NCBI GenBank assembly: GCA_018648645.1
Contig: JABGQS010000020.1
Location: 1-46,819, forward strand
Origin: Clostridia bacterium
GTDB taxonomy: Bacteria; Bacillota; Clostridia; Christensenellales; SZUA-584
DNA: 46,819 nt
Reading direction: 5' to 3'
Shown: piece after piece, positions 1-46,819 of the stretch
How the letters are laid out: each line of letters starts with the position of its first letter
How positions within the stretch are numbered: position 1 is the stretch's first letter
Notes under the pieces: generated by a model
The model's input: only the letters and a program-made list of their open reading frames with translations
Databases searched by the model: none
Told to the model about the DNA's origin: nothing
Translations under genes and position numbers: made by a program

Positions 1-77
1 ACTAATATCTGATTTTATACACAATTACTAGGGAATCTTATTTGCCATAGACTAGGGAATTTTACTTGACAGTTACA
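1..77 (+). mobile_element. IS21-family element, terminal 77 bases only
   Basis: These 77 bases recur exactly at 46743-46819, where they follow the last codons of an istB reading frame. The segment therefore starts inside the end of istB (stop at 10-12) and finishes at the element's outer end, ...GTTACA at 77. It contains two imperfect direct repeats of about 22 bases (about 29-50 and 51-73), each beginning CTAGGGAAT. Multiple terminal repeats and a 5'-TG...CA-3' boundary are known features of IS21 ends. The rest of the element is outside the window. Confidence 0.7.
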
Positions 78-546
78 TTAGTACTTCATGAGTTCCGAAT
101 AGACTTAAAGCTAAATGCAACTTGTCATCGAAATTGAGTGTTACGACAGAGGTTGATATTTTTTTTGATATTAATATCTGAGCTAACAGTAAATTTGCAG
201 ATGAAATTTTTGATTGACAGATAATTCTTTCTAGATATTGCTGCCTATTAATACGGTTGGGGTGTGCTTTTTCGAACCAAAAAGAGTAAAGCTTCATTGG
301 GTCAGATATTTTCTTAGCGTCTTTTTTTATTGATTCTACCATGTCGGGTTTTTCGCTGTACAGTTCTTCTACATCAGCTTTTAATTCTTCAATGATACCT
401 GACGCCCCTTTTATTTCGGGCATTGAAATCCCTGCTCCTACTAAGAAGAAGTATGGTAGAGTACTTTTTAACGGTTCACTTTCCTGAAGTTTAATAGTTT
501 GCCATATTTGATTAATAGCTTCATCTAATGAGATTGTATTCGACAA
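73..546 (-). CDS. SIR2-like domain protein, 3' end cut off by IS21
   Basis: This 157-residue frame has the N-terminal signature of SIR2-type NAD-binding proteins: FLVGAGISMP at about 34-43 (the GAG-S NAD loop) and VTLNFDDKL at about 135-143 (matching the TTNFD-L motif). Stand-alone SIR2-like proteins of this sort are frequent in anti-phage defence, where they cleave NAD; that role here is inference. The start is a TTG at 544-546 with AAGGAGG 8 bases upstream (554-560). The frame reaches the IS21 boundary at 77/78, where its last codon spans the junction and the stop lies inside the element. The protein therefore lost its C-terminal part, including any partner or effector domain. It is probably non-functional. 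Confidence 0.7.
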   Translation of the reverse strand: MSNTISLDEAINQIWQTIKLQESEPLKSTLPYFFLVGAGISMPEIKGASGIIEELKADVEELYSEKPDMVESIKKDAKKISDPMKLYSFWFEKAHPNRINRQQYLERIICQSKISSANLLLAQILISKKISTSVVTLNFDDKLHLALSLFGTHEVLM

Positions 547-645
547 TGAATGACCCTCCTTAAATACTATTTTTTTCTATTATAACATTACAGTACACAT
601 ATATCTACTAAATATGTAGGTTAATGGAAAATAAACTGAACTTTT

Positions 646-663
646 AAAAGGCGCAGGCCTTTT
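646..663 (-). terminator. Possible terminator hairpin downstream of cysM
   Basis: AAAAGGC and GCCTTTT pair around a 4-base loop. It lies about 90 bases past the cysM stop on the minus strand. The T-run after the stem is short, so termination is only plausible. Confidence 0.35.
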
Positions 664-678
664 CATATAATTCTTTTG

Positions 679-701
679 CTTCTTTTCTTAAAGAAAAGAA
701 G
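679..701. repeat. A/T-rich near-perfect palindrome
   Basis: CTTCTTTTCTT at 679-689 is followed by one base and its exact complement at 691-701. It may be a second, hairpin-forming part of the cysM 3' region. No protein-coding signal is seen between 547 and 750. Confidence 0.4.
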
Positions 702-750
702 AGTTCCCCGCACCCCTGCACTTGGTACCCCCGTTCCCTTCCCCGTCATT

Positions 751-1647
751 CTAAGCAAACAGTGGGGTGGAGAGATACTTTTCGCCGCGGTCGGGGAAGA
801 TGCAGACTATGACACCGCGCTCGATCATCTTTGCGACCTCTAGGGAGGCTATCATGGCGGCGCCGGACGACATGCCGCAGAAGATGCCTTCTTCGCGCAC
901 GATACGCCGTGCCATTTGCAACGCTTTGCCGGAGTCTATCATGATGGAGATGTCGATTTTGGACGGGTCGTAAATGTCGGGGCAGATGGCCTCCTCCATG
1001 TTCTTGAGCCCTTGTATGTAATGCCCTTTTTCGGGATGAGCTTCGACCACTTTGATGGCGGGGTTAAGCTCTTTAAGACGCTTTGCGGTGCCCATCAGCG
1101 TGCCCGACGTACCGAGAGCGGACACGAAGTGCGTTATGCGCCCAACGGTATCGCGGATCATCTCTTCGGCGGTTGTCGAATAATGCGCGACTTTGTTGTA
1201 TCGGTTGGAAAACTGATCGGGCATGAAATATTTGTCGGGGTTGCCCAAGACCATCTTGCGCGCTTTGCGGATGGCACCGTCTGTGCCTTGACTTGCTTGC
1301 GTGAGGATGACCTTTGCGCCGTACGCTTTGAGCATGTTAACGCGCTCGGTGGACACGGCAGCGCTCATCACGACTTCTACGTCGTAGCCTTTGATTGTAC
1401 CGATCATCGCGAGCGCAATACCCGTGTTGCCCGAAGTCGGCTCGATAATCGTTTTGCCGGGGGTGAGCTCGCCTTCGTGCTCTGCCTGCTCTATCATCTT
1501 TAGCGCGATACGGTCCTTGATGCTGCCGCTGGGGTTGACACCCTCGATTTTGGCATAAATGTCCACGTTTGGGTTTGTGCAAAGGTGATTGATTTTTACG
1601 AGCGGCGTGTTGCCGATTGTACCGAGTATGTTATTGCTGGCTTGCAT
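751..1647 (-). CDS. cysM: Cysteine synthase (CysM-like, PLP-dependent)
   Basis: The 298-residue product belongs to the PLP fold-type II cysteine synthases, which make cysteine from O-acetylserine (or a related activated serine) and a sulfur donor in the cytoplasm. The PLP lysine is K44 in NPSGSIKDR. The substrate loop PTSGNTG is at 70-76, and the phosphate-binding loop GTSGT is at 179-183, where CysK usually has GTGGT. The C-terminal part (REEGIFCGMSSG, then PDRGEKYLST) and the stretch IQGLKNMEEA resemble CysM more than CysK. The ATG at 1647 has GAGGAG upstream (1653-1658). A promoter overlaps the end of the preceding ATPase gene. No other cysteine-biosynthesis gene lies nearby. CysK remains the alternative name. 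Confidence 0.88.
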   Translation of the reverse strand: MQASNNILGTIGNTPLVKINHLCTNPNVDIYAKIEGVNPSGSIKDRIALKMIEQAEHEGELTPGKTIIEPTSGNTGIALAMIGTIKGYDVEVVMSAAVSTERVNMLKAYGAKVILTQASQGTDGAIRKARKMVLGNPDKYFMPDQFSNRYNKVAHYSTTAEEMIRDTVGRITHFVSALGTSGTLMGTAKRLKELNPAIKVVEAHPEKGHYIQGLKNMEEAICPDIYDPSKIDISIMIDSGKALQMARRIVREEGIFCGMSSGAAMIASLEVAKMIERGVIVCIFPDRGEKYLSTPLFA

Positions 1648-1685
1648 GATGTCTCCTCGTTTCTTATTATCGGTGATTACACTAT

Positions 1686-1713
1686 ATTATAAACGCTTTC
1701 TGACACAATTCAA
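1686..1713 (-). promoter_or_regulatory. Sigma-A-type promoter for cysM
   Basis: On the minus strand TTGAAT (1708-1713) and TATAAT (1686-1691) are 16 bases apart. The -10 ends 39 bases before the cysM start codon. The -35 overlaps the stop codon of the upstream ATPase gene. Confidence 0.55.
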
Positions 1714-2390
1714 GTATTTTCCATCCAATCGGGTCGCATGTACGTCGTTATTGCGAAAAACTCGCCTTTAAACTGCGGGCATGCAGCTTTGAAAACGTCG
1801 AGGGCGGTTTGCGTTCCGCTGACAAGCTGGATAGGGATGCCGGTTTCTTTGGACAGCTGTGACGCAATTTTATAGCCGGCAACCAGCTCTTCGCCGGTTG
1901 TCTCTTTGCCGAGATTCGCGTTTAGCACGAAACCGTCTGCACCAAGGCGCGCGCTTTGCTGCACAACGGCGAGACTGCTTTGCAGCTGCTCCAGCGTTTG
2001 CTGGAACGGGCGCATAGTGTTGATGACAAACAGCATGCGCACGCTGTCTCGGTTCTTATCGAAGCGATTTTTCAGGCTGCCGAGCGCAGCAGCACCCACA
2101 GCATCTCCGCCACAATCGAAGATGGCTTGCTCGCTCAGAAACGCTGAGTTCACTTCCGGAGGGAGCGAAGGGACATCGATGGTTGTGTTGGCATAGACCG
2201 GGGCGATGACACGAATGCCTTTGCCTTCGAGCATCGCGCGGTGTTCGCTGGAGCGAAAGTATGGGTTGACGATGTCGAGGTCAACCAGTGTGACATCGCC
2301 GTGCGTTTGCTTTGCGGTAAGCGCCATGTTGAGCGCGAGCTCCGTTTTGCCGCTGCCATAGTTGCCGAATAGTACGGTTATTTTCTTCAT
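1710..2390 (-). CDS. P-loop ATP-binding protein (MinD/CobB-type fold)
   Basis: The 226-residue cytoplasmic protein opens with a Walker A loop, GNYGSGKTE, within its first 20 residues. It continues with VDLDIVNPYFRSSE, a deviant Walker B-like segment of the SIMIBI class of NTPases. A later IFDCGGDAVGAAALG carries the DxxG-like switch. Homologues in Clostridia are annotated only as ATP-binding proteins. The substrate is unknown. The start is the ATG at 2390, with AGGAG upstream. A longer frame exists, but its first 123 residues are arginine-rich antisense of the neighbouring oxidoreductase gene. It follows the oxidoreductase by 86 bases on the same strand, so co-transcription is likely. Confidence 0.8.
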   Translation of the reverse strand: MKKITVLFGNYGSGKTELALNMALTAKQTHGDVTLVDLDIVNPYFRSSEHRAMLEGKGIRVIAPVYANTTIDVPSLPPEVNSAFLSEQAIFDCGGDAVGAAALGSLKNRFDKNRDSVRMLFVINTMRPFQQTLEQLQSSLAVVQQSARLGADGFVLNANLGKETTGEELVAGYKIASQLSKETGIPIQLVSGTQTALDVFKAACPQFKGEFFAITTYMRPDWMENT

Positions 2391-2430
2391 TTGGTTTCTC
2401 CTATGATTGCTGGTATTTATGTGCTCGAGC

Positions 2431-2449
2431 GGGCGAACAATGTTCGCCC
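2431..2449. repeat. REP-like palindrome, GGGCGAACA/TGTTCGCCC
   Basis: A 9-base arm, one central base and the exact complement lie in the 86-base gap between two co-oriented genes. Similar GGGCGAAC...GTTCGCCC palindromes are common as dispersed intergenic repeats in Bacillota. Only one copy is seen in this window. It could act as an mRNA 3' hairpin after the oxidoreductase gene. Confidence 0.5.
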
Positions 2450-2476
2450 CTACATTTGGGTGCTTGGTACACTTTC

Positions 2477-4060
2477 CTACACTGGTTTTGCGAACTGTGA
2501 CATCAGCGCTTGTGCGCATTTGATGCCGTCGACTGCGGTGGACACTATACCGCCTGCGTACCCTGCGCCTTCGCCTGCGGGGTATAGACCGCGAAAAGTC
2601 TGCGCTTGCAAATCGGCGTTGCGCAGTATGCGAAGGGGCGCGGACGTTCTGGTTTCTACGCCGGTCAGCACGGCATCGGGATTGTCGAAGCCGCGAATTT
2701 TCTTGCCGAAGTCGGTGACTGCGTGCTTTATGCCGGCTGACACGAAATCGGGCAGACACGCGTTTAGGTCTGCCATGACGGTGCTTGGTTTGAAGGACGG
2801 GGCGATATTTCCGAACTGTTTTGTGACGCTGCCGCGCATAAAATCGCCGAGAGTTTGCACGGGCGCGCCCTCGCCGTTAGTGAGTTTGTATGCTGCTTGC
2901 TCGATGTTTCGCTGGAACGCGATGCCGTCAAGCGCATTGCTGCCAAAGTCGGTTGGGTTTATGCTGACGACGAGCGCGCTGTTGCTGTTGTCGCCCTTGC
3001 GCGTGTAGTAGCTCATGCCGTTGACAGCGAAACCGCCGCGCTCTGTGGACGAGTTTACGACCTCGCCGCCCGGGCACATGCAAAAGGTGTATACGCCTCG
3101 CCCATTGTGCTTTGTCGTCAGGCGATATTCTGCAGCGCCGAGCATGGCATGACTTTCGCCGTACTGTGCCTCATCTATAAACTCGCGCTCGTGCTCGATA
3201 CGCAGCCCGACTGCGAACGGTTTTGGTATCATGGCAGCGCCTGTGCGGTGCAGCATTTGATAGGTGTCTCTGGCGCTGTGTCCAATCGCGAGAATGACTG
3301 CGCTTGTGTCGACGCTATGGCTCTGTCCATTTTGCGTGTACGTGATGCCGGTTAAACTGTCGCCCCGCGTTTTGAGTGCGGTCAGCTTGCTTTCGAACTG
3401 CACGCTGCCGCCAAGCTCCGCAATTTTTGTGAGCATGCCCGAAACCGCTTTGCGGATGTACTCTGTGCCGGTGTGCGGTTTTGCGATGTAGAGGATTTCG
3501 CCGGGAGCACCAAACTGCGTAAGCGTTTGAAGCACATGGTCTGCGCGCGGGTCTTTGATTCTTGTAGTTAATTTGCCGTCGCTGAACGCGCCTGCGCCGC
3601 CTGCTCCAAAGCAAATATTGCTCTCCTCGTTGAGTATGCCCCTTGAGCTGAGAAGAGCAACGTCTTTTGTGCGCGCGGGCATGTCAGCTCCGCGATCCAG
3701 CAGAAGCGGTCGATACCCGTGCTTTGCAAGCGTTAATGCGGCAAAAAGACCGCATGGACCTGCACCGATGATAACAACCTGCTCGGTTTCTTGCGCGCCG
3801 TATACGATATCGATTTGCTTGTACTCAGGTGCTTTTCCGATAGTGTTTTCCAGCAAATGCTGTTTGTCTTTATCAATAAGGGATACGTGCAGCGTATACA
3901 CGTACATAATGTCTTTTTTTCGTGAATCAATGGATTGTTTTTTTATGCGCAGAGTGTCTATCTCGCCTTCGTTAAGCCCGAGCTTTTTTGCCACAGCAGG
4001 TTTCAAGTCCGGCTCTGCGGCGGTAAGCGGTATTTTTATATCGCGTACAACGATTGACAT
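2477..4060 (-). CDS. FAD-dependent oxidoreductase (NAD(FAD)-utilising dehydrogenase family)
   Basis: This is a roughly 527-residue flavoprotein. After about 90 residues of a small N-terminal domain rich in KKQSIDSRKKD-type charge comes the FAD Rossmann loop VVIIGAGPCGLFAALTLAKHG, split here as GAGPCG near residue 100. It is followed by NICFGAGGAGAFSDGKLTTR and, close to the C-terminus, LYPAGEGAGYAGGI, the usual second FAD contact (GEG-GYAGG). This pattern is typical of the COG2509 group, whose electron donors and acceptors are unknown. ATG at 4060 is chosen because AAAGGTG lies upstream; GTG at 4069 is also possible. It sits 88 bases downstream of cdaR and precedes the ATPase gene. No catalytic partner is evident. 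Confidence 0.85.
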   Translation of the reverse strand: MSIVVRDIKIPLTAAEPDLKPAVAKKLGLNEGEIDTLRIKKQSIDSRKKDIMYVYTLHVSLIDKDKQHLLENTIGKAPEYKQIDIVYGAQETEQVVIIGAGPCGLFAALTLAKHGYRPLLLDRGADMPARTKDVALLSSRGILNEESNICFGAGGAGAFSDGKLTTRIKDPRADHVLQTLTQFGAPGEILYIAKPHTGTEYIRKAVSGMLTKIAELGGSVQFESKLTALKTRGDSLTGITYTQNGQSHSVDTSAVILAIGHSARDTYQMLHRTGAAMIPKPFAVGLRIEHEREFIDEAQYGESHAMLGAAEYRLTTKHNGRGVYTFCMCPGGEVVNSSTERGGFAVNGMSYYTRKGDNSNSALVVSINPTDFGSNALDGIAFQRNIEQAAYKLTNGEGAPVQTLGDFMRGSVTKQFGNIAPSFKPSTVMADLNACLPDFVSAGIKHAVTDFGKKIRGFDNPDAVLTGVETRTSAPLRILRNADLQAQTFRGLYPAGEGAGYAGGIVSTAVDGIKCAQALMSQFAKPV

Positions 4061-4148
4061 GGGCGGCACCTTTCACTAGAGAAAAAGACGACATCAGCAA
4101 GCAAATGCACATCAGCCGTCTTAGTTGTTTATCTTCGTCGTTACTTAA

Positions 4149-5402
4149 TTACTTTGATATCGTTACGGTTACTTGGGTTGTTGCAGACGAGACGTTCTCG
4201 TCCAAGAAACCTTCGGGCATGTCAAACTTAACGATTATCGTATATGTGCCAATATCCAAACCGTCGAGGTCCACATAGGGCACGATGTCTTCTTTGAACA
4301 GCAGCGCAAGTTGGTTTATGCCGGCGATAACAGTTACGTCCAGGCTTGTCTGCTCGAACGTTGCGCTCATTCCGCTTTGCAGATTCTTTGCTTGAATAGT
4401 GATATTCTCATACTCTTTTACTTCGATGATTTCTTTGACACTGATATACACTTGAACTTGACCCTCGCCAAGCAGGCTTACACCATCGGGCAGCTTATAG
4501 CTGAGAAGCGTGACGATGTCCTCGTACGCTCCGCTTACGCTGAACGACATAAGCTCGATAGAGCTAATCGCGTCCAATACGGATTTTTCACCCAAAATCT
4601 CGACAGATTGCGGCTCGATAGTGATGTCGGACAGCTCGTAACCCGGCGCAAGCTCGTCCACGCCAAGCAGCATACCGCTTGTGTCAATAGGTACAGTTTT
4701 CATTGCCAGAATACTAAGGTCGACTATTACGGAAGGCACGCTTCCCTTGAACAAGTTGTGGTCCAGCGCGTTGCCGTCGATGTCGAGAAGAACAACTTCT
4801 ACGCTTTTGCTAAAGCCTTCGCTTAAACCATCAAGGTCAATATAGCATACAGAGCTTACAACCTTTTCTACGTCGACACGTGCGCCGTCTATAGGCACGA
4901 CGCCGGGCGTGATTATCGGGTCGTTCGCAAAATAACCCGCGGCTACGCTGCCTGTGGTTTGCACCGTTACCGGGATTGTTCGACTGACAAGGTTGTCGAT
5001 AAACAATGTGACTTCGGATGGACTAATGCTAATCACTTCGCCGTAGGAAGAGCTTGCCGTGATGTTTATAGTGTGCTCGCCAACTCCGTTGATTGCAGAC
5101 AAGTCGATATAGGCAAAGATATTTTTATTATTAAGATATTTTAGGTCGCTTTGGTTCACTGCGACTCTCACGTTAACGCTGTCGAGAATCTCCGACAGGC
5201 TGCCGGATATTGTTAGACCTTTGGTTTCTAAATCCTCTACGTTGGTGTACCTGACGGTAACGTCTTCTATCACGCGTTCTCTCACAGGGTTTGTTACGCC
5301 AAGAACGTAGCTCCAAAGTATAATGGCGAATAACAGTGCCATGATTTTAAGCAGCCAGTTGCTTTTTAGCATACGCCAAACGGCACCAAAAAATCTTTTC
5401 AT
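4149..5402 (-). CDS. cdaR: YbbR-domain membrane protein, CdaR-type regulator
   Basis: The 417-residue protein has a cytoplasmic MKRFFGAVWRMLKSNW start and one membrane span (about 17-36, LLKIMALLFAIILWSYVLG). The long extracytoplasmic part contains several YbbR repeats. Repeat boundaries are marked by IPVTVQTTGSVAAGYF and similar 'P-V...G' starts near residues 175, 250 and 340. In Bacillota CdaR binds CdaA at the membrane and tunes c-di-AMP synthesis. The start codon overlaps the cdaA stop by four bases (5399-5402), a translationally coupled arrangement. The usual third gene, glmM, is absent: the next gene is an FAD oxidoreductase. Confidence 0.9.
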   Translation of the reverse strand: MKRFFGAVWRMLKSNWLLKIMALLFAIILWSYVLGVTNPVRERVIEDVTVRYTNVEDLETKGLTISGSLSEILDSVNVRVAVNQSDLKYLNNKNIFAYIDLSAINGVGEHTINITASSSYGEVISISPSEVTLFIDNLVSRTIPVTVQTTGSVAAGYFANDPIITPGVVPIDGARVDVEKVVSSVCYIDLDGLSEGFSKSVEVVLLDIDGNALDHNLFKGSVPSVIVDLSILAMKTVPIDTSGMLLGVDELAPGYELSDITIEPQSVEILGEKSVLDAISSIELMSFSVSGAYEDIVTLLSYKLPDGVSLLGEGQVQVYISVKEIIEVKEYENITIQAKNLQSGMSATFEQTSLDVTVIAGINQLALLFKEDIVPYVDLDGLDIGTYTIIVKFDMPEGFLDENVSSATTQVTVTISK

Positions 5403-6232
5403 TTTGCATCACGCTCCTTCCGCTTTTGTTTTAGTCCGCGTGACTTTGATGTTTGTTTTACCACGTATAGGTCCTCAAGCATGTCCTTGATGGCTTTGCT
5501 GTCCAGATACCTGATGAGTTTGCCGTCTTCTGCCAGTGAAATAACGCCGGTTTCCTCTGAGATAATCAGCGTTAAGCTGTCCGAGACTTCGGAAACGCCA
5601 AGCGCTGCTCTGTGACGGGTACCAAGCTCCTGCCCAATTTGTTTGTTGTCGCTGAGCGGAAGAAAACAGCCTGCAGCTTCAATCGATCGCTCGCGAATTA
5701 TCACAGCGCCGTCGTGAAGAGGCGCCCCGGCAAAGAAGAGGTTTTCAAGAAGTTCGCTTGTGATGCCTGCGCCGATACGCGTGCCGCTCTCGATGACTTC
5801 CTTTAGACCCGTTTTACGCTCGAACACGATGAGCGCGCCCACGCGTTTTTTTGACATGTTGAGTACTGCACGCAGCAGCGCGTCGACAATGTCCTGCGCA
5901 GATGTCGCTCGGGAGGAAGACAAATCAATCCGCCCTCTGCCAAGCTTTGCAAGCGCACGCCGAAGCTCGGGCTGGAACAGTATTACGATAAGAACCGCAC
6001 CGGCTGTCAGCACGTAGTTTAGCAGCCATCTGATGCCGACAAGACCAAGAAATTCAGTAACCCATGCGGCGAGTAATATCAATCCAAGACCTTTTAGGAC
6101 CTGCATTGCACGGGTTTTTGATGTTAGTTTTAGTATCCAGTAGATTACGAGCGCCAACAAAACGATGTCGATGATGTCAAGGATGCCAAAGTCGAGTATA
6201 CTGTTTTTGATTGAATCCCAAAGTTGTTCCAA
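5399..6232 (-). CDS. cdaA: Diadenylate cyclase CdaA (DAC domain)
   Basis: The 277-residue enzyme condenses two ATP into c-di-AMP, a second messenger controlling potassium, osmolytes and the cell wall. Three hydrophobic spans occupy about 15-90. The DAC domain follows, with APLHDGAVII (catalytic DGA at 174-176) and GTRHRAALG (RHR at 206-208), both intact. The start is a TTG at 6230-6232 with AAAGGCGG about 6 bases upstream (6239-6246). The length fits CdaA/DacA. It is divergently oriented from the NagB-like gene at 6440. A TATAAT-like -10 is visible on the minus strand near 6310, without a convincing -35. Confidence 0.95.
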   Translation of the reverse strand: MEQLWDSIKNSILDFGILDIIDIVLLALVIYWILKLTSKTRAMQVLKGLGLILLAAWVTEFLGLVGIRWLLNYVLTAGAVLIVILFQPELRRALAKLGRGRIDLSSSRATSAQDIVDALLRAVLNMSKKRVGALIVFERKTGLKEVIESGTRIGAGITSELLENLFFAGAPLHDGAVIIRERSIEAAGCFLPLSDNKQIGQELGTRHRAALGVSEVSDSLTLIISEETGVISLAEDGKLIRYLDSKAIKDMLEDLYVVKQTSKSRGLKQKRKERDAK

Positions 6233-6377
6233 AACAAACCGCCTTTAAATATTTCCTGCTACTACCAATAGTATTCAAAATATGTCATCGAATGTGCCTC
6301 TACACTAACTATTATAAACGATAATGCATAAAATTCATACCGTAAAAACATATAAAATTGATATTTTTTTTGGCGCG

Positions 6378-6406
6378 TTCACAGGAGCCCAAATAAATGA
6401 TATAAT
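6378..6406 (+). promoter_or_regulatory. Strong sigma-A promoter for the NagB-like gene
   Basis: TTCACA at 6378-6383 and a perfect TATAAT at 6401-6406 are separated by 17 bases. The start codon follows 33 bases after the -10. Confidence 0.7.
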
Positions 6407-6439
6407 AATTGAAAGACAATTACAACGAGGGAGTATACT

Positions 6440-7363
6440 ATGAATTTTCTGGACACGGTGGAGCAATCCTTGCTTCTTGGGTTTTATCCCACAGGATGGG
6501 ACATGAAACGCATCGACAAGTGCTGTGCAAACTCGCCGGATCATGTTGAGGAGCGGCAACCATTCTGGAACCCGCAATTTGAGGCGGTTTGTTGCGAGGA
6601 TAAGCAAGTGCTGGAGATGAAAAAAGGGCACGAGATTGCAAACGAGATCAGAAAAGCAAAGATGCTCGGATATGAGCTTGTTTTGCTTTTGCCCGTGTAT
6701 CCAAAGGGGATGTTTAGCTGGGCTGTGTATTTTTTGAAGGTGTGGGATATTGACTGCAACCATGTGCATTGCTTTAACTCTTATGAATGGAGTGACAAGG
6801 ACGGAAATACTGTAAACTCGAATTTCAGCACATCTTTTACCAGCTTGATGAATACATATTTTTATGAGCCGCTTGGAGAAAACGCGCCGCCCGAGGAGCA
6901 GCGCAACTTTGCAACGCAGAGCAATCTGTCTAAGTATCCAAAAAAGATAGGCAAGCTAAAGGAAAGTGGCGCAAGGGTTGTTTTGGTTACCGGAATCGGG
7001 CGAATGATGAACATCGCTTTTTGGGAGCCGCAATTCGCATCAGAGTTTGCCAGTGAGGATGAGTATATGGCGCAGGCATTTAGGAAAGGCGCAAAGCTTC
7101 ACCCGATATCGGTAGAGCTTAGCGCTATGACGCATTTTGAAAGCAGAACGACAAATGCATCCTGTTTCGCAAACACGATAGGACCTGCGATATTCATGCA
7201 GACCGATTATGTTATTGCCGGCTGCGGCGGAGAAAGCAGAGGCGGCGCTATGGTGCTGTGGACTACGCTTAGGTACGGAGTGAGCGTTTGGATACCTTCG
7301 ACCTTTATCCCAACGATGGCCGGTAAGCTGTTTTATTCGAGCGATATGACAGGACTGGAATAA
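6440..7363 (+). CDS. NagB-fold protein (glucosamine-6-phosphate deaminase-like), catalytic residues altered
   Basis: The 307-residue protein can be laid along glucosamine-6-phosphate deaminase for most of its length. HVHCFNSYEW (108-117) matches the family's VVTFNMDEY. VLVTGIGRMMNIAFWEP (181-197) matches the family's G-GNDGHIAFNEP, and GCGGESRGGAMVLWTTLRYG matches the late GS-KA--L helix. Family knowledge places the general base at the Asp of FNMDEY and the other catalytic residues at Asp and His of GNDGH. Here these positions read Tyr, Met and Asn; only the following Glu is kept. Deaminase activity is therefore doubtful, and a sugar-phosphate sensing role is possible. GAGGGAG precedes the ATG. 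It has its own strong promoter and terminator, so it is monocistronic. Confidence 0.65.
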   Translation: MNFLDTVEQSLLLGFYPTGWDMKRIDKCCANSPDHVEERQPFWNPQFEAVCCEDKQVLEMKKGHEIANEIRKAKMLGYELVLLLPVYPKGMFSWAVYFLKVWDIDCNHVHCFNSYEWSDKDGNTVNSNFSTSFTSLMNTYFYEPLGENAPPEEQRNFATQSNLSKYPKKIGKLKESGARVVLVTGIGRMMNIAFWEPQFASEFASEDEYMAQAFRKGAKLHPISVELSAMTHFESRTTNASCFANTIGPAIFMQTDYVIAGCGGESRGGAMVLWTTLRYGVSVWIPSTFIPTMAGKLFYSSDMTGLE

Positions 7364-7374
7364 GCTGATAAATC

Positions 7375-7405
7375 AAAGCGTCCGCAGAGGGGCGCTTTTT
7401 GTTTT
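7375..7405 (+). terminator. Rho-independent terminator after the NagB-like gene
   Basis: AAAGCGTCC pairs with GGGCGCTTT (one G-T pair) around a 6-base loop and is followed by TTTTT-G-TTTT. It starts 11 bases after the stop codon. Confidence 0.75.
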
Positions 7406-7443
7406 CGGTTTTGCATTTCAGGGTATTTTGACTGGAGGAGCAA

Positions 7444-7974
7444 GTGGCTGCATACGACAAGCATTATGTTAAAAAGGAATATTTCGGGAAGCCATACGCT
7501 GAATTAATCGCTTTCTTTGAACAGTATTCAAAGCGTGGTACGTTGGTTGATCTTGGAGCAGGGCAGGGAAGAGACGCAGCTCCGCTTGCAAAAATGGGGT
7601 ATGATGTGACGGCAGTGGATGTGTCGCAAGTGGGTCTTAAGCTAATCAAAGCGAGTAGCCCGTATATAAAAACTGTGCAAGCGGATGTATACACTTTTGA
7701 TGTGAGCGAGTTTGACATTATATTGATGGACAGCATGCTGCATTTTTACAGCCGGGATAAAGCGAAGGAAAGCAAGCTGGTTTCTGATATTCTGGACAAG
7801 ATGAAAACGGGCGCAGTGCTGGTTAATTTTCTAATGAAATCGGCAAAGTCAGAGAAAGTGTTAATGAACATTATTGAATGTGCCCTTTATGAGTTTGATA
7901 TTTTAGAAAACCGATATATTGACTATCCGGAAGGTAATTGTCAATATCATTTTCTGGCAGTTAAAAAACGATAG
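7444..7974 (+). CDS. Class I SAM-dependent methyltransferase (TehB-like)
   Basis: The 176-residue cytoplasmic protein has the Rossmann methyltransferase motif I VDLGAGQGRDA (about 35-45). Motif II is the acidic turn VTAVDVS (about 55-61), and motif IV is FDIILMDSMLHF. The short N-terminus (HYVKKEYFGKPY) is typical of TehB/UbiE-like small methyltransferases. The substrate cannot be told. The start is a GTG at 7444 with GGAGGAG 5 bases upstream. It lies 80 bases past the previous gene, on the other side of a terminator. Confidence 0.8.
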   Translation: MAAYDKHYVKKEYFGKPYAELIAFFEQYSKRGTLVDLGAGQGRDAAPLAKMGYDVTAVDVSQVGLKLIKASSPYIKTVQADVYTFDVSEFDIILMDSMLHFYSRDKAKESKLVSDILDKMKTGAVLVNFLMKSAKSEKVLMNIIECALYEFDILENRYIDYPEGNCQYHFLAVKKR

Positions 7975-8050
7975 CAAAAAACAGCTTTTCCGGAGGGGAT
8001 GTTTTGAACCTCTGACAATTGTTGTTAGGTGCTTTCGACAAGCATATATT

Positions 8051-8080
8051 AAAAGGGCTACCGTTTTGGCAGCCCTTTTG
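8051..8080. terminator. Bidirectional terminator between convergent genes
   Basis: AAAAGGGCT-A-CC and GG-C-AGCCCTTTT form a stem around GTTTT, with T-tracts on both strands. It separates the methyltransferase gene (plus) from the first lipoprotein gene (minus). Confidence 0.75.
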
Positions 8081-8107
8081 TTATGAGCAACAGCATTGCA
8101 TTTTTGA

Positions 8108-9898
8108 TTACTGCAGATTAGTGCTAAAAACCCAGTAGCAGTCCTCATAGCCTTCTTCGAGGTCTCCAAGGTACAAAAGCAGGACTCTAGATACGACATC
8201 GTATTCGATGAAAACAGGAAAGTAAGTTTCCTCATCGTACTCAGTATAATACATGTACAAGTTGCCGTCTTCTATGCGCCAAGTACCGTTGTGGTCAGCA
8301 CCGTCATAATGGTCAATAAATGTTCTGTCAGCGAAGAAAGACATAGAATTTTCCTCGAGGCCCTCTGTACTGCCGTCTGCGTAAATATAGTATAATTCGT
8401 TCCATTTTAAATCTAAAATGGTAGATTTGATGTCGTCGTCGGATGTGAAGGTGGCAAAACCGTCGATTATAGGTCGATTTACATATTCCCAGTAAGCGCC
8501 GGCATTTTCCTCTCTCATATCAAAGAACTTCAATACCCCAACTGAATTATCTTTGCTCACGCTTATCAGCCAGAAAATTGTGCCGAGGTTATCATCATCG
8601 AAAACCATGTAAAGGAAACCATCAGAAATATACCAAGTGCCGGTAAGTATTTTGCCCGAAAGAAACTCATTAACAAAGGTACCGTCTTGATTTAGAGTTA
8701 GTAATTCGGGATCCGGAGGCGCTGATGCAAAGCCGTCCACATCAATGTAAGCAGTACTGTACCATGCTGTATCGGTTACCAAAGAAGCATCTACAGCCTT
8801 TGGGCGGTCGCCGTAATAATAGTACTCATCCGAGTTTATAAAATAGAAATGTAGATAAGTCTCGTCAGCGGTTGAGGTCATCTCTATTGTCCAGGCTTGA
8901 ATACCGATGCTTTCGTTTTGGTAATGGAAATACATTGTACTGTTTGCAATGTGCCAGCCGCCTGTTTCTGTGACACCGTTCATAGTGTTTACAAACGATA
9001 AATCTGCAAAGCAGGTAAAACTACCGAAGTCATTTCCAAACTTTCGACCATCCTCGTCGTAATAACCGAGATAGTACCATGCTTTATCGACTATGGCATC
9101 AGATAACTGTTGGTCCAATACTCTTGCATTTTCATCATACAGCTCAAACTCCTCAGAAGAATCTCTGAAGAAAGTGAGCGTTCCTGTTGGGTCTAGCATA
9201 ACGAAATACTCGATACCGTCTCTCTCTTCGAAAACAATATTCACCCGTTGTTGAAGTCCGCCAATTGATGTTATCAGCAAAGTATTCTCATTGACAACAG
9301 ACCAACCGGCAGTTCCAAAAAACTCAAAAGTGCTGTATATATTATACTTTCCGTCATCGGTAAACTCGAAACCTGTACCAAAATCATATGTGTTCATTTC
9401 TCCGGAGCCGTCGTCAAAGGTTTCCTGCCGCCAAAAGCCGATAAGCTTTTCGTCCGTTGGAACCACAATGGGCTCATCGATAAACTCAATTTCAATTTTA
9501 ACGATAGTTTTGAACAACTGCTCTTCTACATCTGCGGTCGGCTGTGAGGCGCGAAGCTTGAAGATGAAGTCACTGTGGCTTCCCTTGGCTGTGTATCTTG
9601 AGCTTTTGTCAGACTCGTCGTCCAAAACGATTTCGTTTTCCTCGAAGAAGTCTCTATAGAAGTCGGCAACGTCATCGAGGTCTTCTCCTGTGCCGTATCG
9701 AACGGTGATTTCGTCCGCGTCCTTGTCGCTGAAGTAAACGAGGGCGTCGTCAATAATCGGCATATCGTCTTCGGGGTAATCGCTGTCGAGCTTAACCCCG
9801 ACCGTATATTCCTCCGGGATGGTGTTGCAACCGAGAAGAGTTGCCGATATTAGCAGCAATAGTGCGATAAGAAGTAATATTTTTCGTGTATGCTTCAT
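8108..9898 (-). CDS. Lipoprotein of a five-member paralogous family (4 repeat units)
   Basis: The 596-residue secreted lipoprotein has a signal peptide ending in the lipobox LLGC, with the lipidated Cys at 24. An N-terminal domain (about 27-150) begins IPEEYTVGVKLDSDYPEDD. Four beta-rich units of about 100 residues follow, near 155-255, 270-375, 380-485 and 490-596. Each unit has a W-Y/F start, a GTW-I-DG-LY centre and an aromatic-rich end such as YWVFS. These units recall lipocalin-like or META-like small barrels, but no family is recognised with certainty. The last unit is closely matched by the last units of the genes at 12026 and 13699. AGGAGG lies upstream. The protein is very acidic. 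Its likely place is the outer face of the membrane; function is unknown. Confidence 0.8.
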   Translation of the reverse strand: MKHTRKILLLIALLLLISATLLGCNTIPEEYTVGVKLDSDYPEDDMPIIDDALVYFSDKDADEITVRYGTGEDLDDVADFYRDFFEENEIVLDDESDKSSRYTAKGSHSDFIFKLRASQPTADVEEQLFKTIVKIEIEFIDEPIVVPTDEKLIGFWRQETFDDGSGEMNTYDFGTGFEFTDDGKYNIYSTFEFFGTAGWSVVNENTLLITSIGGLQQRVNIVFEERDGIEYFVMLDPTGTLTFFRDSSEEFELYDENARVLDQQLSDAIVDKAWYYLGYYDEDGRKFGNDFGSFTCFADLSFVNTMNGVTETGGWHIANSTMYFHYQNESIGIQAWTIEMTSTADETYLHFYFINSDEYYYYGDRPKAVDASLVTDTAWYSTAYIDVDGFASAPPDPELLTLNQDGTFVNEFLSGKILTGTWYISDGFLYMVFDDDNLGTIFWLISVSKDNSVGVLKFFDMREENAGAYWEYVNRPIIDGFATFTSDDDIKSTILDLKWNELYYIYADGSTEGLEENSMSFFADRTFIDHYDGADHNGTWRIEDGNLYMYYTEYDEETYFPVFIEYDVVSRVLLLYLGDLEEGYEDCYWVFSTNLQ

Positions 9899-10019
9899 GG
9901 GTTATAACCTCCTATATTGGTTGTCTGTGCGGTGCGGGGACGGGCGTTTACACCAATTGTGGATAGCAAGTGCGGCACTTATAAAACTCGTTTTGACAAG
10001 AGCGACGCAAATTCCTTAT

Positions 10020-11795
10020 TTATTCCGCCGATTCGGTGAACACAAAGTAGCATCCTTCGTTGCCTTCGATGTTGTCGCCAAGGTACAGAAGCAAAACGTC
10101 ATCGCTCAGATGATATTCAATATATACCGGATAGCTGTATTCATCGCCGTTATAATAAAGCATGAATATATGCTCGTTCTCAAAATAGTAGGTGCCCGTC
10201 TCCTCTTCGCCCTTATAGATCTCCACGAAGGTTCCGTCAAAACGCAGCTTTAAGTAGCATTCCTGCGCTTCTTCAAGGCTCTCGTCTGCATTCATATAGG
10301 CCATAGAAAACCACTCGTTTTCCGCGACGGCGTTGGTCATATCCTCGTCGGATGTATACGTGACGATTTCCTGAAAGAATGAAGGGCTTGAATATACCCA
10401 ATAAGCGCCTTCATTGCCTTCGCTCATGTCGTCAATTCTTAGATAGTTAATGCCCTTACTGGTTTTCACATCAAATGTTGCGAATGAGGTAGTTGAATCA
10501 TCGTAGTGCAAATGGATTTCATCTTCCACTATATCCCACGTGCCGTTTAGGCTGCTGCCATCGGCATAAACGTACTGATAGGATGAATCGGACGAGTATT
10601 CATGTGTTTCCTCTTCTGCAAATAGCTCGGAATCGCCGTTCTTAGGCACGTAACTTACGGCATACCAAGTCCTGTCTGTCATGGTAATGCCCCCGGGATG
10701 GTCGGCATAAAGCCAATACTCAGAGGTTTCCACAGAGTAAACGTACAAATAGTTTATGCCGAATCTGCTATCGAGCCCAATATTAAAATCCTGATAAGTA
10801 CCGTCATCATAATCGCAAGTCATGATGCCATACTGAACAAACCATTGCCCACCAAAGGTTACGCGGTCAAAGGTGTCTTCAAAGGTTCCGTCTTTATGAT
10901 AGATTGAGAGTCCGGTGGATGAGCTTGTTATTTCGCCGACTTCATTATTATAGTGGATGTAGTACCAAGCGGTATCTGCAATTGCGTTGTAGAGGTTGTC
11001 ATCGTCAGCCAGCGTTTGCTCGTCATATATTCTAAAGTCTTCAAAGGTGTCTTTGAAAAAGATCATAGTCGCTTCCTTTTCCTCCCACACCAAATAGTCT
11101 ACGCCGTCTCTGACTTCAAAATAGTAATTTGCTTCTCTGCTGCTGCCGTCGCTTTTTACTATTTGGACTGTATCCTCATCAAGAACCGACCAAGAGCTTA
11201 AACTGTAAAAACTAAAATACTCGTATCTGTATACCGAACCGTCTGCAAGAAAGTCGATTGCTGCGCCAACTTCCATTACAGAAACCAGGCCCGCATCGCC
11301 ATCAAATGTTTCCTGCCGCCAAAACCCGACGAGTTTCTCGGAAGCAGTGCGCGTGTCAGTGACCGCGACCTGCTCGCTAAACTCGATTTCGACCTTGACA
11401 ACGGTGATGAAAAGCTGCTCCTCATACTCACCGGAAGGGTTGGAGGCGTTGATTTGCCAATGAAAATCCTTGTAGTCGCCCTCTGCGGCGTATTTGGAGC
11501 TTTTGTCCGTCTCGTTTGTGGGTATAATGGCGTTGTCTTCAAAGAAGTCTTTGTACATGTCTGCAATATCATCAAGGTCGTCCTGCGTGCCGTATTCTAC
11601 GGTGATTTGGCTATCGTCTTTGTCACAATAGAAAACGAGCGCATCGTCCGCTAAAGGCATGTCATCCTCCGGGTAATCACGCGTCAGTTTCACTCCGTCC
11701 GTATATTTGCCCGGTATGGTGTTGCATCCAATAAGAACTACAGAGATGAGCAGTAATGCTGCGATGAGCAGAGACACTTTTTGCGCTTTTTTCAT
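10020..11795 (-). CDS. Lipoprotein paralog 2 (4 repeat units)
   Basis: The 591-residue lipoprotein has its lipobox Cys at 24 (LIGC). The same N-terminal domain follows (IPGKYTDGVKLTRDYPEDD, then DLDDIADMYKDFFED). Four repeat units follow; the first starts LVGFWRQETFDG, and later units carry NGTWDIVEDEIHLHY and TGTYYFENEHIF. The C-terminal unit ends GNEGCYFVF. ATG at 11795 is chosen because GGGGG is 8 bases upstream; a TTG at 11801 is too close to it. The gap to the next paralog downstream is 121 bases with no clear terminator, so the two may share a transcript. An extended -10 promoter lies upstream. Confidence 0.8.
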   Translation of the reverse strand: MKKAQKVSLLIAALLLISVVLIGCNTIPGKYTDGVKLTRDYPEDDMPLADDALVFYCDKDDSQITVEYGTQDDLDDIADMYKDFFEDNAIIPTNETDKSSKYAAEGDYKDFHWQINASNPSGEYEEQLFITVVKVEIEFSEQVAVTDTRTASEKLVGFWRQETFDGDAGLVSVMEVGAAIDFLADGSVYRYEYFSFYSLSSWSVLDEDTVQIVKSDGSSREANYYFEVRDGVDYLVWEEKEATMIFFKDTFEDFRIYDEQTLADDDNLYNAIADTAWYYIHYNNEVGEITSSSTGLSIYHKDGTFEDTFDRVTFGGQWFVQYGIMTCDYDDGTYQDFNIGLDSRFGINYLYVYSVETSEYWLYADHPGGITMTDRTWYAVSYVPKNGDSELFAEEETHEYSSDSSYQYVYADGSSLNGTWDIVEDEIHLHYDDSTTSFATFDVKTSKGINYLRIDDMSEGNEGAYWVYSSPSFFQEIVTYTSDEDMTNAVAENEWFSMAYMNADESLEEAQECYLKLRFDGTFVEIYKGEEETGTYYFENEHIFMLYYNGDEYSYPVYIEYHLSDDVLLLYLGDNIEGNEGCYFVFTESAE

Positions 11796-11853
11796 TGGCA
11801 AATCCCCCGTTACGAGTAGGCGTTCTTGGTATATTTTCCAAATAGATGCGAGT

Positions 11854-11862
11854 ATTATACCA
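11854..11862 (-). promoter_or_regulatory. Extended -10 promoter for lipoprotein paralog 2
   Basis: The minus strand reads TGGTATAAT, an extended -10 (TG-N-TATAAT), about 59 bases before the start codon at 11795. No good -35 is seen. Confidence 0.45.
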
Positions 11863-11960
11863 TAAAATTGCGAATAGGTGTTCTAAATTGCGGGTTTTTA
11901 TAGGTTTTTTTGTGTGATTAACGCAAATGGTTTGTCTGAGGCGATTATCCGCCGCGATGT

Positions 11961-11999
11961 AAAAAAAGCAGGGCATCTAAAAATGATTGCCCTGCTTTG
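11961..11999 (-). terminator. Rho-independent terminator after lipoprotein paralog 3
   Basis: On the minus strand AAAGCAGGGCA pairs perfectly with TGCCCTGCTTT over a 12-base loop, followed by a run of Ts. The stem is nearly identical to the one at 13634-13673, showing that the genes duplicated together with their terminators. Confidence 0.85.
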
Positions 12000-12025
12000 T
12001 CGAATGTAGGTCTTTATTAATCGGT

Positions 12026-13525
12026 CTATGGTTCGTATGTCGTAAAAACCCAGTAGCCTCCTTCATATCCTTCTTCCAGGTCGTCATAATATAGAAGGTA
12101 TGAATCTGAATCTGCGACATATTCAATGCGAATCGGGTAGTAGTACTTTTCGTCGGTATTGGTGTATGTCAAGTAGAGATTGCCGCCGTCAATATACCAT
12201 GTACCGATACCTTCCTCGCCGTTTATTGATTCACTAAATGCTCCGTCAGTACTGAATGATAAAACGATCTCATTCATGGAGCCGGTGCTACCATCCGGAT
12301 ATTTGTAATGCAGGTCGTACCATGTACCATTTACAATATTAGAAGTCATATCCGAATCAGATGTGAACGTTGTTGAAGATGTCGGTACTGCGGAAACTTG
12401 ATCGGAAGGGTCCTCACTGAAGACCCAAAACTCAGGATTATCCGGGTTATACACGTACATAAAAGTTGTGCCGCCTTCGGTTTTAAACTCTACCGCCCAG
12501 ACAAAACGAGTACCATCATCATAATCGAGCCATACCTTTGCGTCTTCCAAATACCAAGTACCATAATACGAGTCTCCTTCAAAGATTTCTTTAAAGGTGC
12601 CGTCTGATTTGTAGAGGTATATGGCAGTGTTGAAATCAGTTACTACGCCGTCGGAATCGCTGAAGTAAACGAAGTACCAGTTTACATCCTCTATGGTTGA
12701 GGTAAGCTGCTCATCAGCAGTACCGGGGGCTGATCCGGCGCTATCGCCCATAGAAAATTCTTCTGAAGTGTCGCGGAAGTAGACATATACTCCTGTGGGT
12801 TCCTCCCAAATGAGATAATCAATGCCGCTTCTCTGCTCTAACGTGATTGTTACTTGTCCCTCTTGTCCTTCCGGGGTGACAATAAGGATGGTTGTCTCGT
12901 CTATAACCGACCACTTAAGGGTAATCAAGTACTCGAAATCTCCGTAGAATAGTAGTTCATCGGAGGCTGTGAATTCGCATGCAAGACCCAAGTCATAGTC
13001 CTGCGTTGAGCCTGCCTCGTTGTCTGAACTCTCTTGGCGCCAGAATCCGATCAGCTCGCTTTCGAGAGAGCCTTGCCCAAGCCCTGCAGGGACGAGAGGT
13101 TCGTCCGCAAATTCGATTTGTACTTTTACGGTTGTCACAAATTGTTTCTCTTCGTACTCGCCGGATGGCTGCGTCACCCGTATTTCGAAAATGAAATCTT
13201 GGAAGTAGCCTTGCGCGGTATATTTAGTGTCTTTGTCCGTCTCGTCGGAGAGAGAGATATCGTTGTCATCAAAAAAGTCTTTGTAGAAATCGACCACGTC
13301 ATCAAGGTCATCGCTGACTCCGTATTTGATTGTGATTTCCTCGTCATCACCATCGCTGAAATAGACAATTGCGTCATCCATAATGGGCATATCATCATCG
13401 GGGTAGTTTTTGTCTAGCTTAACACCTTTGGTGTACTCTTCGGGGATAGCGGCGCAGCCAAGCAGCATGGAGCTAAGGAGCAGTGTGACAATAAAGAGAA
13501 ATAATAGTTTGTGTGTTTGTTTCAT
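12026..13525 (-). CDS. Lipoprotein paralog 3 (3 repeat units)
   Basis: The 499-residue protein has its lipobox Cys at 24 (LLGC). The N-terminal domain (IPEEYTKGVKLDKNYPDDD, KYGVSDDLDDVVDFYKDFF) is nearly the same as in paralog 4. Three beta-rich units follow rather than four: the first starts LIGFWRQESSD, the second has YYGTWYLEDAKVW, and the last has GIGTWYIDGGNLYLTY and ends GGYWVFTTYEP. ATG at 13525 is chosen because GGAGG is 8 bases upstream; the TTG at 13540 and the ATG at 13531 fit the ribosome site poorly. Both flanks carry the shared AAAGCAGGGCA terminator. Confidence 0.8.
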   Translation of the reverse strand: MKQTHKLLFLFIVTLLLSSMLLGCAAIPEEYTKGVKLDKNYPDDDMPIMDDAIVYFSDGDDEEITIKYGVSDDLDDVVDFYKDFFDDNDISLSDETDKDTKYTAQGYFQDFIFEIRVTQPSGEYEEKQFVTTVKVQIEFADEPLVPAGLGQGSLESELIGFWRQESSDNEAGSTQDYDLGLACEFTASDELLFYGDFEYLITLKWSVIDETTILIVTPEGQEGQVTITLEQRSGIDYLIWEEPTGVYVYFRDTSEEFSMGDSAGSAPGTADEQLTSTIEDVNWYFVYFSDSDGVVTDFNTAIYLYKSDGTFKEIFEGDSYYGTWYLEDAKVWLDYDDGTRFVWAVEFKTEGGTTFMYVYNPDNPEFWVFSEDPSDQVSAVPTSSTTFTSDSDMTSNIVNGTWYDLHYKYPDGSTGSMNEIVLSFSTDGAFSESINGEEGIGTWYIDGGNLYLTYTNTDEKYYYPIRIEYVADSDSYLLYYDDLEEGYEGGYWVFTTYEP

Positions 13526-13633
13526 GAACATATCCTCCAATATTAGTAGGTTTGTTTGACAATCTGTTGCGAACAGTATATCACACCTTTGCCGATATGT
13601 AGCCTTATTTACTTTAATTTATCCTATTTATCG

Positions 13634-13673
13634 TGAAAAAAAGCAGGGCATCTGAAAGCGATTGCCCTGCTTG
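13634..13673 (-). terminator. Rho-independent terminator after lipoprotein paralog 4
   Basis: On the minus strand AAGCAGGGCA and TGCCCTGCTT pair over a 12-base loop, followed by seven Ts. It is nearly the same stem as at 11961-11999. Confidence 0.85.
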
Positions 13674-13698
13674 TCATATAACCTTTTGGTGTATTGGT

Positions 13699-15195
13699 CT
13701 ATGGTTCGTATGTTGTAAATATCCAGTTGCAGCCTTCGTATCCTTCTTCAAGGTCACCAAAGTATAAATAGTAGGATTCTGATACGGTGTCTTGCTCGAT
13801 GAAGACCGGGTAATAATATGACTCCTCTGATTCTGTATAAAATAGATAGAGGAAACCGTCTTCAACATACCATGTACCCCTGCTGAACACACCGTCAAAT
13901 GTTTCTTCGAAAGTCCCATCGGGGCTAAATATCAAAGCAACCTCTGTCATCGGTTCGGTGCTGCCGTCTGCATATAGGTAGTACAGTTCGTGCCACGTGA
14001 CATCAGTTATGAAGGTTATTATATCAGCATCGGTTGTAAATATTGTCGGGGATGTCGGTACAGTGGATTCGCCGGAAGGGTCGTCGCTGTACAGCCAGTA
14101 GGCCGGCGCTTCTGAGCTGTAATAGTATAAGAAGCGGGTGCCGCCTTCTAATTTGAACTCGACAACCCAGCTGGAGGAAGTGTCATCAGAATAGTCGCAA
14201 TATAGCCAGCCATCCTGCACGTACCAGTTTCCGTATAGCGTTTCGCCATCAAAAGTATCCTCGAGCGTTCCGTCTGAGTAGTAGATGAGCTCGCCTGTAT
14301 AAGTCGAAACGATTTGACCATCGACATCTTTGTAGTGAACGTAGTACCAAGTCACATCCGCGATAGAGGCGGCAAGCTGTTCGTCGGAACTTTGCGGGGT
14401 AGGCTGCGCGTCTCCATCCGCCTCGTAATTCTCGAAAGTATCTAAGAAAAAGACTAGTGTTCCATCAGAATCAACATAGATTAGGTAGTCTTGACCGCTT
14501 CTCCGCTCGAACGTAGCGTTGACCAAATCCTCGGTGCCGTCGTCATACGATACCACGAATGAAGAATCGTCAACCACTGCCCACTCGACTGCGGTAATAA
14601 ACTCAAAGTTGATATATAGATTTAGCGTGCCGTCCGGTAAATACTCATAAGCGATACCATACTCTAAAGCTGAAACTTTGCCGTCAGCGTCCTCGAAACT
14701 CTCCTGCCTCCAAAAACCGATGATGTCGTCCTCCAGCGAGCTTTGCTCGGGCTCAACAGTAGCCTCGGGCACATCCACAAACTCGATTACAACTTTCACA
14801 GTTGTCACAAACTGTTTTTCCTCGTGTTCGCCGGAAGGTTTGGTTACCCTTATTTCGAACATGAAATCTTGGTAGATACCTTCGGCGGTATACTTGGTGC
14901 TTTTGTCTGATTCGTCGGTGAGGACGATATCGTTGTCTTCGAAGTGGTCTTTATAGAAATCGACAACGTCGTCAAGGTCGTCACTGACGCCGTACTTGAT
15001 TGTGATCTCCTCATCGCCGCCTTCGCTGAAATAAACGATTGCATCGTCCATGATCGGCATGTCGTCATCCGGATAGTCGCTGTCCGGCCTTACACCTTTT
15101 GTATACTCCTCGGGAATAACTACGCACCCAAGCAACAGCGAGCAGAGTAGCAGTGTTGATAAAACAAATATGGTAATTTTCTTTGTGTTTTTCAT
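13699..15195 (-). CDS. Lipoprotein paralog 4 (3 repeat units)
   Basis: The 498-residue protein has its lipobox Cys at 24 (LLGC). The N-terminal domain includes IPEEYTKGVRPDSDYPDDD and EIRVTKPSGEHEEKQFVTTVK, almost the same as paralog 3. Three repeat units follow, with IIGFWRQESFED, LYGNWYVQDGWLYCDY and SRGTWYVEDGFLYLFY, ending GCNWIFTTYEP. The ATG at 15195 has GGAGG 9 bases upstream; the ATG at 15201 is only 3 bases from it. The close match of paralogs 3 and 4, including terminators and length, points to the most recent duplication in the array. Confidence 0.8.
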   Translation of the reverse strand: MKNTKKITIFVLSTLLLCSLLLGCVVIPEEYTKGVRPDSDYPDDDMPIMDDAIVYFSEGGDEEITIKYGVSDDLDDVVDFYKDHFEDNDIVLTDESDKSTKYTAEGIYQDFMFEIRVTKPSGEHEEKQFVTTVKVVIEFVDVPEATVEPEQSSLEDDIIGFWRQESFEDADGKVSALEYGIAYEYLPDGTLNLYINFEFITAVEWAVVDDSSFVVSYDDGTEDLVNATFERRSGQDYLIYVDSDGTLVFFLDTFENYEADGDAQPTPQSSDEQLAASIADVTWYYVHYKDVDGQIVSTYTGELIYYSDGTLEDTFDGETLYGNWYVQDGWLYCDYSDDTSSSWVVEFKLEGGTRFLYYYSSEAPAYWLYSDDPSGESTVPTSPTIFTTDADIITFITDVTWHELYYLYADGSTEPMTEVALIFSPDGTFEETFDGVFSRGTWYVEDGFLYLFYTESEESYYYPVFIEQDTVSESYYLYFGDLEEGYEGCNWIFTTYEP

Positions 15196-15267
15196 GTCCA
15201 TTTTCCTCCAATAATATAATGTTCTGTGTGTTGTGATGATATATTTGATTTTTCTAAATATAGTTGC

Positions 15268-15693
15268 TTAGAAATCGTCTGCTGAAAAAGTGATGTTACC
15301 CGCACCATAGCAAAAGTCTCCGCGTTGCGCAGTAAACTTTAGTATGCAGTAGTTTTCTGTATCTACGCCGTCCGGGTAGTATTTTTCAAATCCCTCCCGC
15401 CAGAGCATTTTTTTGTGGTGCATATCGGTCAGCACCTGCATATTTCCAATGAGCATGAGACCTTTTGGCTCGCTGAGCGTGCTCATGTAAATGCTTGCTT
15501 TTGGGTTGCTTTGATATTGTGCCGTACGAGCAGCGTACAAAAACGTAGAGTAATAGTGTGTGAACAAGCCCTCGCTTTGGATATTCATCATGGCTTTTGT
15601 ATTTGGAAACCCCTGCTCATCTACTGATGATAAGTAAGACACTTCAGAGGTTTCGATGAGCTCTTCGATTTGTTTTCTCAGCCCGTCCTCCAT
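15268..15693 (-). CDS. Pyridoxamine 5'-phosphate oxidase-like FMN-binding protein
   Basis: The 141-residue protein has the split-barrel flavin fold of the PNPOx/general stress protein 26 family. VSYLSSVDEQGFPNTKAMMN is the typical first strand pair. HYYSTFLYAARTAQYQSNPK carries the S-x(n)-K region that usually contacts FMN, and ASIYMS follows. Such small proteins reduce or bind flavin-type cofactors; the substrate is unknown. AAAGGAG precedes the ATG at 15693. It starts 20 bases after the fifth lipoprotein gene and is likely co-transcribed with it. It interrupts the lipoprotein array. Confidence 0.8.
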   Translation of the reverse strand: MEDGLRKQIEELIETSEVSYLSSVDEQGFPNTKAMMNIQSEGLFTHYYSTFLYAARTAQYQSNPKASIYMSTLSEPKGLMLIGNMQVLTDMHHKKMLWREGFEKYYPDGVDTENYCILKFTAQRGDFCYGAGNITFSADDF

Positions 15694-15713
15694 ATAACTG
15701 CTCCTTTTGCCGC

Positions 15714-16565
15714 CTATCTTTCAAAGCCTGCTCCTCCGGATTTTATAAACTCCAGATATGTGACACGCATCCAGTATTTTTCGTGTTCGCCGTCGTGGGA
15801 CAACATATAGTCGACGTCATCTATGGTTGAGATATAGGCTGTGAACGTATATGAGATATCGCCGCTGATGATGATTTGATGGACCTCGTTAATTTCCCAA
15901 GTACAAATATCGGCGGTCTGTTTGTAATTGTCATATATTTTGACATCGCCGTTTTCAAAAAACTCAAACGCTTGCCCAAGCTGGATTGTGTCCTCGTAGT
16001 TGCTCTGATTTATATCCTCGATTGAGACCATTTGCCACAAGTCGCCAATCAAGTATTCTTTAAGCTCGTCAAAGTGTTCAAAGTCGATGATTTGCGTGTC
16101 TTCTTCATAACCGAGACTCTGCTCGACGGTGAGCGCGTCATCCTCAAAAAAATCGATTCTGATTTTGACGATAGCCGTAAATGCTTTTTGCTCGTTTTCA
16201 CTGCGCGGGGTTTTCGCATCAAGTTTGAAATTGAAGCCAAAGTATGAACCGCTTGCAGTGTATTCGTTGGCGTCTTCGTCCTCGTCTATGTAAAAATCGT
16301 TGTCGTCAAAGTAGTCTTGATAGAAGTCTTTTATGTCGTCTACGCTTTGCCCGGACACACCATATTTTATCATTATTTCGCCGTTGTCATCTTCGCTGTA
16401 ATAGACGATTGCCTCGTCCATCAGCGGTAGAGAATCCTCCGGATAATCACTGTCAAGCCGAACTCCTTTGGTGTACTCTTCGGGGACACCGGAACAACCG
16501 GCGAGAAGTGATACCAAGAACAGCAATATTGCAGCAAATAGGAAAAAACGACGAGTATGTACCAT
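15714..16565 (-). CDS. Lipoprotein paralog 5, short form (1 repeat unit)
   Basis: The 283-residue protein has its lipobox Cys at 24 (LAGC), exactly as in the four larger paralogs. The N-terminal domain is present (VPEEYTKGVRLDSDYPEDS, then DDIKDFYQDYFDDNDF and YTASGSYFGFNFKL). Only one divergent repeat unit follows (about 175-283, containing FEFFENGDVKIYDNY and ending KYWMRVTYLEF). It shows the minimal architecture of the family and may be nearest to the ancestral form. AAGGAGAG precedes the ATG by 7 bases. The downstream gene is the FMN-binding protein. Confidence 0.75.
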   Translation of the reverse strand: MVHTRRFFLFAAILLFLVSLLAGCSGVPEEYTKGVRLDSDYPEDSLPLMDEAIVYYSEDDNGEIMIKYGVSGQSVDDIKDFYQDYFDDNDFYIDEDEDANEYTASGSYFGFNFKLDAKTPRSENEQKAFTAIVKIRIDFFEDDALTVEQSLGYEEDTQIIDFEHFDELKEYLIGDLWQMVSIEDINQSNYEDTIQLGQAFEFFENGDVKIYDNYKQTADICTWEINEVHQIIISGDISYTFTAYISTIDDVDYMLSHDGEHEKYWMRVTYLEFIKSGGAGFER

Positions 16566-16742
16566 GGATGTGCTCTCCTTATAGGCAAATCAAAGTGCAA
16601 CTATATGGGTTTGTCTAATTGTATCATAGTTGCATATTCGTATCAATTGAATCGCAACTTTTTTGCATAAAAAAGCCCTTTACTGCTGCAAAGAGCCCTT
16701 TTGTGCAGTTATAATCCTATTTTTTAAGCTAAGCAGGCTAGG

Positions 16743-17651
16743 CTAGTCGAGGTCTACGTATGGCGCAACCATATATCCGCGCCGCTCGAGCTGCTCTTTT
16801 TCGGGCTCGTTTGCCCACGCTTCCATTCGCTTTGGCAGCGGAAGGTAGTACCTAAGCTCCGGCTTGTGACGTACGAACGCTTCGGCATAACCGGTGCCCA
16901 TTGCGTCGCCCATTTTGCCTATGTTGCCTTCTACCGACTTTCTGGCATAGTTGCCGTTGTATTGCTGACTCACCATAGCATTTCGCGCTTTTGTAATCTT
17001 GTCTGCAACGTCTGACACGTCGATGAACAAGTCGCAATAGCAGTTTGACTCTGAATGAAGAACTGAGCCTTTTGCCAGATAATTGTCCGGGTTGGAGTAT
17101 AAGATTTGCGGTGTTCTGTGGCCAGGGTTAGGATCGCTAAAGTCTAGATTGCCTGCGTAGCCCGCTGCACGCAGCACCATTTCTCCGGCTTGACCGTGAG
17201 CATCGAACCCTTGCATGATGACCGGATAGTGAGTGATGAGAATATCCGGCTTAATCTCGCGGATAATCTTTGCGATTGCGATGATTGTAGTCTCGTTAAT
17301 GAGGTTGATTTTGTCTTCGATTCCCATAAACCGAACATCTGTGATCCCTAAAATACCGCACGCCTCGATGACCTCTTTGTTTTTTACATCCTCGCGCGTG
17401 TCTCTAAGTTTCTCCGATTCCTCGTCGCTCAATGTTGTTCCGGACATACGCATTTGGTCGGCGATGACTTCGTCGTGGATGTGCACGCCCTGATACATGC
17501 CCACCACCGTGACTTTGTCGCCGCGCTGGATGTGGTGCGCCATCGTCCCGCCGCAGTGGTCAAAAGTGTCGGCCGGGTGTGCCATGATGACCAAAATCTG
17601 AAGTTGCTTGTCAGTTTCTCCCGCCATCTTGTCGGAAAAGTCAATACTCAT
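16743..17651 (-). CDS. PIG-L (LmbE) family deacetylase-like protein
   Basis: The 302-residue protein matches PIG-L N-acetylglucosaminyl deacetylases, zinc enzymes that deacetylate amino-sugar conjugates. The signature AHPDDE...GGT appears as AHPADTFDHCGGT (about 24-36). THYPVIMQGFDAHGQAGEM holds the later His ligand. The first Asp of HPDDE, a catalytic base in characterised members, is Ala, and the Glu is Thr. The His and second Asp that bind zinc remain. The ATG at 17651 is chosen because AGAGGAG lies about 9 bases upstream; a longer frame to 17705 adds 18 residues without a ribosome site. It stands alone on the minus strand, divergent from the uracil-DNA glycosylase gene. Confidence 0.8.
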   Translation of the reverse strand: MSIDFSDKMAGETDKQLQILVIMAHPADTFDHCGGTMAHHIQRGDKVTVVGMYQGVHIHDEVIADQMRMSGTTLSDEESEKLRDTREDVKNKEVIEACGILGITDVRFMGIEDKINLINETTIIAIAKIIREIKPDILITHYPVIMQGFDAHGQAGEMVLRAAGYAGNLDFSDPNPGHRTPQILYSNPDNYLAKGSVLHSESNCYCDLFIDVSDVADKITKARNAMVSQQYNGNYARKSVEGNIGKMGDAMGTGYAEAFVRHKPELRYYLPLPKRMEAWANEPEKEQLERRGYMVAPYVDLD

Positions 17652-17909
17652 TTGTACGCTCCTCTTATATTTTATAGTGCCGAAAACCATATGGTTTTCT
17701 AGCAAACTAAGTGATTAAATTGGAGGTGCTTTCTGCACGTTGCTGCTTGAATTAAGACCAAACTTAATATTCGTTTACTTCGTGTCGCGGCAATTATACT
17801 ATATCACTTGTGAATGTCAAGCCTAAATGCTAAAATAAAAAACAGCAGTGATAGATCCGATGGTTTATATAGCAATTCGACTTGCAGCGCTGCTCGAATC
17901 GGAGGGTAT

Positions 17910-18500
17910 ATGGGTGAATTAAAAGTGATCTACGATGACATGTTGACGGCGGCGCAGGTATTTGGAAAAACGCAGGCAGATATGGTGTATGGCGAGGGGA
18001 ATGCAAACGCGCGCATTATACTTGTCGGCGAGGCGCCGGGTGCAGAGGAGACGCGGCTATCGCGCCCGTTTGTCGGCAAGGCGGGCAAAAACCTCGACGA
18101 GTTCTTGGGTGTGCTTGAATTAAACCGAGAAGATATTTATATCACGAACGTTGTGAAGTTTCGCCCGTTTAAGGTGAGCGAGCTGGGCAGGCTTAGCAAC
18201 CGTCCGCCGAAACGAGATGAGATTGCGTGCATGTTGCCACACCTGCTGCGCGAGATAGAAGCGGTTGCACCAAAAATTGTTGTGACGCTTGGGAACGTGC
18301 CGCTGAAAGCCGTGCTGGGGCAAAAAGGAGTCACCATCGGCGCGTGTCACGCAAAGGCAACCGGAGCGAGTGCGCAGGCGCTTGACTTCACACTTTTCCC
18401 GTTGTATCACCCTGCCAGTATCATTTATAACCGTGCACTTGCCGCGGTGTACAATGACGATCTCTTGGCGCTGAAAGCGTATATTCACTCGGAACTGTAA
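17910..18500 (+). CDS. Uracil-DNA glycosylase, family 4-like
   Basis: The 196-residue DNA repair enzyme removes uracil from DNA. Motif 1 is GEAPGAEE, followed by RPFVGKAGKNLDEFL. The late motif is YHPASIIYN. Classical family 4 enzymes carry a 4Fe-4S cluster with four Cys. Here only the Cys in DEIACMLPHL is at the expected place. The N-terminal CxxC pair is missing, and the KCRP position is KFRP, as in a Bacillota subgroup. The ATG at 17910 has GGAGG directly upstream; the open frame extends to 17814 but without coding character. A TATACT -10 is visible at 17795-17800. The gene ends before a terminator at 18636. Confidence 0.82.
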   Translation: MGELKVIYDDMLTAAQVFGKTQADMVYGEGNANARIILVGEAPGAEETRLSRPFVGKAGKNLDEFLGVLELNREDIYITNVVKFRPFKVSELGRLSNRPPKRDEIACMLPHLLREIEAVAPKIVVTLGNVPLKAVLGQKGVTIGACHAKATGASAQALDFTLFPLYHPASIIYNRALAAVYNDDLLALKAYIHSEL

Positions 18501-18600
18501 CACAATCGCAACAAAGATCCCTTGGTTTATCGTTTATCGGTCGATATGTTACAAAAAGATTGCGTAAAGTAATATAAGTGTAATAAACGTCGATAACTCT

Positions 18601-18664
18601 TATATGCTCCATATAGCTGTCCATAGGGGCTACACACAGCGTTTGCACAGGCGCTGTTTTTTTG
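18601..18664 (+). terminator. Hairpin series ending in a Rho-independent terminator
   Basis: Three successive hairpins are visible: TATATG/CATATA (18602-18616), TAGC...GCTA (about 18614-18632) and ACAGCG/CGCTGT (18636-18657), the last followed by seven Ts. It ends the glycosylase transcript, or a small RNA starting in the 100 bases before it. Confidence 0.6.
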
Positions 18665-18726
18665 GTTTAATAAAAGCAGAGAAAATGCACCGTTGCAAAA
18701 GCACGTTAAACACTATTCCTCCCTTT

Positions 18727-18762
18727 AAAGCAAAGGCTCTCCTGCGAAGCCTTTGCTTTTTT
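18727..18762 (+). terminator. Strong Rho-independent terminator without an obvious gene
   Basis: AAAGCAAAGGCT pairs perfectly with AGCCTTTGCTTT over a 9-base loop and is followed by TTT. It lies only 63 bases after the previous terminator, and no reading frame or RNA gene is recognised between the two. Confidence 0.75.
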
Positions 18763-18958
18763 GTACTAGTAAACTCGCCACTTGGAGCGATATGCAGATA
18801 TGCAAAGCGAAATCGTCCTTAGCTTTTCACGAAACCCTAAGGTTGTTCACTTTTGGAATGCGGCTGTGCTTGGCGGCAGTAAGCGTGATCTGTTGAGTCT
18901 ACTCAGTTTCGCTCAGCAATTCTGTTATTGGGGACGACGCTACACCGGCGTTTTGGGC

Positions 18959-18986
18959 TTGACTTGTCTTGTTTTTGTACTATAAT
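18959..18986 (+). promoter_or_regulatory. Sigma-A promoter for the lipoprotein/membrane protein pair
   Basis: TTGACT (18959-18964) and TATAAT (18981-18986) are 16 bases apart. The first start codon is 229 bases further, giving a long leader. Confidence 0.6.
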
Positions 18987-19215
18987 AATAGATGTAATCA
19001 TCGTAAAACACATCATGTCATATATAGCGGGAACTCTCTAGAATTCAATCACATCAATGCCGGAAATATCGCCGCTATAAACATCTAAATGATCGAGCTT
19101 AAGTGCTCTGCAGGAAAGCACGAATGAGCCGGTTAAGTGGAATTTTCGATTGTGAATTTCCTGAGCTTTATTTCTAACCTAAAAACAGAATCTTCTTCTT
19201 GAATGGAGGTACCCT
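18987..19215 (+). other. Long 5' leader, function unknown
   Basis: About 220 bases of untranslated leader contain TATAGCGG (19024-19031) paired with CCGCTATA further on, and a GTGCT/AGCAC hairpin near 19100. On the minus strand, 19038-19178 is open for 46 codons without an ATG and reads like protein (ends SGDISGIDVIEF), so it may be a gene remnant instead. No known riboswitch is recognised. The stretch 18763-18958 shows nothing definable. Confidence 0.3.
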
Positions 19216-19731
19216 ATGAAAAAACAGATCTTCCTACTTATGGCCGGGATGTTACTTGTTTTCTTTACTGCGGGTTGTTCTGTCCTGCAGGAAATTGTCC
19301 CCCTTCCGGGCGAGACTGCCAACCCCACGGCAACAACAGCTATTGTTACGGCGACACCGCTGCCGACACTTGGCGAGCTTGAATGGCTAGATGCCGCCTT
19401 TTGCTTGCAGTCGGAGCCTGATGCGCACGAGCTTGAGTTTTTTGTGCTGCGGTTTTTCAAAAGTGGAGTGGTTATGCAAGTGACTGTGAAAGGTCAGGAC
19501 AGCTGCAAGCAGACATGGGAGTATATCAATCCCTTCCTCAAAGAAACCGCAACGGATATTTATAACCATGGCGAGTATGAATATTCGCAGGGACAGATTC
19601 GCTTCGCGCTGGCGCCGCCCGGATCGGACGAGATGTCGGGAGAAGTGAACGGCAGAATTGAGGACAATCAACTGATCTTGGAGCAACAGGGAACTGAAAA
19701 AATCTACAATTTAGTTTATGGAGGTAAATAG
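19216..19731 (+). CDS. Small lipoprotein of unknown function
   Basis: The 171-residue protein has a signal peptide and lipobox TAGC with Cys at 21. A Thr/Pro/Ala-rich linker (about 35-52) leads to a compact domain containing WEYINPFL, YSQGQIRFALAPP and NGRIEDNQLIL. That beta-strand pattern could be a small barrel, but no family is recognised. It is not a member of the 8108-16565 lipoprotein family: the EEYT-GV and YPEDD motifs are lacking. GGAGG lies 7 bases upstream of the ATG. The next gene starts 2 bases after its stop, so the two are translated from one mRNA and probably act together at the membrane. Confidence 0.75.
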   Translation: MKKQIFLLMAGMLLVFFTAGCSVLQEIVPLPGETANPTATTAIVTATPLPTLGELEWLDAAFCLQSEPDAHELEFFVLRFFKSGVVMQVTVKGQDSCKQTWEYINPFLKETATDIYNHGEYEYSQGQIRFALAPPGSDEMSGEVNGRIEDNQLILEQQGTEKIYNLVYGGK

Positions 19732-19733
19732 TA

Positions 19734-20906
19734 ATGAAAAAGCAGAAAAAAGCAGCTGACGGTACACAAGCTGCTAAGAAACCTTTTAGCATCTCAAATG
19801 GACTGGCGATCTTTCTTGCAATTCTATTTGTCTTTTTCTCGATATTTGGACTGATTGGGTTCAACATTTGGCGGGTGCTCTTTAACCCGCAGCTTGTTAA
19901 GCAGACGCTGACGCAGGAAGTGACGCAAACGCAGCTTGTTCCTTCTGCGCTTGAATTATTCTCGGAAGGGCGGGCGCAGCAGCGTGTTGAAAACAGTGAA
20001 TCGCTAAGCGGGGTGACTGAGCCGGATATTGTATTGCTTTTGTCCTTCATGAAAGCGGAAGACTGGCAGGAAGTCAGGCAGCTTTTGGTGACGGATGAAT
20101 TTGTGGTACACCTCATTTCTACCAGCGTGGACGGTCTGTACCTTTGGATCGATTCTGAAGATGAGTGGCCCGCGATTAACTGGGACATGAGGTTGCTAAA
20201 AGAGCGCATGGTCGGTCAAGAGGGCATTGACGCAGTTATGGTTGCTTATTCGAAGATGCCCGAAGCTACGGATGAGCAGATTGCCGACTTTAAGCATCGC
20301 TTGTCGCAAGTGCCGGAAGGCGTGGAGGTGCTATACAACCTTGCGCAGTTCCCCGACCCTTGGTTTGACGATCAAGTAGCAGATTACGTGGATGCTTTGC
20401 AGGACGCTAATGACAACATCCCTGCGGATTTTGATTTCAGCAAGGAGTTTGGTCTGGGTTCTTCTGAGCAGAGTATGGATCCGTTAGTGGTCAAGAATAT
20501 ATTGCGCATTGTTCGGTTTGCTGCGATTGCGTTTTGGGTGATTGCGCTGATACTGCTGATACTCATATTGTCGCTGAAGGTGCGCAGCAGGAATACGCTT
20601 GGGAGGTTTGTTGGCATTCCGATGTTGATTATCGGCGCGATTGTTGTTGCTATCGCTATTGTAGGGAAGTGGGCGATTATGAGTGCGGTGGCGGGCAGTC
20701 TGCTTTCGATGACGTCCGATTTTGCCCGACTGGAGATTACAAACAGTGTAGCAAGATTGACTGCGCTCTTCTTCCAGCCGCTGCTAATTCAAGGCGCTGT
20801 TGTTGGAGCAATTGGGATAATACTGATTGTAATAATGCTGATCAGAAGGCGAAAGGGCAAGGGAGCAAGCAGCGAGCTGCCAAAGACAACGACAGGAGAG
20901 GCCTGA
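19734..20906 (+). CDS. Multi-span membrane protein of unknown function
   Basis: The 390-residue protein has a lysine-rich cytoplasmic N-terminus and a first span at about 22-46 (GLAIFLAILFVFFSIFGLIG). A large extracytoplasmic domain of about 210 residues is rich in acid and Trp (EDEWPAINWDMRLLKERM). Three further spans lie at about 262-283, 298-320 and 345-368, before a basic tail RRRKGKG. This outline (loop domain after span one, then three spans) resembles uncharacterised integral membrane proteins of Clostridia; no enzyme motif is seen. TGGAGG precedes the ATG. It directly follows the lipoprotein gene and is followed by a terminator at 20956. Confidence 0.75.
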   Translation: MKKQKKAADGTQAAKKPFSISNGLAIFLAILFVFFSIFGLIGFNIWRVLFNPQLVKQTLTQEVTQTQLVPSALELFSEGRAQQRVENSESLSGVTEPDIVLLLSFMKAEDWQEVRQLLVTDEFVVHLISTSVDGLYLWIDSEDEWPAINWDMRLLKERMVGQEGIDAVMVAYSKMPEATDEQIADFKHRLSQVPEGVEVLYNLAQFPDPWFDDQVADYVDALQDANDNIPADFDFSKEFGLGSSEQSMDPLVVKNILRIVRFAAIAFWVIALILLILILSLKVRSRNTLGRFVGIPMLIIGAIVVAIAIVGKWAIMSAVAGSLLSMTSDFARLEITNSVARLTALFFQPLLIQGAVVGAIGIILIVIMLIRRRKGKGASSELPKTTTGEA

Positions 20907-20955
20907 TTAACACTAATGTAATTATGGCTTTTGTATAAAACGAGGATTCGGAAAT

Positions 20956-20992
20956 AAACCGTTGCGAGAATACAACTCGCAGCGGTTTTATT
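20956..20992 (+). terminator. Rho-independent terminator before pfkA
   Basis: AAACCGTTGCGAG and CTCGCAGCGGTTT pair with one mismatch around a 7-base loop, followed by TATT. Confidence 0.7.
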
Positions 20993-21028
20993 GTGGCTTT
21001 GAGTATGTTGGCAGGCGGCACATTCGTA

Positions 21029-21057
21029 TTGAAAGCGATAGCGATTTGATATATACT
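21029..21057 (+). promoter_or_regulatory. Sigma-A promoter for the pfkA operon
   Basis: TTGAAA (21029-21034) and TATACT (21052-21057) are separated by exactly 17 bases. The pfkA start codon follows 41 bases after the -10. Confidence 0.65.
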
Positions 21058-21098
21058 TAGCCCTAGGGAAATGTGTGTACATTTTGGAGGGAGCTTAT

Positions 21099-22154
21099 AT
21101 GACGAAAAGAATTGGTATGCTGACCAGCGGCGGTGACTGCCCCGGGCTGAACGCCGCGATAAGGGGTGTTGCAAAGGCATCATATCAGGTGTTTGGCGAT
21201 GTGGAAATTGTCGGAATACTGGACGGGTACGGCGGTCTTATAGACGGGCGATATCGCGAAATGGACAAGGAAGAGTTTTCGGGCATATTGACGATTGGCG
21301 GCACGATTCTTCGCACATCGAGGCGTAAGGGCGAGACAGTGCGTCAAAACTCCGGAAAGTATATGGACGTGTTTAAAGCCATGGCAAAGAACTACGAAAA
21401 GATGAAGCTGGATTGTTTGGTGACCATTGGCGGAGACGGCACACATAGTGCGGCAGGCATATTGCAAGAGCAAGGGCTGAATATAATCGGGCTGCCAAAA
21501 ACCATAGACAACGATATTTGGGGAACGGACGTAACGTTTGGGTATCAAAGCGCGGTCAACATTGCGACGGATGTGCTCGACCGCGTGCATACAACAGCGG
21601 TTTCGCACTCGCGTGTGTTGATTGTTGAGCTGATGGGAAACACGGCAGGTTGGCTGGCACTTAGCGCAGGCATTGCCGGCGGTGCAGACGTGATTCTGCT
21701 GCCCGAGATTCCGTACAGCATCGGCGCAGTTGCCGAAGCGATTAACAAACGATACGAGAGCGGCAAGCATTTTTCGATTATCGCGGTGGCGGAAGGCGCG
21801 AAGAGCATTGGCGATGAATCGGAAAGCCCGAAAGGACATCATTATTCGATTGGGTATCAGCTGGCGGACGATTTGACAAAGGAGATTGACATAGACACAC
21901 GCGTGGTTGTACCCGGGCACTATCAACGCGGAGGAGCGCCGTGTCCGTATGACAGGGTGCTGGCTACGCAGATGGGCGTGCATGCAACCGAATTGATAGA
22001 GGAAAAACGGTTTGGCAGAACTGTCGCTGTAAAGGGAGACGTTATCACTTCTAACTTGATGAAGGATGTTGCAGGAAAAACGAAGACTATACCGATGGAC
22101 GCGCCGCTGCTGGGCGTTGGGCGAAGCATCGGTATCAGCTTCGGCGAAGTGTAA
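21099..22154 (+). CDS. pfkA: 6-phosphofructokinase
   Basis: The 351-residue glycolytic enzyme phosphorylates fructose 6-phosphate. The N-terminal LTSGGDCPGLNAAIRG nucleotide loop is at 9-24. GGDGT is at 111-115, and PKTIDNDI at 133-140. In this family, Gly in GGDG favours ATP, while Lys in PKTIDND is seen in PPi-type and in group III ATP enzymes. The Gly/Lys combination therefore suggests a group III enzyme. Further conserved blocks are ELMGNTAGWLAL and PGHYQRGGAPCPYDR. GGAGGGAG lies upstream of ATG 21099; an in-frame ATG 24 bases earlier has no ribosome site. It is the first gene of a dense plus-strand operon. Confidence 0.93.
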   Translation: MTKRIGMLTSGGDCPGLNAAIRGVAKASYQVFGDVEIVGILDGYGGLIDGRYREMDKEEFSGILTIGGTILRTSRRKGETVRQNSGKYMDVFKAMAKNYEKMKLDCLVTIGGDGTHSAAGILQEQGLNIIGLPKTIDNDIWGTDVTFGYQSAVNIATDVLDRVHTTAVSHSRVLIVELMGNTAGWLALSAGIAGGADVILLPEIPYSIGAVAEAINKRYESGKHFSIIAVAEGAKSIGDESESPKGHHYSIGYQLADDLTKEIDIDTRVVVPGHYQRGGAPCPYDRVLATQMGVHATELIEEKRFGRTVAVKGDVITSNLMKDVAGKTKTIPMDAPLLGVGRSIGISFGEV

Positions 22155-22184
22155 TCATAGAGTGTTGATTGAAAGAGGATTGGT

Positions 22185-23411
22185 ATGAATAAGGAAAATG
22201 TGACGGTTGTTGTGTTGGCGACCGGGCTGACTGACCGCATGAACAGCAAGAAAAGCAAGCTGTTGATGAGTATTTGCGGCAAGCCGATGGCGGCGTATGC
22301 GATTGAAGCTGCGCAGGCAGTGTCGGCAAGCAAGCCGGTGATGGTGGTTGACGAGGATGCGGGCGAGCTGCAGGATTTGTTTGCAGACAGCGTGCTTTAC
22401 GCAGAGCAAAACGACGCACTTTTGCCGCAGGTTTGTTTGCCGGGCGGTGGGGTTACGGTGGTGTTATCTGCCGACATGCCGCTTGTGGATGCAGACATGC
22501 TGAATAGATTGCGGCAGACGTCAGAGCGAAAAGACGTTGGTGCATGCGTCGCGATGAACGAGGACGAGACAGCGCAGAGCGCATCGGTGTACTGTTTTGA
22601 CACTGCGATATTGAGAAAGGCGATTGACACAGGAGCAGGTACGCTGAGTGAATGTGTGAAGTATTTCGCGGACAACGGGCATGGGGTCGAGCCGATATAC
22701 AGCAATGATTGTGATGTCGCGGTTGACAGAATACAGTTGGCGCAAATATCGGAGCGGTTAAGGACTCGGATAAACAACAATCTGATGCGCGCAGGCGTTA
22801 CGCTGATTGATCCGCAAAGCACGTATATTGACGCCGGTGTGAAGATTGGCACGGACACGACCGTGTATCCGGGCGTGGTGATAGAGGGCGATTGCGAAAT
22901 TGGGCAGGACGTGATATTGTATCCCGGCAGCCGAATTGTGGACAGCAGCATAGGCGATGGCAGCGTGGTGCAAAACTCGGTGATGATGGACGCGATTGTC
23001 GGTGAGAACTCGACCATTGGGCCGTATGCGTATCTGCGACCAAACACGGTGATCGGAAACGGATGCAGGGTAGGCGATTTTGTAGAAGTGAAGAACGCGC
23101 ATATCAAAGACGGCGCAAAGGTGTCGCACTTGACGTATGTGGGCGATGGCGAGATTGGCGAGAAAAGCAACATCGGCTGCGGAGTGGTGTTTGTCAACTA
23201 TGACGGCAAGAAAAAGAGCAGAACGGTGGTCGGACGAAACGCGTTTGTCGGGTGTAATGTGAACCTCATAGCACCTGTTGAAGTCGGCGACGGAGCGTTT
23301 GTAGCGGCGGGCACGACCGTGACGCACGATGTGAGCAAGGACGCGCTGGCTATTGGGCGCAGCAAACAAAAAGACATCGAGGGATGGGCAAAAAAATGGT
23401 GGGACAAATAA
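22185..23411 (+). CDS. glmU: GlmU-like protein with a degenerate uridylyltransferase domain
   Basis: The 408-residue protein has the two-domain GlmU plan but is about 45 residues shorter than usual. The C-terminal left-handed beta-helix (from about 205) keeps the acetyltransferase signature: VGDFVEVKNAHIKDGAKVSH continues to HLTYVGD with the catalytic His at 315, then NYDGKKKSRT and AAGTTVTHDV. The N-terminal domain is decayed. The family's LAAGxGTRM-S reads LATGLTDRMNS, the AEQLGTGHA loop is AEQNDALLPQ, and only ADMPLV remains of the metal-binding part. Glucosamine-1-phosphate acetylation looks possible; UDP-GlcNAc synthesis from it looks doubtful. It follows pfkA by 30 bases, and AAAGAGGA precedes the ATG. 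Confidence 0.8.
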   Translation: MNKENVTVVVLATGLTDRMNSKKSKLLMSICGKPMAAYAIEAAQAVSASKPVMVVDEDAGELQDLFADSVLYAEQNDALLPQVCLPGGGVTVVLSADMPLVDADMLNRLRQTSERKDVGACVAMNEDETAQSASVYCFDTAILRKAIDTGAGTLSECVKYFADNGHGVEPIYSNDCDVAVDRIQLAQISERLRTRINNNLMRAGVTLIDPQSTYIDAGVKIGTDTTVYPGVVIEGDCEIGQDVILYPGSRIVDSSIGDGSVVQNSVMMDAIVGENSTIGPYAYLRPNTVIGNGCRVGDFVEVKNAHIKDGAKVSHLTYVGDGEIGEKSNIGCGVVFVNYDGKKKSRTVVGRNAFVGCNVNLIAPVEVGDGAFVAAGTTVTHDVSKDALAIGRSKQKDIEGWAKKWWDK

Positions 23412-24118
23412 GGGACACATTCTTTTTTGATTTGGACGGTACATTGCTGCCGCTTGATATGGATGCGTTCTTGGAGGCATATTATATTGGTATAACAAAA
23501 CGCGGCGTGTGCGAGAGCATACACATAACGGACGGCATGGAGATGTTCCAAAAAGCGGTGTACGCGATGATTGGCAACGACGGGAGCATGACGAATCAGC
23601 AAGCGTTTTTCGAAACGCTGGAAGCGTTGTCGGGGACAACAATGGAGCAGTTGATGCCGTTGATGGACGATTTTTATGCCGGGGAGTTTAAGACAATCAA
23701 GAACTGCACGTATGTGGAAGAAGATGCTGTGCAGACTGTGAAGATACTGAAGGAAAAGGGTTATCGGCTGGTGCTGGCGACGCAGCCGCTATTTCCGCAG
23801 ACGGCGACCAATCAACGAATCGAGTGGAGCGGACTGTGTATTGACGATTTTGAGTATATATCGTATTATGATAACTCGCACTACTGCAAGCCAAGCCCCG
23901 GATATTTTACAGAAATACTCGATAAACTGGACCTAAGCGCAGAGCAGTGTTATATGGTAGGAAATGATGCACGAGACGACATGAGCGCAATGGCGCTGGG
24001 GTTTGAAGGATATTTGCTGACAAACCATTTAATTGGAGAGATCGGAAAGGTGACAGGATGCAAAAAGGGAGATTATTCGGAGCTGCTAAATCTCGTAAAA
24101 AATCTGCCGCGAATCTAA
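23396..24118 (+). CDS. HAD-family hydrolase (phosphatase)
   Basis: The roughly 240-residue cytoplasmic protein has all HAD motifs. Motif I is FFFDLDGTLLP near the N-terminus, with the nucleophile Asp in DLDGT. Motif II is the Thr in LVLATQP, motif III is Lys in YCKPSPGYF, and motif IV is VGNDARDDMSA. A helical cap lies between motifs I and II. Such enzymes dephosphorylate small metabolites; the substrate is unknown. The start is uncertain: ATG 23384 has no spacing to GAGGG, while ATG 23396 has 12 bases. Either way it overlaps the glmU end. Its 3' end overlaps pth by 61 bases in another frame. Confidence 0.82.
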   Translation: MVGQIRDTFFFDLDGTLLPLDMDAFLEAYYIGITKRGVCESIHITDGMEMFQKAVYAMIGNDGSMTNQQAFFETLEALSGTTMEQLMPLMDDFYAGEFKTIKNCTYVEEDAVQTVKILKEKGYRLVLATQPLFPQTATNQRIEWSGLCIDDFEYISYYDNSHYCKPSPGYFTEILDKLDLSAEQCYMVGNDARDDMSAMALGFEGYLLTNHLIGEIGKVTGCKKGDYSELLNLVKNLPRI

Positions 24119-24669
24119 AGAGCGACTATTATATAGTTGGTCTTGGGAATCCGGGCAGCAAATATGAGCGCACAAGACACAACGCAGGGTTTGACGTGGT
24201 AAGCATTCTTGCGCAGAGGCACAAGATTTCTGTGCGCATGCACGATTATAAAGCGCGGCTGGGCAAAGGCAAAATCGGCGATAAAAGTGTGCTGCTTGTG
24301 ATGCCGCAAACGTATATGAACAACTCCGGGCAAAGCGTGAAAGCGATGATGCAAGCGCTTGGCGTGGGTGCAGACAAGCTGATTGTGGTGTATGACGACA
24401 TGGATTTGAAACTTGGGAATGTGCGCGTGAAGGAGCAAGGCAGCGCAGGCACGCACAACGGTATGAAGTCGGTTATTTTCAGCTTGCAGACGGACGAGTT
24501 TGTGCGTGTGCGTGTGGGGATAGGAAAGTCGATAGACGATACAGTCGATTACGTGCTGGGCGAGCACGGCGACAAGCAGGCGGCGTTTGACGCGATGAAA
24601 AAAGCGGCGGATGCTATCGAGTCGATTGTAAAAGAGGGTGTAAAAGAAGCGCAGAATGGCTTCAATTAA
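24058..24669 (+). CDS. pth: Peptidyl-tRNA hydrolase
   Basis: The 203-residue enzyme recycles peptidyl-tRNA by cleaving the ester bond. Conserved residues are seen in GLGNPG (Asn 31), TRHNAGF (catalytic His 41), MNNSG (about 88-89), VYDDMDL (Asp 113/114) and THNGMKS (Asn 134). Compared with typical members it has a 21-residue basic N-terminal extension (KSRKKSAANLKS). The only start upstream of the fold is the ATG at 24058, which lies 61 bases inside the HAD gene, with GAAAGG upstream. The coupling to mfd, 19 bases downstream, is the classic pth-mfd order of Bacillota. Confidence 0.95.
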   Translation: MQKGRLFGAAKSRKKSAANLKSDYYIVGLGNPGSKYERTRHNAGFDVVSILAQRHKISVRMHDYKARLGKGKIGDKSVLLVMPQTYMNNSGQSVKAMMQALGVGADKLIVVYDDMDLKLGNVRVKEQGSAGTHNGMKSVIFSLQTDEFVRVRVGIGKSIDDTVDYVLGEHGDKQAAFDAMKKAADAIESIVKEGVKEAQNGFN

Positions 24670-24688
24670 ATAGATAAGGCCGGATAAT

Positions 24689-27600
24689 ATGCAGATTGGC
24701 AGGCATGTCGCAAGCTTACCTGAGTTTGCGAAGCTTAGAGAAAATGTGCGGGCAGGGAAGACTCCTTGCTCGATTTTTGGCGTTGCGCAAAGTTTGAAAC
24801 CGCACTTTGCGGCGAGCTTGGCAGAGCAGATAAGCAGGCCCGTGATTGTGGTGTGCGCTTCGTCCGAGCGCGCAGAAGGCTATGCGGCGGCGAGCGGCGA
24901 TGCGGTGTATATTCCAAAGCGGGCGTTGCAGCTGAGAGCCAGCATTGCGCGAAGCAGAGAAGCCGAGTTTGTGCGTATCAGCGCAATAAGCAAACTTTTG
25001 TCGGGGCGGGCGAGCGTGGCGTTTTTGTGCGAAGAGGCGCTAAGTGCGCGACTGGTGCCAAACAGCGATTTTTTGCAAGCAAGCAGACACATAAGAAAAG
25101 ACGATGTGATTGACCCCGAAGCGCTTTTGCGCAGCTTGGTGCTTGGCGGATATGAGCGCGTGAGCAGCGTGGAGACGCAGGGGCAGGCGGCGCGGCGCGG
25201 TGAGGTGGTCGATGTGTTTTGTCCGGGCAAAGCAGCGCCGTACAGAATAGATTTTTTTGACGATATTGTCGAGAGTATTCACGAGTTTGACCCGAACACG
25301 CAAAGGCGAAGCAAAAGCGCGGCGGACGAGGCAGAGCTGCTGCCCGCTATCGAGATGGTGCTTGGTGACGACACTGCAAAAAAATGCGCGGATTACTTTG
25401 ATGTCAGCAGACCCGCCGATAGTGCGCTTGCTGTGCGGTTTGAGGAATATGCCAAAAGCGTGAGGAATGACAGGTTCTTTGAGGATATAGACAACTTTGC
25501 TTTTGCGTTTTGTGAAGATAGTTTGATTGAGTATTTGGATGAGCCGATTGTGTTGTTTGACGATTATAAGCACGTCAAAAATACGGCGGATGAGAGGGTT
25601 GCAGATTTTGATACAAAGCTGTACGAGCTGATCGGCAACCGCGAGGCGGTGGCAGACCAGAAAAACTTGTACATGCCGATGGAGGAGTTGCTCAGAAGAG
25701 CCAAGCTGTCTGATGTGTTGGATTACTGTGGAATCAGCAAATCAAAAGAGGTTGGTGCAAAGAGCGAAGTAAATGTGCACTCGAAAAACGCGTTGTCGTA
25801 CAACAAGCACATGGAGCTGTTAAAAGAGGATATAGAAACGCGTACAAGCAACGGGTGGAGCGTGTATTTGATGTGCGGGAGCGCGGAAAAAGCGGACAAG
25901 CTTTCTGCGGTGCTGAGTGACGGAGAACTTAGCGTGCCGCGCATGGAGAGCGACCTAGGCCGCGGGCAGGCGGGTACGTACGCAAGCAGGCTGCTTTCCG
26001 GGTTTGAACTGACGACACACAAGACTTATTTCCTGGGTGAAAACGAAATATACGGATTCGCGAAAAAGCGTAAGCGTGCGCCGGTGCGAAAGCCGCTGGA
26101 TATATTCACCGATTTGAAAACGGGCGATATGATTGTGCACGATGTGCACGGCAAGGGGCGTTTCCTGGGGCTGACGACGCGGTCGGTGCAGGGGATAAGC
26201 CGCGATTATATGGAGCTGGAGTACAGGGGCGGCGACAAGCTGTTTATACCGACCGACCAAATTGACCGTGTGCAAAAGTATATGGGCGGCAAAGACACAG
26301 AGCGGCTGAGCAAGCTCGGTGGCAAAGAGTGGGGCGCGGCAAAAGCGCGTGTCAAAAAAGCGGTTAAAGAGCTTGCCGAGGATTTGGTCGCGATATACAG
26401 CGAGCGGATTGGCAAAAAGGGCTATGAGTACAGCGAGGACACGATTTGGCAGCGACAGTTTGAGGATACGTTCCCGTATGAGGAGACGGACGGGCAGCTA
26501 AAGAGCATTGAAGAGATTAAGGCGGACATGCAGCAAGGCAAGGTGATGGACAGGCTGCTGCTTGGAGACGTTGGCTATGGCAAGACGGAAGTCGCGATGC
26601 GCGCGTGTTTCAAGGCGGTGATGGAAGGGCGGCAATGCGCGGTTCTTGTGCCGACAACGCTGCTGGCGCGGCAGCATTATCACAGCTTTTTGGAGCGGTT
26701 CAGCGATTTTGCGATTGAGATAGAGAGCATGAGCAGGTTTGTTTCGCCAAAGGAGCAAAAACGCGTGATTGCGGGGCTGAAAGCAGGGACGGTGGATGTA
26801 GTTATCGGCACGCACAGGCTGCTGAGCAAAGATATTGTGTATAAGGATTTAGGATTGCTCATCATCGACGAGGAGCAGCGGTTTGGTGTTTCGCACAAAG
26901 AGCGAATAAAAGACATCAAGCGAAGTGTGGATGTGCTGACGCTGTCCGCAACGCCGATACCGAGGACGCTGCAAATGTCGCTGACGGGCATTCGCGACAT
27001 GAGCATGATTGACACGCCGCCCGAGGACAGGAAGCCGCCAGAGAGCTATGTGATGGAGTATTCCGGGCAACTTTTGCACGACGCGGTCAGCAAAGAGATG
27101 GAGCGCGGCGGTCAGACGTATTTTGTGTGCAGGCAAATTGGGCAGATGGACAAACTGGCGGGCGATCTGCGAAGGCACGTGCCCGAGGCGAGGGTTGCGA
27201 TGGCACACGGACGGCTGGGCGAAACACAGATTGAGAACGTGATGGAGGATTTTCTTGCGGGCGAGTACGACGTGCTGCTTTGCACCACCATCATCGAGTC
27301 GGGCATTGACATCCCGAACGTGAACACGGTCGTGATATACGAAGCGCAAATGTTTGGGCTGGCTCAGCTTTATCAAATAAAGGGCAGGGTAGGTCGCGCG
27401 ACAAAAAACTCGTATGCGTATCTTACATATATAAAAGGCACGAGGATGACGCCGGACGCAGAAAAGCGGCTTCAGACGATTGCCGAGTTCACTGAGTTTG
27501 GCGCCGGGTTTAAAATAGCCATGCGCGACCTTGAAATACGCGGTGCGGGCAACTTGCTGGGGCCGGAGCAGTCTGGGCAGATGGCGAGCGTTGGGTATGA

Positions 27601-28120
27601 CATGTATTGCCGAATGATGCGCGAGGCTGTGGCGCAGGTGCGAGGCAAACCGCAGGAGGAAATCAAAGCTGCTTCGATCGAAATAAAAATAAGCGCTCAT
27701 GTACCGCCAAGCTATATAGACGATGAGATACAGCGCATTGAAGTGTATAAGAAAATTGCTGCGGTGGACGGAACCGCCAGCGCAAAACAAGTGCGCGAAG
27801 AAATTATCGACAGGTATGGCAAGCTGCCTAAAACGGTGGAGAATTTATTGCTGATCGCAATTGTTAAGCATTTTGCGGGTAGAGCAGGGATTGCCTCGGC
27901 TACGCGAAACGGGCGAGTTTTTACGCTGAAGTATGACGACAAGACGAGAGTGGATGTAAACAATTTGCTTGCTACCCTTGGCAAACACGGCAAGCATGCG
28001 CAGCTAAAAGCGTCAGTACCGCCATATATACTGTTAAAAACACAGAAAAACCCAATGGAAGAGCTGCTTTCTTTCTTAAAAGAGATAAGCCGTTGCATAA
28101 CGCGCGAACATCAAGTATAA
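24689..28120 (+). CDS. mfd: Transcription-repair coupling factor Mfd
   Basis: The 1143-residue translocase pushes stalled RNA polymerase off DNA and recruits nucleotide-excision repair. The UvrB-like N-terminal module covers about 1-350. The CarD-like RNA-polymerase interaction domain lies near 470-540 (TGDMIVHDVHGKGRFLG, then FIPTDQIDRVQKYMG). Helicase motifs follow: Walker A GDVGYGKTE near 627-635, DEEQRFG near 727, SATPIPRT near 753, and motif VI QIKGRVGRA near 895. A C-terminal D7 domain contains VPPSYIDDEIQRIEVYKKI. Length and order are normal. The ribosome site is weak (AAGG), suggesting coupling with pth. Confidence 0.96.
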   Translation: MQIGRHVASLPEFAKLRENVRAGKTPCSIFGVAQSLKPHFAASLAEQISRPVIVVCASSERAEGYAAASGDAVYIPKRALQLRASIARSREAEFVRISAISKLLSGRASVAFLCEEALSARLVPNSDFLQASRHIRKDDVIDPEALLRSLVLGGYERVSSVETQGQAARRGEVVDVFCPGKAAPYRIDFFDDIVESIHEFDPNTQRRSKSAADEAELLPAIEMVLGDDTAKKCADYFDVSRPADSALAVRFEEYAKSVRNDRFFEDIDNFAFAFCEDSLIEYLDEPIVLFDDYKHVKNTADERVADFDTKLYELIGNREAVADQKNLYMPMEELLRRAKLSDVLDYCGISKSKEVGAKSEVNVHSKNALSYNKHMELLKEDIETRTSNGWSVYLMCGSAEKADKLSAVLSDGELSVPRMESDLGRGQAGTYASRLLSGFELTTHKTYFLGENEIYGFAKKRKRAPVRKPLDIFTDLKTGDMIVHDVHGKGRFLGLTTRSVQGISRDYMELEYRGGDKLFIPTDQIDRVQKYMGGKDTERLSKLGGKEWGAAKARVKKAVKELAEDLVAIYSERIGKKGYEYSEDTIWQRQFEDTFPYEETDGQLKSIEEIKADMQQGKVMDRLLLGDVGYGKTEVAMRACFKAVMEGRQCAVLVPTTLLARQHYHSFLERFSDFAIEIESMSRFVSPKEQKRVIAGLKAGTVDVVIGTHRLLSKDIVYKDLGLLIIDEEQRFGVSHKERIKDIKRSVDVLTLSATPIPRTLQMSLTGIRDMSMIDTPPEDRKPPESYVMEYSGQLLHDAVSKEMERGGQTYFVCRQIGQMDKLAGDLRRHVPEARVAMAHGRLGETQIENVMEDFLAGEYDVLLCTTIIESGIDIPNVNTVVIYEAQMFGLAQLYQIKGRVGRATKNSYAYLTYIKGTRMTPDAEKRLQTIAEFTEFGAGFKIAMRDLEIRGAGNLLGPEQSGQMASVGYDMYCRMMREAVAQVRGKPQEEIKAASIEIKISAHVPPSYIDDEIQRIEVYKKIAAVDGTASAKQVREEIIDRYGKLPKTVENLLLIAIVKHFAGRAGIASATRNGRVFTLKYDDKTRVDVNNLLATLGKHGKHAQLKASVPPYILLKTQKNPMEELLSFLKEISRCITREHQV

Positions 28121-28155
28121 TGATATACCGAAACGAAGATATTTAGGAGGAAGAC

Positions 28156-29475
28156 ATGAGAAAAATAAAAGTTGTGGCTTTATTGCTCGCACTCGTGATG
28201 CTGCTTGCCGGTTGTTCACTGGTTAGCCCGGATGAAGAGAGAATTGCGATGCAGGTGGTTGCCACAGTAAATGGTACGCAGATATATAACTATGAAGTCA
28301 GCGAAGAGGATGTTGCGGCTTCTGTGCAGCAGACTTTGTATTATTCCGGTATGAGCGAAAATGATTTAACCCCGGAGCAGCTGGAAGAGACGTATAATGA
28401 CCACAGAACCTTTTTGCTTGAGCAACTCGTGAACGATGAAGTGATGCTGCAAAAAGCGGCAGAGCTTGGATTCGTTTTAACCGAGGATGAGAAAGCGGAA
28501 ATAATGGTAATTGCGATAGACTATTTTGATAGTGTTAGAGAAAGCATTGTTGCTCAAATTAAAGCTGAGAATGCTGAAGCTGCAGGTGAAGATGATTCTG
28601 ATATTCTTGTGTATGAACCCGGCGATGATATTGATGCTTTGCTGGAAGAGCAAACCACAACCGATCCGGCAGTTTTGGCAGAAGCAGAGGCAAGGCTGCA
28701 AGCGCTTCTTGAGGAAAGCAGACTTTCGATAGACATATATTTTGATTACTTGTGTGAGCAAGAGCTCATTTCAAAAGTTAGGGATTATATGACAGGACAG
28801 GCGGAAGTAACAGATCAGGATGCGCAGACGTGGTATGACCAAACGCTGGCGATTCAGCAAGAAGAGATGGATGCAGAGCCGGGCGTTTTTGAAAGCTTGG
28901 TGTATTCGAAAAAAATATATACGTATGTTCCCGGGCGTATTGTTGCGGTGCGCGAAGTGATACTTGCTTTCGATGAAGTGCAATCAAGCGATGTGCAGGC
29001 GCTGTATACTGTGGACGATATGGATGCGTATGATGATATGATTGATTTGATATTGACGTCATCCGGCGATCATCTTACTATGGCGGCCGATATAAAGGCG
29101 CGCATGCAAGCGGGCGAGACAATTGAAGATATTGTTACCGAGCTGTCCGTAGATGCTGCATATATCGCCGAACCAAACACGGAAAAAGGTTATTTGATAG
29201 ATAGCAGAACACTCGCGTATTCTGCGGAATTTGTTGAAGCTGCGCTGGGGCTGCAAAGCATTGGCGACGTAAGCGAGGTTGTTGTAGATTACAAAGGCGT
29301 GCACGTTTTGCAGCTGATCAAAGTGTATGAGTCGGGCGTTGTTTCCTTTGACGATTTGAAGGACAGCATTTTGACAGCGTTGCTGCCGAGCGCAGAGCAG
29401 GACATGTATCAACAGATGCTTGAGACTTGGGTAGAAGAAGCGGACGTGAAATATTTCTATAACAGATTAGGATAA
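28156..29475 (+). CDS. PrsA/SurA-like foldase lipoprotein
   Basis: The 439-residue lipoprotein has lipobox LAGC with Cys at 20. The SurA-type N-terminal domain begins VVATVNGTQIYNYEVSEED. It is extended by a helical, acidic insertion (about 115-190, rich in Glu/Asp and Ala). A parvulin-like PPIase segment lies at about 300-405, in which AGETIEDIVTELSVD, TEKGYLI and VVDYKGVHVLQLIKV match the family's strand-helix order. Such proteins help exported proteins fold on the outside of the membrane. AGGAGG precedes the ATG. It is 35 bases after mfd and ends the operon before the tRNA. Confidence 0.8.
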   Translation: MRKIKVVALLLALVMLLAGCSLVSPDEERIAMQVVATVNGTQIYNYEVSEEDVAASVQQTLYYSGMSENDLTPEQLEETYNDHRTFLLEQLVNDEVMLQKAAELGFVLTEDEKAEIMVIAIDYFDSVRESIVAQIKAENAEAAGEDDSDILVYEPGDDIDALLEEQTTTDPAVLAEAEARLQALLEESRLSIDIYFDYLCEQELISKVRDYMTGQAEVTDQDAQTWYDQTLAIQQEEMDAEPGVFESLVYSKKIYTYVPGRIVAVREVILAFDEVQSSDVQALYTVDDMDAYDDMIDLILTSSGDHLTMAADIKARMQAGETIEDIVTELSVDAAYIAEPNTEKGYLIDSRTLAYSAEFVEAALGLQSIGDVSEVVVDYKGVHVLQLIKVYESGVVSFDDLKDSILTALLPSAEQDMYQQMLETWVEEADVKYFYNRLG

Positions 29476-29540
29476 CCGTACTGTACAAAAATATGCGATG
29501 TGTGCGCTGATTCGCGTTGGTGCACACACCGCTATTATAT

Positions 29541-29631
29541 GGAGAAGTATCGAAGAGGTCATAACGGGGCGCACTCGAAATGCGTTTGTCGGGCAACCGG
29601 CACGTGGGTTCGAATCCCACCTTCTCCGCCA
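29541..29631 (+). tRNA. tRNA-Ser (anticodon CGA)
   Basis: GGAGAAG pairs with CTTCTCC as the acceptor stem; discriminator G and an encoded CCA follow. The anticodon loop CTCGAAA gives CGA, reading UCG. There is a long variable arm (about TTGTCGGGCAACCGGCAC) as expected for serine, and a T-arm GTGGGTTCGAATCCCAC. A terminator follows at once. Confidence 0.95.
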
Positions 29632-29658
29632 AAAAGCCCTTAAAATAGGGCTTTTTTG
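29632..29658 (+). terminator. Rho-independent terminator after tRNA-Ser
   Basis: AAAAGCCCT and AGGGCTTTT pair around TAAAAT and are followed by more Ts. Confidence 0.85.
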
Positions 29659-29676
29659 ATACAATTGTTCAGTTTT

Positions 29677-29801
29677 TACCCTTTAGACATTTCGCCATAT
29701 AGGTATTCAATTATTCTTGATATTAAAAAGCCCTGTAATCAAAGGCTTTATAGCACTAGTTACTATGCAATTATGCTACTTTATATGCATGCTTTAGGGT
29801 A
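29677..29801 (+). repeat. Left copy of a ~126-bp direct repeat flanking the ABC operon
   Basis: It starts TACCCTTTAGACA and ends TGCTTTAGGGTA, so its outer ends are inverted (TACCCT/AGGGTA). A second copy in the same direction is at 36519-36644. The best-conserved blocks are the first 40 bases and the last 50 (ACTAGTTACTA...ATGCTTTAGGGT). It lies 18 bases beyond the tRNA-Ser terminator. It could be the left attachment remnant of an island, or one copy of a small mobile repeat. Confidence 0.6.
29727..29749 (-). terminator. Possible terminator of the ABC operon
   Basis: On the minus strand AAAGCC and GGCTTT pair around an 11-base loop, followed by TT. It lies within the left repeat, about 175 bases past the last ABC gene. 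Confidence 0.35.
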
Positions 29802-29924
29802 CAACTCCCTTTTCCATTAAAATGTAAAAATTCTTTTCTGGATTCATTCTTTTGGTATGGAATTGCAGTGATCGAGCTTATGTCTGCATAGTTGATAAAC
29901 TATAATCGCATTCTGTTGTTTCTC

Positions 29925-30713
29925 CTAATCGCCAAGACCCAGTTCAGCCGCTATTAATTCTCTTGTATGGTTATGTTTTGGGCGTTTTAATACTTGTTCC
30001 GTGTCTCCCTTCTCAATAATTTCACCTCGATACATGACAGCAATGCGTTCGCAAAGGAAGCGGACAACCTTAATATCGTGGGAAATAAACAAGTATGTCA
30101 ATTTCAGCTCCTTCTTTAGTTTAATAAGCAGATTGAGGATTTGACACTGAACAGAAACATCCAGGGCAGACATCGGTTCATCACACACGATAATCTTCGG
30201 TCTGGTCGCTATTGCCCTGGCAATAATAATTCTTTGATTTTGTCCACCGCTCAATTGACCCGGGAATTTCAAACGCTCTGATGATGCGATCCCCACCATG
30301 TTCAGCAGCTTGGTTACTTCCCTGTTCTCCTCACTTATGCTAACAATTTTATGGATTCTCAATGGCTCGCGCAGCAGCTCCTCCACAGTCATTTTATTGT
30401 CCAAAACAGCGCTGCTGTGTTGAAATATAATCTGAATGTCCTTTCTCAGTTTGCGCATGCTTTGCTCATCCAGTTCAGTCAATTCCATACCAAAAAACTT
30501 TATACTGCCCTCATCCGGCTCAACCAATCTCAAAATCATGTTTGCTGTTGTGGTTTTCCCGCATCCGCTCTCACCGATAAGCCCTAAAGATTCTTTGGGG
30601 TATACACCAAAGGAAATATTTTTGACAGCGTCAATTCTACTTTTGGTGTATATATTCCTTCTGACGATAAACTGCTTTGATAAGTTATTTATCTCTAGAA
30701 TCTTTTTACTCAT
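29925..30713 (-). CDS. Oligopeptide-type ABC transporter ATPase (OppF/DppF-like)
   Basis: The 262-residue ATPase has Walker A GLIGESGCGKTTT, the Q-loop region IIFQHSSAVLDN, signature LSGGQNQRI, Walker B IIVCDEP with MSALD, and the H-loop LFISHDIKV. The Opp/Dpp family usually has LSGGQRQR; both ATPases here have LSGGQNQR. The C-terminus is short and ends soon after the peptide-type HNHTRELI. It is the last gene of a four-gene minus-strand operon and should pair with the ATPase at 30764 to power the two fused permeases. Confidence 0.9.
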   Translation of the reverse strand: MSKKILEINNLSKQFIVRRNIYTKSRIDAVKNISFGVYPKESLGLIGESGCGKTTTANMILRLVEPDEGSIKFFGMELTELDEQSMRKLRKDIQIIFQHSSAVLDNKMTVEELLREPLRIHKIVSISEENREVTKLLNMVGIASSERLKFPGQLSGGQNQRIIIARAIATRPKIIVCDEPMSALDVSVQCQILNLLIKLKKELKLTYLFISHDIKVVRFLCERIAVMYRGEIIEKGDTEQVLKRPKHNHTRELIAAELGLGD

Positions 30714-30763
30714 ACACTACCTTCCCAAAAAAATGTATTTGCTTCAACACATAGAAAACTGCG

Positions 30764-31741
30764 TCAAGTATAAATAATGTGATTTGTGCATCTCACTTTC
30801 CTATCGCCCATCACCACTACCTCTGGTATCCGCTTTGCGCACAAATCCAATTTGAATTTGCACCTGTTAATAAACGGACATTCGTCTTCGAATTCATACG
30901 GTGTAGGCGGCATGCCTTCTAGTGAGTACAGTGTCTCTTCGTGATTATCAAGCGAACTCGCGCATTTGATTAGCTCCATAGTGTACGGGTGCAAAGGCGA
31001 ATCTAGGATTTCATTCATCGGTCCTTCTTCGACCGACAGCCCGCCGTACATAACGACAATCCTGTCGCAAAGATACTTCGCGATGTCAAAATCATGCGTG
31101 ATGAAAACAATGGACATCTGATATTTCGTATTGATCTGCAAAAGCAAATCGAGTATCCTTTTTCGTATTGACGCATCAATCGAGCTCGTGGGCTCGTCTG
31201 CAATAAGCAGTTCCGGTTTGCAAATAATGCTTTGGGCTATCATAATCCTTTGATTCTGACCTCCGCTCAGCTGCGCGGGATACATTTCGTAGATTGTCTC
31301 TACGTTATCCAGCCCAACCTCCTTTAACACACTCGCTATTTTTTCTTTAGAAAACGGCAGCTTATGCGCTTTTAGCGTGCCTGCAAGCTGCCTGCCAACT
31401 CGTTTGAACGGATGCAATGCCGAAGCAGGGTTTTGAAATATGTAAGAAATCTTTTTTCCTCTTACTTCAATGAGCTGTTTCTCCTTGAGCTTGGCAAGGT
31501 CTATGTTTTCGAATCGCACTTCACCTGCGTCAATATGACCGTCAGCACTATCGAACAGCTTTACAATCGCGCTCGTGGAGATCGTCTTTCCGCTTCCGGA
31601 CTCGCCAAGAACCCCAACGATTTCGCCCTTCTTTAAACTCAAATCAAATCCGCGTATAATCTGCACGCTTTCGTTTTCGTTTATATACGACACCTTTAAG
31701 TTTTTTACTTCCAACATTTTTTTTGTCATACTCTTTGCCAT
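30764..31741 (-). CDS. Oligopeptide-type ABC transporter ATPase (OppD/DppD-like)
   Basis: The roughly 325-residue ATPase has Walker A GVLGESGSGKTIS, signature LSGGQNQRI, Walker B LLIADEPTSSID and H-loop VFITHDFDIA. Its C-terminal extension carries the Cys motif of Opp/Dpp ATPases (CPFINRCKFKLDLC, then a fourth Cys in VRCTNH). ATG 31741 is preferred (AAAGG 8 bases upstream). GTG 31768, with AAGGA upstream, would add nine residues. It lies 50 bases before the second ATPase gene and 59 bases after the second permease gene. Confidence 0.9.
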   Translation of the reverse strand: MAKSMTKKMLEVKNLKVSYINENESVQIIRGFDLSLKKGEIVGVLGESGSGKTISTSAIVKLFDSADGHIDAGEVRFENIDLAKLKEKQLIEVRGKKISYIFQNPASALHPFKRVGRQLAGTLKAHKLPFSKEKIASVLKEVGLDNVETIYEMYPAQLSGGQNQRIMIAQSIICKPELLIADEPTSSIDASIRKRILDLLLQINTKYQMSIVFITHDFDIAKYLCDRIVVMYGGLSVEEGPMNEILDSPLHPYTMELIKCASSLDNHEETLYSLEGMPPTPYEFEDECPFINRCKFKLDLCAKRIPEVVVMGDRKVRCTNHIIYT

Positions 31742-31800
31742 ATGCAAGCCTTTGCAGATGGTCGCCACCTCGTTTCCTTACGCTTTTGCCAACTCACGGC

Positions 31801-34062
31801 TTAATAATCAATTTCGTTAATTACTTTGAACAAAATACTCCCGATTTCATAAATACTGTGCTTGCCTTCGCCTTGCTCACCGGAGCCGATAATAATCGAT
31901 GCGATACCTCTGGTCCAAAACATCGCATTGTCCGCGTCACTGGCTACGTAGTAATGCTCGTTTTCAATCTCGATTGTTTCAAGCCCTTCGTAGAGTATCC
32001 CACGCTGGTTCAGCCCCTTCTCAAACTGATGCGCGATGCTCCATGCGTATTGGCGGGTTATCGGTGCCTGCACAGCGCTGAACACAATTTGGTCAAACTG
32101 CGCTTTTTCCAGATCGGTAAGATCAAAGTATATTCTTACTTTAGCCGAACTGTACGGGAAATCTTCACTAATTGGGTATGTGCCGTTATATACCTCTTTT
32201 TGCGTACCATCCAAAAACATGAATATCAGAGCCTTGTTTTTATCGTATGATGCGCAGAGTACTTCCATCAAGTTAAGATTAAACTGCAGCACTTCGTTGC
32301 CGTCATCAATCAAGTAATTGTAGTTTAGCCCAATGAGTATTGCGTCGCTGTCCTGTGTCCAATTTTCGTTTTTATAGATACCGACTATATTAGTTCCCTC
32401 ATTTTTCATTGGCATAAGAGTCGCGGACAAATCGAGCTCAACCCGGCTGTTCTGTGCAAGCTCTACTGCGAGCTCGACACTAACCAGCACCACATAAAAA
32501 TCTTCACTCTGCTCGACAAACAGGTTGCTGACTTCTTCCCCATCGCGCGCGACTAGAATGAAGCCCTTTATGTTTACGCTGCTGCTAATGCTCTTAATTA
32601 TATATTCAATCGCAGCATCTTGGTAATGCTGTTTGTCTATTAAAACAAAGCTGTCAATATACTTGCTGTATCCTTCGCCGTTAAACAAATCGTCTTTGGT
32701 GGCGTCGTATACGATACCTGAAATCTCAGCAGCCCCGGACGAAATAAATGCGTAATCTTCGTTCAGTTTCAGCGAAACATCGCTTTTTGTGCTCATGCGG
32801 AAAGTGTGCTCAACAAGGACGCTTGACGCTTCAATCTCATAATTTATGAAATAGCTGTCTCCTTCTATCGGCGCCACATTGAGCTCTCGCATTTTGTCCG
32901 TTATGATAGTCGCAGTATTGCCGGACGCCGGAGTCCCGATTAAAACTTGCTCGTATTCCATATCGTAGCTGGCAACTTTATTCACTTTATACTTATTGAT
33001 GTTAATTAGATATGGAGGCAGTATCAACGATGCGATTAGCACTACGGTAACTGCAACCTTGACCTTTGACGATTTGCCAAAGTTTCTCCACATGCCGACA
33101 AAGTCGAATGTCAATATCTTTCGCATAGTCGGAATGATATTGGAATCCTTTTTTTGCATCACTTTTCTTAAACCTTCTCCAAACAGGTTGAACCCCAGAA
33201 CGCTGATAAAAAACGCGAGTGCCGGAAACAACACCGCCCACGGCGCAACCCCGAGCAGGCTTCTCGACGTGCTGAGCATGCTTGCCCATTCCGGTTCAAA
33301 ACTGATGTTAAAAAAGGTGACATTGCCAAAGTCCGTACTTGCGACGAATTGGAGATTACCTACGAACACACTAAAAATTCCGAGTTTCATTATCAAAGAA
33401 AGCGAGCGCGCAATCTCCATAAAATACAGCACAATTAATTCGGGTGCCAAATGTGGTATAACGTTCTCTACCGCTATTCTCGATCTCTTTTTGCCGATCG
33501 CAACTTCACTTTTTATAAAGGGCTGACGGTTAATTGCCTCAACCCTCTCCATGATCAGATGACCAAGCTTGGGCCAGCCAACGAAGGAAAGCACCACAAC
33601 GAATGAAATAATCGACCTTGCTCTGTCCATCTGTGCAAACATGTCAAATTTGAGTATTATAAAGCTGAAAATCACGGCGGGAATAGCAGAGAATACGATG
33701 TTGAGTTTTTTAATGATAAACTTGCTGACCTTGTGCCCAAACCCGGCGCTGATGGCGAGCGGCACCGCTATTGCGAAACTGCCAAGTGCAACAAGCAAAC
33801 CAAGCAGGACTGTCAATCTGGTTCCGAACAGAATATAACTGTATATATCTCTTCCCATGTCATCGCTGCCGAGTATAAACTCGCCGGAGGGCGCAAAGGG
33901 GGCTCTATCCACAATCAAGCTGCCCGTCTCGTCATACGAAAAGATCAAGCGCTGTAAATTGTATGGGCTTTTGTCGGTGAGCAGATTCGGAAAAAGCATC
34001 ACGATCAATATCAATATCAGTATTATACATCCGATTATCAGAGGCGTGTTTAATCTCTTCAT
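31801..34062 (-). CDS. DppC-like permease fused to a C-terminal M28-peptidase-like domain
   Basis: The 753-residue membrane protein starts like a DppC/OppC permease. One span is near 8-26. The signature LGSDDMGRDIYSYILFG comes at about 63-79, then five more spans and an EAA loop (SEVAIGKKRSRIAVENVIP) at about 185-205. The permease part ends near 310. A further span at about 342-362 is followed by some 390 residues outside. That part has the outline of an M28 aminopeptidase with inserted PA-type region (SDAILIGLNYNYLIDDGNEV near 570-590). The zinc motif AHxD reads LNYN, so peptidase activity is not expected. The start overlaps the previous gene by four bases. Such a fusion is not a standard ABC arrangement. 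Confidence 0.8.
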   Translation of the reverse strand: MKRLNTPLIIGCIILILILIVMLFPNLLTDKSPYNLQRLIFSYDETGSLIVDRAPFAPSGEFILGSDDMGRDIYSYILFGTRLTVLLGLLVALGSFAIAVPLAISAGFGHKVSKFIIKKLNIVFSAIPAVIFSFIILKFDMFAQMDRARSIISFVVVLSFVGWPKLGHLIMERVEAINRQPFIKSEVAIGKKRSRIAVENVIPHLAPELIVLYFMEIARSLSLIMKLGIFSVFVGNLQFVASTDFGNVTFFNISFEPEWASMLSTSRSLLGVAPWAVLFPALAFFISVLGFNLFGEGLRKVMQKKDSNIIPTMRKILTFDFVGMWRNFGKSSKVKVAVTVVLIASLILPPYLININKYKVNKVASYDMEYEQVLIGTPASGNTATIITDKMRELNVAPIEGDSYFINYEIEASSVLVEHTFRMSTKSDVSLKLNEDYAFISSGAAEISGIVYDATKDDLFNGEGYSKYIDSFVLIDKQHYQDAAIEYIIKSISSSVNIKGFILVARDGEEVSNLFVEQSEDFYVVLVSVELAVELAQNSRVELDLSATLMPMKNEGTNIVGIYKNENWTQDSDAILIGLNYNYLIDDGNEVLQFNLNLMEVLCASYDKNKALIFMFLDGTQKEVYNGTYPISEDFPYSSAKVRIYFDLTDLEKAQFDQIVFSAVQAPITRQYAWSIAHQFEKGLNQRGILYEGLETIEIENEHYYVASDADNAMFWTRGIASIIIGSGEQGEGKHSIYEIGSILFKVINEIDY

Positions 34063-36239
34063 TTCCTCACCTCGTGCTTCAGCGGATTAGCAAATTTCGC
34101 GAATATCCGGACTATCCACGTAAATAATATGTACATACAGGCGATGACCAAGATGATTACGAGAAACTGGTAATATGCCTTTTTTGAGTAGAAAAAGATG
34201 AGATAATAGCCCACGCCCAAATAGCGGAATAGAAATTCTACAACAATCAAATTCGATATAATCATTGTCATGATTGTCGGTAAAGAGTCTATCGCTTTAA
34301 AAAGGCTTGCAGGCAGCAGTTCATTGAAGTAAATTCTTCTTTTGCTTAAGCCCTTGGCTTTTGCATTCTTGATATAGTCTTTTTTCGACTCCTCTTGGGT
34401 AGTGATATATGTAATCCTGGATATGTATATGATAGGGATTATACAGAGCGTTATCAGCGGAATTATAAAATCGTTGATGGGGAGCGCTTCTTTTGCTTGG
34501 GGGAAATTCTGAGAATAGAATATGCTGACAGTCCATCCAAGCAGCACGAGCAGCACGTCAGGGATCGAAAAGGCGATAAGGGTACCAAGTGATTCGATCT
34601 TTTGTCTCTTAGAGCGGTAGCCGGCGTACAGACCGGTGCTGATACCTATCACGACAGCAAGTACGAGTGTTGATAATATCAGCCATAAACTTTTGGAAAA
34701 CGAATCAAGTATTATCGAGAAATTCTCCTCTACATCCGCAACTGTGTCTGTTCCCGTGCTGAATATGTTGCTGATAAACGATACACTCTTATTAAAACTC
34801 TTAGAGATTTTATCCCAAACGTTTAAAAACCCAAAACCTGTGTCTTTATAGATTTCTTTTTTTATGTAATTAGTCAATACCAGTGAAGCGTTATTAAGGC
34901 TATTTATATCTACGTTTTCGATATTGTCTTCATAGACGTTTTTGAACAAACCGGCATTGCCGAAGGTGATTAGCCGGACATCGCTGTATGAAAAGTACTC
35001 GAACTGTTCGTCTTTGACTTGAGACATATCGAGCACAATTGCTGCAGCTTGTGAATGTTCAACAATGCTATCTCTTAGCTCCAGGCTGTTTGTGTTCGCC
35101 GGCGTAATTGCCGTGCCTTCTCGAACACTCCTCCCGATTAGCTCAAGACTAATCACGGTTGACTTTTCCAGCGGGTATACCGGGTTTCTGCCATAATACT
35201 GCGACCCGGCGTACTGCTGTAGCTGTCCATTAAAGCATATAAAATATATCGTTTGATAAGGCAAGTTTTTTTGCGCAGCGACAACCCGTGCTGCTTCAAG
35301 CAATGTCGCGACGCCGCTTGAGCTGCCGACTGCACCGGGGAAGTATCCTCCGTCGGTGCCCATGCCAACGCCGTCGATATTCGCGGTAATCAGCAACACC
35401 TCGCCGCCAGAACTCCTGCCGTCAAGCTTGCCAATAATGTTCGATGTGTTCACGATTGGATACTCTATTTTCGCACTAAGAATTACATTGCTTATGATCT
35501 TTTGCGTGCGCTCATCGCCGTCAGTCCCGACCGTGTTGGTATAGTTTTTTAAGTACTCATACATATCGAAAGAGATGTACCCAACGCCGATAGACTCTCC
35601 GGTTTTCCCCCACGTGCCTACTGTCTTTTCAGTTTCGTAAACATTTGGAGCCTCATTCGGGGCAACATCCGCACAACAAAAAACTCCTTTTCCACCATTT
35701 TGAATAACGTAATCAACTTGGCTTGCATTGAGCTCGCCAGATTCGATAATCACAATCCTGTCTTTGATAATGTCGGGATTGACAAGAAACAACGTATCTT
35801 CTAGCAGAACGACTTCACCTGTAAAATCAATGCTCCCACCGTTCATGTATGACAGCAAATTGTAATCCTCGTACAAAACGAATTCCTTAATTACCTCGCG
35901 CTCGTGCGATATAATTGCAAACGAAGCGTTTTCGTCGATATTTGGAACCATTACGGTAAAGGGCTGATAGTACTGCTCATTAATTCCACCCGGCGCAACA
36001 CCAATTTCTCTAAATTGTTTTTCAATATATTCTAAGGTTTCCTCGTTGCCGATTGTGCCGGTTTTTCTGCCGGAATAAGTAGCAGAAGTGAACTCCTCCA
36101 CATCAGAATAGATATGATCCACATTTAATACGGTTTCGTCAAATGAGTTTGTGAATTGAAAAGAGTTGAAAAGTATAAAAAAAGAAAGCAGAAGTAACAC
36201 AGGGATCACTATTCCGAGTAGCCGTTTCTTTGCTTTCAT
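34059..36239 (-). CDS. DppB-like permease fused to an N-terminal M28-peptidase-like domain
   Basis: The 726-residue protein begins with one span (about 8-27) and an extracytoplasmic M28-like domain with an inserted PA-like region (about 90-260). The zinc-binding blocks are recognisable but altered. TANIDGVG (285-292) stands for AHxD, GAVGSSSGVATLLEAAR (302-318) for DNASG, and FNGQLQQYAGSQYY (336-349) for EEQGLxGSxxY, so three ligand positions are lost. From about 540 to the end follows a DppB-type permease half with the EAA loop NAKAKGLSKRRIYFNELLP. The typical N-terminal permease span is replaced by that of the peptidase-like part. ATG 36239 is chosen for AGGAA 7 bases upstream. It is the first gene of the operon. 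Confidence 0.8.
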   Translation of the reverse strand: MKAKKRLLGIVIPVLLLLSFFILFNSFQFTNSFDETVLNVDHIYSDVEEFTSATYSGRKTGTIGNEETLEYIEKQFREIGVAPGGINEQYYQPFTVMVPNIDENASFAIISHEREVIKEFVLYEDYNLLSYMNGGSIDFTGEVVLLEDTLFLVNPDIIKDRIVIIESGELNASQVDYVIQNGGKGVFCCADVAPNEAPNVYETEKTVGTWGKTGESIGVGYISFDMYEYLKNYTNTVGTDGDERTQKIISNVILSAKIEYPIVNTSNIIGKLDGRSSGGEVLLITANIDGVGMGTDGGYFPGAVGSSSGVATLLEAARVVAAQKNLPYQTIYFICFNGQLQQYAGSQYYGRNPVYPLEKSTVISLELIGRSVREGTAITPANTNSLELRDSIVEHSQAAAIVLDMSQVKDEQFEYFSYSDVRLITFGNAGLFKNVYEDNIENVDINSLNNASLVLTNYIKKEIYKDTGFGFLNVWDKISKSFNKSVSFISNIFSTGTDTVADVEENFSIILDSFSKSLWLILSTLVLAVVIGISTGLYAGYRSKRQKIESLGTLIAFSIPDVLLVLLGWTVSIFYSQNFPQAKEALPINDFIIPLITLCIIPIIYISRITYITTQEESKKDYIKNAKAKGLSKRRIYFNELLPASLFKAIDSLPTIMTMIISNLIVVEFLFRYLGVGYYLIFFYSKKAYYQFLVIILVIACMYILFTWIVRIFAKFANPLKHEVRK

Positions 36240-36289
36240 ACTATACTTCCTAATTAATATTATGTCTTGCGGCTTGAGTACGTATGATA

Positions 36290-36318
36290 ATATTAACATA
36301 TTTTTGTAATATTTTCAA
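36290..36318 (-). promoter_or_regulatory. Sigma-A promoter for the ABC/peptidase-like operon
   Basis: On the minus strand TTGAAA (36313-36318) and TAATAT (36290-36295) are 17 bases apart, 51 bases before the start codon. Confidence 0.6.
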
Positions 36319-36447
36319 TAGTTTTGAGTCGTATGTTTTGTATCATCCGATGTAAACGAGAAAATTTGACATAAGAGTCATAAGCCCATTTTGGTCCAAA
36401 AAGGTGATTCTACAAAATCCGGATAACTATGAGATTTAACTATCTTG

Positions 36448-36552
36448 TTATTGCTTTTCTACTGCTTTCCTGAGCAATTCTGCCAGTTCCCCCAATAGTC
36501 GTGAAATACCCTTTATTTTACCCTTTAGACAATTCACTATATTTGTATTCAA
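36448..36552 (-). CDS. Tiny ORF or C-terminal gene remnant overlapping the right repeat
   Basis: A 34-codon open frame (TTG at 36552) ends GISRLLGELAELLRKAVEKQ. The last 20 residues look like a genuine helical protein tail, and the first part is encoded by the repeat copy. It may be the end of a lost gene, possibly a recombinase that sat beside the attachment site. No family is recognised. Confidence 0.25.
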   Translation of the reverse strand: MNTNIVNCLKGKIKGISRLLGELAELLRKAVEKQ

Positions 36553-36644
36553 TTATGCAGAATAAGAAAAGAGATCAGTAAATAAGAGCTTTTTCGAACT
36601 AGTTACTACGTAATTATACTGCTTTATATGTATGCTTTAGGGTT
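36519..36644 (+). repeat. Right copy of the ~126-bp direct repeat
   Basis: It starts TACCCTTTAGACA and ends ATGCTTTAGGGTT and matches 29677-29801 in the same orientation, with strong conservation at both ends and divergence in the middle. It continues directly into a tRNA- or tmRNA-like 3' end. A further TTACCCTTTA lies at about 36721. The rest of 36300-36518 holds only the promoter and the tiny frame above. Confidence 0.6.
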
Positions 36645-36665
36645 CAAGTCCTGCTGTCTCTACCA
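36639..36665 (+). other. tRNA- or tmRNA-like 3' end fragment
   Basis: AGGGTTCAAGTCCTGCTGTC followed by TCTACCA has a T-loop (TTCAAGT), a 3' T-stem strand, a 7-base acceptor strand, a discriminator A and CCA. It resembles the 3' end of Bacillota tmRNA (TTCGACTCC-...-CCACCA). The 5' part of the RNA is missing, as expected where an integrated element regenerates or displaces an RNA-gene end. Confidence 0.5.
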
Positions 36666-36666
36666 A

Positions 36667-36703
36667 GGAACCCCTTTGAAATGGCTGTTTTCATGGGGTT
36701 TCC
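36667..36703 (+). terminator. Hairpin following the RNA-gene fragment
   Basis: GGAACCCC-TTTGAAA pairs with TTTTCA-T-GGGGTTTCC around a 6-base loop. It resembles the terminator of the lost RNA gene, though the T-run is inside the stem. Confidence 0.45.
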
Positions 36704-36727
36704 CCTATTTATAATGCAAATTACCCT

Positions 36728-36949
36728 TTACAGTCTTGGAATAACCTCAATTAACCATTCATGATAATGAACAGACAAAGAAAATAATGTGGCTTGGGAT
36801 ACTTCTTTATGATGAGTTAGCAGCCAAGAAAACAGAAGCTTTGAGATTTCTTGGCTGTTAACATGCGTTTTTCGTCCGCCATTTTCCTGCAAAATTATTT
36901 CGCCGTTAATAAACAACCAATTGCGCTGCAAAGGAGTTATCGTTTTCAT
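36728..36949 (-). CDS. Small hypothetical protein (73 residues)
   Basis: The product MKTITPLQRN... has no signal peptide, membrane span or recognised motif. It is mixed in charge, with a hydrophobic helix around LLFSWLLTHHKE. It begins 51 bases after the sialidase-fold gene on the same strand and could be its last operon partner. The ribosome site is weak. It may be real but is poorly supported. Confidence 0.4.
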   Translation of the reverse strand: MKTITPLQRNWLFINGEIILQENGGRKTHVNSQEISKLLFSWLLTHHKEVSQATLFSLSVHYHEWLIEVIPRL

Positions 36950-37000
36950 ATTTAGCCGGTTGTTTAAAGATCACATCTTTAAACCTATTCGCTGATAAAT

Positions 37001-38104
37001 TTATAATGCTATACCCGTGGCAATCGTCTTGTATTGCCCTTCTTCCGCTAACCAATGCGCCATAAGCAAAGTTCCGTCTTTTAATTTTACAGCACCGGGC
37101 ATGCCAAACTTTAAGTAGGCGAAAATTGCAGCCGTAGTATCATTCGCTGTGATTAATTTTGACTGGGGCTGCCAAAGTATGGCTTCCTCGGTAATGTTCC
37201 AAGCTCCGTTACTAAAATCCACTAAATAGCCGTATATTCCGGGCTCGTCAGTATCCTTGCGCATAGTATGTAAAGAGAACATACTCGACCCGGAGAGATG
37301 ACAAACAAACGGTGTTTGTCCGTTGATACCGGTATCAAACGGTTTCGAAAAAGTACGGCCATTGTCGCGGGAAATGGTGTAATGATTATTCAATGTCTTT
37401 TCGTTAATAGTATCTTCGTTCCATGCAATTATGATTGTGGTACCGTCGCTTAATTGACAAAGCCGCTGCTCATAACAGGTTATGGAATCTCCCGGGAATT
37501 CCATACACACTACATCGTCGTTCCATGTTTTACCTTGGTCATCGGAGCGAAGCAGCCGCCCGCACATGCGGCTGGTCATTTCGGCTTCCCAGTTTGGGAA
37601 ACCTGTAATAGGGGTAACCCAGCTTCCGTTCTGCAATACGGTAATTGGAGCGGGGGCTTCGACATGACGACCCCAAGTACAAGCAATTTCCTGCCGGTCA
37701 GACCAAGTTATCCCTTTGTCGTCTGAGATGCTAAAGAATACTATATCATCGAGCACGCCTCCGTTATCGGGGTTTGCAATCGCCTGCTCAGGATCGTCGC
37801 GAATGAAACCGTATCCAAACGCAATTAGCCGACCATCGGGAAGGAGCGTTATTTTAGCGCAGTCTGATACCGGGAAAGGATAATCTTTTTTGCCCAACGA
37901 CCATGGTTCACCCCATGTTCTTCCGCCATCAGTACTTCGAGAAATGCTGGCAGTACCGTCAACACTTTCAAATGCTTCTCCCATTTGATGAGTTGCCAAA
38001 ATAGAGCCGTCTTCCAATTCGCAAAGATAAGGAAAAGAAGAATTTTTGGCATGTAACTGAGGTCGCGGATTGTCCCAAATTGGGTTTGAAAACAATATTT
38101 CCAT
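37001..38104 (-). CDS. Sialidase-fold (BNR/Asp-box) protein
   Basis: The 367-residue protein is a six-bladed sialidase-type beta-propeller with four Asp boxes: STDGGRTWGEP (about 56-66), SDDKGITWSD (about 126-135), SDDQGKTWND (about 186-195) and SRDNGRTFSKP (about 245-255). There is no signal peptide, so it should work in the cytoplasm, unlike most sialidases. Members of this family act as exo-sialidases or on other sugars; the Arg triad cannot be assigned with confidence. The ATG at 38104 has AAGGCAGG upstream. It lies 99 bases downstream of the large FG-GAP protein gene on the same strand. Confidence 0.8.
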   Translation of the reverse strand: MEILFSNPIWDNPRPQLHAKNSSFPYLCELEDGSILATHQMGEAFESVDGTASISRSTDGGRTWGEPWSLGKKDYPFPVSDCAKITLLPDGRLIAFGYGFIRDDPEQAIANPDNGGVLDDIVFFSISDDKGITWSDRQEIACTWGRHVEAPAPITVLQNGSWVTPITGFPNWEAEMTSRMCGRLLRSDDQGKTWNDDVVCMEFPGDSITCYEQRLCQLSDGTTIIIAWNEDTINEKTLNNHYTISRDNGRTFSKPFDTGINGQTPFVCHLSGSSMFSLHTMRKDTDEPGIYGYLVDFSNGAWNITEEAILWQPQSKLITANDTTAAIFAYLKFGMPGAVKLKDGTLLMAHWLAEEGQYKTIATGIAL

Positions 38105-38203
38105 TATTAGCCCTGCCTTTCTTTTTTGCGAATGATATAGAACGAAATCGATTCTTCCGCGTTAGCTTTTTATCTGTGCCAAACGTTGTTTTTATATCCA
38201 GAG

Positions 38204-40891
38204 TCAGTCGATTGTAACTCTTTTTAGGCGTGGCGAATTGCACAAAGCCGGCGAGTAAAATTCTGCTTGATACTGAATTATCTTTGAATGCCTGGGGACA
38301 GGAATTATGGTCCCGTTTTCAAGTGCATCGCTCCAAATACCATCGTCGAAGCGGATACGCATAAACAGCTTCGATGTATTAGGCTCTTCCGCAACCCAGT
38401 AGATATGCACAGTTTTATCATCATCAAGTTTGATTGGACAAGATGTATAATACTCGCTCTCGCTGCGGTCAAAAACGTTAGCTTGGCTTTTCGTTGTGAA
38501 GTTGTGCGGACCTATTCCCAAGTACTTGTGCGGATGGTCGTAGTCCAGCCCGTCAGGTCCGTTCATCAACAGATAAGAATCCAGGATGTGCCCTTTATCC
38601 TTGCGATGGCAGCAAACGAACAGATCAGGGTAACCGTTGCGGGTCAAATCTACAGGAATCGATGCGACCGATGAATCAAAGATGAAATTTTCGGTATCAT
38701 CAAATTGAAAAGAACCGTGTTGGTCATTGCGGATTATCCTTAGTGGCCCGGTTCTGGTTTCAGTACTTGAATAATGAGGCAATATCATGTCTAGCCAGCC
38801 GGTATTATACATATCAGCAAAAGAAACATACCCGGTCGTTGCACCTGTTTCCCAGCGTATTTGCTTATCGGCAGGGAATCCTTCTTCATCATTCCAATCG
38901 CGTAAAATGTAGACATACGACGGAATATTAAAATAGTGTCCGGAAGAGGTGCAGATAACTTCAAGTTTGCCGTCCTTGTCATAGTCAACAGCTGTGACGC
39001 CAAAATGGAATGCCTTATTATCCTCATGCCCTTTTAAAGTGAACAAGCGGTGGGAATCGGGGTCGAAGCCATCTTTTGTTCCTAAGAAAACACCAAGTCT
39101 TCCATCGCCATCACTGTAAATTAGATCCTGATAACCGTCTGCGTTAATATCAGCTAACACCACAGATTGGGCAGTAGCGATGTAACACGGCAGCAGTTGA
39201 CGATTTTCCTCCTTATAGCCATCAGCACTGCCGTACCAGACATACACAGAAGAATTGAGCTCTTCTTCATTTTTGCTGTATACCCACGGGAGCATGATTA
39301 TATCCAAATATCCGTCATGGTTGAAATCGCCGACCAATACACCGCCAAGTTCTTTTCTTAGTAGTTTAGGATGTACGAGCTCTTGAAAGTTTTTGGGATC
39401 CGGACCATTTTCGGTTCCTTTAAAAACACGAATTGTACTGTGCGTGGATGCTACAAACTCTACTTCGCCGTCATTGTCGGTATCTGAGCCCGTATACCCG
39501 TAACAACTTGTAATAATGGGGAAGTCTATGCGGTTTTCCTTAAGATACTGGAAATCTTTGTTACCGAGATATAGGAATGCAGGAAATTCCGGATCGTGCT
39601 GTATATGGCCGGTTATTGTGTTGCAAATATACAATTCAAATTTTCCGTCATGGTCAAGGTCGTAAAACTTTGCATCACGAACACCAAAGGTATCAAAGGC
39701 AGTCGTGTGCTCAATATCAAATCGATTATCACCCTGATTATGGAATAACAGCGATTGCGAGTCGTACGTCTTTGTTTCATCATTGTAAAAACGACCGGCA
39801 AAAATATCATAACTTCCGTCGCCGTTTAAATCGACAGCGGTGACAGCAGTACAGCCGTAACAGTCTATCCTGCGCCAAACAGCATCTAGATCATCAATCC
39901 TTCGTATCTGGACGCCTTCTTTTGTGCCGATTAAAATTTCGTTGTTTCCGTCACCGTCAAAATCAACAAAACAAAGAGGAAGCTCCTTTTTGAAATACAT
40001 GGCATTTTCGCCCTCTATTTCTATGACTTTTTTGTCGTTCTCGGAGAAGGTACCGTTGCGATTCCAGTAGATTGTAATTCTCCCGTTTCCTGTAAGGATG
40101 ACTTCCTTGAAACCGTCTTTATTTAGATCTTGAGCATAAGCTTTTGTTACAAGTGAACACGGCAGTTGCATGGAATTTTCTTTAGAGTAACCATCCTTTG
40201 AACCAAAGAAGATATTAGTATAAACATCATCCGTATAATTTTGTTTATATCCCGCGAAAATAAAATCGGGATAGCCGTCGTTGTTTATATCGGTACAGAC
40301 AAGTGCATCTATCGATAAGCCCTCGAAAGGGAATTCTTCTGTCGCATCACGAAATTTGCGTGGACTTTCCTGTAAATAAACGCGCTGCTTGAATAGGTTC
40401 CCGGTAAAATGATGGTCGTACCAAGACGTTGTGATTACTAAATCCTGCAGCCCGTTTCCGGTTAGGTCGCAAAAAGCAGCTCCGTATGCACCGACGCTTT
40501 TTAGTGCAGTACATTCCTGCGTAAGCCCATCTTTTGAGCCCCAGAAAATATAGCATTCCAAATCACAGGTAACGCCGTTTGCCGCAAAGGTAACTAGAAG
40601 GTCTTCGTATCCGTCGCCGTCTATGTCACACGCAATGGTATTCCAGCTGCAATCGTGGGGAAGCTCGCTGTGCTGCCAGTTGTTTTTTCCGTCTTGTTTA
40701 TATACCGAAACAGGACCTCTCTCTGTATAGCCGTGACTGTTGGGCAGAGCAATATCAAAAATACCGTCATGGTTAAAATCGTTTTCTGTAATCCGGCGTA
40801 CTACTCCGGTTGCATCTACAAAGAGGTTGTCGCCAGAGTTACCAAAAGTTCCTTTGATAAATGCATCAAATCCTTTGTGTATAGTTTTCAT
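38204..40891 (-). CDS. Large FG-GAP/VCBS-repeat beta-propeller protein, leaderless (copy 1)
   Basis: The 895-residue protein consists of about fourteen Ca-binding DxNxDGxxD repeats spaced some 50-60 residues apart, such as NDFNHDGIFDI, CDIDGDGYEDL, TDINNDGYPDF, GDFNHDGYLDI and VDYDKDGKLEV. Most are followed by a blade motif like IFWGSKDG or VWYGSADG. This predicts two linked seven-bladed propellers. A C-terminal beta domain (last about 90 residues, ending SPRLKRVTID) resembles a carbohydrate-binding tail. No signal peptide is present at ATG 40891, which has AAAGGA 9 bases upstream. The frame continues upstream to 40945, but still without a leader. It is a paralog of the gene at 42097. Confidence 0.8.
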   Translation of the reverse strand: MKTIHKGFDAFIKGTFGNSGDNLFVDATGVVRRITENDFNHDGIFDIALPNSHGYTERGPVSVYKQDGKNNWQHSELPHDCSWNTIACDIDGDGYEDLLVTFAANGVTCDLECYIFWGSKDGLTQECTALKSVGAYGAAFCDLTGNGLQDLVITTSWYDHHFTGNLFKQRVYLQESPRKFRDATEEFPFEGLSIDALVCTDINNDGYPDFIFAGYKQNYTDDVYTNIFFGSKDGYSKENSMQLPCSLVTKAYAQDLNKDGFKEVILTGNGRITIYWNRNGTFSENDKKVIEIEGENAMYFKKELPLCFVDFDGDGNNEILIGTKEGVQIRRIDDLDAVWRRIDCYGCTAVTAVDLNGDGSYDIFAGRFYNDETKTYDSQSLLFHNQGDNRFDIEHTTAFDTFGVRDAKFYDLDHDGKFELYICNTITGHIQHDPEFPAFLYLGNKDFQYLKENRIDFPIITSCYGYTGSDTDNDGEVEFVASTHSTIRVFKGTENGPDPKNFQELVHPKLLRKELGGVLVGDFNHDGYLDIIMLPWVYSKNEEELNSSVYVWYGSADGYKEENRQLLPCYIATAQSVVLADINADGYQDLIYSDGDGRLGVFLGTKDGFDPDSHRLFTLKGHEDNKAFHFGVTAVDYDKDGKLEVICTSSGHYFNIPSYVYILRDWNDEEGFPADKQIRWETGATTGYVSFADMYNTGWLDMILPHYSSTETRTGPLRIIRNDQHGSFQFDDTENFIFDSSVASIPVDLTRNGYPDLFVCCHRKDKGHILDSYLLMNGPDGLDYDHPHKYLGIGPHNFTTKSQANVFDRSESEYYTSCPIKLDDDKTVHIYWVAEEPNTSKLFMRIRFDDGIWSDALENGTIIPVPRHSKIIQYQAEFYSPALCNSPRLKRVTID

Positions 40892-40947
40892 TATCGCGTT
40901 TCCTTTCATATTTTTGTTTACAACACAGCAGCAATCTGCTAACATTA

Positions 40948-40976
40948 ATTTTAGTGAGTTAACAGCAAATAATCAA
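40948..40976 (-). promoter_or_regulatory. Promoter of FG-GAP protein gene 1
   Basis: On the minus strand TTGATT (40971-40976) and TAAAAT (40948-40953) are 17 bases apart, 57 bases before the ATG. The site lies in the shared control region with the divergent AraC-type gene. Confidence 0.55.
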
Positions 40977-41046
40977 TAGAGTATTGAAGCGAAAATTATG
41001 CGATTATGGGTCGTTTGATTATTTATTATGGCGGTTAAAAAGTATT

Positions 41047-41919
41047 ATGGATAAGTTTCATGATTTTGAATTAAAAGTACATCTGGGCTCTATTGTGTTT
41101 GATGTTATGCTTGGTTGTGGATTTAGTGGTTCTTCCGGACGCTACGACAGCATGGAGCATAAGCATTTGTTTTATGAGATTCAATTTTTCAAGGTTGGAA
41201 AAGGGACAATATCCACTGCGGAAAAGACATTTTCGGTCGAAATGGGTGAATATTGTTTGATCGCGCCTGATTTGTATCATAGCCAGCATGACGTGGTTGA
41301 CACACGGCTCCAAAAATATTGTGTGCGTTTTGAGTATACGATTAACGAGGATTCTGACCGTCTTCCAAAAGCTGAAACAATATCTTTTCTAAATGCGCTG
41401 TCTTCTGTGACTGTTTTTCATACTAAGGACAGGCATAATATCATGAACCGTCTTGCCGTTCTGGATAGTATTTTGATAGAGCGGCCGTTTGGTTATTGCT
41501 CTAGGATACTTAATGAATTGAGCATGGTGATTCTTGATATGTTATCAGATATTGCAGGGTTATCATATAAGTCTCAATATGACGTTCTGCGTAAGTCGCA
41601 GCTTCAGATGCGCACAAAATTAATTGATGATTTCTTTAGTCAGCATTTTGCCTCAGGTGTAACCGTTGAACAATTATGCAATATATTACATATGAGCAAA
41701 AGCAATCTTAATCGAATTTTAAGACAAGAATATAATCAGAGCTTTAAACAAATTATAATTCAGCTGCGTTTGGAACAGGCTGAGTATTTGCTGAAAACAA
41801 CGGATTTATCAGTTGAAGCAATTGCAAAGCGGGTAGGATATCATTCCTTGTTTGCGTTTTCGTCCCTGTTTCACCGCCGACACGAATGTACCCCCACCCA
41901 GTTTCGAAAGACACAGTAA
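41047..41919 (+). CDS. AraC-family transcriptional regulator
   Basis: The 290-residue regulator has an N-terminal cupin-type sensing domain (about 1-150), with EIQFFKVGKGTISTAEKTF and GEYCLIAPDLYHSQHD typical of sugar-responsive members. A C-terminal double helix-turn-helix (about 190-290) contains VEQLCNILHMSKSNLNRILR, then LSVEAIAKRVGYHSLFAFSS and the closing CTPTQFRK. The ATG at 41047 fits the domain start; the frame extends to a TTG at 40984. Lying between two divergent FG-GAP genes, it is the likely local activator. Confidence 0.9.
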   Translation: MDKFHDFELKVHLGSIVFDVMLGCGFSGSSGRYDSMEHKHLFYEIQFFKVGKGTISTAEKTFSVEMGEYCLIAPDLYHSQHDVVDTRLQKYCVRFEYTINEDSDRLPKAETISFLNALSSVTVFHTKDRHNIMNRLAVLDSILIERPFGYCSRILNELSMVILDMLSDIAGLSYKSQYDVLRKSQLQMRTKLIDDFFSQHFASGVTVEQLCNILHMSKSNLNRILRQEYNQSFKQIIIQLRLEQAEYLLKTTDLSVEAIAKRVGYHSLFAFSSLFHRRHECTPTQFRKTQ

Positions 41920-42009
41920 TTTTCAACAAAGACGAGCTTATTCATCCGATAACAAACTGCAGACAGCAACGCATTGCGGCGAATGCTCTACGTTATAATT
42001 TCAAAAATG

Positions 42010-42039
42010 TTGACCGCAAATTGCGCTAAACCGTATATT
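42010..42039 (+). promoter_or_regulatory. Promoter of FG-GAP gene 2 with a palindrome between -35 and -10
   Basis: TTGACC (42010-42015) and TATATT (42034-42039) are 18 bases apart. CGCAAATTGCG (42015-42025), an 11-base perfect palindrome, overlaps the -35 edge and sits in the spacer, where a regulator could act. TTGGAG precedes the start codon at 42097. Confidence 0.5.
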
Positions 42040-42096
42040 GTAAAGAAACCATCGCAAGCTAGGAATGGCATTGATAAATAGTATTGGAGAAAAGCA

Positions 42097-44853
42097 ATGT
42101 TAAAAAAATGGATTACAAAGGGTTTTGATGATTTTTCGGCAGGAAAATTTGGGAACGGCGGGCAAAATATTTATGTTTCAAAACGAGGCGTGTTGCAGCG
42201 GGTATACCACTATGATGTAAATAAAGATGGTTATTTTGATCTACTGTTTTCAAACGGTCAGGATATGGAGGAGCGAGTACCAGCCTTTTTATACCAAAAA
42301 GAAAAATCAGGGTATGTTCGAAAAGAACTGCCGACTCATGGTGCATATTCGGCTACTGTGGCAGATCTTAGCGGCGAAGGGCATCTTGATCTCATTATTG
42401 CAAATCAAAATGACGGAGCAACATCAAATGTGTGTGCGCAGATTTATCCCGGAAACCCAGAGGGTATTAGTGGAAATTATCTTTTTGAACTTCCGGTCCC
42501 CGATGCAAGAGCGGTTGCGGCGGGTGATTTTAATGGAGATGGAAAGCAAGAGCTGGTTTTTTATTCGGACGGAAAACTTCAGCTGTTTTACCAAAATGAA
42601 AACGGATTTGCGCCTAGGTTTTCTCAAACAATTCCAATTGACGATATTGTTGCCGTGCATGCAGCGGATATAGATAAAGATGGATTTTGTGATTTGTTCG
42701 TAAGGATTGGTGGCGGCAGTCCTCGTGTGTTTTGGGGGTCGCCGGACGGTCTTGATCCAAACCGCAGCTCAACAGTCGGCTCAAATGAGCCTTTCTCCCA
42801 CGATACTATGGGCACTACACTCGGAAGGCCTTCTTATTATTGGGGATGGACTCCAAAGGTTATTGATATAGGAGATGAGCGGTTGTTGTTTCGTGTCGAA
42901 GAGAGCACAGCGGTCTTTTATCGTAATATAAACCGAGAATTTTCACCGGCATTTTGTTTGGATTGTCAAGGTATAGTCTCTGTTGCTTGTGTAGATGTTG
43001 ATCATGATGGATGGCCGGATATTGTTGCTGTCGTCTGCACAGATATCAGCAAGGAAGAGAACTCTATTATCTTTTGGGGTTCAAAAGACGGGTATTCTTT
43101 AAAAAACACTACGGAGCTTAAAACGCAAAGCGCCCGCGATGCAGCTGTATTTGAGGATGAGGACACTTGTATAGCCATATGCCAAGGCAAGACAGATACG
43201 CTGCTGTCTACGCATTCTCTCGTATACAGACTAGATGGTCGTATGATATTAGATTGTACCTCGCTTGAAACGCACGACGCTACCCGCGTGTTTGTTGCGG
43301 GCAGCAGCACTAAACCTCAGCTTATTTTTGTTAATCATGAAGGAGGCCGTACGTGTGCCGATATAAACGCTTATTTGTATTATGGCGGCCCTGACGGGTA
43401 TAACCCGGATCGAAAAGCAGAATTGCCTGCTATGTCGGCTACCGATTGCAATTGCTGCGACTTTAATGATGACGGCTGGGCGGATATTCTGCTTTGTAAC
43501 AGCTCTGATGCCGCTTATCATTTGGATCCGGGGAGTTTTATATATTATGGAAGTCCATCGGGTTTTAAAACAGATAATAAATGCGTTTTACCTACTATAC
43601 GGTGCGTTGGGGCTGCGGTAGGAGATTTTCGTCATAGTGGTTATTTAGATATTGTTATGGCAGGCAGTTATAATGCAGAATTGCTTCTTTTTCACGGTAC
43701 ACATGATGGATTCGATATATCGAATCCGGAGCGCATTTTACTGGATCCGGATTGCGCTGATTATACACCATACAAAGTTAAAACTGCCGATGGCTGGCGA
43801 GAATTTGACAACGATGCAAGGGCGAAAAAATATCGGGAGCCAAGGTATCTGTATACAGCGGATTTTAATAACGATGGCTGGCTTGACATTTTTGTGTCGG
43901 AGATACTTGGGGATTATTCATACATTCTTTGGGGAGGCCCAGAAGGATTCTCTTTGGATAATTCGCAAAGGGTAATGACAGAAAATGCAGTCTGTGCAAA
44001 CGCTGCAGATTTTACCGGTAATGGCTGGCTTGATTTGGTAGTAGGCAGTTTTTATAGCTCTGTGCCGGATAGCGAAGCAAAATTGCATTATGATTCGTAT
44101 GTAACTGTTTACTATGGCGGACCAAACGGATATTCAGAATACAGGAAAACACAACTTCCGGCAAATGCGGCGACATCAATTGCTGTAGCTGATTTTAATA
44201 ACGATGGATTTTTAGATATTTTCGTTACGTCATACCATAACGGTCGATCCCGAGACACGGATGCGTTTTTCTATTGGGGAGATGCGCAGGGAGCATTTGA
44301 TCCGACACGAAGGTCACGCTTGTTTAATCATTCCGGAAGCGGTTGTGTTGCTGCTGATTTTGATGAAAATGGATATATCGATCTTGCCGTTGCAAGCCAT
44401 AAGGCATACGGTAACCATAAGTGTGATTCTTTTGTATTTCGAAACGGACCGGACGGGTTTTTGAAGGACGGCACACTTAGGTTACCTACAGAGGGTCCGC
44501 ATGGTATGATGCCGGTAGATCCCGGAAACATATTAGATCGAACAAATGAAGAGTATTATATTTCTGCTATTCACTCTTTTGATGAGGTTGTTAGTTTGAA
44601 AAGTTTGTCATTCAAAGCGCAATTGCCGCCTAAAACGTGGGTGAAATTATGGATACGTGCCGGCAATACGAAACAAGAACTGCTCGGAAAACCATTTACG
44701 GGGTCTACCGACGAATACTCGTGGTATACAAACGGCGATAATATTGTTTGTTCGACGTGTAAATACTCTCAGTTTAAACTAAGTTTAGGCTCAGTAAACG
44801 GAGCTGCGTCACCACGTCTTTCTGAAGTGATATTAGATTATGAATCAGCTTAA
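42097..44853 (+). CDS. Large FG-GAP/VCBS-repeat beta-propeller protein, leaderless (copy 2)
   Basis: The 918-residue paralog of the protein at 38204 begins almost identically (KGFDDFSAGKFGNGGQNIYV against KGFDAFIKGTFGNSGDNLFV). It carries about eleven Ca-binding repeats, including YDVNKDGYFDL, GDFNGDGKQEL, VDVDHDGWPDI, ADFNNDGWLDI and ADFDENGYIDL, interspersed with WGSPDG and YYGGPDG blades. The C-terminal beta domain contains TWVKLWIRAGNTKQ and ends SPRLSEVILDYESA. No signal peptide or membrane span is seen. The ATG has TTGGAG upstream and its own promoter. It is oriented away from the AraC gene. Its partner or ligand is unknown; a polysaccharide-related role is inferred from the neighbours. 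Confidence 0.8.
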   Translation: MLKKWITKGFDDFSAGKFGNGGQNIYVSKRGVLQRVYHYDVNKDGYFDLLFSNGQDMEERVPAFLYQKEKSGYVRKELPTHGAYSATVADLSGEGHLDLIIANQNDGATSNVCAQIYPGNPEGISGNYLFELPVPDARAVAAGDFNGDGKQELVFYSDGKLQLFYQNENGFAPRFSQTIPIDDIVAVHAADIDKDGFCDLFVRIGGGSPRVFWGSPDGLDPNRSSTVGSNEPFSHDTMGTTLGRPSYYWGWTPKVIDIGDERLLFRVEESTAVFYRNINREFSPAFCLDCQGIVSVACVDVDHDGWPDIVAVVCTDISKEENSIIFWGSKDGYSLKNTTELKTQSARDAAVFEDEDTCIAICQGKTDTLLSTHSLVYRLDGRMILDCTSLETHDATRVFVAGSSTKPQLIFVNHEGGRTCADINAYLYYGGPDGYNPDRKAELPAMSATDCNCCDFNDDGWADILLCNSSDAAYHLDPGSFIYYGSPSGFKTDNKCVLPTIRCVGAAVGDFRHSGYLDIVMAGSYNAELLLFHGTHDGFDISNPERILLDPDCADYTPYKVKTADGWREFDNDARAKKYREPRYLYTADFNNDGWLDIFVSEILGDYSYILWGGPEGFSLDNSQRVMTENAVCANAADFTGNGWLDLVVGSFYSSVPDSEAKLHYDSYVTVYYGGPNGYSEYRKTQLPANAATSIAVADFNNDGFLDIFVTSYHNGRSRDTDAFFYWGDAQGAFDPTRRSRLFNHSGSGCVAADFDENGYIDLAVASHKAYGNHKCDSFVFRNGPDGFLKDGTLRLPTEGPHGMMPVDPGNILDRTNEEYYISAIHSFDEVVSLKSLSFKAQLPPKTWVKLWIRAGNTKQELLGKPFTGSTDEYSWYTNGDNIVCSTCKYSQFKLSLGSVNGAASPRLSEVILDYESA

Positions 44854-44940
44854 TATGCGCAATACTGCCGACACAAGAAATGTGGGCTCTGGTGTAAATA
44901 ATATTCGAAGACACAGCTCATCCGAGACCAAGCTCAATAT

Positions 44941-45081
44941 TTATGCCACATCTGCCATTAAGTCGCTTATTAACTGTACTTCAGAAAGAACATCTCGAAT
45001 CTCTTCGACTTGCTCTTTGTGTATCATATGCATGATCTCTATTCCATTCAATGTGCTCTTTGCCGATCCATAACTTTTAAA
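44941..45081 (-). pseudogene. IS6-family transposase, C-terminal remnant
   Basis: On the minus strand the frame reads FKSYGSAKSTLNGIEIMHMI, then HKEQVEEIRDV up to a stop at 44941. This matches the last part of IS6/IS240-type DDE transposases (FKS-x-SA-x-TL-GIE-x-M-MI-K-Q). A stop codon at 45082-45084 cuts off everything before. The catalytic part is gone. It is the main recognisable content of 44854-45248; the remainder shows no gene. Confidence 0.65.
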
Positions 45082-45248
45082 CTAAACATCTGTCTTGTCT
45101 TCTTCTTTATTAATCGGTGATCTTATTCTACATTACTATTCAAATATTCTAATTTCCAATGACTAGGCCCTACTGACCTTGCCCCATCAAAGCTATGATA
45201 TTGAAAGTGATTTTTTGCAACATTTATATTCTTTTTAGTGGCTTAATA

Positions 45249-45286
45249 TGAACCCCACTCTCCTAAAACATGAATAGAAAAACCAC
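45249..45286 (+). repeat. Degenerate second copy of an IS3-type left end
   Basis: TGAACCCCACTC...AAAAACCAC resembles the left end of the intact element beginning at 45300 (TGAACCGAACCCC...AAAAACCAC). It may be a relic of an earlier related insertion next to the present one. Confidence 0.4.
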
Positions 45287-45358
45287 AACCCCCATACAAT
45301 GAACCGAACCCCATCGATAGGACACTGAAAAACCACATTCATGTAGAATCTCGTTGAA

Positions 45359-46135
45359 TTACTGCGCCATGCACCTTTTCTCGTATGGAGTCATGCTTGT
45401 CTTCAGTTTTAACCTTCTATAATTATAGAAGGTTACATATTTGTTCACTATTTCCTCTGCTTCATCGAAGTTCCTTAGACTTGTCCTGTAAAGACATTCT
45501 GTCTTTAATATCCCAAAGAAATTCTCCATCACCGCATTATCATATGGATTCCCGGCTCTTGACATCGACGGTAAAAAGGAATGTTCCTCGCTTAGAGCTT
45601 TGTATGCATGAGATGTGTATTGTGTCCCCTGGTCGCTATGGAGTATCAATCCATTGGCGAACTTTTCATTTTTGCATGCTCTACCAATCGTATCAGTTAC
45701 AAGAGATGCTGTCTGATCTCTTGCTATACTATAATCTACAATGTAATTGTCATATAGGTCCATTACAGCTGCCATATATACAAACCCCCGGCCTGTTGGT
45801 ATATATGTAATATCTGTTACCCATTTCTTATTCGGCTCCGATGCATCAAACTTGCGATTTAATATGTTGGGATATTTATGACTTGGCTTTCCATATCTGA
45901 AATTAGGTTGGCTCCTTCTAATAACCGCCTGCAATTTGTATTTTCTCGCTACCCGAATTATTGCTTTATGATTGACATTCTGCCCTTTTTCTCTCATAAT
46001 CCACATCTTAACCCTCCTGTACCCGTATGTTTGCCCTGTTTCCTCTTGACATTGCTTAATCCACCCTGCTAATTTTTCATCTTTATCTTTTCTCTTAAGC
46101 CATACATAGTAGCCGCTTCTGGACACCTCAAACAT
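45359..46135 (-). CDS. IS3-family transposase OrfB (integrase core)
   Basis: The 258 residues from the first ATG contain the HTH_21-like TGQTYGYRRVKMWI and the rve catalytic core. Its DDE residues are Asp in WVTDITYI, Asp in LHSDQGTQYTS and Glu in NAVMENFFGILKTE, followed by YNYRRLKLKTSMTPYE. The frame is open further upstream into OrfA in the -1 phase, so the active protein is probably an OrfAB fusion made by frameshifting. All catalytic residues are present. Confidence 0.92.
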   Translation of the reverse strand: MFEVSRSGYYVWLKRKDKDEKLAGWIKQCQEETGQTYGYRRVKMWIMREKGQNVNHKAIIRVARKYKLQAVIRRSQPNFRYGKPSHKYPNILNRKFDASEPNKKWVTDITYIPTGRGFVYMAAVMDLYDNYIVDYSIARDQTASLVTDTIGRACKNEKFANGLILHSDQGTQYTSHAYKALSEEHSFLPSMSRAGNPYDNAVMENFFGILKTECLYRTSLRNFDEAEEIVNKYVTFYNYRRLKLKTSMTPYEKRCMAQ

Positions 46136-46194
46136 TTTACATAATATACTGATCGGATATTCTTTTGAGTAGCGCTGGACTATCTGATATTGTT

Positions 46195-46512
46195 TTATCG
46201 CCCCCTTCCTATTTCTTTCACAAAATTTCTTAATAACTCAACTTGTAATTCTAGCATTCTGATTTTCTCTTCCTTTTGCTTGCCCGATAATTCTAATCCT
46301 ACGCGCCTCTTTCGAGCGGAGGTGACATTAGGAGCTTGCTCCATTTGTAACAGTCTTCTTTTATATCGCCTGCAAAGCTCCCTGCTTTGGTCGCTTGACT
46401 TAAGCCCGAATATTTCTGCAATTTCTCTATGGGACTTTCCTTCCTCTCTCAGGTTCAGTACACTCTCGATAATCTGTGCGCCATAATGCCGCATCCCTTT
46501 TACTCCGCTCAA
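46195..46512 (-). CDS. IS3-family transposase OrfA (helix-turn-helix)
   Basis: The 105-residue DNA-binding protein has a helix-turn-helix in SHREIAEIFGLKSSDQSREL. A leucine-zipper-like coiled coil follows near the end (KEEKIRMLELQVELLRNFV). The start is a TTG at 46512 with AAGGAGG 9 bases upstream, which decides against the longer frame to 46590. Near its 3' end the minus strand reads A-AAT-TTT (46222-46228), a canonical slippery heptamer that would shift ribosomes by -1 into OrfB. Confidence 0.85.
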   Translation of the reverse strand: MSGVKGMRHYGAQIIESVLNLREEGKSHREIAEIFGLKSSDQSRELCRRYKRRLLQMEQAPNVTSARKRRVGLELSGKQKEEKIRMLELQVELLRNFVKEIGRGR

Positions 46513-46589
46513 TAAAAAACACCTCCTTGTAATCATTCTACAATAGAAGGTGGTTTTTATGCACTGTCCGTAATTCGGGGTGCAGTTCA

Positions 46590-46754
46590 ATCACTTCTAA
46601 CAAAGGTTTTGATGGTTGGGCTGATCTTCTTGGTGATACAGTATTAGCTACTGCACTTCTTGATAGATTAACTCACAGATGCCAAGTAATCACATTCACT
46701 GGTGATAGTTATCGTCTTGCGCATCATAGTGATATTTTCTCTACTAATATCTGA
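46590..46754 (+). pseudogene. IS21-family IstB, C-terminal remnant
   Basis: The 54 codons read ITSNKGFDGWADLLGDTVLA, then TALLDRLTHRCQVITFTGDS and YRLAHHSD, ending at TGA 46752-46754. This is the final part of the IstB helper ATPase, after Walker B (sensor I ITSN and the R-rich tail). The ATPase core is missing. The frame begins exactly at the right end of the IS3 element. Confidence 0.85.
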
Positions 46755-46819
46755 TTTTATACACAATTACTAGGGAATCTTATTTGCCATAGACTAGGGA
46801 ATTTTACTTGACAGTTACA
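46743..46819 (+). repeat. 77-base terminal direct repeat of the window (IS21 right end)
   Basis: It is identical to 1-77. It holds the last three codons of istB and the IS21 terminal repeats. Confidence 0.9.

Follow-up and report, generated by a model that had tools for sequence, protein, structure and literature searches.

How might a peptide transporter of the Opp/Dpp type work when its operon carries no gene for a substrate-binding protein (SBP) and both of its permeases are fused to a peptidase-like domain? The accepted view is that type I peptide importers cannot do without a Venus-flytrap binding protein, which captures the substrate and switches on the ATPases. The locus that raises this question lies in the window, our term for the whole 46,819-nucleotide stretch that was analyzed (Clostridia bacterium, contig JABGQS010000020.1). 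At positions 29925 to 36239 of the reverse strand, four co-directional open reading frames form one tight operon, in the order P1, P2, DppD, and DppF.

P1 (34059 to 36239, reverse strand) is a DppB/OppB-type permease with a pseudo-M28 domain. Its longest open reading frame starts at 36299, ends at 34059, and encodes 746 amino acids. We prefer the ATG at 36239 as the likely start, giving about 726 amino acids, because it is preceded by a good ribosome-binding site, aggaagtatagtATG, and agrees with where the relative in L032 starts; the first-pass annotation had chosen the same codon. P2 (31801 to 34062, reverse strand; 753 amino acids) overlaps P1 by 4 bases and is a DppC/OppC-type permease of six transmembrane helices (TMs), followed by a TM7 and a C-terminal pseudo-M28 domain. 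Pfam BPD_transp_1 matched P1 with an E value of 8.8e-17 and P2 slightly below the cutoff (25.1 of 26.4 bits), and NCBIfam placed P2 with the DppC/OppC permeases (Opp2C/Opp4C/DppC, E 1e-21 to 1e-29). The two ATPases follow on the same strand. The DppD/OppD type (30764 to 31768) has intact Walker A/B, LSGGQ, and H-loop motifs and an oligo_HPY C-terminal region with cysteines, and the DppF/OppF type (29925 to 30713) is short, at 262 amino acids, with its motifs likewise intact. Pfam detected ABC_tran in both, and oligo_HPY in full in DppD and weakly in the short DppF. The operon has the BPD_transp_1 permease pair and the two ATPases with intact motifs that define the Opp/Dpp type, and open reading frame calls, Pfam, and NCBIfam agree with its initial description as four genes for two such ATPases and two permeases.

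The domain on P1 (34847 to 36146, reverse strand), which includes a PA-like insert, was identified as M28 by Pfam and by hhalign. Pfam Peptidase_M28 matched residues 287 to 422 of the 746-residue frame (E 8.8e-14), and the domain aligned from end to end with free M28 proteins from related genomes (hhalign 100%, E 1.3e-50). Among PDB chains, the P1 ectodomain profile matched Vibrio leucyl aminopeptidase, the transferrin receptor, and YwaD. The C-terminal domain of P2 (31804 to 32991, reverse strand) is more degenerate and was placed by profile matches; searched alone against Pfam it gave no match. Its profile aligned with the P1 domain (hhalign 99.2%), with free M28 (92%), and weakly with YwaD in the PDB (E 1.6e-4). 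It also matched the DppC fusions of another family along their full length (739 columns), and all three of those fusions that we ran against Pfam exceeded the M28 cutoff. By sequence comparison, then, both fused domains are M28 homologues, P1 directly and P2 through its relatives, as had been proposed from the letters alone. AlphaFold2 models built from an alignment of the window and L033 only had pLDDT values of 37.2 (P2 domain) and 36.7 (full P1).

We compared the fused domains with free M28 proteins at seven ligand and catalytic positions, which we take to be H97, D99, D117, E151, E152, D179, and H256 in Vibrio aminopeptidase numbering. At these positions the free relatives (n = 6) have H D D E E D H; the window P1 has N D G Q L E N and P2 has N N - T Q T I, with the last two positions of P2 less surely aligned. 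In P1 the degenerate motifs span 35133 to 35384 on the reverse strand, as ANIDG (35370 to 35384), GAVGSSSG (35313 to 35336), FNGQLQQ (35214 to 35234), and LELIG (35133 to 35147); those of P2 are GLNYNYL (32311 to 32331) and FLDGT (32203 to 32217). The first-pass annotation had read ANID, GAVGSSSG, and NGQ in P1 and LNYN in P2 correctly, and the ligand table bears out its view of both domains as degenerate: neither domain has the Zn ligands H, D, E, D, and H together with the catalytic E. None of the 26 tabulated fused copies keeps a working set, which rules out an active peptidase. One P1 domain, from genome G462, is intermediate, with D117 and one glutamate retained. Some free M28 relatives with an intact site adjoin fused genes in the same genomes.

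Both pseudo-M28 domains are predicted to be extracytoplasmic. Hydropathy and charge, under the positive-inside rule, put the P1 and P2 domains outside the membrane, with four Lys/Arg residues before TM1 of P1, four after its TM2, and ten in the P2 stretch before TM7. This supports, as a prediction, the extramembrane placement suggested at first. The C-terminal position of the domain on the DppC-type permease also stood, and that on P1 was refined from an N-terminal attachment to the segment between TM1 and TM2. The relatives of P1 have a TM-M28-TM prefix at the N terminus, ahead of the native TM1 of DppB. Compared with these relatives, the window P1 lacks about 80 residues with two TMs (the second anchor and the native TM1), and the parity of the topology is kept.

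The same architecture recurs in other genomes. Among 396 genomes of the order, the search turned up a single relative carrying both fusions, namely G048 (a Clostridia metagenome-assembled genome, contig JAFGUF010000027.1), which has the same four-gene operon with permeases 44 to 47% identical to those of the window. At the class level, G511, G460, and G462 also have both fusions, G1155 has a complete P1 plus the start of a P2 cut off by the contig end, and G586 and G691 have a normal DppB and a fused DppC. The double fusion is thus present in five further genomes, spanning four families when that of the window is counted. In the family of G586, the P2-domain profile matched 12 of 22 genomes, 11 of which hold a DppC-only fusion; in G473 an assembly gap separates the DppC and M28 parts. 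Where complete, the DppC-only operons run in the order ATPase-DppB-DppC::M28-ATPase. Recurrence in independent genomes rules out an assembly artifact or frameshift, which had been raised as a way in which the fusion might prove spurious. Four genomes of the window's own family gave no match to P1 at E ≤ 0.001, and a plasmid search with the DppC-only C-terminal domain likewise gave none.

The surroundings of these relatives vary. The DppC-only operons in L090 to L094 and L097 occupy a conserved site, judged by eye, with pheST-like genes before them and zapA-like and U32-type-peptidase-like genes after them, and they continue with genes for an HlyD-like adaptor, an ABC ATPase, and a MacB-like permease. 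In L087 (2 to 7666), L088 (183 to 8907), and L089 (1 to 6750), a DppC::pseudo-M28 gene stands alone: neither DppB nor ATPase genes accompany it, it immediately follows a gene for an intact M28 lipoprotein-like protein, and genes that resemble uvrA/uvrB, as judged by sequence, lie nearby. Genome G779 (L054 and L064) has frames of 1533 and 1550 amino acids that begin with a degenerate M28 and PA region. At L056 (490 to 2622), a 711-residue protein has a degenerate M28 region and then several TMs; it falls weakly beside the P1 domains in the tree described below.

One lineage departs from the others in its ATPases. In G462 (L042, 746 to 2526), the LSGGQ signature and the H-loop histidine are gone from both ATPases, and one of the two also lacks the Walker A Thr/Ser, with the fused permeases in intact frames. 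The ATPases of all other examined members, the window included, are intact. Because these motifs are lost, the complex in that lineage may not pump, so not every member of the family need be a working pump.

The DppC-side domain is under purifying selection in the DppC-only group. Three close pairs from this group gave dN/dS values of about 0.11, 0.08, and 0.11 for the fusion domain; the double-fusion pairs are saturated at silent sites, and the estimate covers the DppC-only group alone. In some of the DppC-only pairs the domain evolves faster than the permease part. For this group, purifying selection rules out a decaying relic.

The tree used to place the fused domains also contains 16 further M28-like rows; it is unrooted and was drawn at the midpoint. 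The P2 domains all group together (98/98), and so do the P1 domains (95/87), whose neighbors in the tree are the free intact peptidases (94/86). The tree favors a DppB fusion that arose by a second recruitment, separate from that of DppC; under an AU test, a single origin for every fused domain was not rejected (p 0.31). Copying of the P1 domain from the P2 domain within the double-fusion group is likewise disfavored by the tree and not rejected by the AU test (p 0.11). These results bear on the original argument that a fusion mirrored in both halves points to a working pair. That argument is weak, since 11 genomes have the fusion on DppC only, so that a pair is not essential to the family, and a single mirrored event is not what the tree favors.

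The operon may also be a newcomer at its present site. An imperfect direct repeat of about 135 nucleotides flanks it on the forward strand. The left copy (29674 to 29808) lies just after a tRNA-Ser(CGA) gene (29541 to 29631), and the right copy (36516 to 36651; 79 to 80% identical) runs into sequence resembling a tRNA 3' end. Because these repeats lie beside a tRNA and the four same-family genomes have no match to P1, we suggest that the operon arrived on an element since eroded, with the repeats as a possible integration scar. Elsewhere in the window, two large FG-GAP repeat proteins are encoded on opposite strands (38204 to 40945 and 42097 to 44853), with a BNR-repeat sialidase-like protein beside them (37001 to 38104), and four consecutive proteins of 500 to 596 amino acids (8108 to 15201, reverse strand) have no Pfam match at 1e-5.

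Pfam and a gene survey of the window found no SBP gene in the operon or the window, and none of the related fused operons contains an SBP_bac_5 gene. The window genome has two conventional Opp operons, each with an SBP gene. Its third SBP_bac_5 gene is an orphan on contig C10, where the 16 kb that we read hold no permease, and SBP genes are present somewhere in every fused-system genome tested. The initial statement that there is no binding protein is therefore shown for the operon and the window rather than for the cell. Three double-fusion genomes encode SBP-like proteins of 820 to 845 amino acids, which we considered as candidate partners; the copies in L131 and L132 precede their own ordinary DppB. 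In two species (L119, 529 to 2169, on contig C259 of G1155; and contig C16 of G462), a frame of 544 to 547 amino acids appears to have the SBP_bac_5 halves swapped, with profile positions 209 to 366 before 1 to 209, likely a circular permutation.

The fused systems also lack the part of DppB that meets the binding protein. In E. coli Dpp, a scoop between TM1 and TM2 of DppB enters the cleft of DppA, and without DppA the translocator shows no activity (PMC12136057). We aligned 34 distinct conventional DppBs with 13 from fused systems, leaving out the window P1, which has no native TM1. A TM1-TM2 scoop segment ending in a GLD-like motif was found in all 34 conventional sequences and in none of the 13 others; PGxP in the scoop region was found in 24 of 34 and 0 of 13, respectively. 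This motif pattern was defined after the alignment was viewed, and the alignment itself and the difference in median segment length (107 residues in fused systems versus 118 in conventional ones) are the firmer evidence. In addition, a fused-system DppB aligns with the solved E. coli OppB from residue 82 onward only. Loss of both the SBP gene and the scoop indicates a substitute.

We propose that the substitute is the fused pair, in an SBP-independent Opp/Dpp variant with pseudo-aminopeptidases as tethered receptors, and we give this reading slightly less than an even chance. Two dead M28 aminopeptidase-like domains, tethered by TMs to both permease halves, would stand outside the membrane and replace the mobile Venus-flytrap lipoprotein. 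They would bind a peptide or amino-acid-like ligand and pass it to the permease pore, presumably for import, and the two ATPases would power the pore. A peptide is the presumed ligand because of the parent transporter, the parent enzyme family, and the intact M28 genes that adjoin three lone DppC fusions; the amino-sugar peptide offered in the first-pass annotation found no support. Its idea of a built-in receptor in place of the lipoprotein fits the absent linked SBP and the absent scoop, and binding and import are the parts that we infer.

Those adjoining M28 genes lend themselves to another reading. M28-type proteins often form dimers, and the pseudo-M28 domains could be a docking platform that pairs with an intact secreted M28 peptidase, whose cut peptides would be released into the transporter. 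In three genomes DppC::pseudo-M28 is immediately preceded by the intact M28 lipoprotein-like gene, and the P1 domain is close in sequence to these free peptidases. However, in those three loci the DppC fusion has neither DppB nor ATPase genes with it, and no M28 gene adjoins the window operon, so we regard such docking as unlikely. Nor does a binding protein encoded elsewhere, for example the C10 orphan, readily explain the system, because all fused-system DppBs have lost the segment with which E. coli DppB docks its SBP. An SBP serving in trans, with the pseudo-M28 domains as accessories, would account for three SBP_bac_5 genes against two linked Opp operons in the window genome and for the SBP genes in every fused-system genome tested, but we consider it quite unlikely.

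The remaining readings do without import. Export requires no SBP, and SapBCDF, of the same permease class, has been reported as a putrescine exporter (PMC12772348). The fused systems might send a small molecule or peptide out of the cell, their ectodomains acting as a chaperone at the exit, and the way in which the DppC-only operons run directly into an HlyD/MacA-like adaptor and MacB-like ABC gene set would suit this role. The window operon has no such neighbors, though, and Opp/Dpp permeases are otherwise mostly importers, which makes an exporter, though a live rival, very unlikely in our judgment. Least probable, and only a slight prospect, is a sensor or regulatory complex whose ectodomains bind a ligand and which signals or holds a partner without pumping. 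The G462 ATPases without signature and H-loop residues would allow it, as two species of the genus still have open frames for the fused permeases, but intact ATPases in the window and all other examined members argue against it for the family.

The closest known systems are the Opp/Dpp importers (DppABCDF and OppABCDF), which share the two BPD_transp_1 permeases, the two ATPases, and the gene make-up. The window system differs in having no SBP gene and an M28-like ectodomain on each permease, and the scoop is lost in the fused-system DppBs. We class it as an Opp/Dpp variant rather than a plain member because we looked for a linked SBP_bac_5 gene and a DppB scoop segment and found neither. Clostridia-type peptide importers may have swapped their SBP for dead M28 domains, recruited twice (to DppC and separately to DppB), which would give a new receptor fold and loading mechanism; we offer this broader picture tentatively, leaning somewhat against it. 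If it is true, a fold unrelated to the classical binding protein can stand in for it, and the family offers a natural experiment for finding out at which steps the import cycle really depends on a classical SBP.

Receptor domains fused to permeases, at either the N or the C terminus, are known from OpuA and GlnPQ; in OpuA the substrate-binding domains are covalently linked to the permease (PMC11065425). Both use ordinary Venus-flytrap domains, whereas the domains here are M28 by sequence and not of the Venus-flytrap SBP fold, so that a dead metallopeptidase takes that place. The M28 aminopeptidases themselves (YwaD, Vibrio leucyl aminopeptidase, and free Clostridia-type M28 proteins) belong to the same domain family, with a PA-like insert, and P1 is similar over its full length; unlike them, the fused domains lack the metal ligands and the catalytic glutamate and are membrane tethered to a permease. 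Our literature search for a fusion of M28 and an ABC permease, with most subscription journals outside its scope, found no description. Covalently linked binding domains and dead M28-like receptors are each known separately, and their combination appears undescribed in the literature covered. Nicastrin has an aminopeptidase/transferrin-receptor-like ectodomain and has been described as a substrate receptor of gamma-secretase (PMC4326451). Like the transferrin receptor, it uses a noncatalytic M28-like ectodomain as a receptor; both are eukaryotic and stand outside ABC transporters, which limits the likeness to analogy. If our reading is true, the fused permeases would be a bacterial parallel to nicastrin, in which a dead peptidase-like domain has been turned into a receptor.

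Follow-up and report, generated by a model that had tools for sequence, protein, structure and literature searches.

The window, a stretch of 46,819 nucleotides on contig JABGQS010000020.1 of a Clostridia bacterium, was found to contain the two propeller genes, the AraC-type gene between them and the sialidase-fold gene of the original prediction. On the reverse strand, the gene of a leaderless BNR_2 (sialidase-fold) protein of 367 aa (37001–38104; Pfam BNR_2, E = 1.1e-11) lies downstream of PropA (38204–40891), a leaderless FG-GAP/VCBS protein of 895 aa from its likely true ATG (FG-GAP_3, E = 4.3e-53). The divergent PropA/AraC intergenic region (40892–41046) was inspected at sequence level. 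On the forward strand follow the AraC-family regulator (41047–41919 from its ATG, with an alternative TTG start at 40984; HTH_18, E = 8e-22; AraC_binding, E = 2.5e-6) and PropB (42097–44853), a leaderless FG-GAP/VCBS double propeller of 918 aa (FG-GAP_3, E = 7.9e-47). With HTH_18, HTH_AraC and AraC_binding all above their cut-offs, the regulator combines the HTH and ligand-binding domains that define the AraC/XylS family. No aldolase, YhcH or sugar kinase gene was found among the genes of the cluster. The stated absence of a transporter holds for the cluster itself, but an Opp-type ABC operon (29925–36299) on the same strand starts about 700 bp past the BNR gene. Near the propeller locus there are an IS3-type element and the remnant of a tRNA gene, and the host is a gut-type bacterium.

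The proposal that the propellers form a pair regulated through the AraC gene was not borne out by the two gaps flanking it (PropA/AraC and AraC/PropB), where the best local score for a shared operator, 22.0, was matched by 219 of 500 shuffles. Promoter- and terminator-like sites at the locus were likewise no more frequent than in shuffles.

The frame of PropA from its first ATG spans 38204–40945 (reverse strand, 913 aa). The ATG at 40891 is preceded by a good ribosome-binding site (AAAGGAAA) and coincides with the start of the relatives, which makes a length of 895 aa the most likely. The ATG of PropB is preceded by GGAG, and an in-frame stop six codons upstream leaves no space for an overlooked leader. 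A search for missed upstream starts found none, and PropA, PropB and the BNR protein all lack a signal peptide, as predicted. In the family set of 17 sequences, the conserved start is leaderless in all 15 from outside the Ignavibacteriales. By a crude leader test on Kyte-Doolittle 10-mers, for which the region searched differs between family and background, the upstream open frame has no hydrophobic 10-mer (KD ≥2.0) in 13 of these 15; the other two, PropA and L112, carry one before the likely true start. Secreted close homologues in all relatives, which would have spoken against the prediction, were not encountered: among the full-length relatives listed, signal peptides are present in two Ignavibacteriales proteins only. 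FG-GAP/VCBS proteins are indeed normally secreted, as had been assumed; according to PMC8023676 the core of the supercluster carries signal sequences, which the window propellers lack, and 63 of the 70 background loci among the matches listed have a leader.

Membership of the superfamily is clear from FG-GAP_3 scores of 178.2 (PropA) and 158.1 bits (PropB) against a cut-off of 26.9, far above chance, and from 9–13 DxDxDG-type loops in PropA, PropB and PropC. The latter is a third leaderless paralogue in the window genome, 43% identical to PropA and isolated on contig C22 between dapF and an acetyltransferase-like ORF. PropA and PropB are paralogues as stated, but distant ones from different clades (24–29% identity) and no recent pair; nor is their similarity confined to a shared N-terminus, since the alignment covers the whole length (29% in one alignment, 24% in another). 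The tree and the cysteine count were based on the 17 sequences. Excluded were the near-identical copies L113, L114, L131 and L133, the partial sequences L040 and L032:3-941, and also L038, which has 1326 aa and a different architecture. PropB falls into a clade of 13 full-length orthologues (support 100/100) from Bacillota, Chloroflexota and Lentisphaerota, all leaderless. None of 32 pattern matches on viral contigs was confirmed, and the plasmid search gave a single weak, partial match. A literature search found no description of the leaderless family, which is called undescribed within that search.

The distribution is sparse: of 297 genomes in the order, one retains the full protein. Together with the IS3-type element and tRNA remnant nearby, this could point to decayed secreted genes which have lost their leaders and their function. 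Such decay is hardly credible, given that every complete copy is an intact frame of about 900 aa with a conserved start, that PropB is 37–46% identical over its full length to nine orthologues across three phyla, and that G560/G642 hold three to four copies.

Cysteine content points to the cytoplasm. It amounts to 1.52–3.66% in the 15 leaderless proteins, whereas the two secreted relatives have 0.53 and 0.54%, and the other VCBS loci among the matches listed (n = 72) a median of 0.59% (P = 1.5e-9), counted on whole proteins in the family and on matched stretches in the background. This background represents 72 of at least 79 VCBS loci (L038–L110 without L040), 70 of the 72 with a complete 5′ end; the sampling of VCBS loci is incomplete, and the propeller family comprises at least the relatives listed. 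Within the same genomes, the median is 0.82% in secreted-like ORFs (n = 38) and 1.47% in cytosolic-like ORFs (n = 74). Together with the absence of leaders across the family, these values uphold the cytoplasmic location proposed at the outset, and the sequences support PropA, PropB and PropC as members of putative branches of the FG-GAP/VCBS propeller superfamily that reside in the cytoplasm. The Ca-type loops, of which each leaderless protein keeps 7–13 (the two secreted relatives have 14 and 11), count against this reading, the cytoplasm being poor in free Ca2+. The same loops, and the rule that FG-GAP/VCBS proteins have signal sequences, would fit an unconventional export to an extracellular site of action. 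We consider this very unlikely, since the cysteine content greatly exceeds that of VCBS proteins with a leader and that of secreted-like proteins in the same genomes, and since no recurring export gene was recognised among the neighbours of the family.

In relatives, genes next to the propeller family repeatedly encode NanA-family aldolases, YhcH and AraC regulators. An aldolase directly adjoins the PropB orthologues in G560/G642 and G658; those of G560 and G658 were scanned and scored 358.8 and 357.2 bits, above the NCBIfam N-acetylneuraminate lyase cut-off of 281. Of 11 loci in seven genomes, 3 have a DHDPS-family gene no more than 2 kb away, where 0.205 are expected (P = 9e-4), and the Lentisphaerae copy has another at a distance of 1.4 kb. 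In the stretches examined, some on short contigs, no DHDPS-type gene was found near L117, L116, L035, L034, L132 and L037. YhcH directly adjoins the G560/G642/L033 copy, and AraC genes adjoin several copies. The idea that the cluster handles polysaccharide breakdown products is plausible from its relatives, though the window cluster itself lacks both aldolase and YhcH.

These neighbours, the sialidase-fold protein in the window and, in G653, a gene of the GlcNAc 2-epimerase family adjoining the BNR homologue would also suit ordinary sialic acid (Neu5Ac) catabolism. However, NanE (PF04131) was above its cut-off in only 4 of the 11 genomes scanned and was not found in the window genome (G000, 95% complete), G658, G302 or G653, which makes such catabolism unlikely in the window genome. 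Its two NanA-like paralogues on contig C77 remain below the lyase cut-off (204 and 227 bits), YhcH scores 69.9 against a NanQ cut-off of 160, and the FRIP arginine is absent from the BNR protein. Overall, we regard it as quite unlikely that the cluster belongs to this pathway.

The sialidase-fold protein without a signal was predicted correctly as to fold and leader. Its BNR_2 score (45.1, cut-off 31.4) and profile matches to PDB sialidases identify an Asp-box propeller. GH33 sialidases are defined by a FRIP motif and an arginine triad. In the BNR protein the FRIP position reads SSFPYL, and because its arginine is missing a classical sialidase is unlikely, judging from these motifs. E46, R102, N111, E149 and E212 are invariant among nine BNR homologues, R102 being the sole invariant arginine. 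Of 391 genomes, 9 hold BNR homologues, 6 the propeller family and 5 both (P = 1e-8 when counted by genome and 7.6e-5 by genus), presuming the same 391 genomes in both samples (same count, same handles); the BNR homologues of G306 and G343 have only 29–31% identity. A BNR_2 gene near PropB in G306 (L116:6318-7979) was left uncounted, having no match to the window protein at 1e-6. The co-occurrence may also stem from large sugar-degrading genomes and not from a common pathway.

The predicted structure of PropB (pLDDT 84.9, pTM 0.82) consists of two nested beta-propellers and a C-terminal beta-sandwich. The signature of its clade, FxxGxFGNGGQNxYVSxxGVLQR, with invariant columns, lies at the N-terminus (42133–42201, residues ~13–35). 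Propeller 1 (42295–43347, residues ~67–417) aligns by VIA over rows 67..417 with Z up to 28.7, matching LGI1, AUDH and integrin propellers at Z 24–29, and model region 420–918 corresponds to the second propeller and the sandwich. The C-terminal domain (44548–44850, residues ~818–918; domain model pLDDT 81.9), where a carbohydrate-binding fold was to be looked for, is modelled as a beta-sandwich with weak jelly-roll/CBM-like matches: the best Foldseek E is 0.012, the best VIA match a phage tail protein (Z 8.1), with Eph and CBM at Z 5.5–6.4 and most matches at 5.5–6. Among solved structures, a sequence search with PropA gave no match at E ≤0.01, and the PropB profile gave motif-level matches alone (integrin, CRTAC1, esterase). 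Outside the repeat loops, the conserved polar residues, E59, H768, H774, S778, R815 and Y821 among them, map to the region of the first strand and, in propeller 2, to the final blade and the linker. The N-terminal region seems to close this propeller. As the invariant His, Arg, Tyr and Glu gather at the two ends of the propeller-2 sequence, a single candidate ligand-binding or active site may be proposed at its closure.

Foldseek with the whole model returned mostly DDB1/CPSF chains, which superpose poorly (rmsd 19–36) and were therefore taken merely as a hint of multiple propellers per chain. Among the fold matches are also a component of KICSTOR and multi-propeller proteins of the DDB1 type, and PropA matches BBS2_Mid (E = 2e-9) and weakly BBS7, subunits of the eukaryotic BBSome. 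Since beta-propellers are commonly scaffolds and AraC genes adjoin several copies, the propellers could be no enzymes but a cytoplasmic scaffold, as a platform for protein-protein contacts, or a ligand sensor, perhaps signalling imported sugar to AraC. This is doubtful: AraC proteins usually bind their own ligand, the two intergenic regions have no operator in common above chance, and the invariant His/Arg/Tyr/Glu cluster is placed as an active site could be.

We favour instead a role inside the cell, in which PropB and its orthologues would act on acidic sugars or short oligosaccharides taken up by the cell, at a step before or alongside those of NanA-type aldolases and of sugar-opening enzymes of the YhcH type. 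The propeller genes would be under AraC-type control in several clusters, and the window BNR protein may take part in this intracellular pathway, in a role other than that of a classical sialidase. That the cytoplasmic propellers handle such compounds beside aldolases, by catalysis (lyase, isomerase or hydrolase) or by binding alone, we rate close to an even chance, slightly below it; the compounds handled would be keto-deoxy sugar acids or their oligosaccharides, with PropB probably acting as an enzyme or a ligand-binding protein. More tentatively, and on balance improbable, the cytoplasmic VCBS double propellers of at least three phyla could be intracellular lyases or isomerases whose substrate is a keto-deoxy sugar acid or its oligosaccharide, with the leaderless sialidase-fold protein and NanA-like aldolases as partners in an undescribed pathway. 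A conserved leaderless, cysteine-rich branch would mean that the FG-GAP/VCBS fold had been repurposed for the bacterial cytoplasm, raising the question of what its Ca-type loops bind there. Such proteins may also have to be re-annotated where automatic pipelines label them secreted or adhesion-like, and Paenibacillus oceani, a named strain with a PropB orthologue (L037:10037-12805), offers an entry point for the function.

Compared with known systems, the relatives' loci resemble Neu5Ac operons with NanA and YhcH (PMC8141875) in the adjoining aldolase and YhcH, but differ in that NanE was not found in the window genome, and the accessible part of that source does not mention FG-GAP proteins for those operons. 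The BNR protein shares Asp boxes and fold with GH33 sialidases, and differs in the FRIP position, the one invariant arginine and the absent leader. Aldos-2-ulose dehydratase (AUDH) consists of a propeller followed by C-terminal cupin domains. This keto-sugar enzyme (PDB 4a7k) resembles PropB in its length of about 900 aa and its FG-GAP-type propeller (Z 26.4, rmsd 3.3, 322 aligned to propeller 1), whereas in the PropB model a second propeller and a beta-sandwich follow and no cupin was matched by Pfam. An AUDH-like cupin enzyme was considered for PropB and not adopted. BBS2/BBS7 and ITFG2/KICSTOR are located in the cytoplasm of eukaryotes. As cytoplasmic FG-GAP propellers they are similar to the window family (PropA matches BBS2_Mid, with BBS7 below the cut-off), but they form eukaryotic complexes without a sugar-enzyme context. 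With the VCBS/FG-GAP core group, as described in PMC8023676, the window family has FG-GAP_3 repeats, DxDxDG loops, multiple propellers and an accessory beta-sandwich in common; unlike that group, it is without signal sequence, rich in cysteine and recurrently adjoins cytoplasmic sugar-acid enzymes.

Two leaderless FG-GAP/VCBS propeller proteins, PropA and PropB, are encoded in a cluster from 37.0 to 44.9 kb of contig C13, which makes up the entire window (46,819 bases; assembly of 2.67 Mb in 77 contigs). On the minus strand PropA is followed by a sialidase-fold (BNR_2) protein of 367 aa (the BNR protein, 37001-38104); on the plus strand an AraC-type regulator is followed by PropB. The original prediction of leaderless propellers around an AraC regulator, with the BNR protein alongside, was confirmed: the ORFs are present and both propellers (PropA 178.2 bits, PropB 158.1 bits) exceed the curated FG-GAP cut-off of 26.9. 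The upstream codons were checked in the sequence for a missed signal peptide. PropB starts at 42097, preceded by GGAG, and a missed leader is impossible because an in-frame stop lies six codons upstream. PropA likely begins at ATG 40891, with a AAAGGAAA site seven bases before it; its short upstream frame (MLADCCCVVNKNMKGNAI) is not plausible as a leader, since it lacks a basic N-region and a counterpart in relatives. A third paralogue, PropC, which stands alone on contig C22 of the same assembly, is also leaderless and 43% identical to PropA.

A two-ORF IS3-type element (integrase core and small HTH ORF; 45359-46590, minus strand) is located just past PropB. At 36641-36665 (plus strand) a 3' tRNA-like end, with T-arm and CCA, is followed by a terminator-like stem; the remainder of the tRNA is absent and ARAGORN detects no tRNA there. 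It is possibly an attachment-site remnant bordering the propeller cluster. Elsewhere in the window, an Opp-type ABC transporter on the minus strand has two fused permeases (34059-36299 and 31801-34062), one with an N-terminal M28 peptidase domain and the other extended at its C-terminus by some 440 aa that match no Pfam family, followed by ATPases at 29925-31768. Five tandem paralogous lipoproteins (8108-9898, 10020-11801, 12026-13540, 13699-15201 and 15714-16565, minus strand) share a PEEYT/PGKYT.GV...YPED/YPDD motif after the lipobox; two of the five were tested and matched no Pfam family.

The family is sparsely distributed. Of 391 genomes from the class, 6 matched a profile of PropA, PropB and PropC, and of 398 taken from the phylum, 2 matched a PropB-clade profile, the window's own genome counted in both; outside that genome, a PropA search of 297 genomes of the order gave one short weak match. 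Full-length relatives among the matches listed came from Paenibacillus oceani, two ruminant-cecum Clostridia assemblies, and one assembly each of Caldilineaceae, Lentisphaerae and Ignavibacteriales. In an unrooted tree of 17 sequences, PropB and 12 others formed one clade (support 100/100), leaving PropA, PropC and two Ignavibacteriales proteins outside; by this topology PropA and PropB are old, distinct paralogues. PropB-kind copies number three in genome G560 and four in G642.

Homologues with signal peptides were looked for, and both complete Ignavibacteriales relatives clearly have them, whereas none of the 15 other sequences shows a leader at its conserved start, which reads W..KGF..F..GTFGNGGQN.YVS in the PropB clade. 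Of 70 other VCBS loci among the matches listed whose 5' end is complete, 63 show an N-terminal hydrophobic segment in a crude test of hydrophobicity; 13 of 15 family members have none, upstream open frame included, and in PropA and the relative at L112 the segment falls before the likely start. Cysteine content offers independent evidence of location, since free cysteine tends to be avoided in the proteins that such bacteria secrete. It is 1.52-3.66% (median 2.4) in the 15 leaderless sequences, 0.53 and 0.54% in the two secreted relatives, and 0.59% (median) in 72 other VCBS stretches among the matches listed (P=1.5e-9 for the excess). Medians for ORFs of the same genomes are 0.82% for secreted-like (n=38) versus 1.47% for cytosolic-like ones (n=74); the BNR protein has 2.18%. 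Judged from starts and composition, the leaderless family very probably resides in the cytoplasm. The predicted cytoplasmic location is thus well supported; the sugar-related function proposed with it is plausible, from sugar-acid gene neighbours.

The AlphaFold2 model of PropB (nine sequences) had a pLDDT of 84.9 and a pTM of 0.82. With VIA-align, residues 67-417 matched LGI1 EPTP (Z 28.7, 298 aligned, rmsd 2.6) and aldos-2-ulose dehydratase (Z 26.4, 322 aligned, rmsd 3.3), and the rows of integrin alpha-V, CRTAC1 and PLL5 spanned the model from about 37 to 786-910. From these ranges, propeller 1 would interrupt propeller 2 after the latter's first strand region, with a beta-sandwich at the C-terminus. 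The C-terminal region, suggested for modelling as a carbohydrate-binding fold, gave weak jelly-roll or CBM-like matches on its own and nothing stronger. Eleven polar residues, judged outside the repeat loops, are invariant in the 17 sequences (N24, E59, Y713, H768, H774, S778, R815, Y821, S823, R854 and Q892); most would be expected where the N-terminal region contacts the final blade of propeller 2, or immediately behind it, which would suit a putative single functional site.

Around PropB orthologues, an aldolase directly adjoins the propeller gene in G560/G642 and in G658, where AraC regulators are also found; these aldolases (358.8 and 357.2 bits) pass the NCBIfam N-acetylneuraminate lyase cut-off of 281 bits. 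A DHDPS-family gene is also found near other copies of the propeller gene, at a distance of 1.1 kb in G680, 1.4 kb in Lentisphaerae and, within a second G560/G642 cluster, about 7 kb. In seven genomes, where such genes were counted in full (2-10 each), one lies within 2 kb of three out of 11 loci of the family, where 0.205 would be expected (P=9e-4). DHDPS-family aldolase matches are many per genome (nine in the window's own, nine in G560, ten in G642). At the third G560/G642 locus (L033), YhcH is directly downstream of the propeller gene; E. coli YhcH is described as opening the sugar ring for NanA (PMC8141875).

Homologues of the BNR protein occur in 9 of 391 genomes, five of which also hold the propeller family (P=1e-8 by genome, 7.6e-5 by genus). 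They adjoin a NanA-like gene and an AraC-like ORF in G302 (stretch L171), a GlcNAc 2-epimerase-family gene in G653, and in G560 a 304-aa protein; a 59%-identical relative of that protein is encoded ahead of a NanA-like aldolase in the genome of the window. This family of about 300 aa (L167:5273-6187 and L175:10110-10994, both minus strand; 59% identical between genomes) has no Pfam match, and the L167 member no PDB match by sequence. At L171:4370-5968 (minus strand) a BNR domain is fused to a Gfo/Idh-type domain beside a truncated NanA-like gene; the fusion may be genuine or an assembly fault. A second leaderless BNR paralogue (47% identical) lies on contig C8 of the window's assembly (L169:7809-8972, minus strand), beside a diaminopropionate ammonia-lyase gene.

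A plain sialic-acid pathway is disfavoured: NanE exceeds its cut-off in only 4 of 11 of these genomes and was not found in the window's own, the NanA-like genes on its contig C77 score under the lyase cut-off, and the BNR family lacks the arginine of the sialidase FRIP motif. A different keto-deoxy sugar acid, or an oligosaccharide containing one, would therefore be the more likely substrate.

Literature searches did not find this propeller branch described. PropA, PropB and PropC belong to a known superfamily, set apart by their compartment and composition, by a double-propeller plan and by the context of their genes. The VCBS core is described in a propeller cluster analysis (PMC8023676) as carrying signal sequences, whereas the leaderless branch found here has none.
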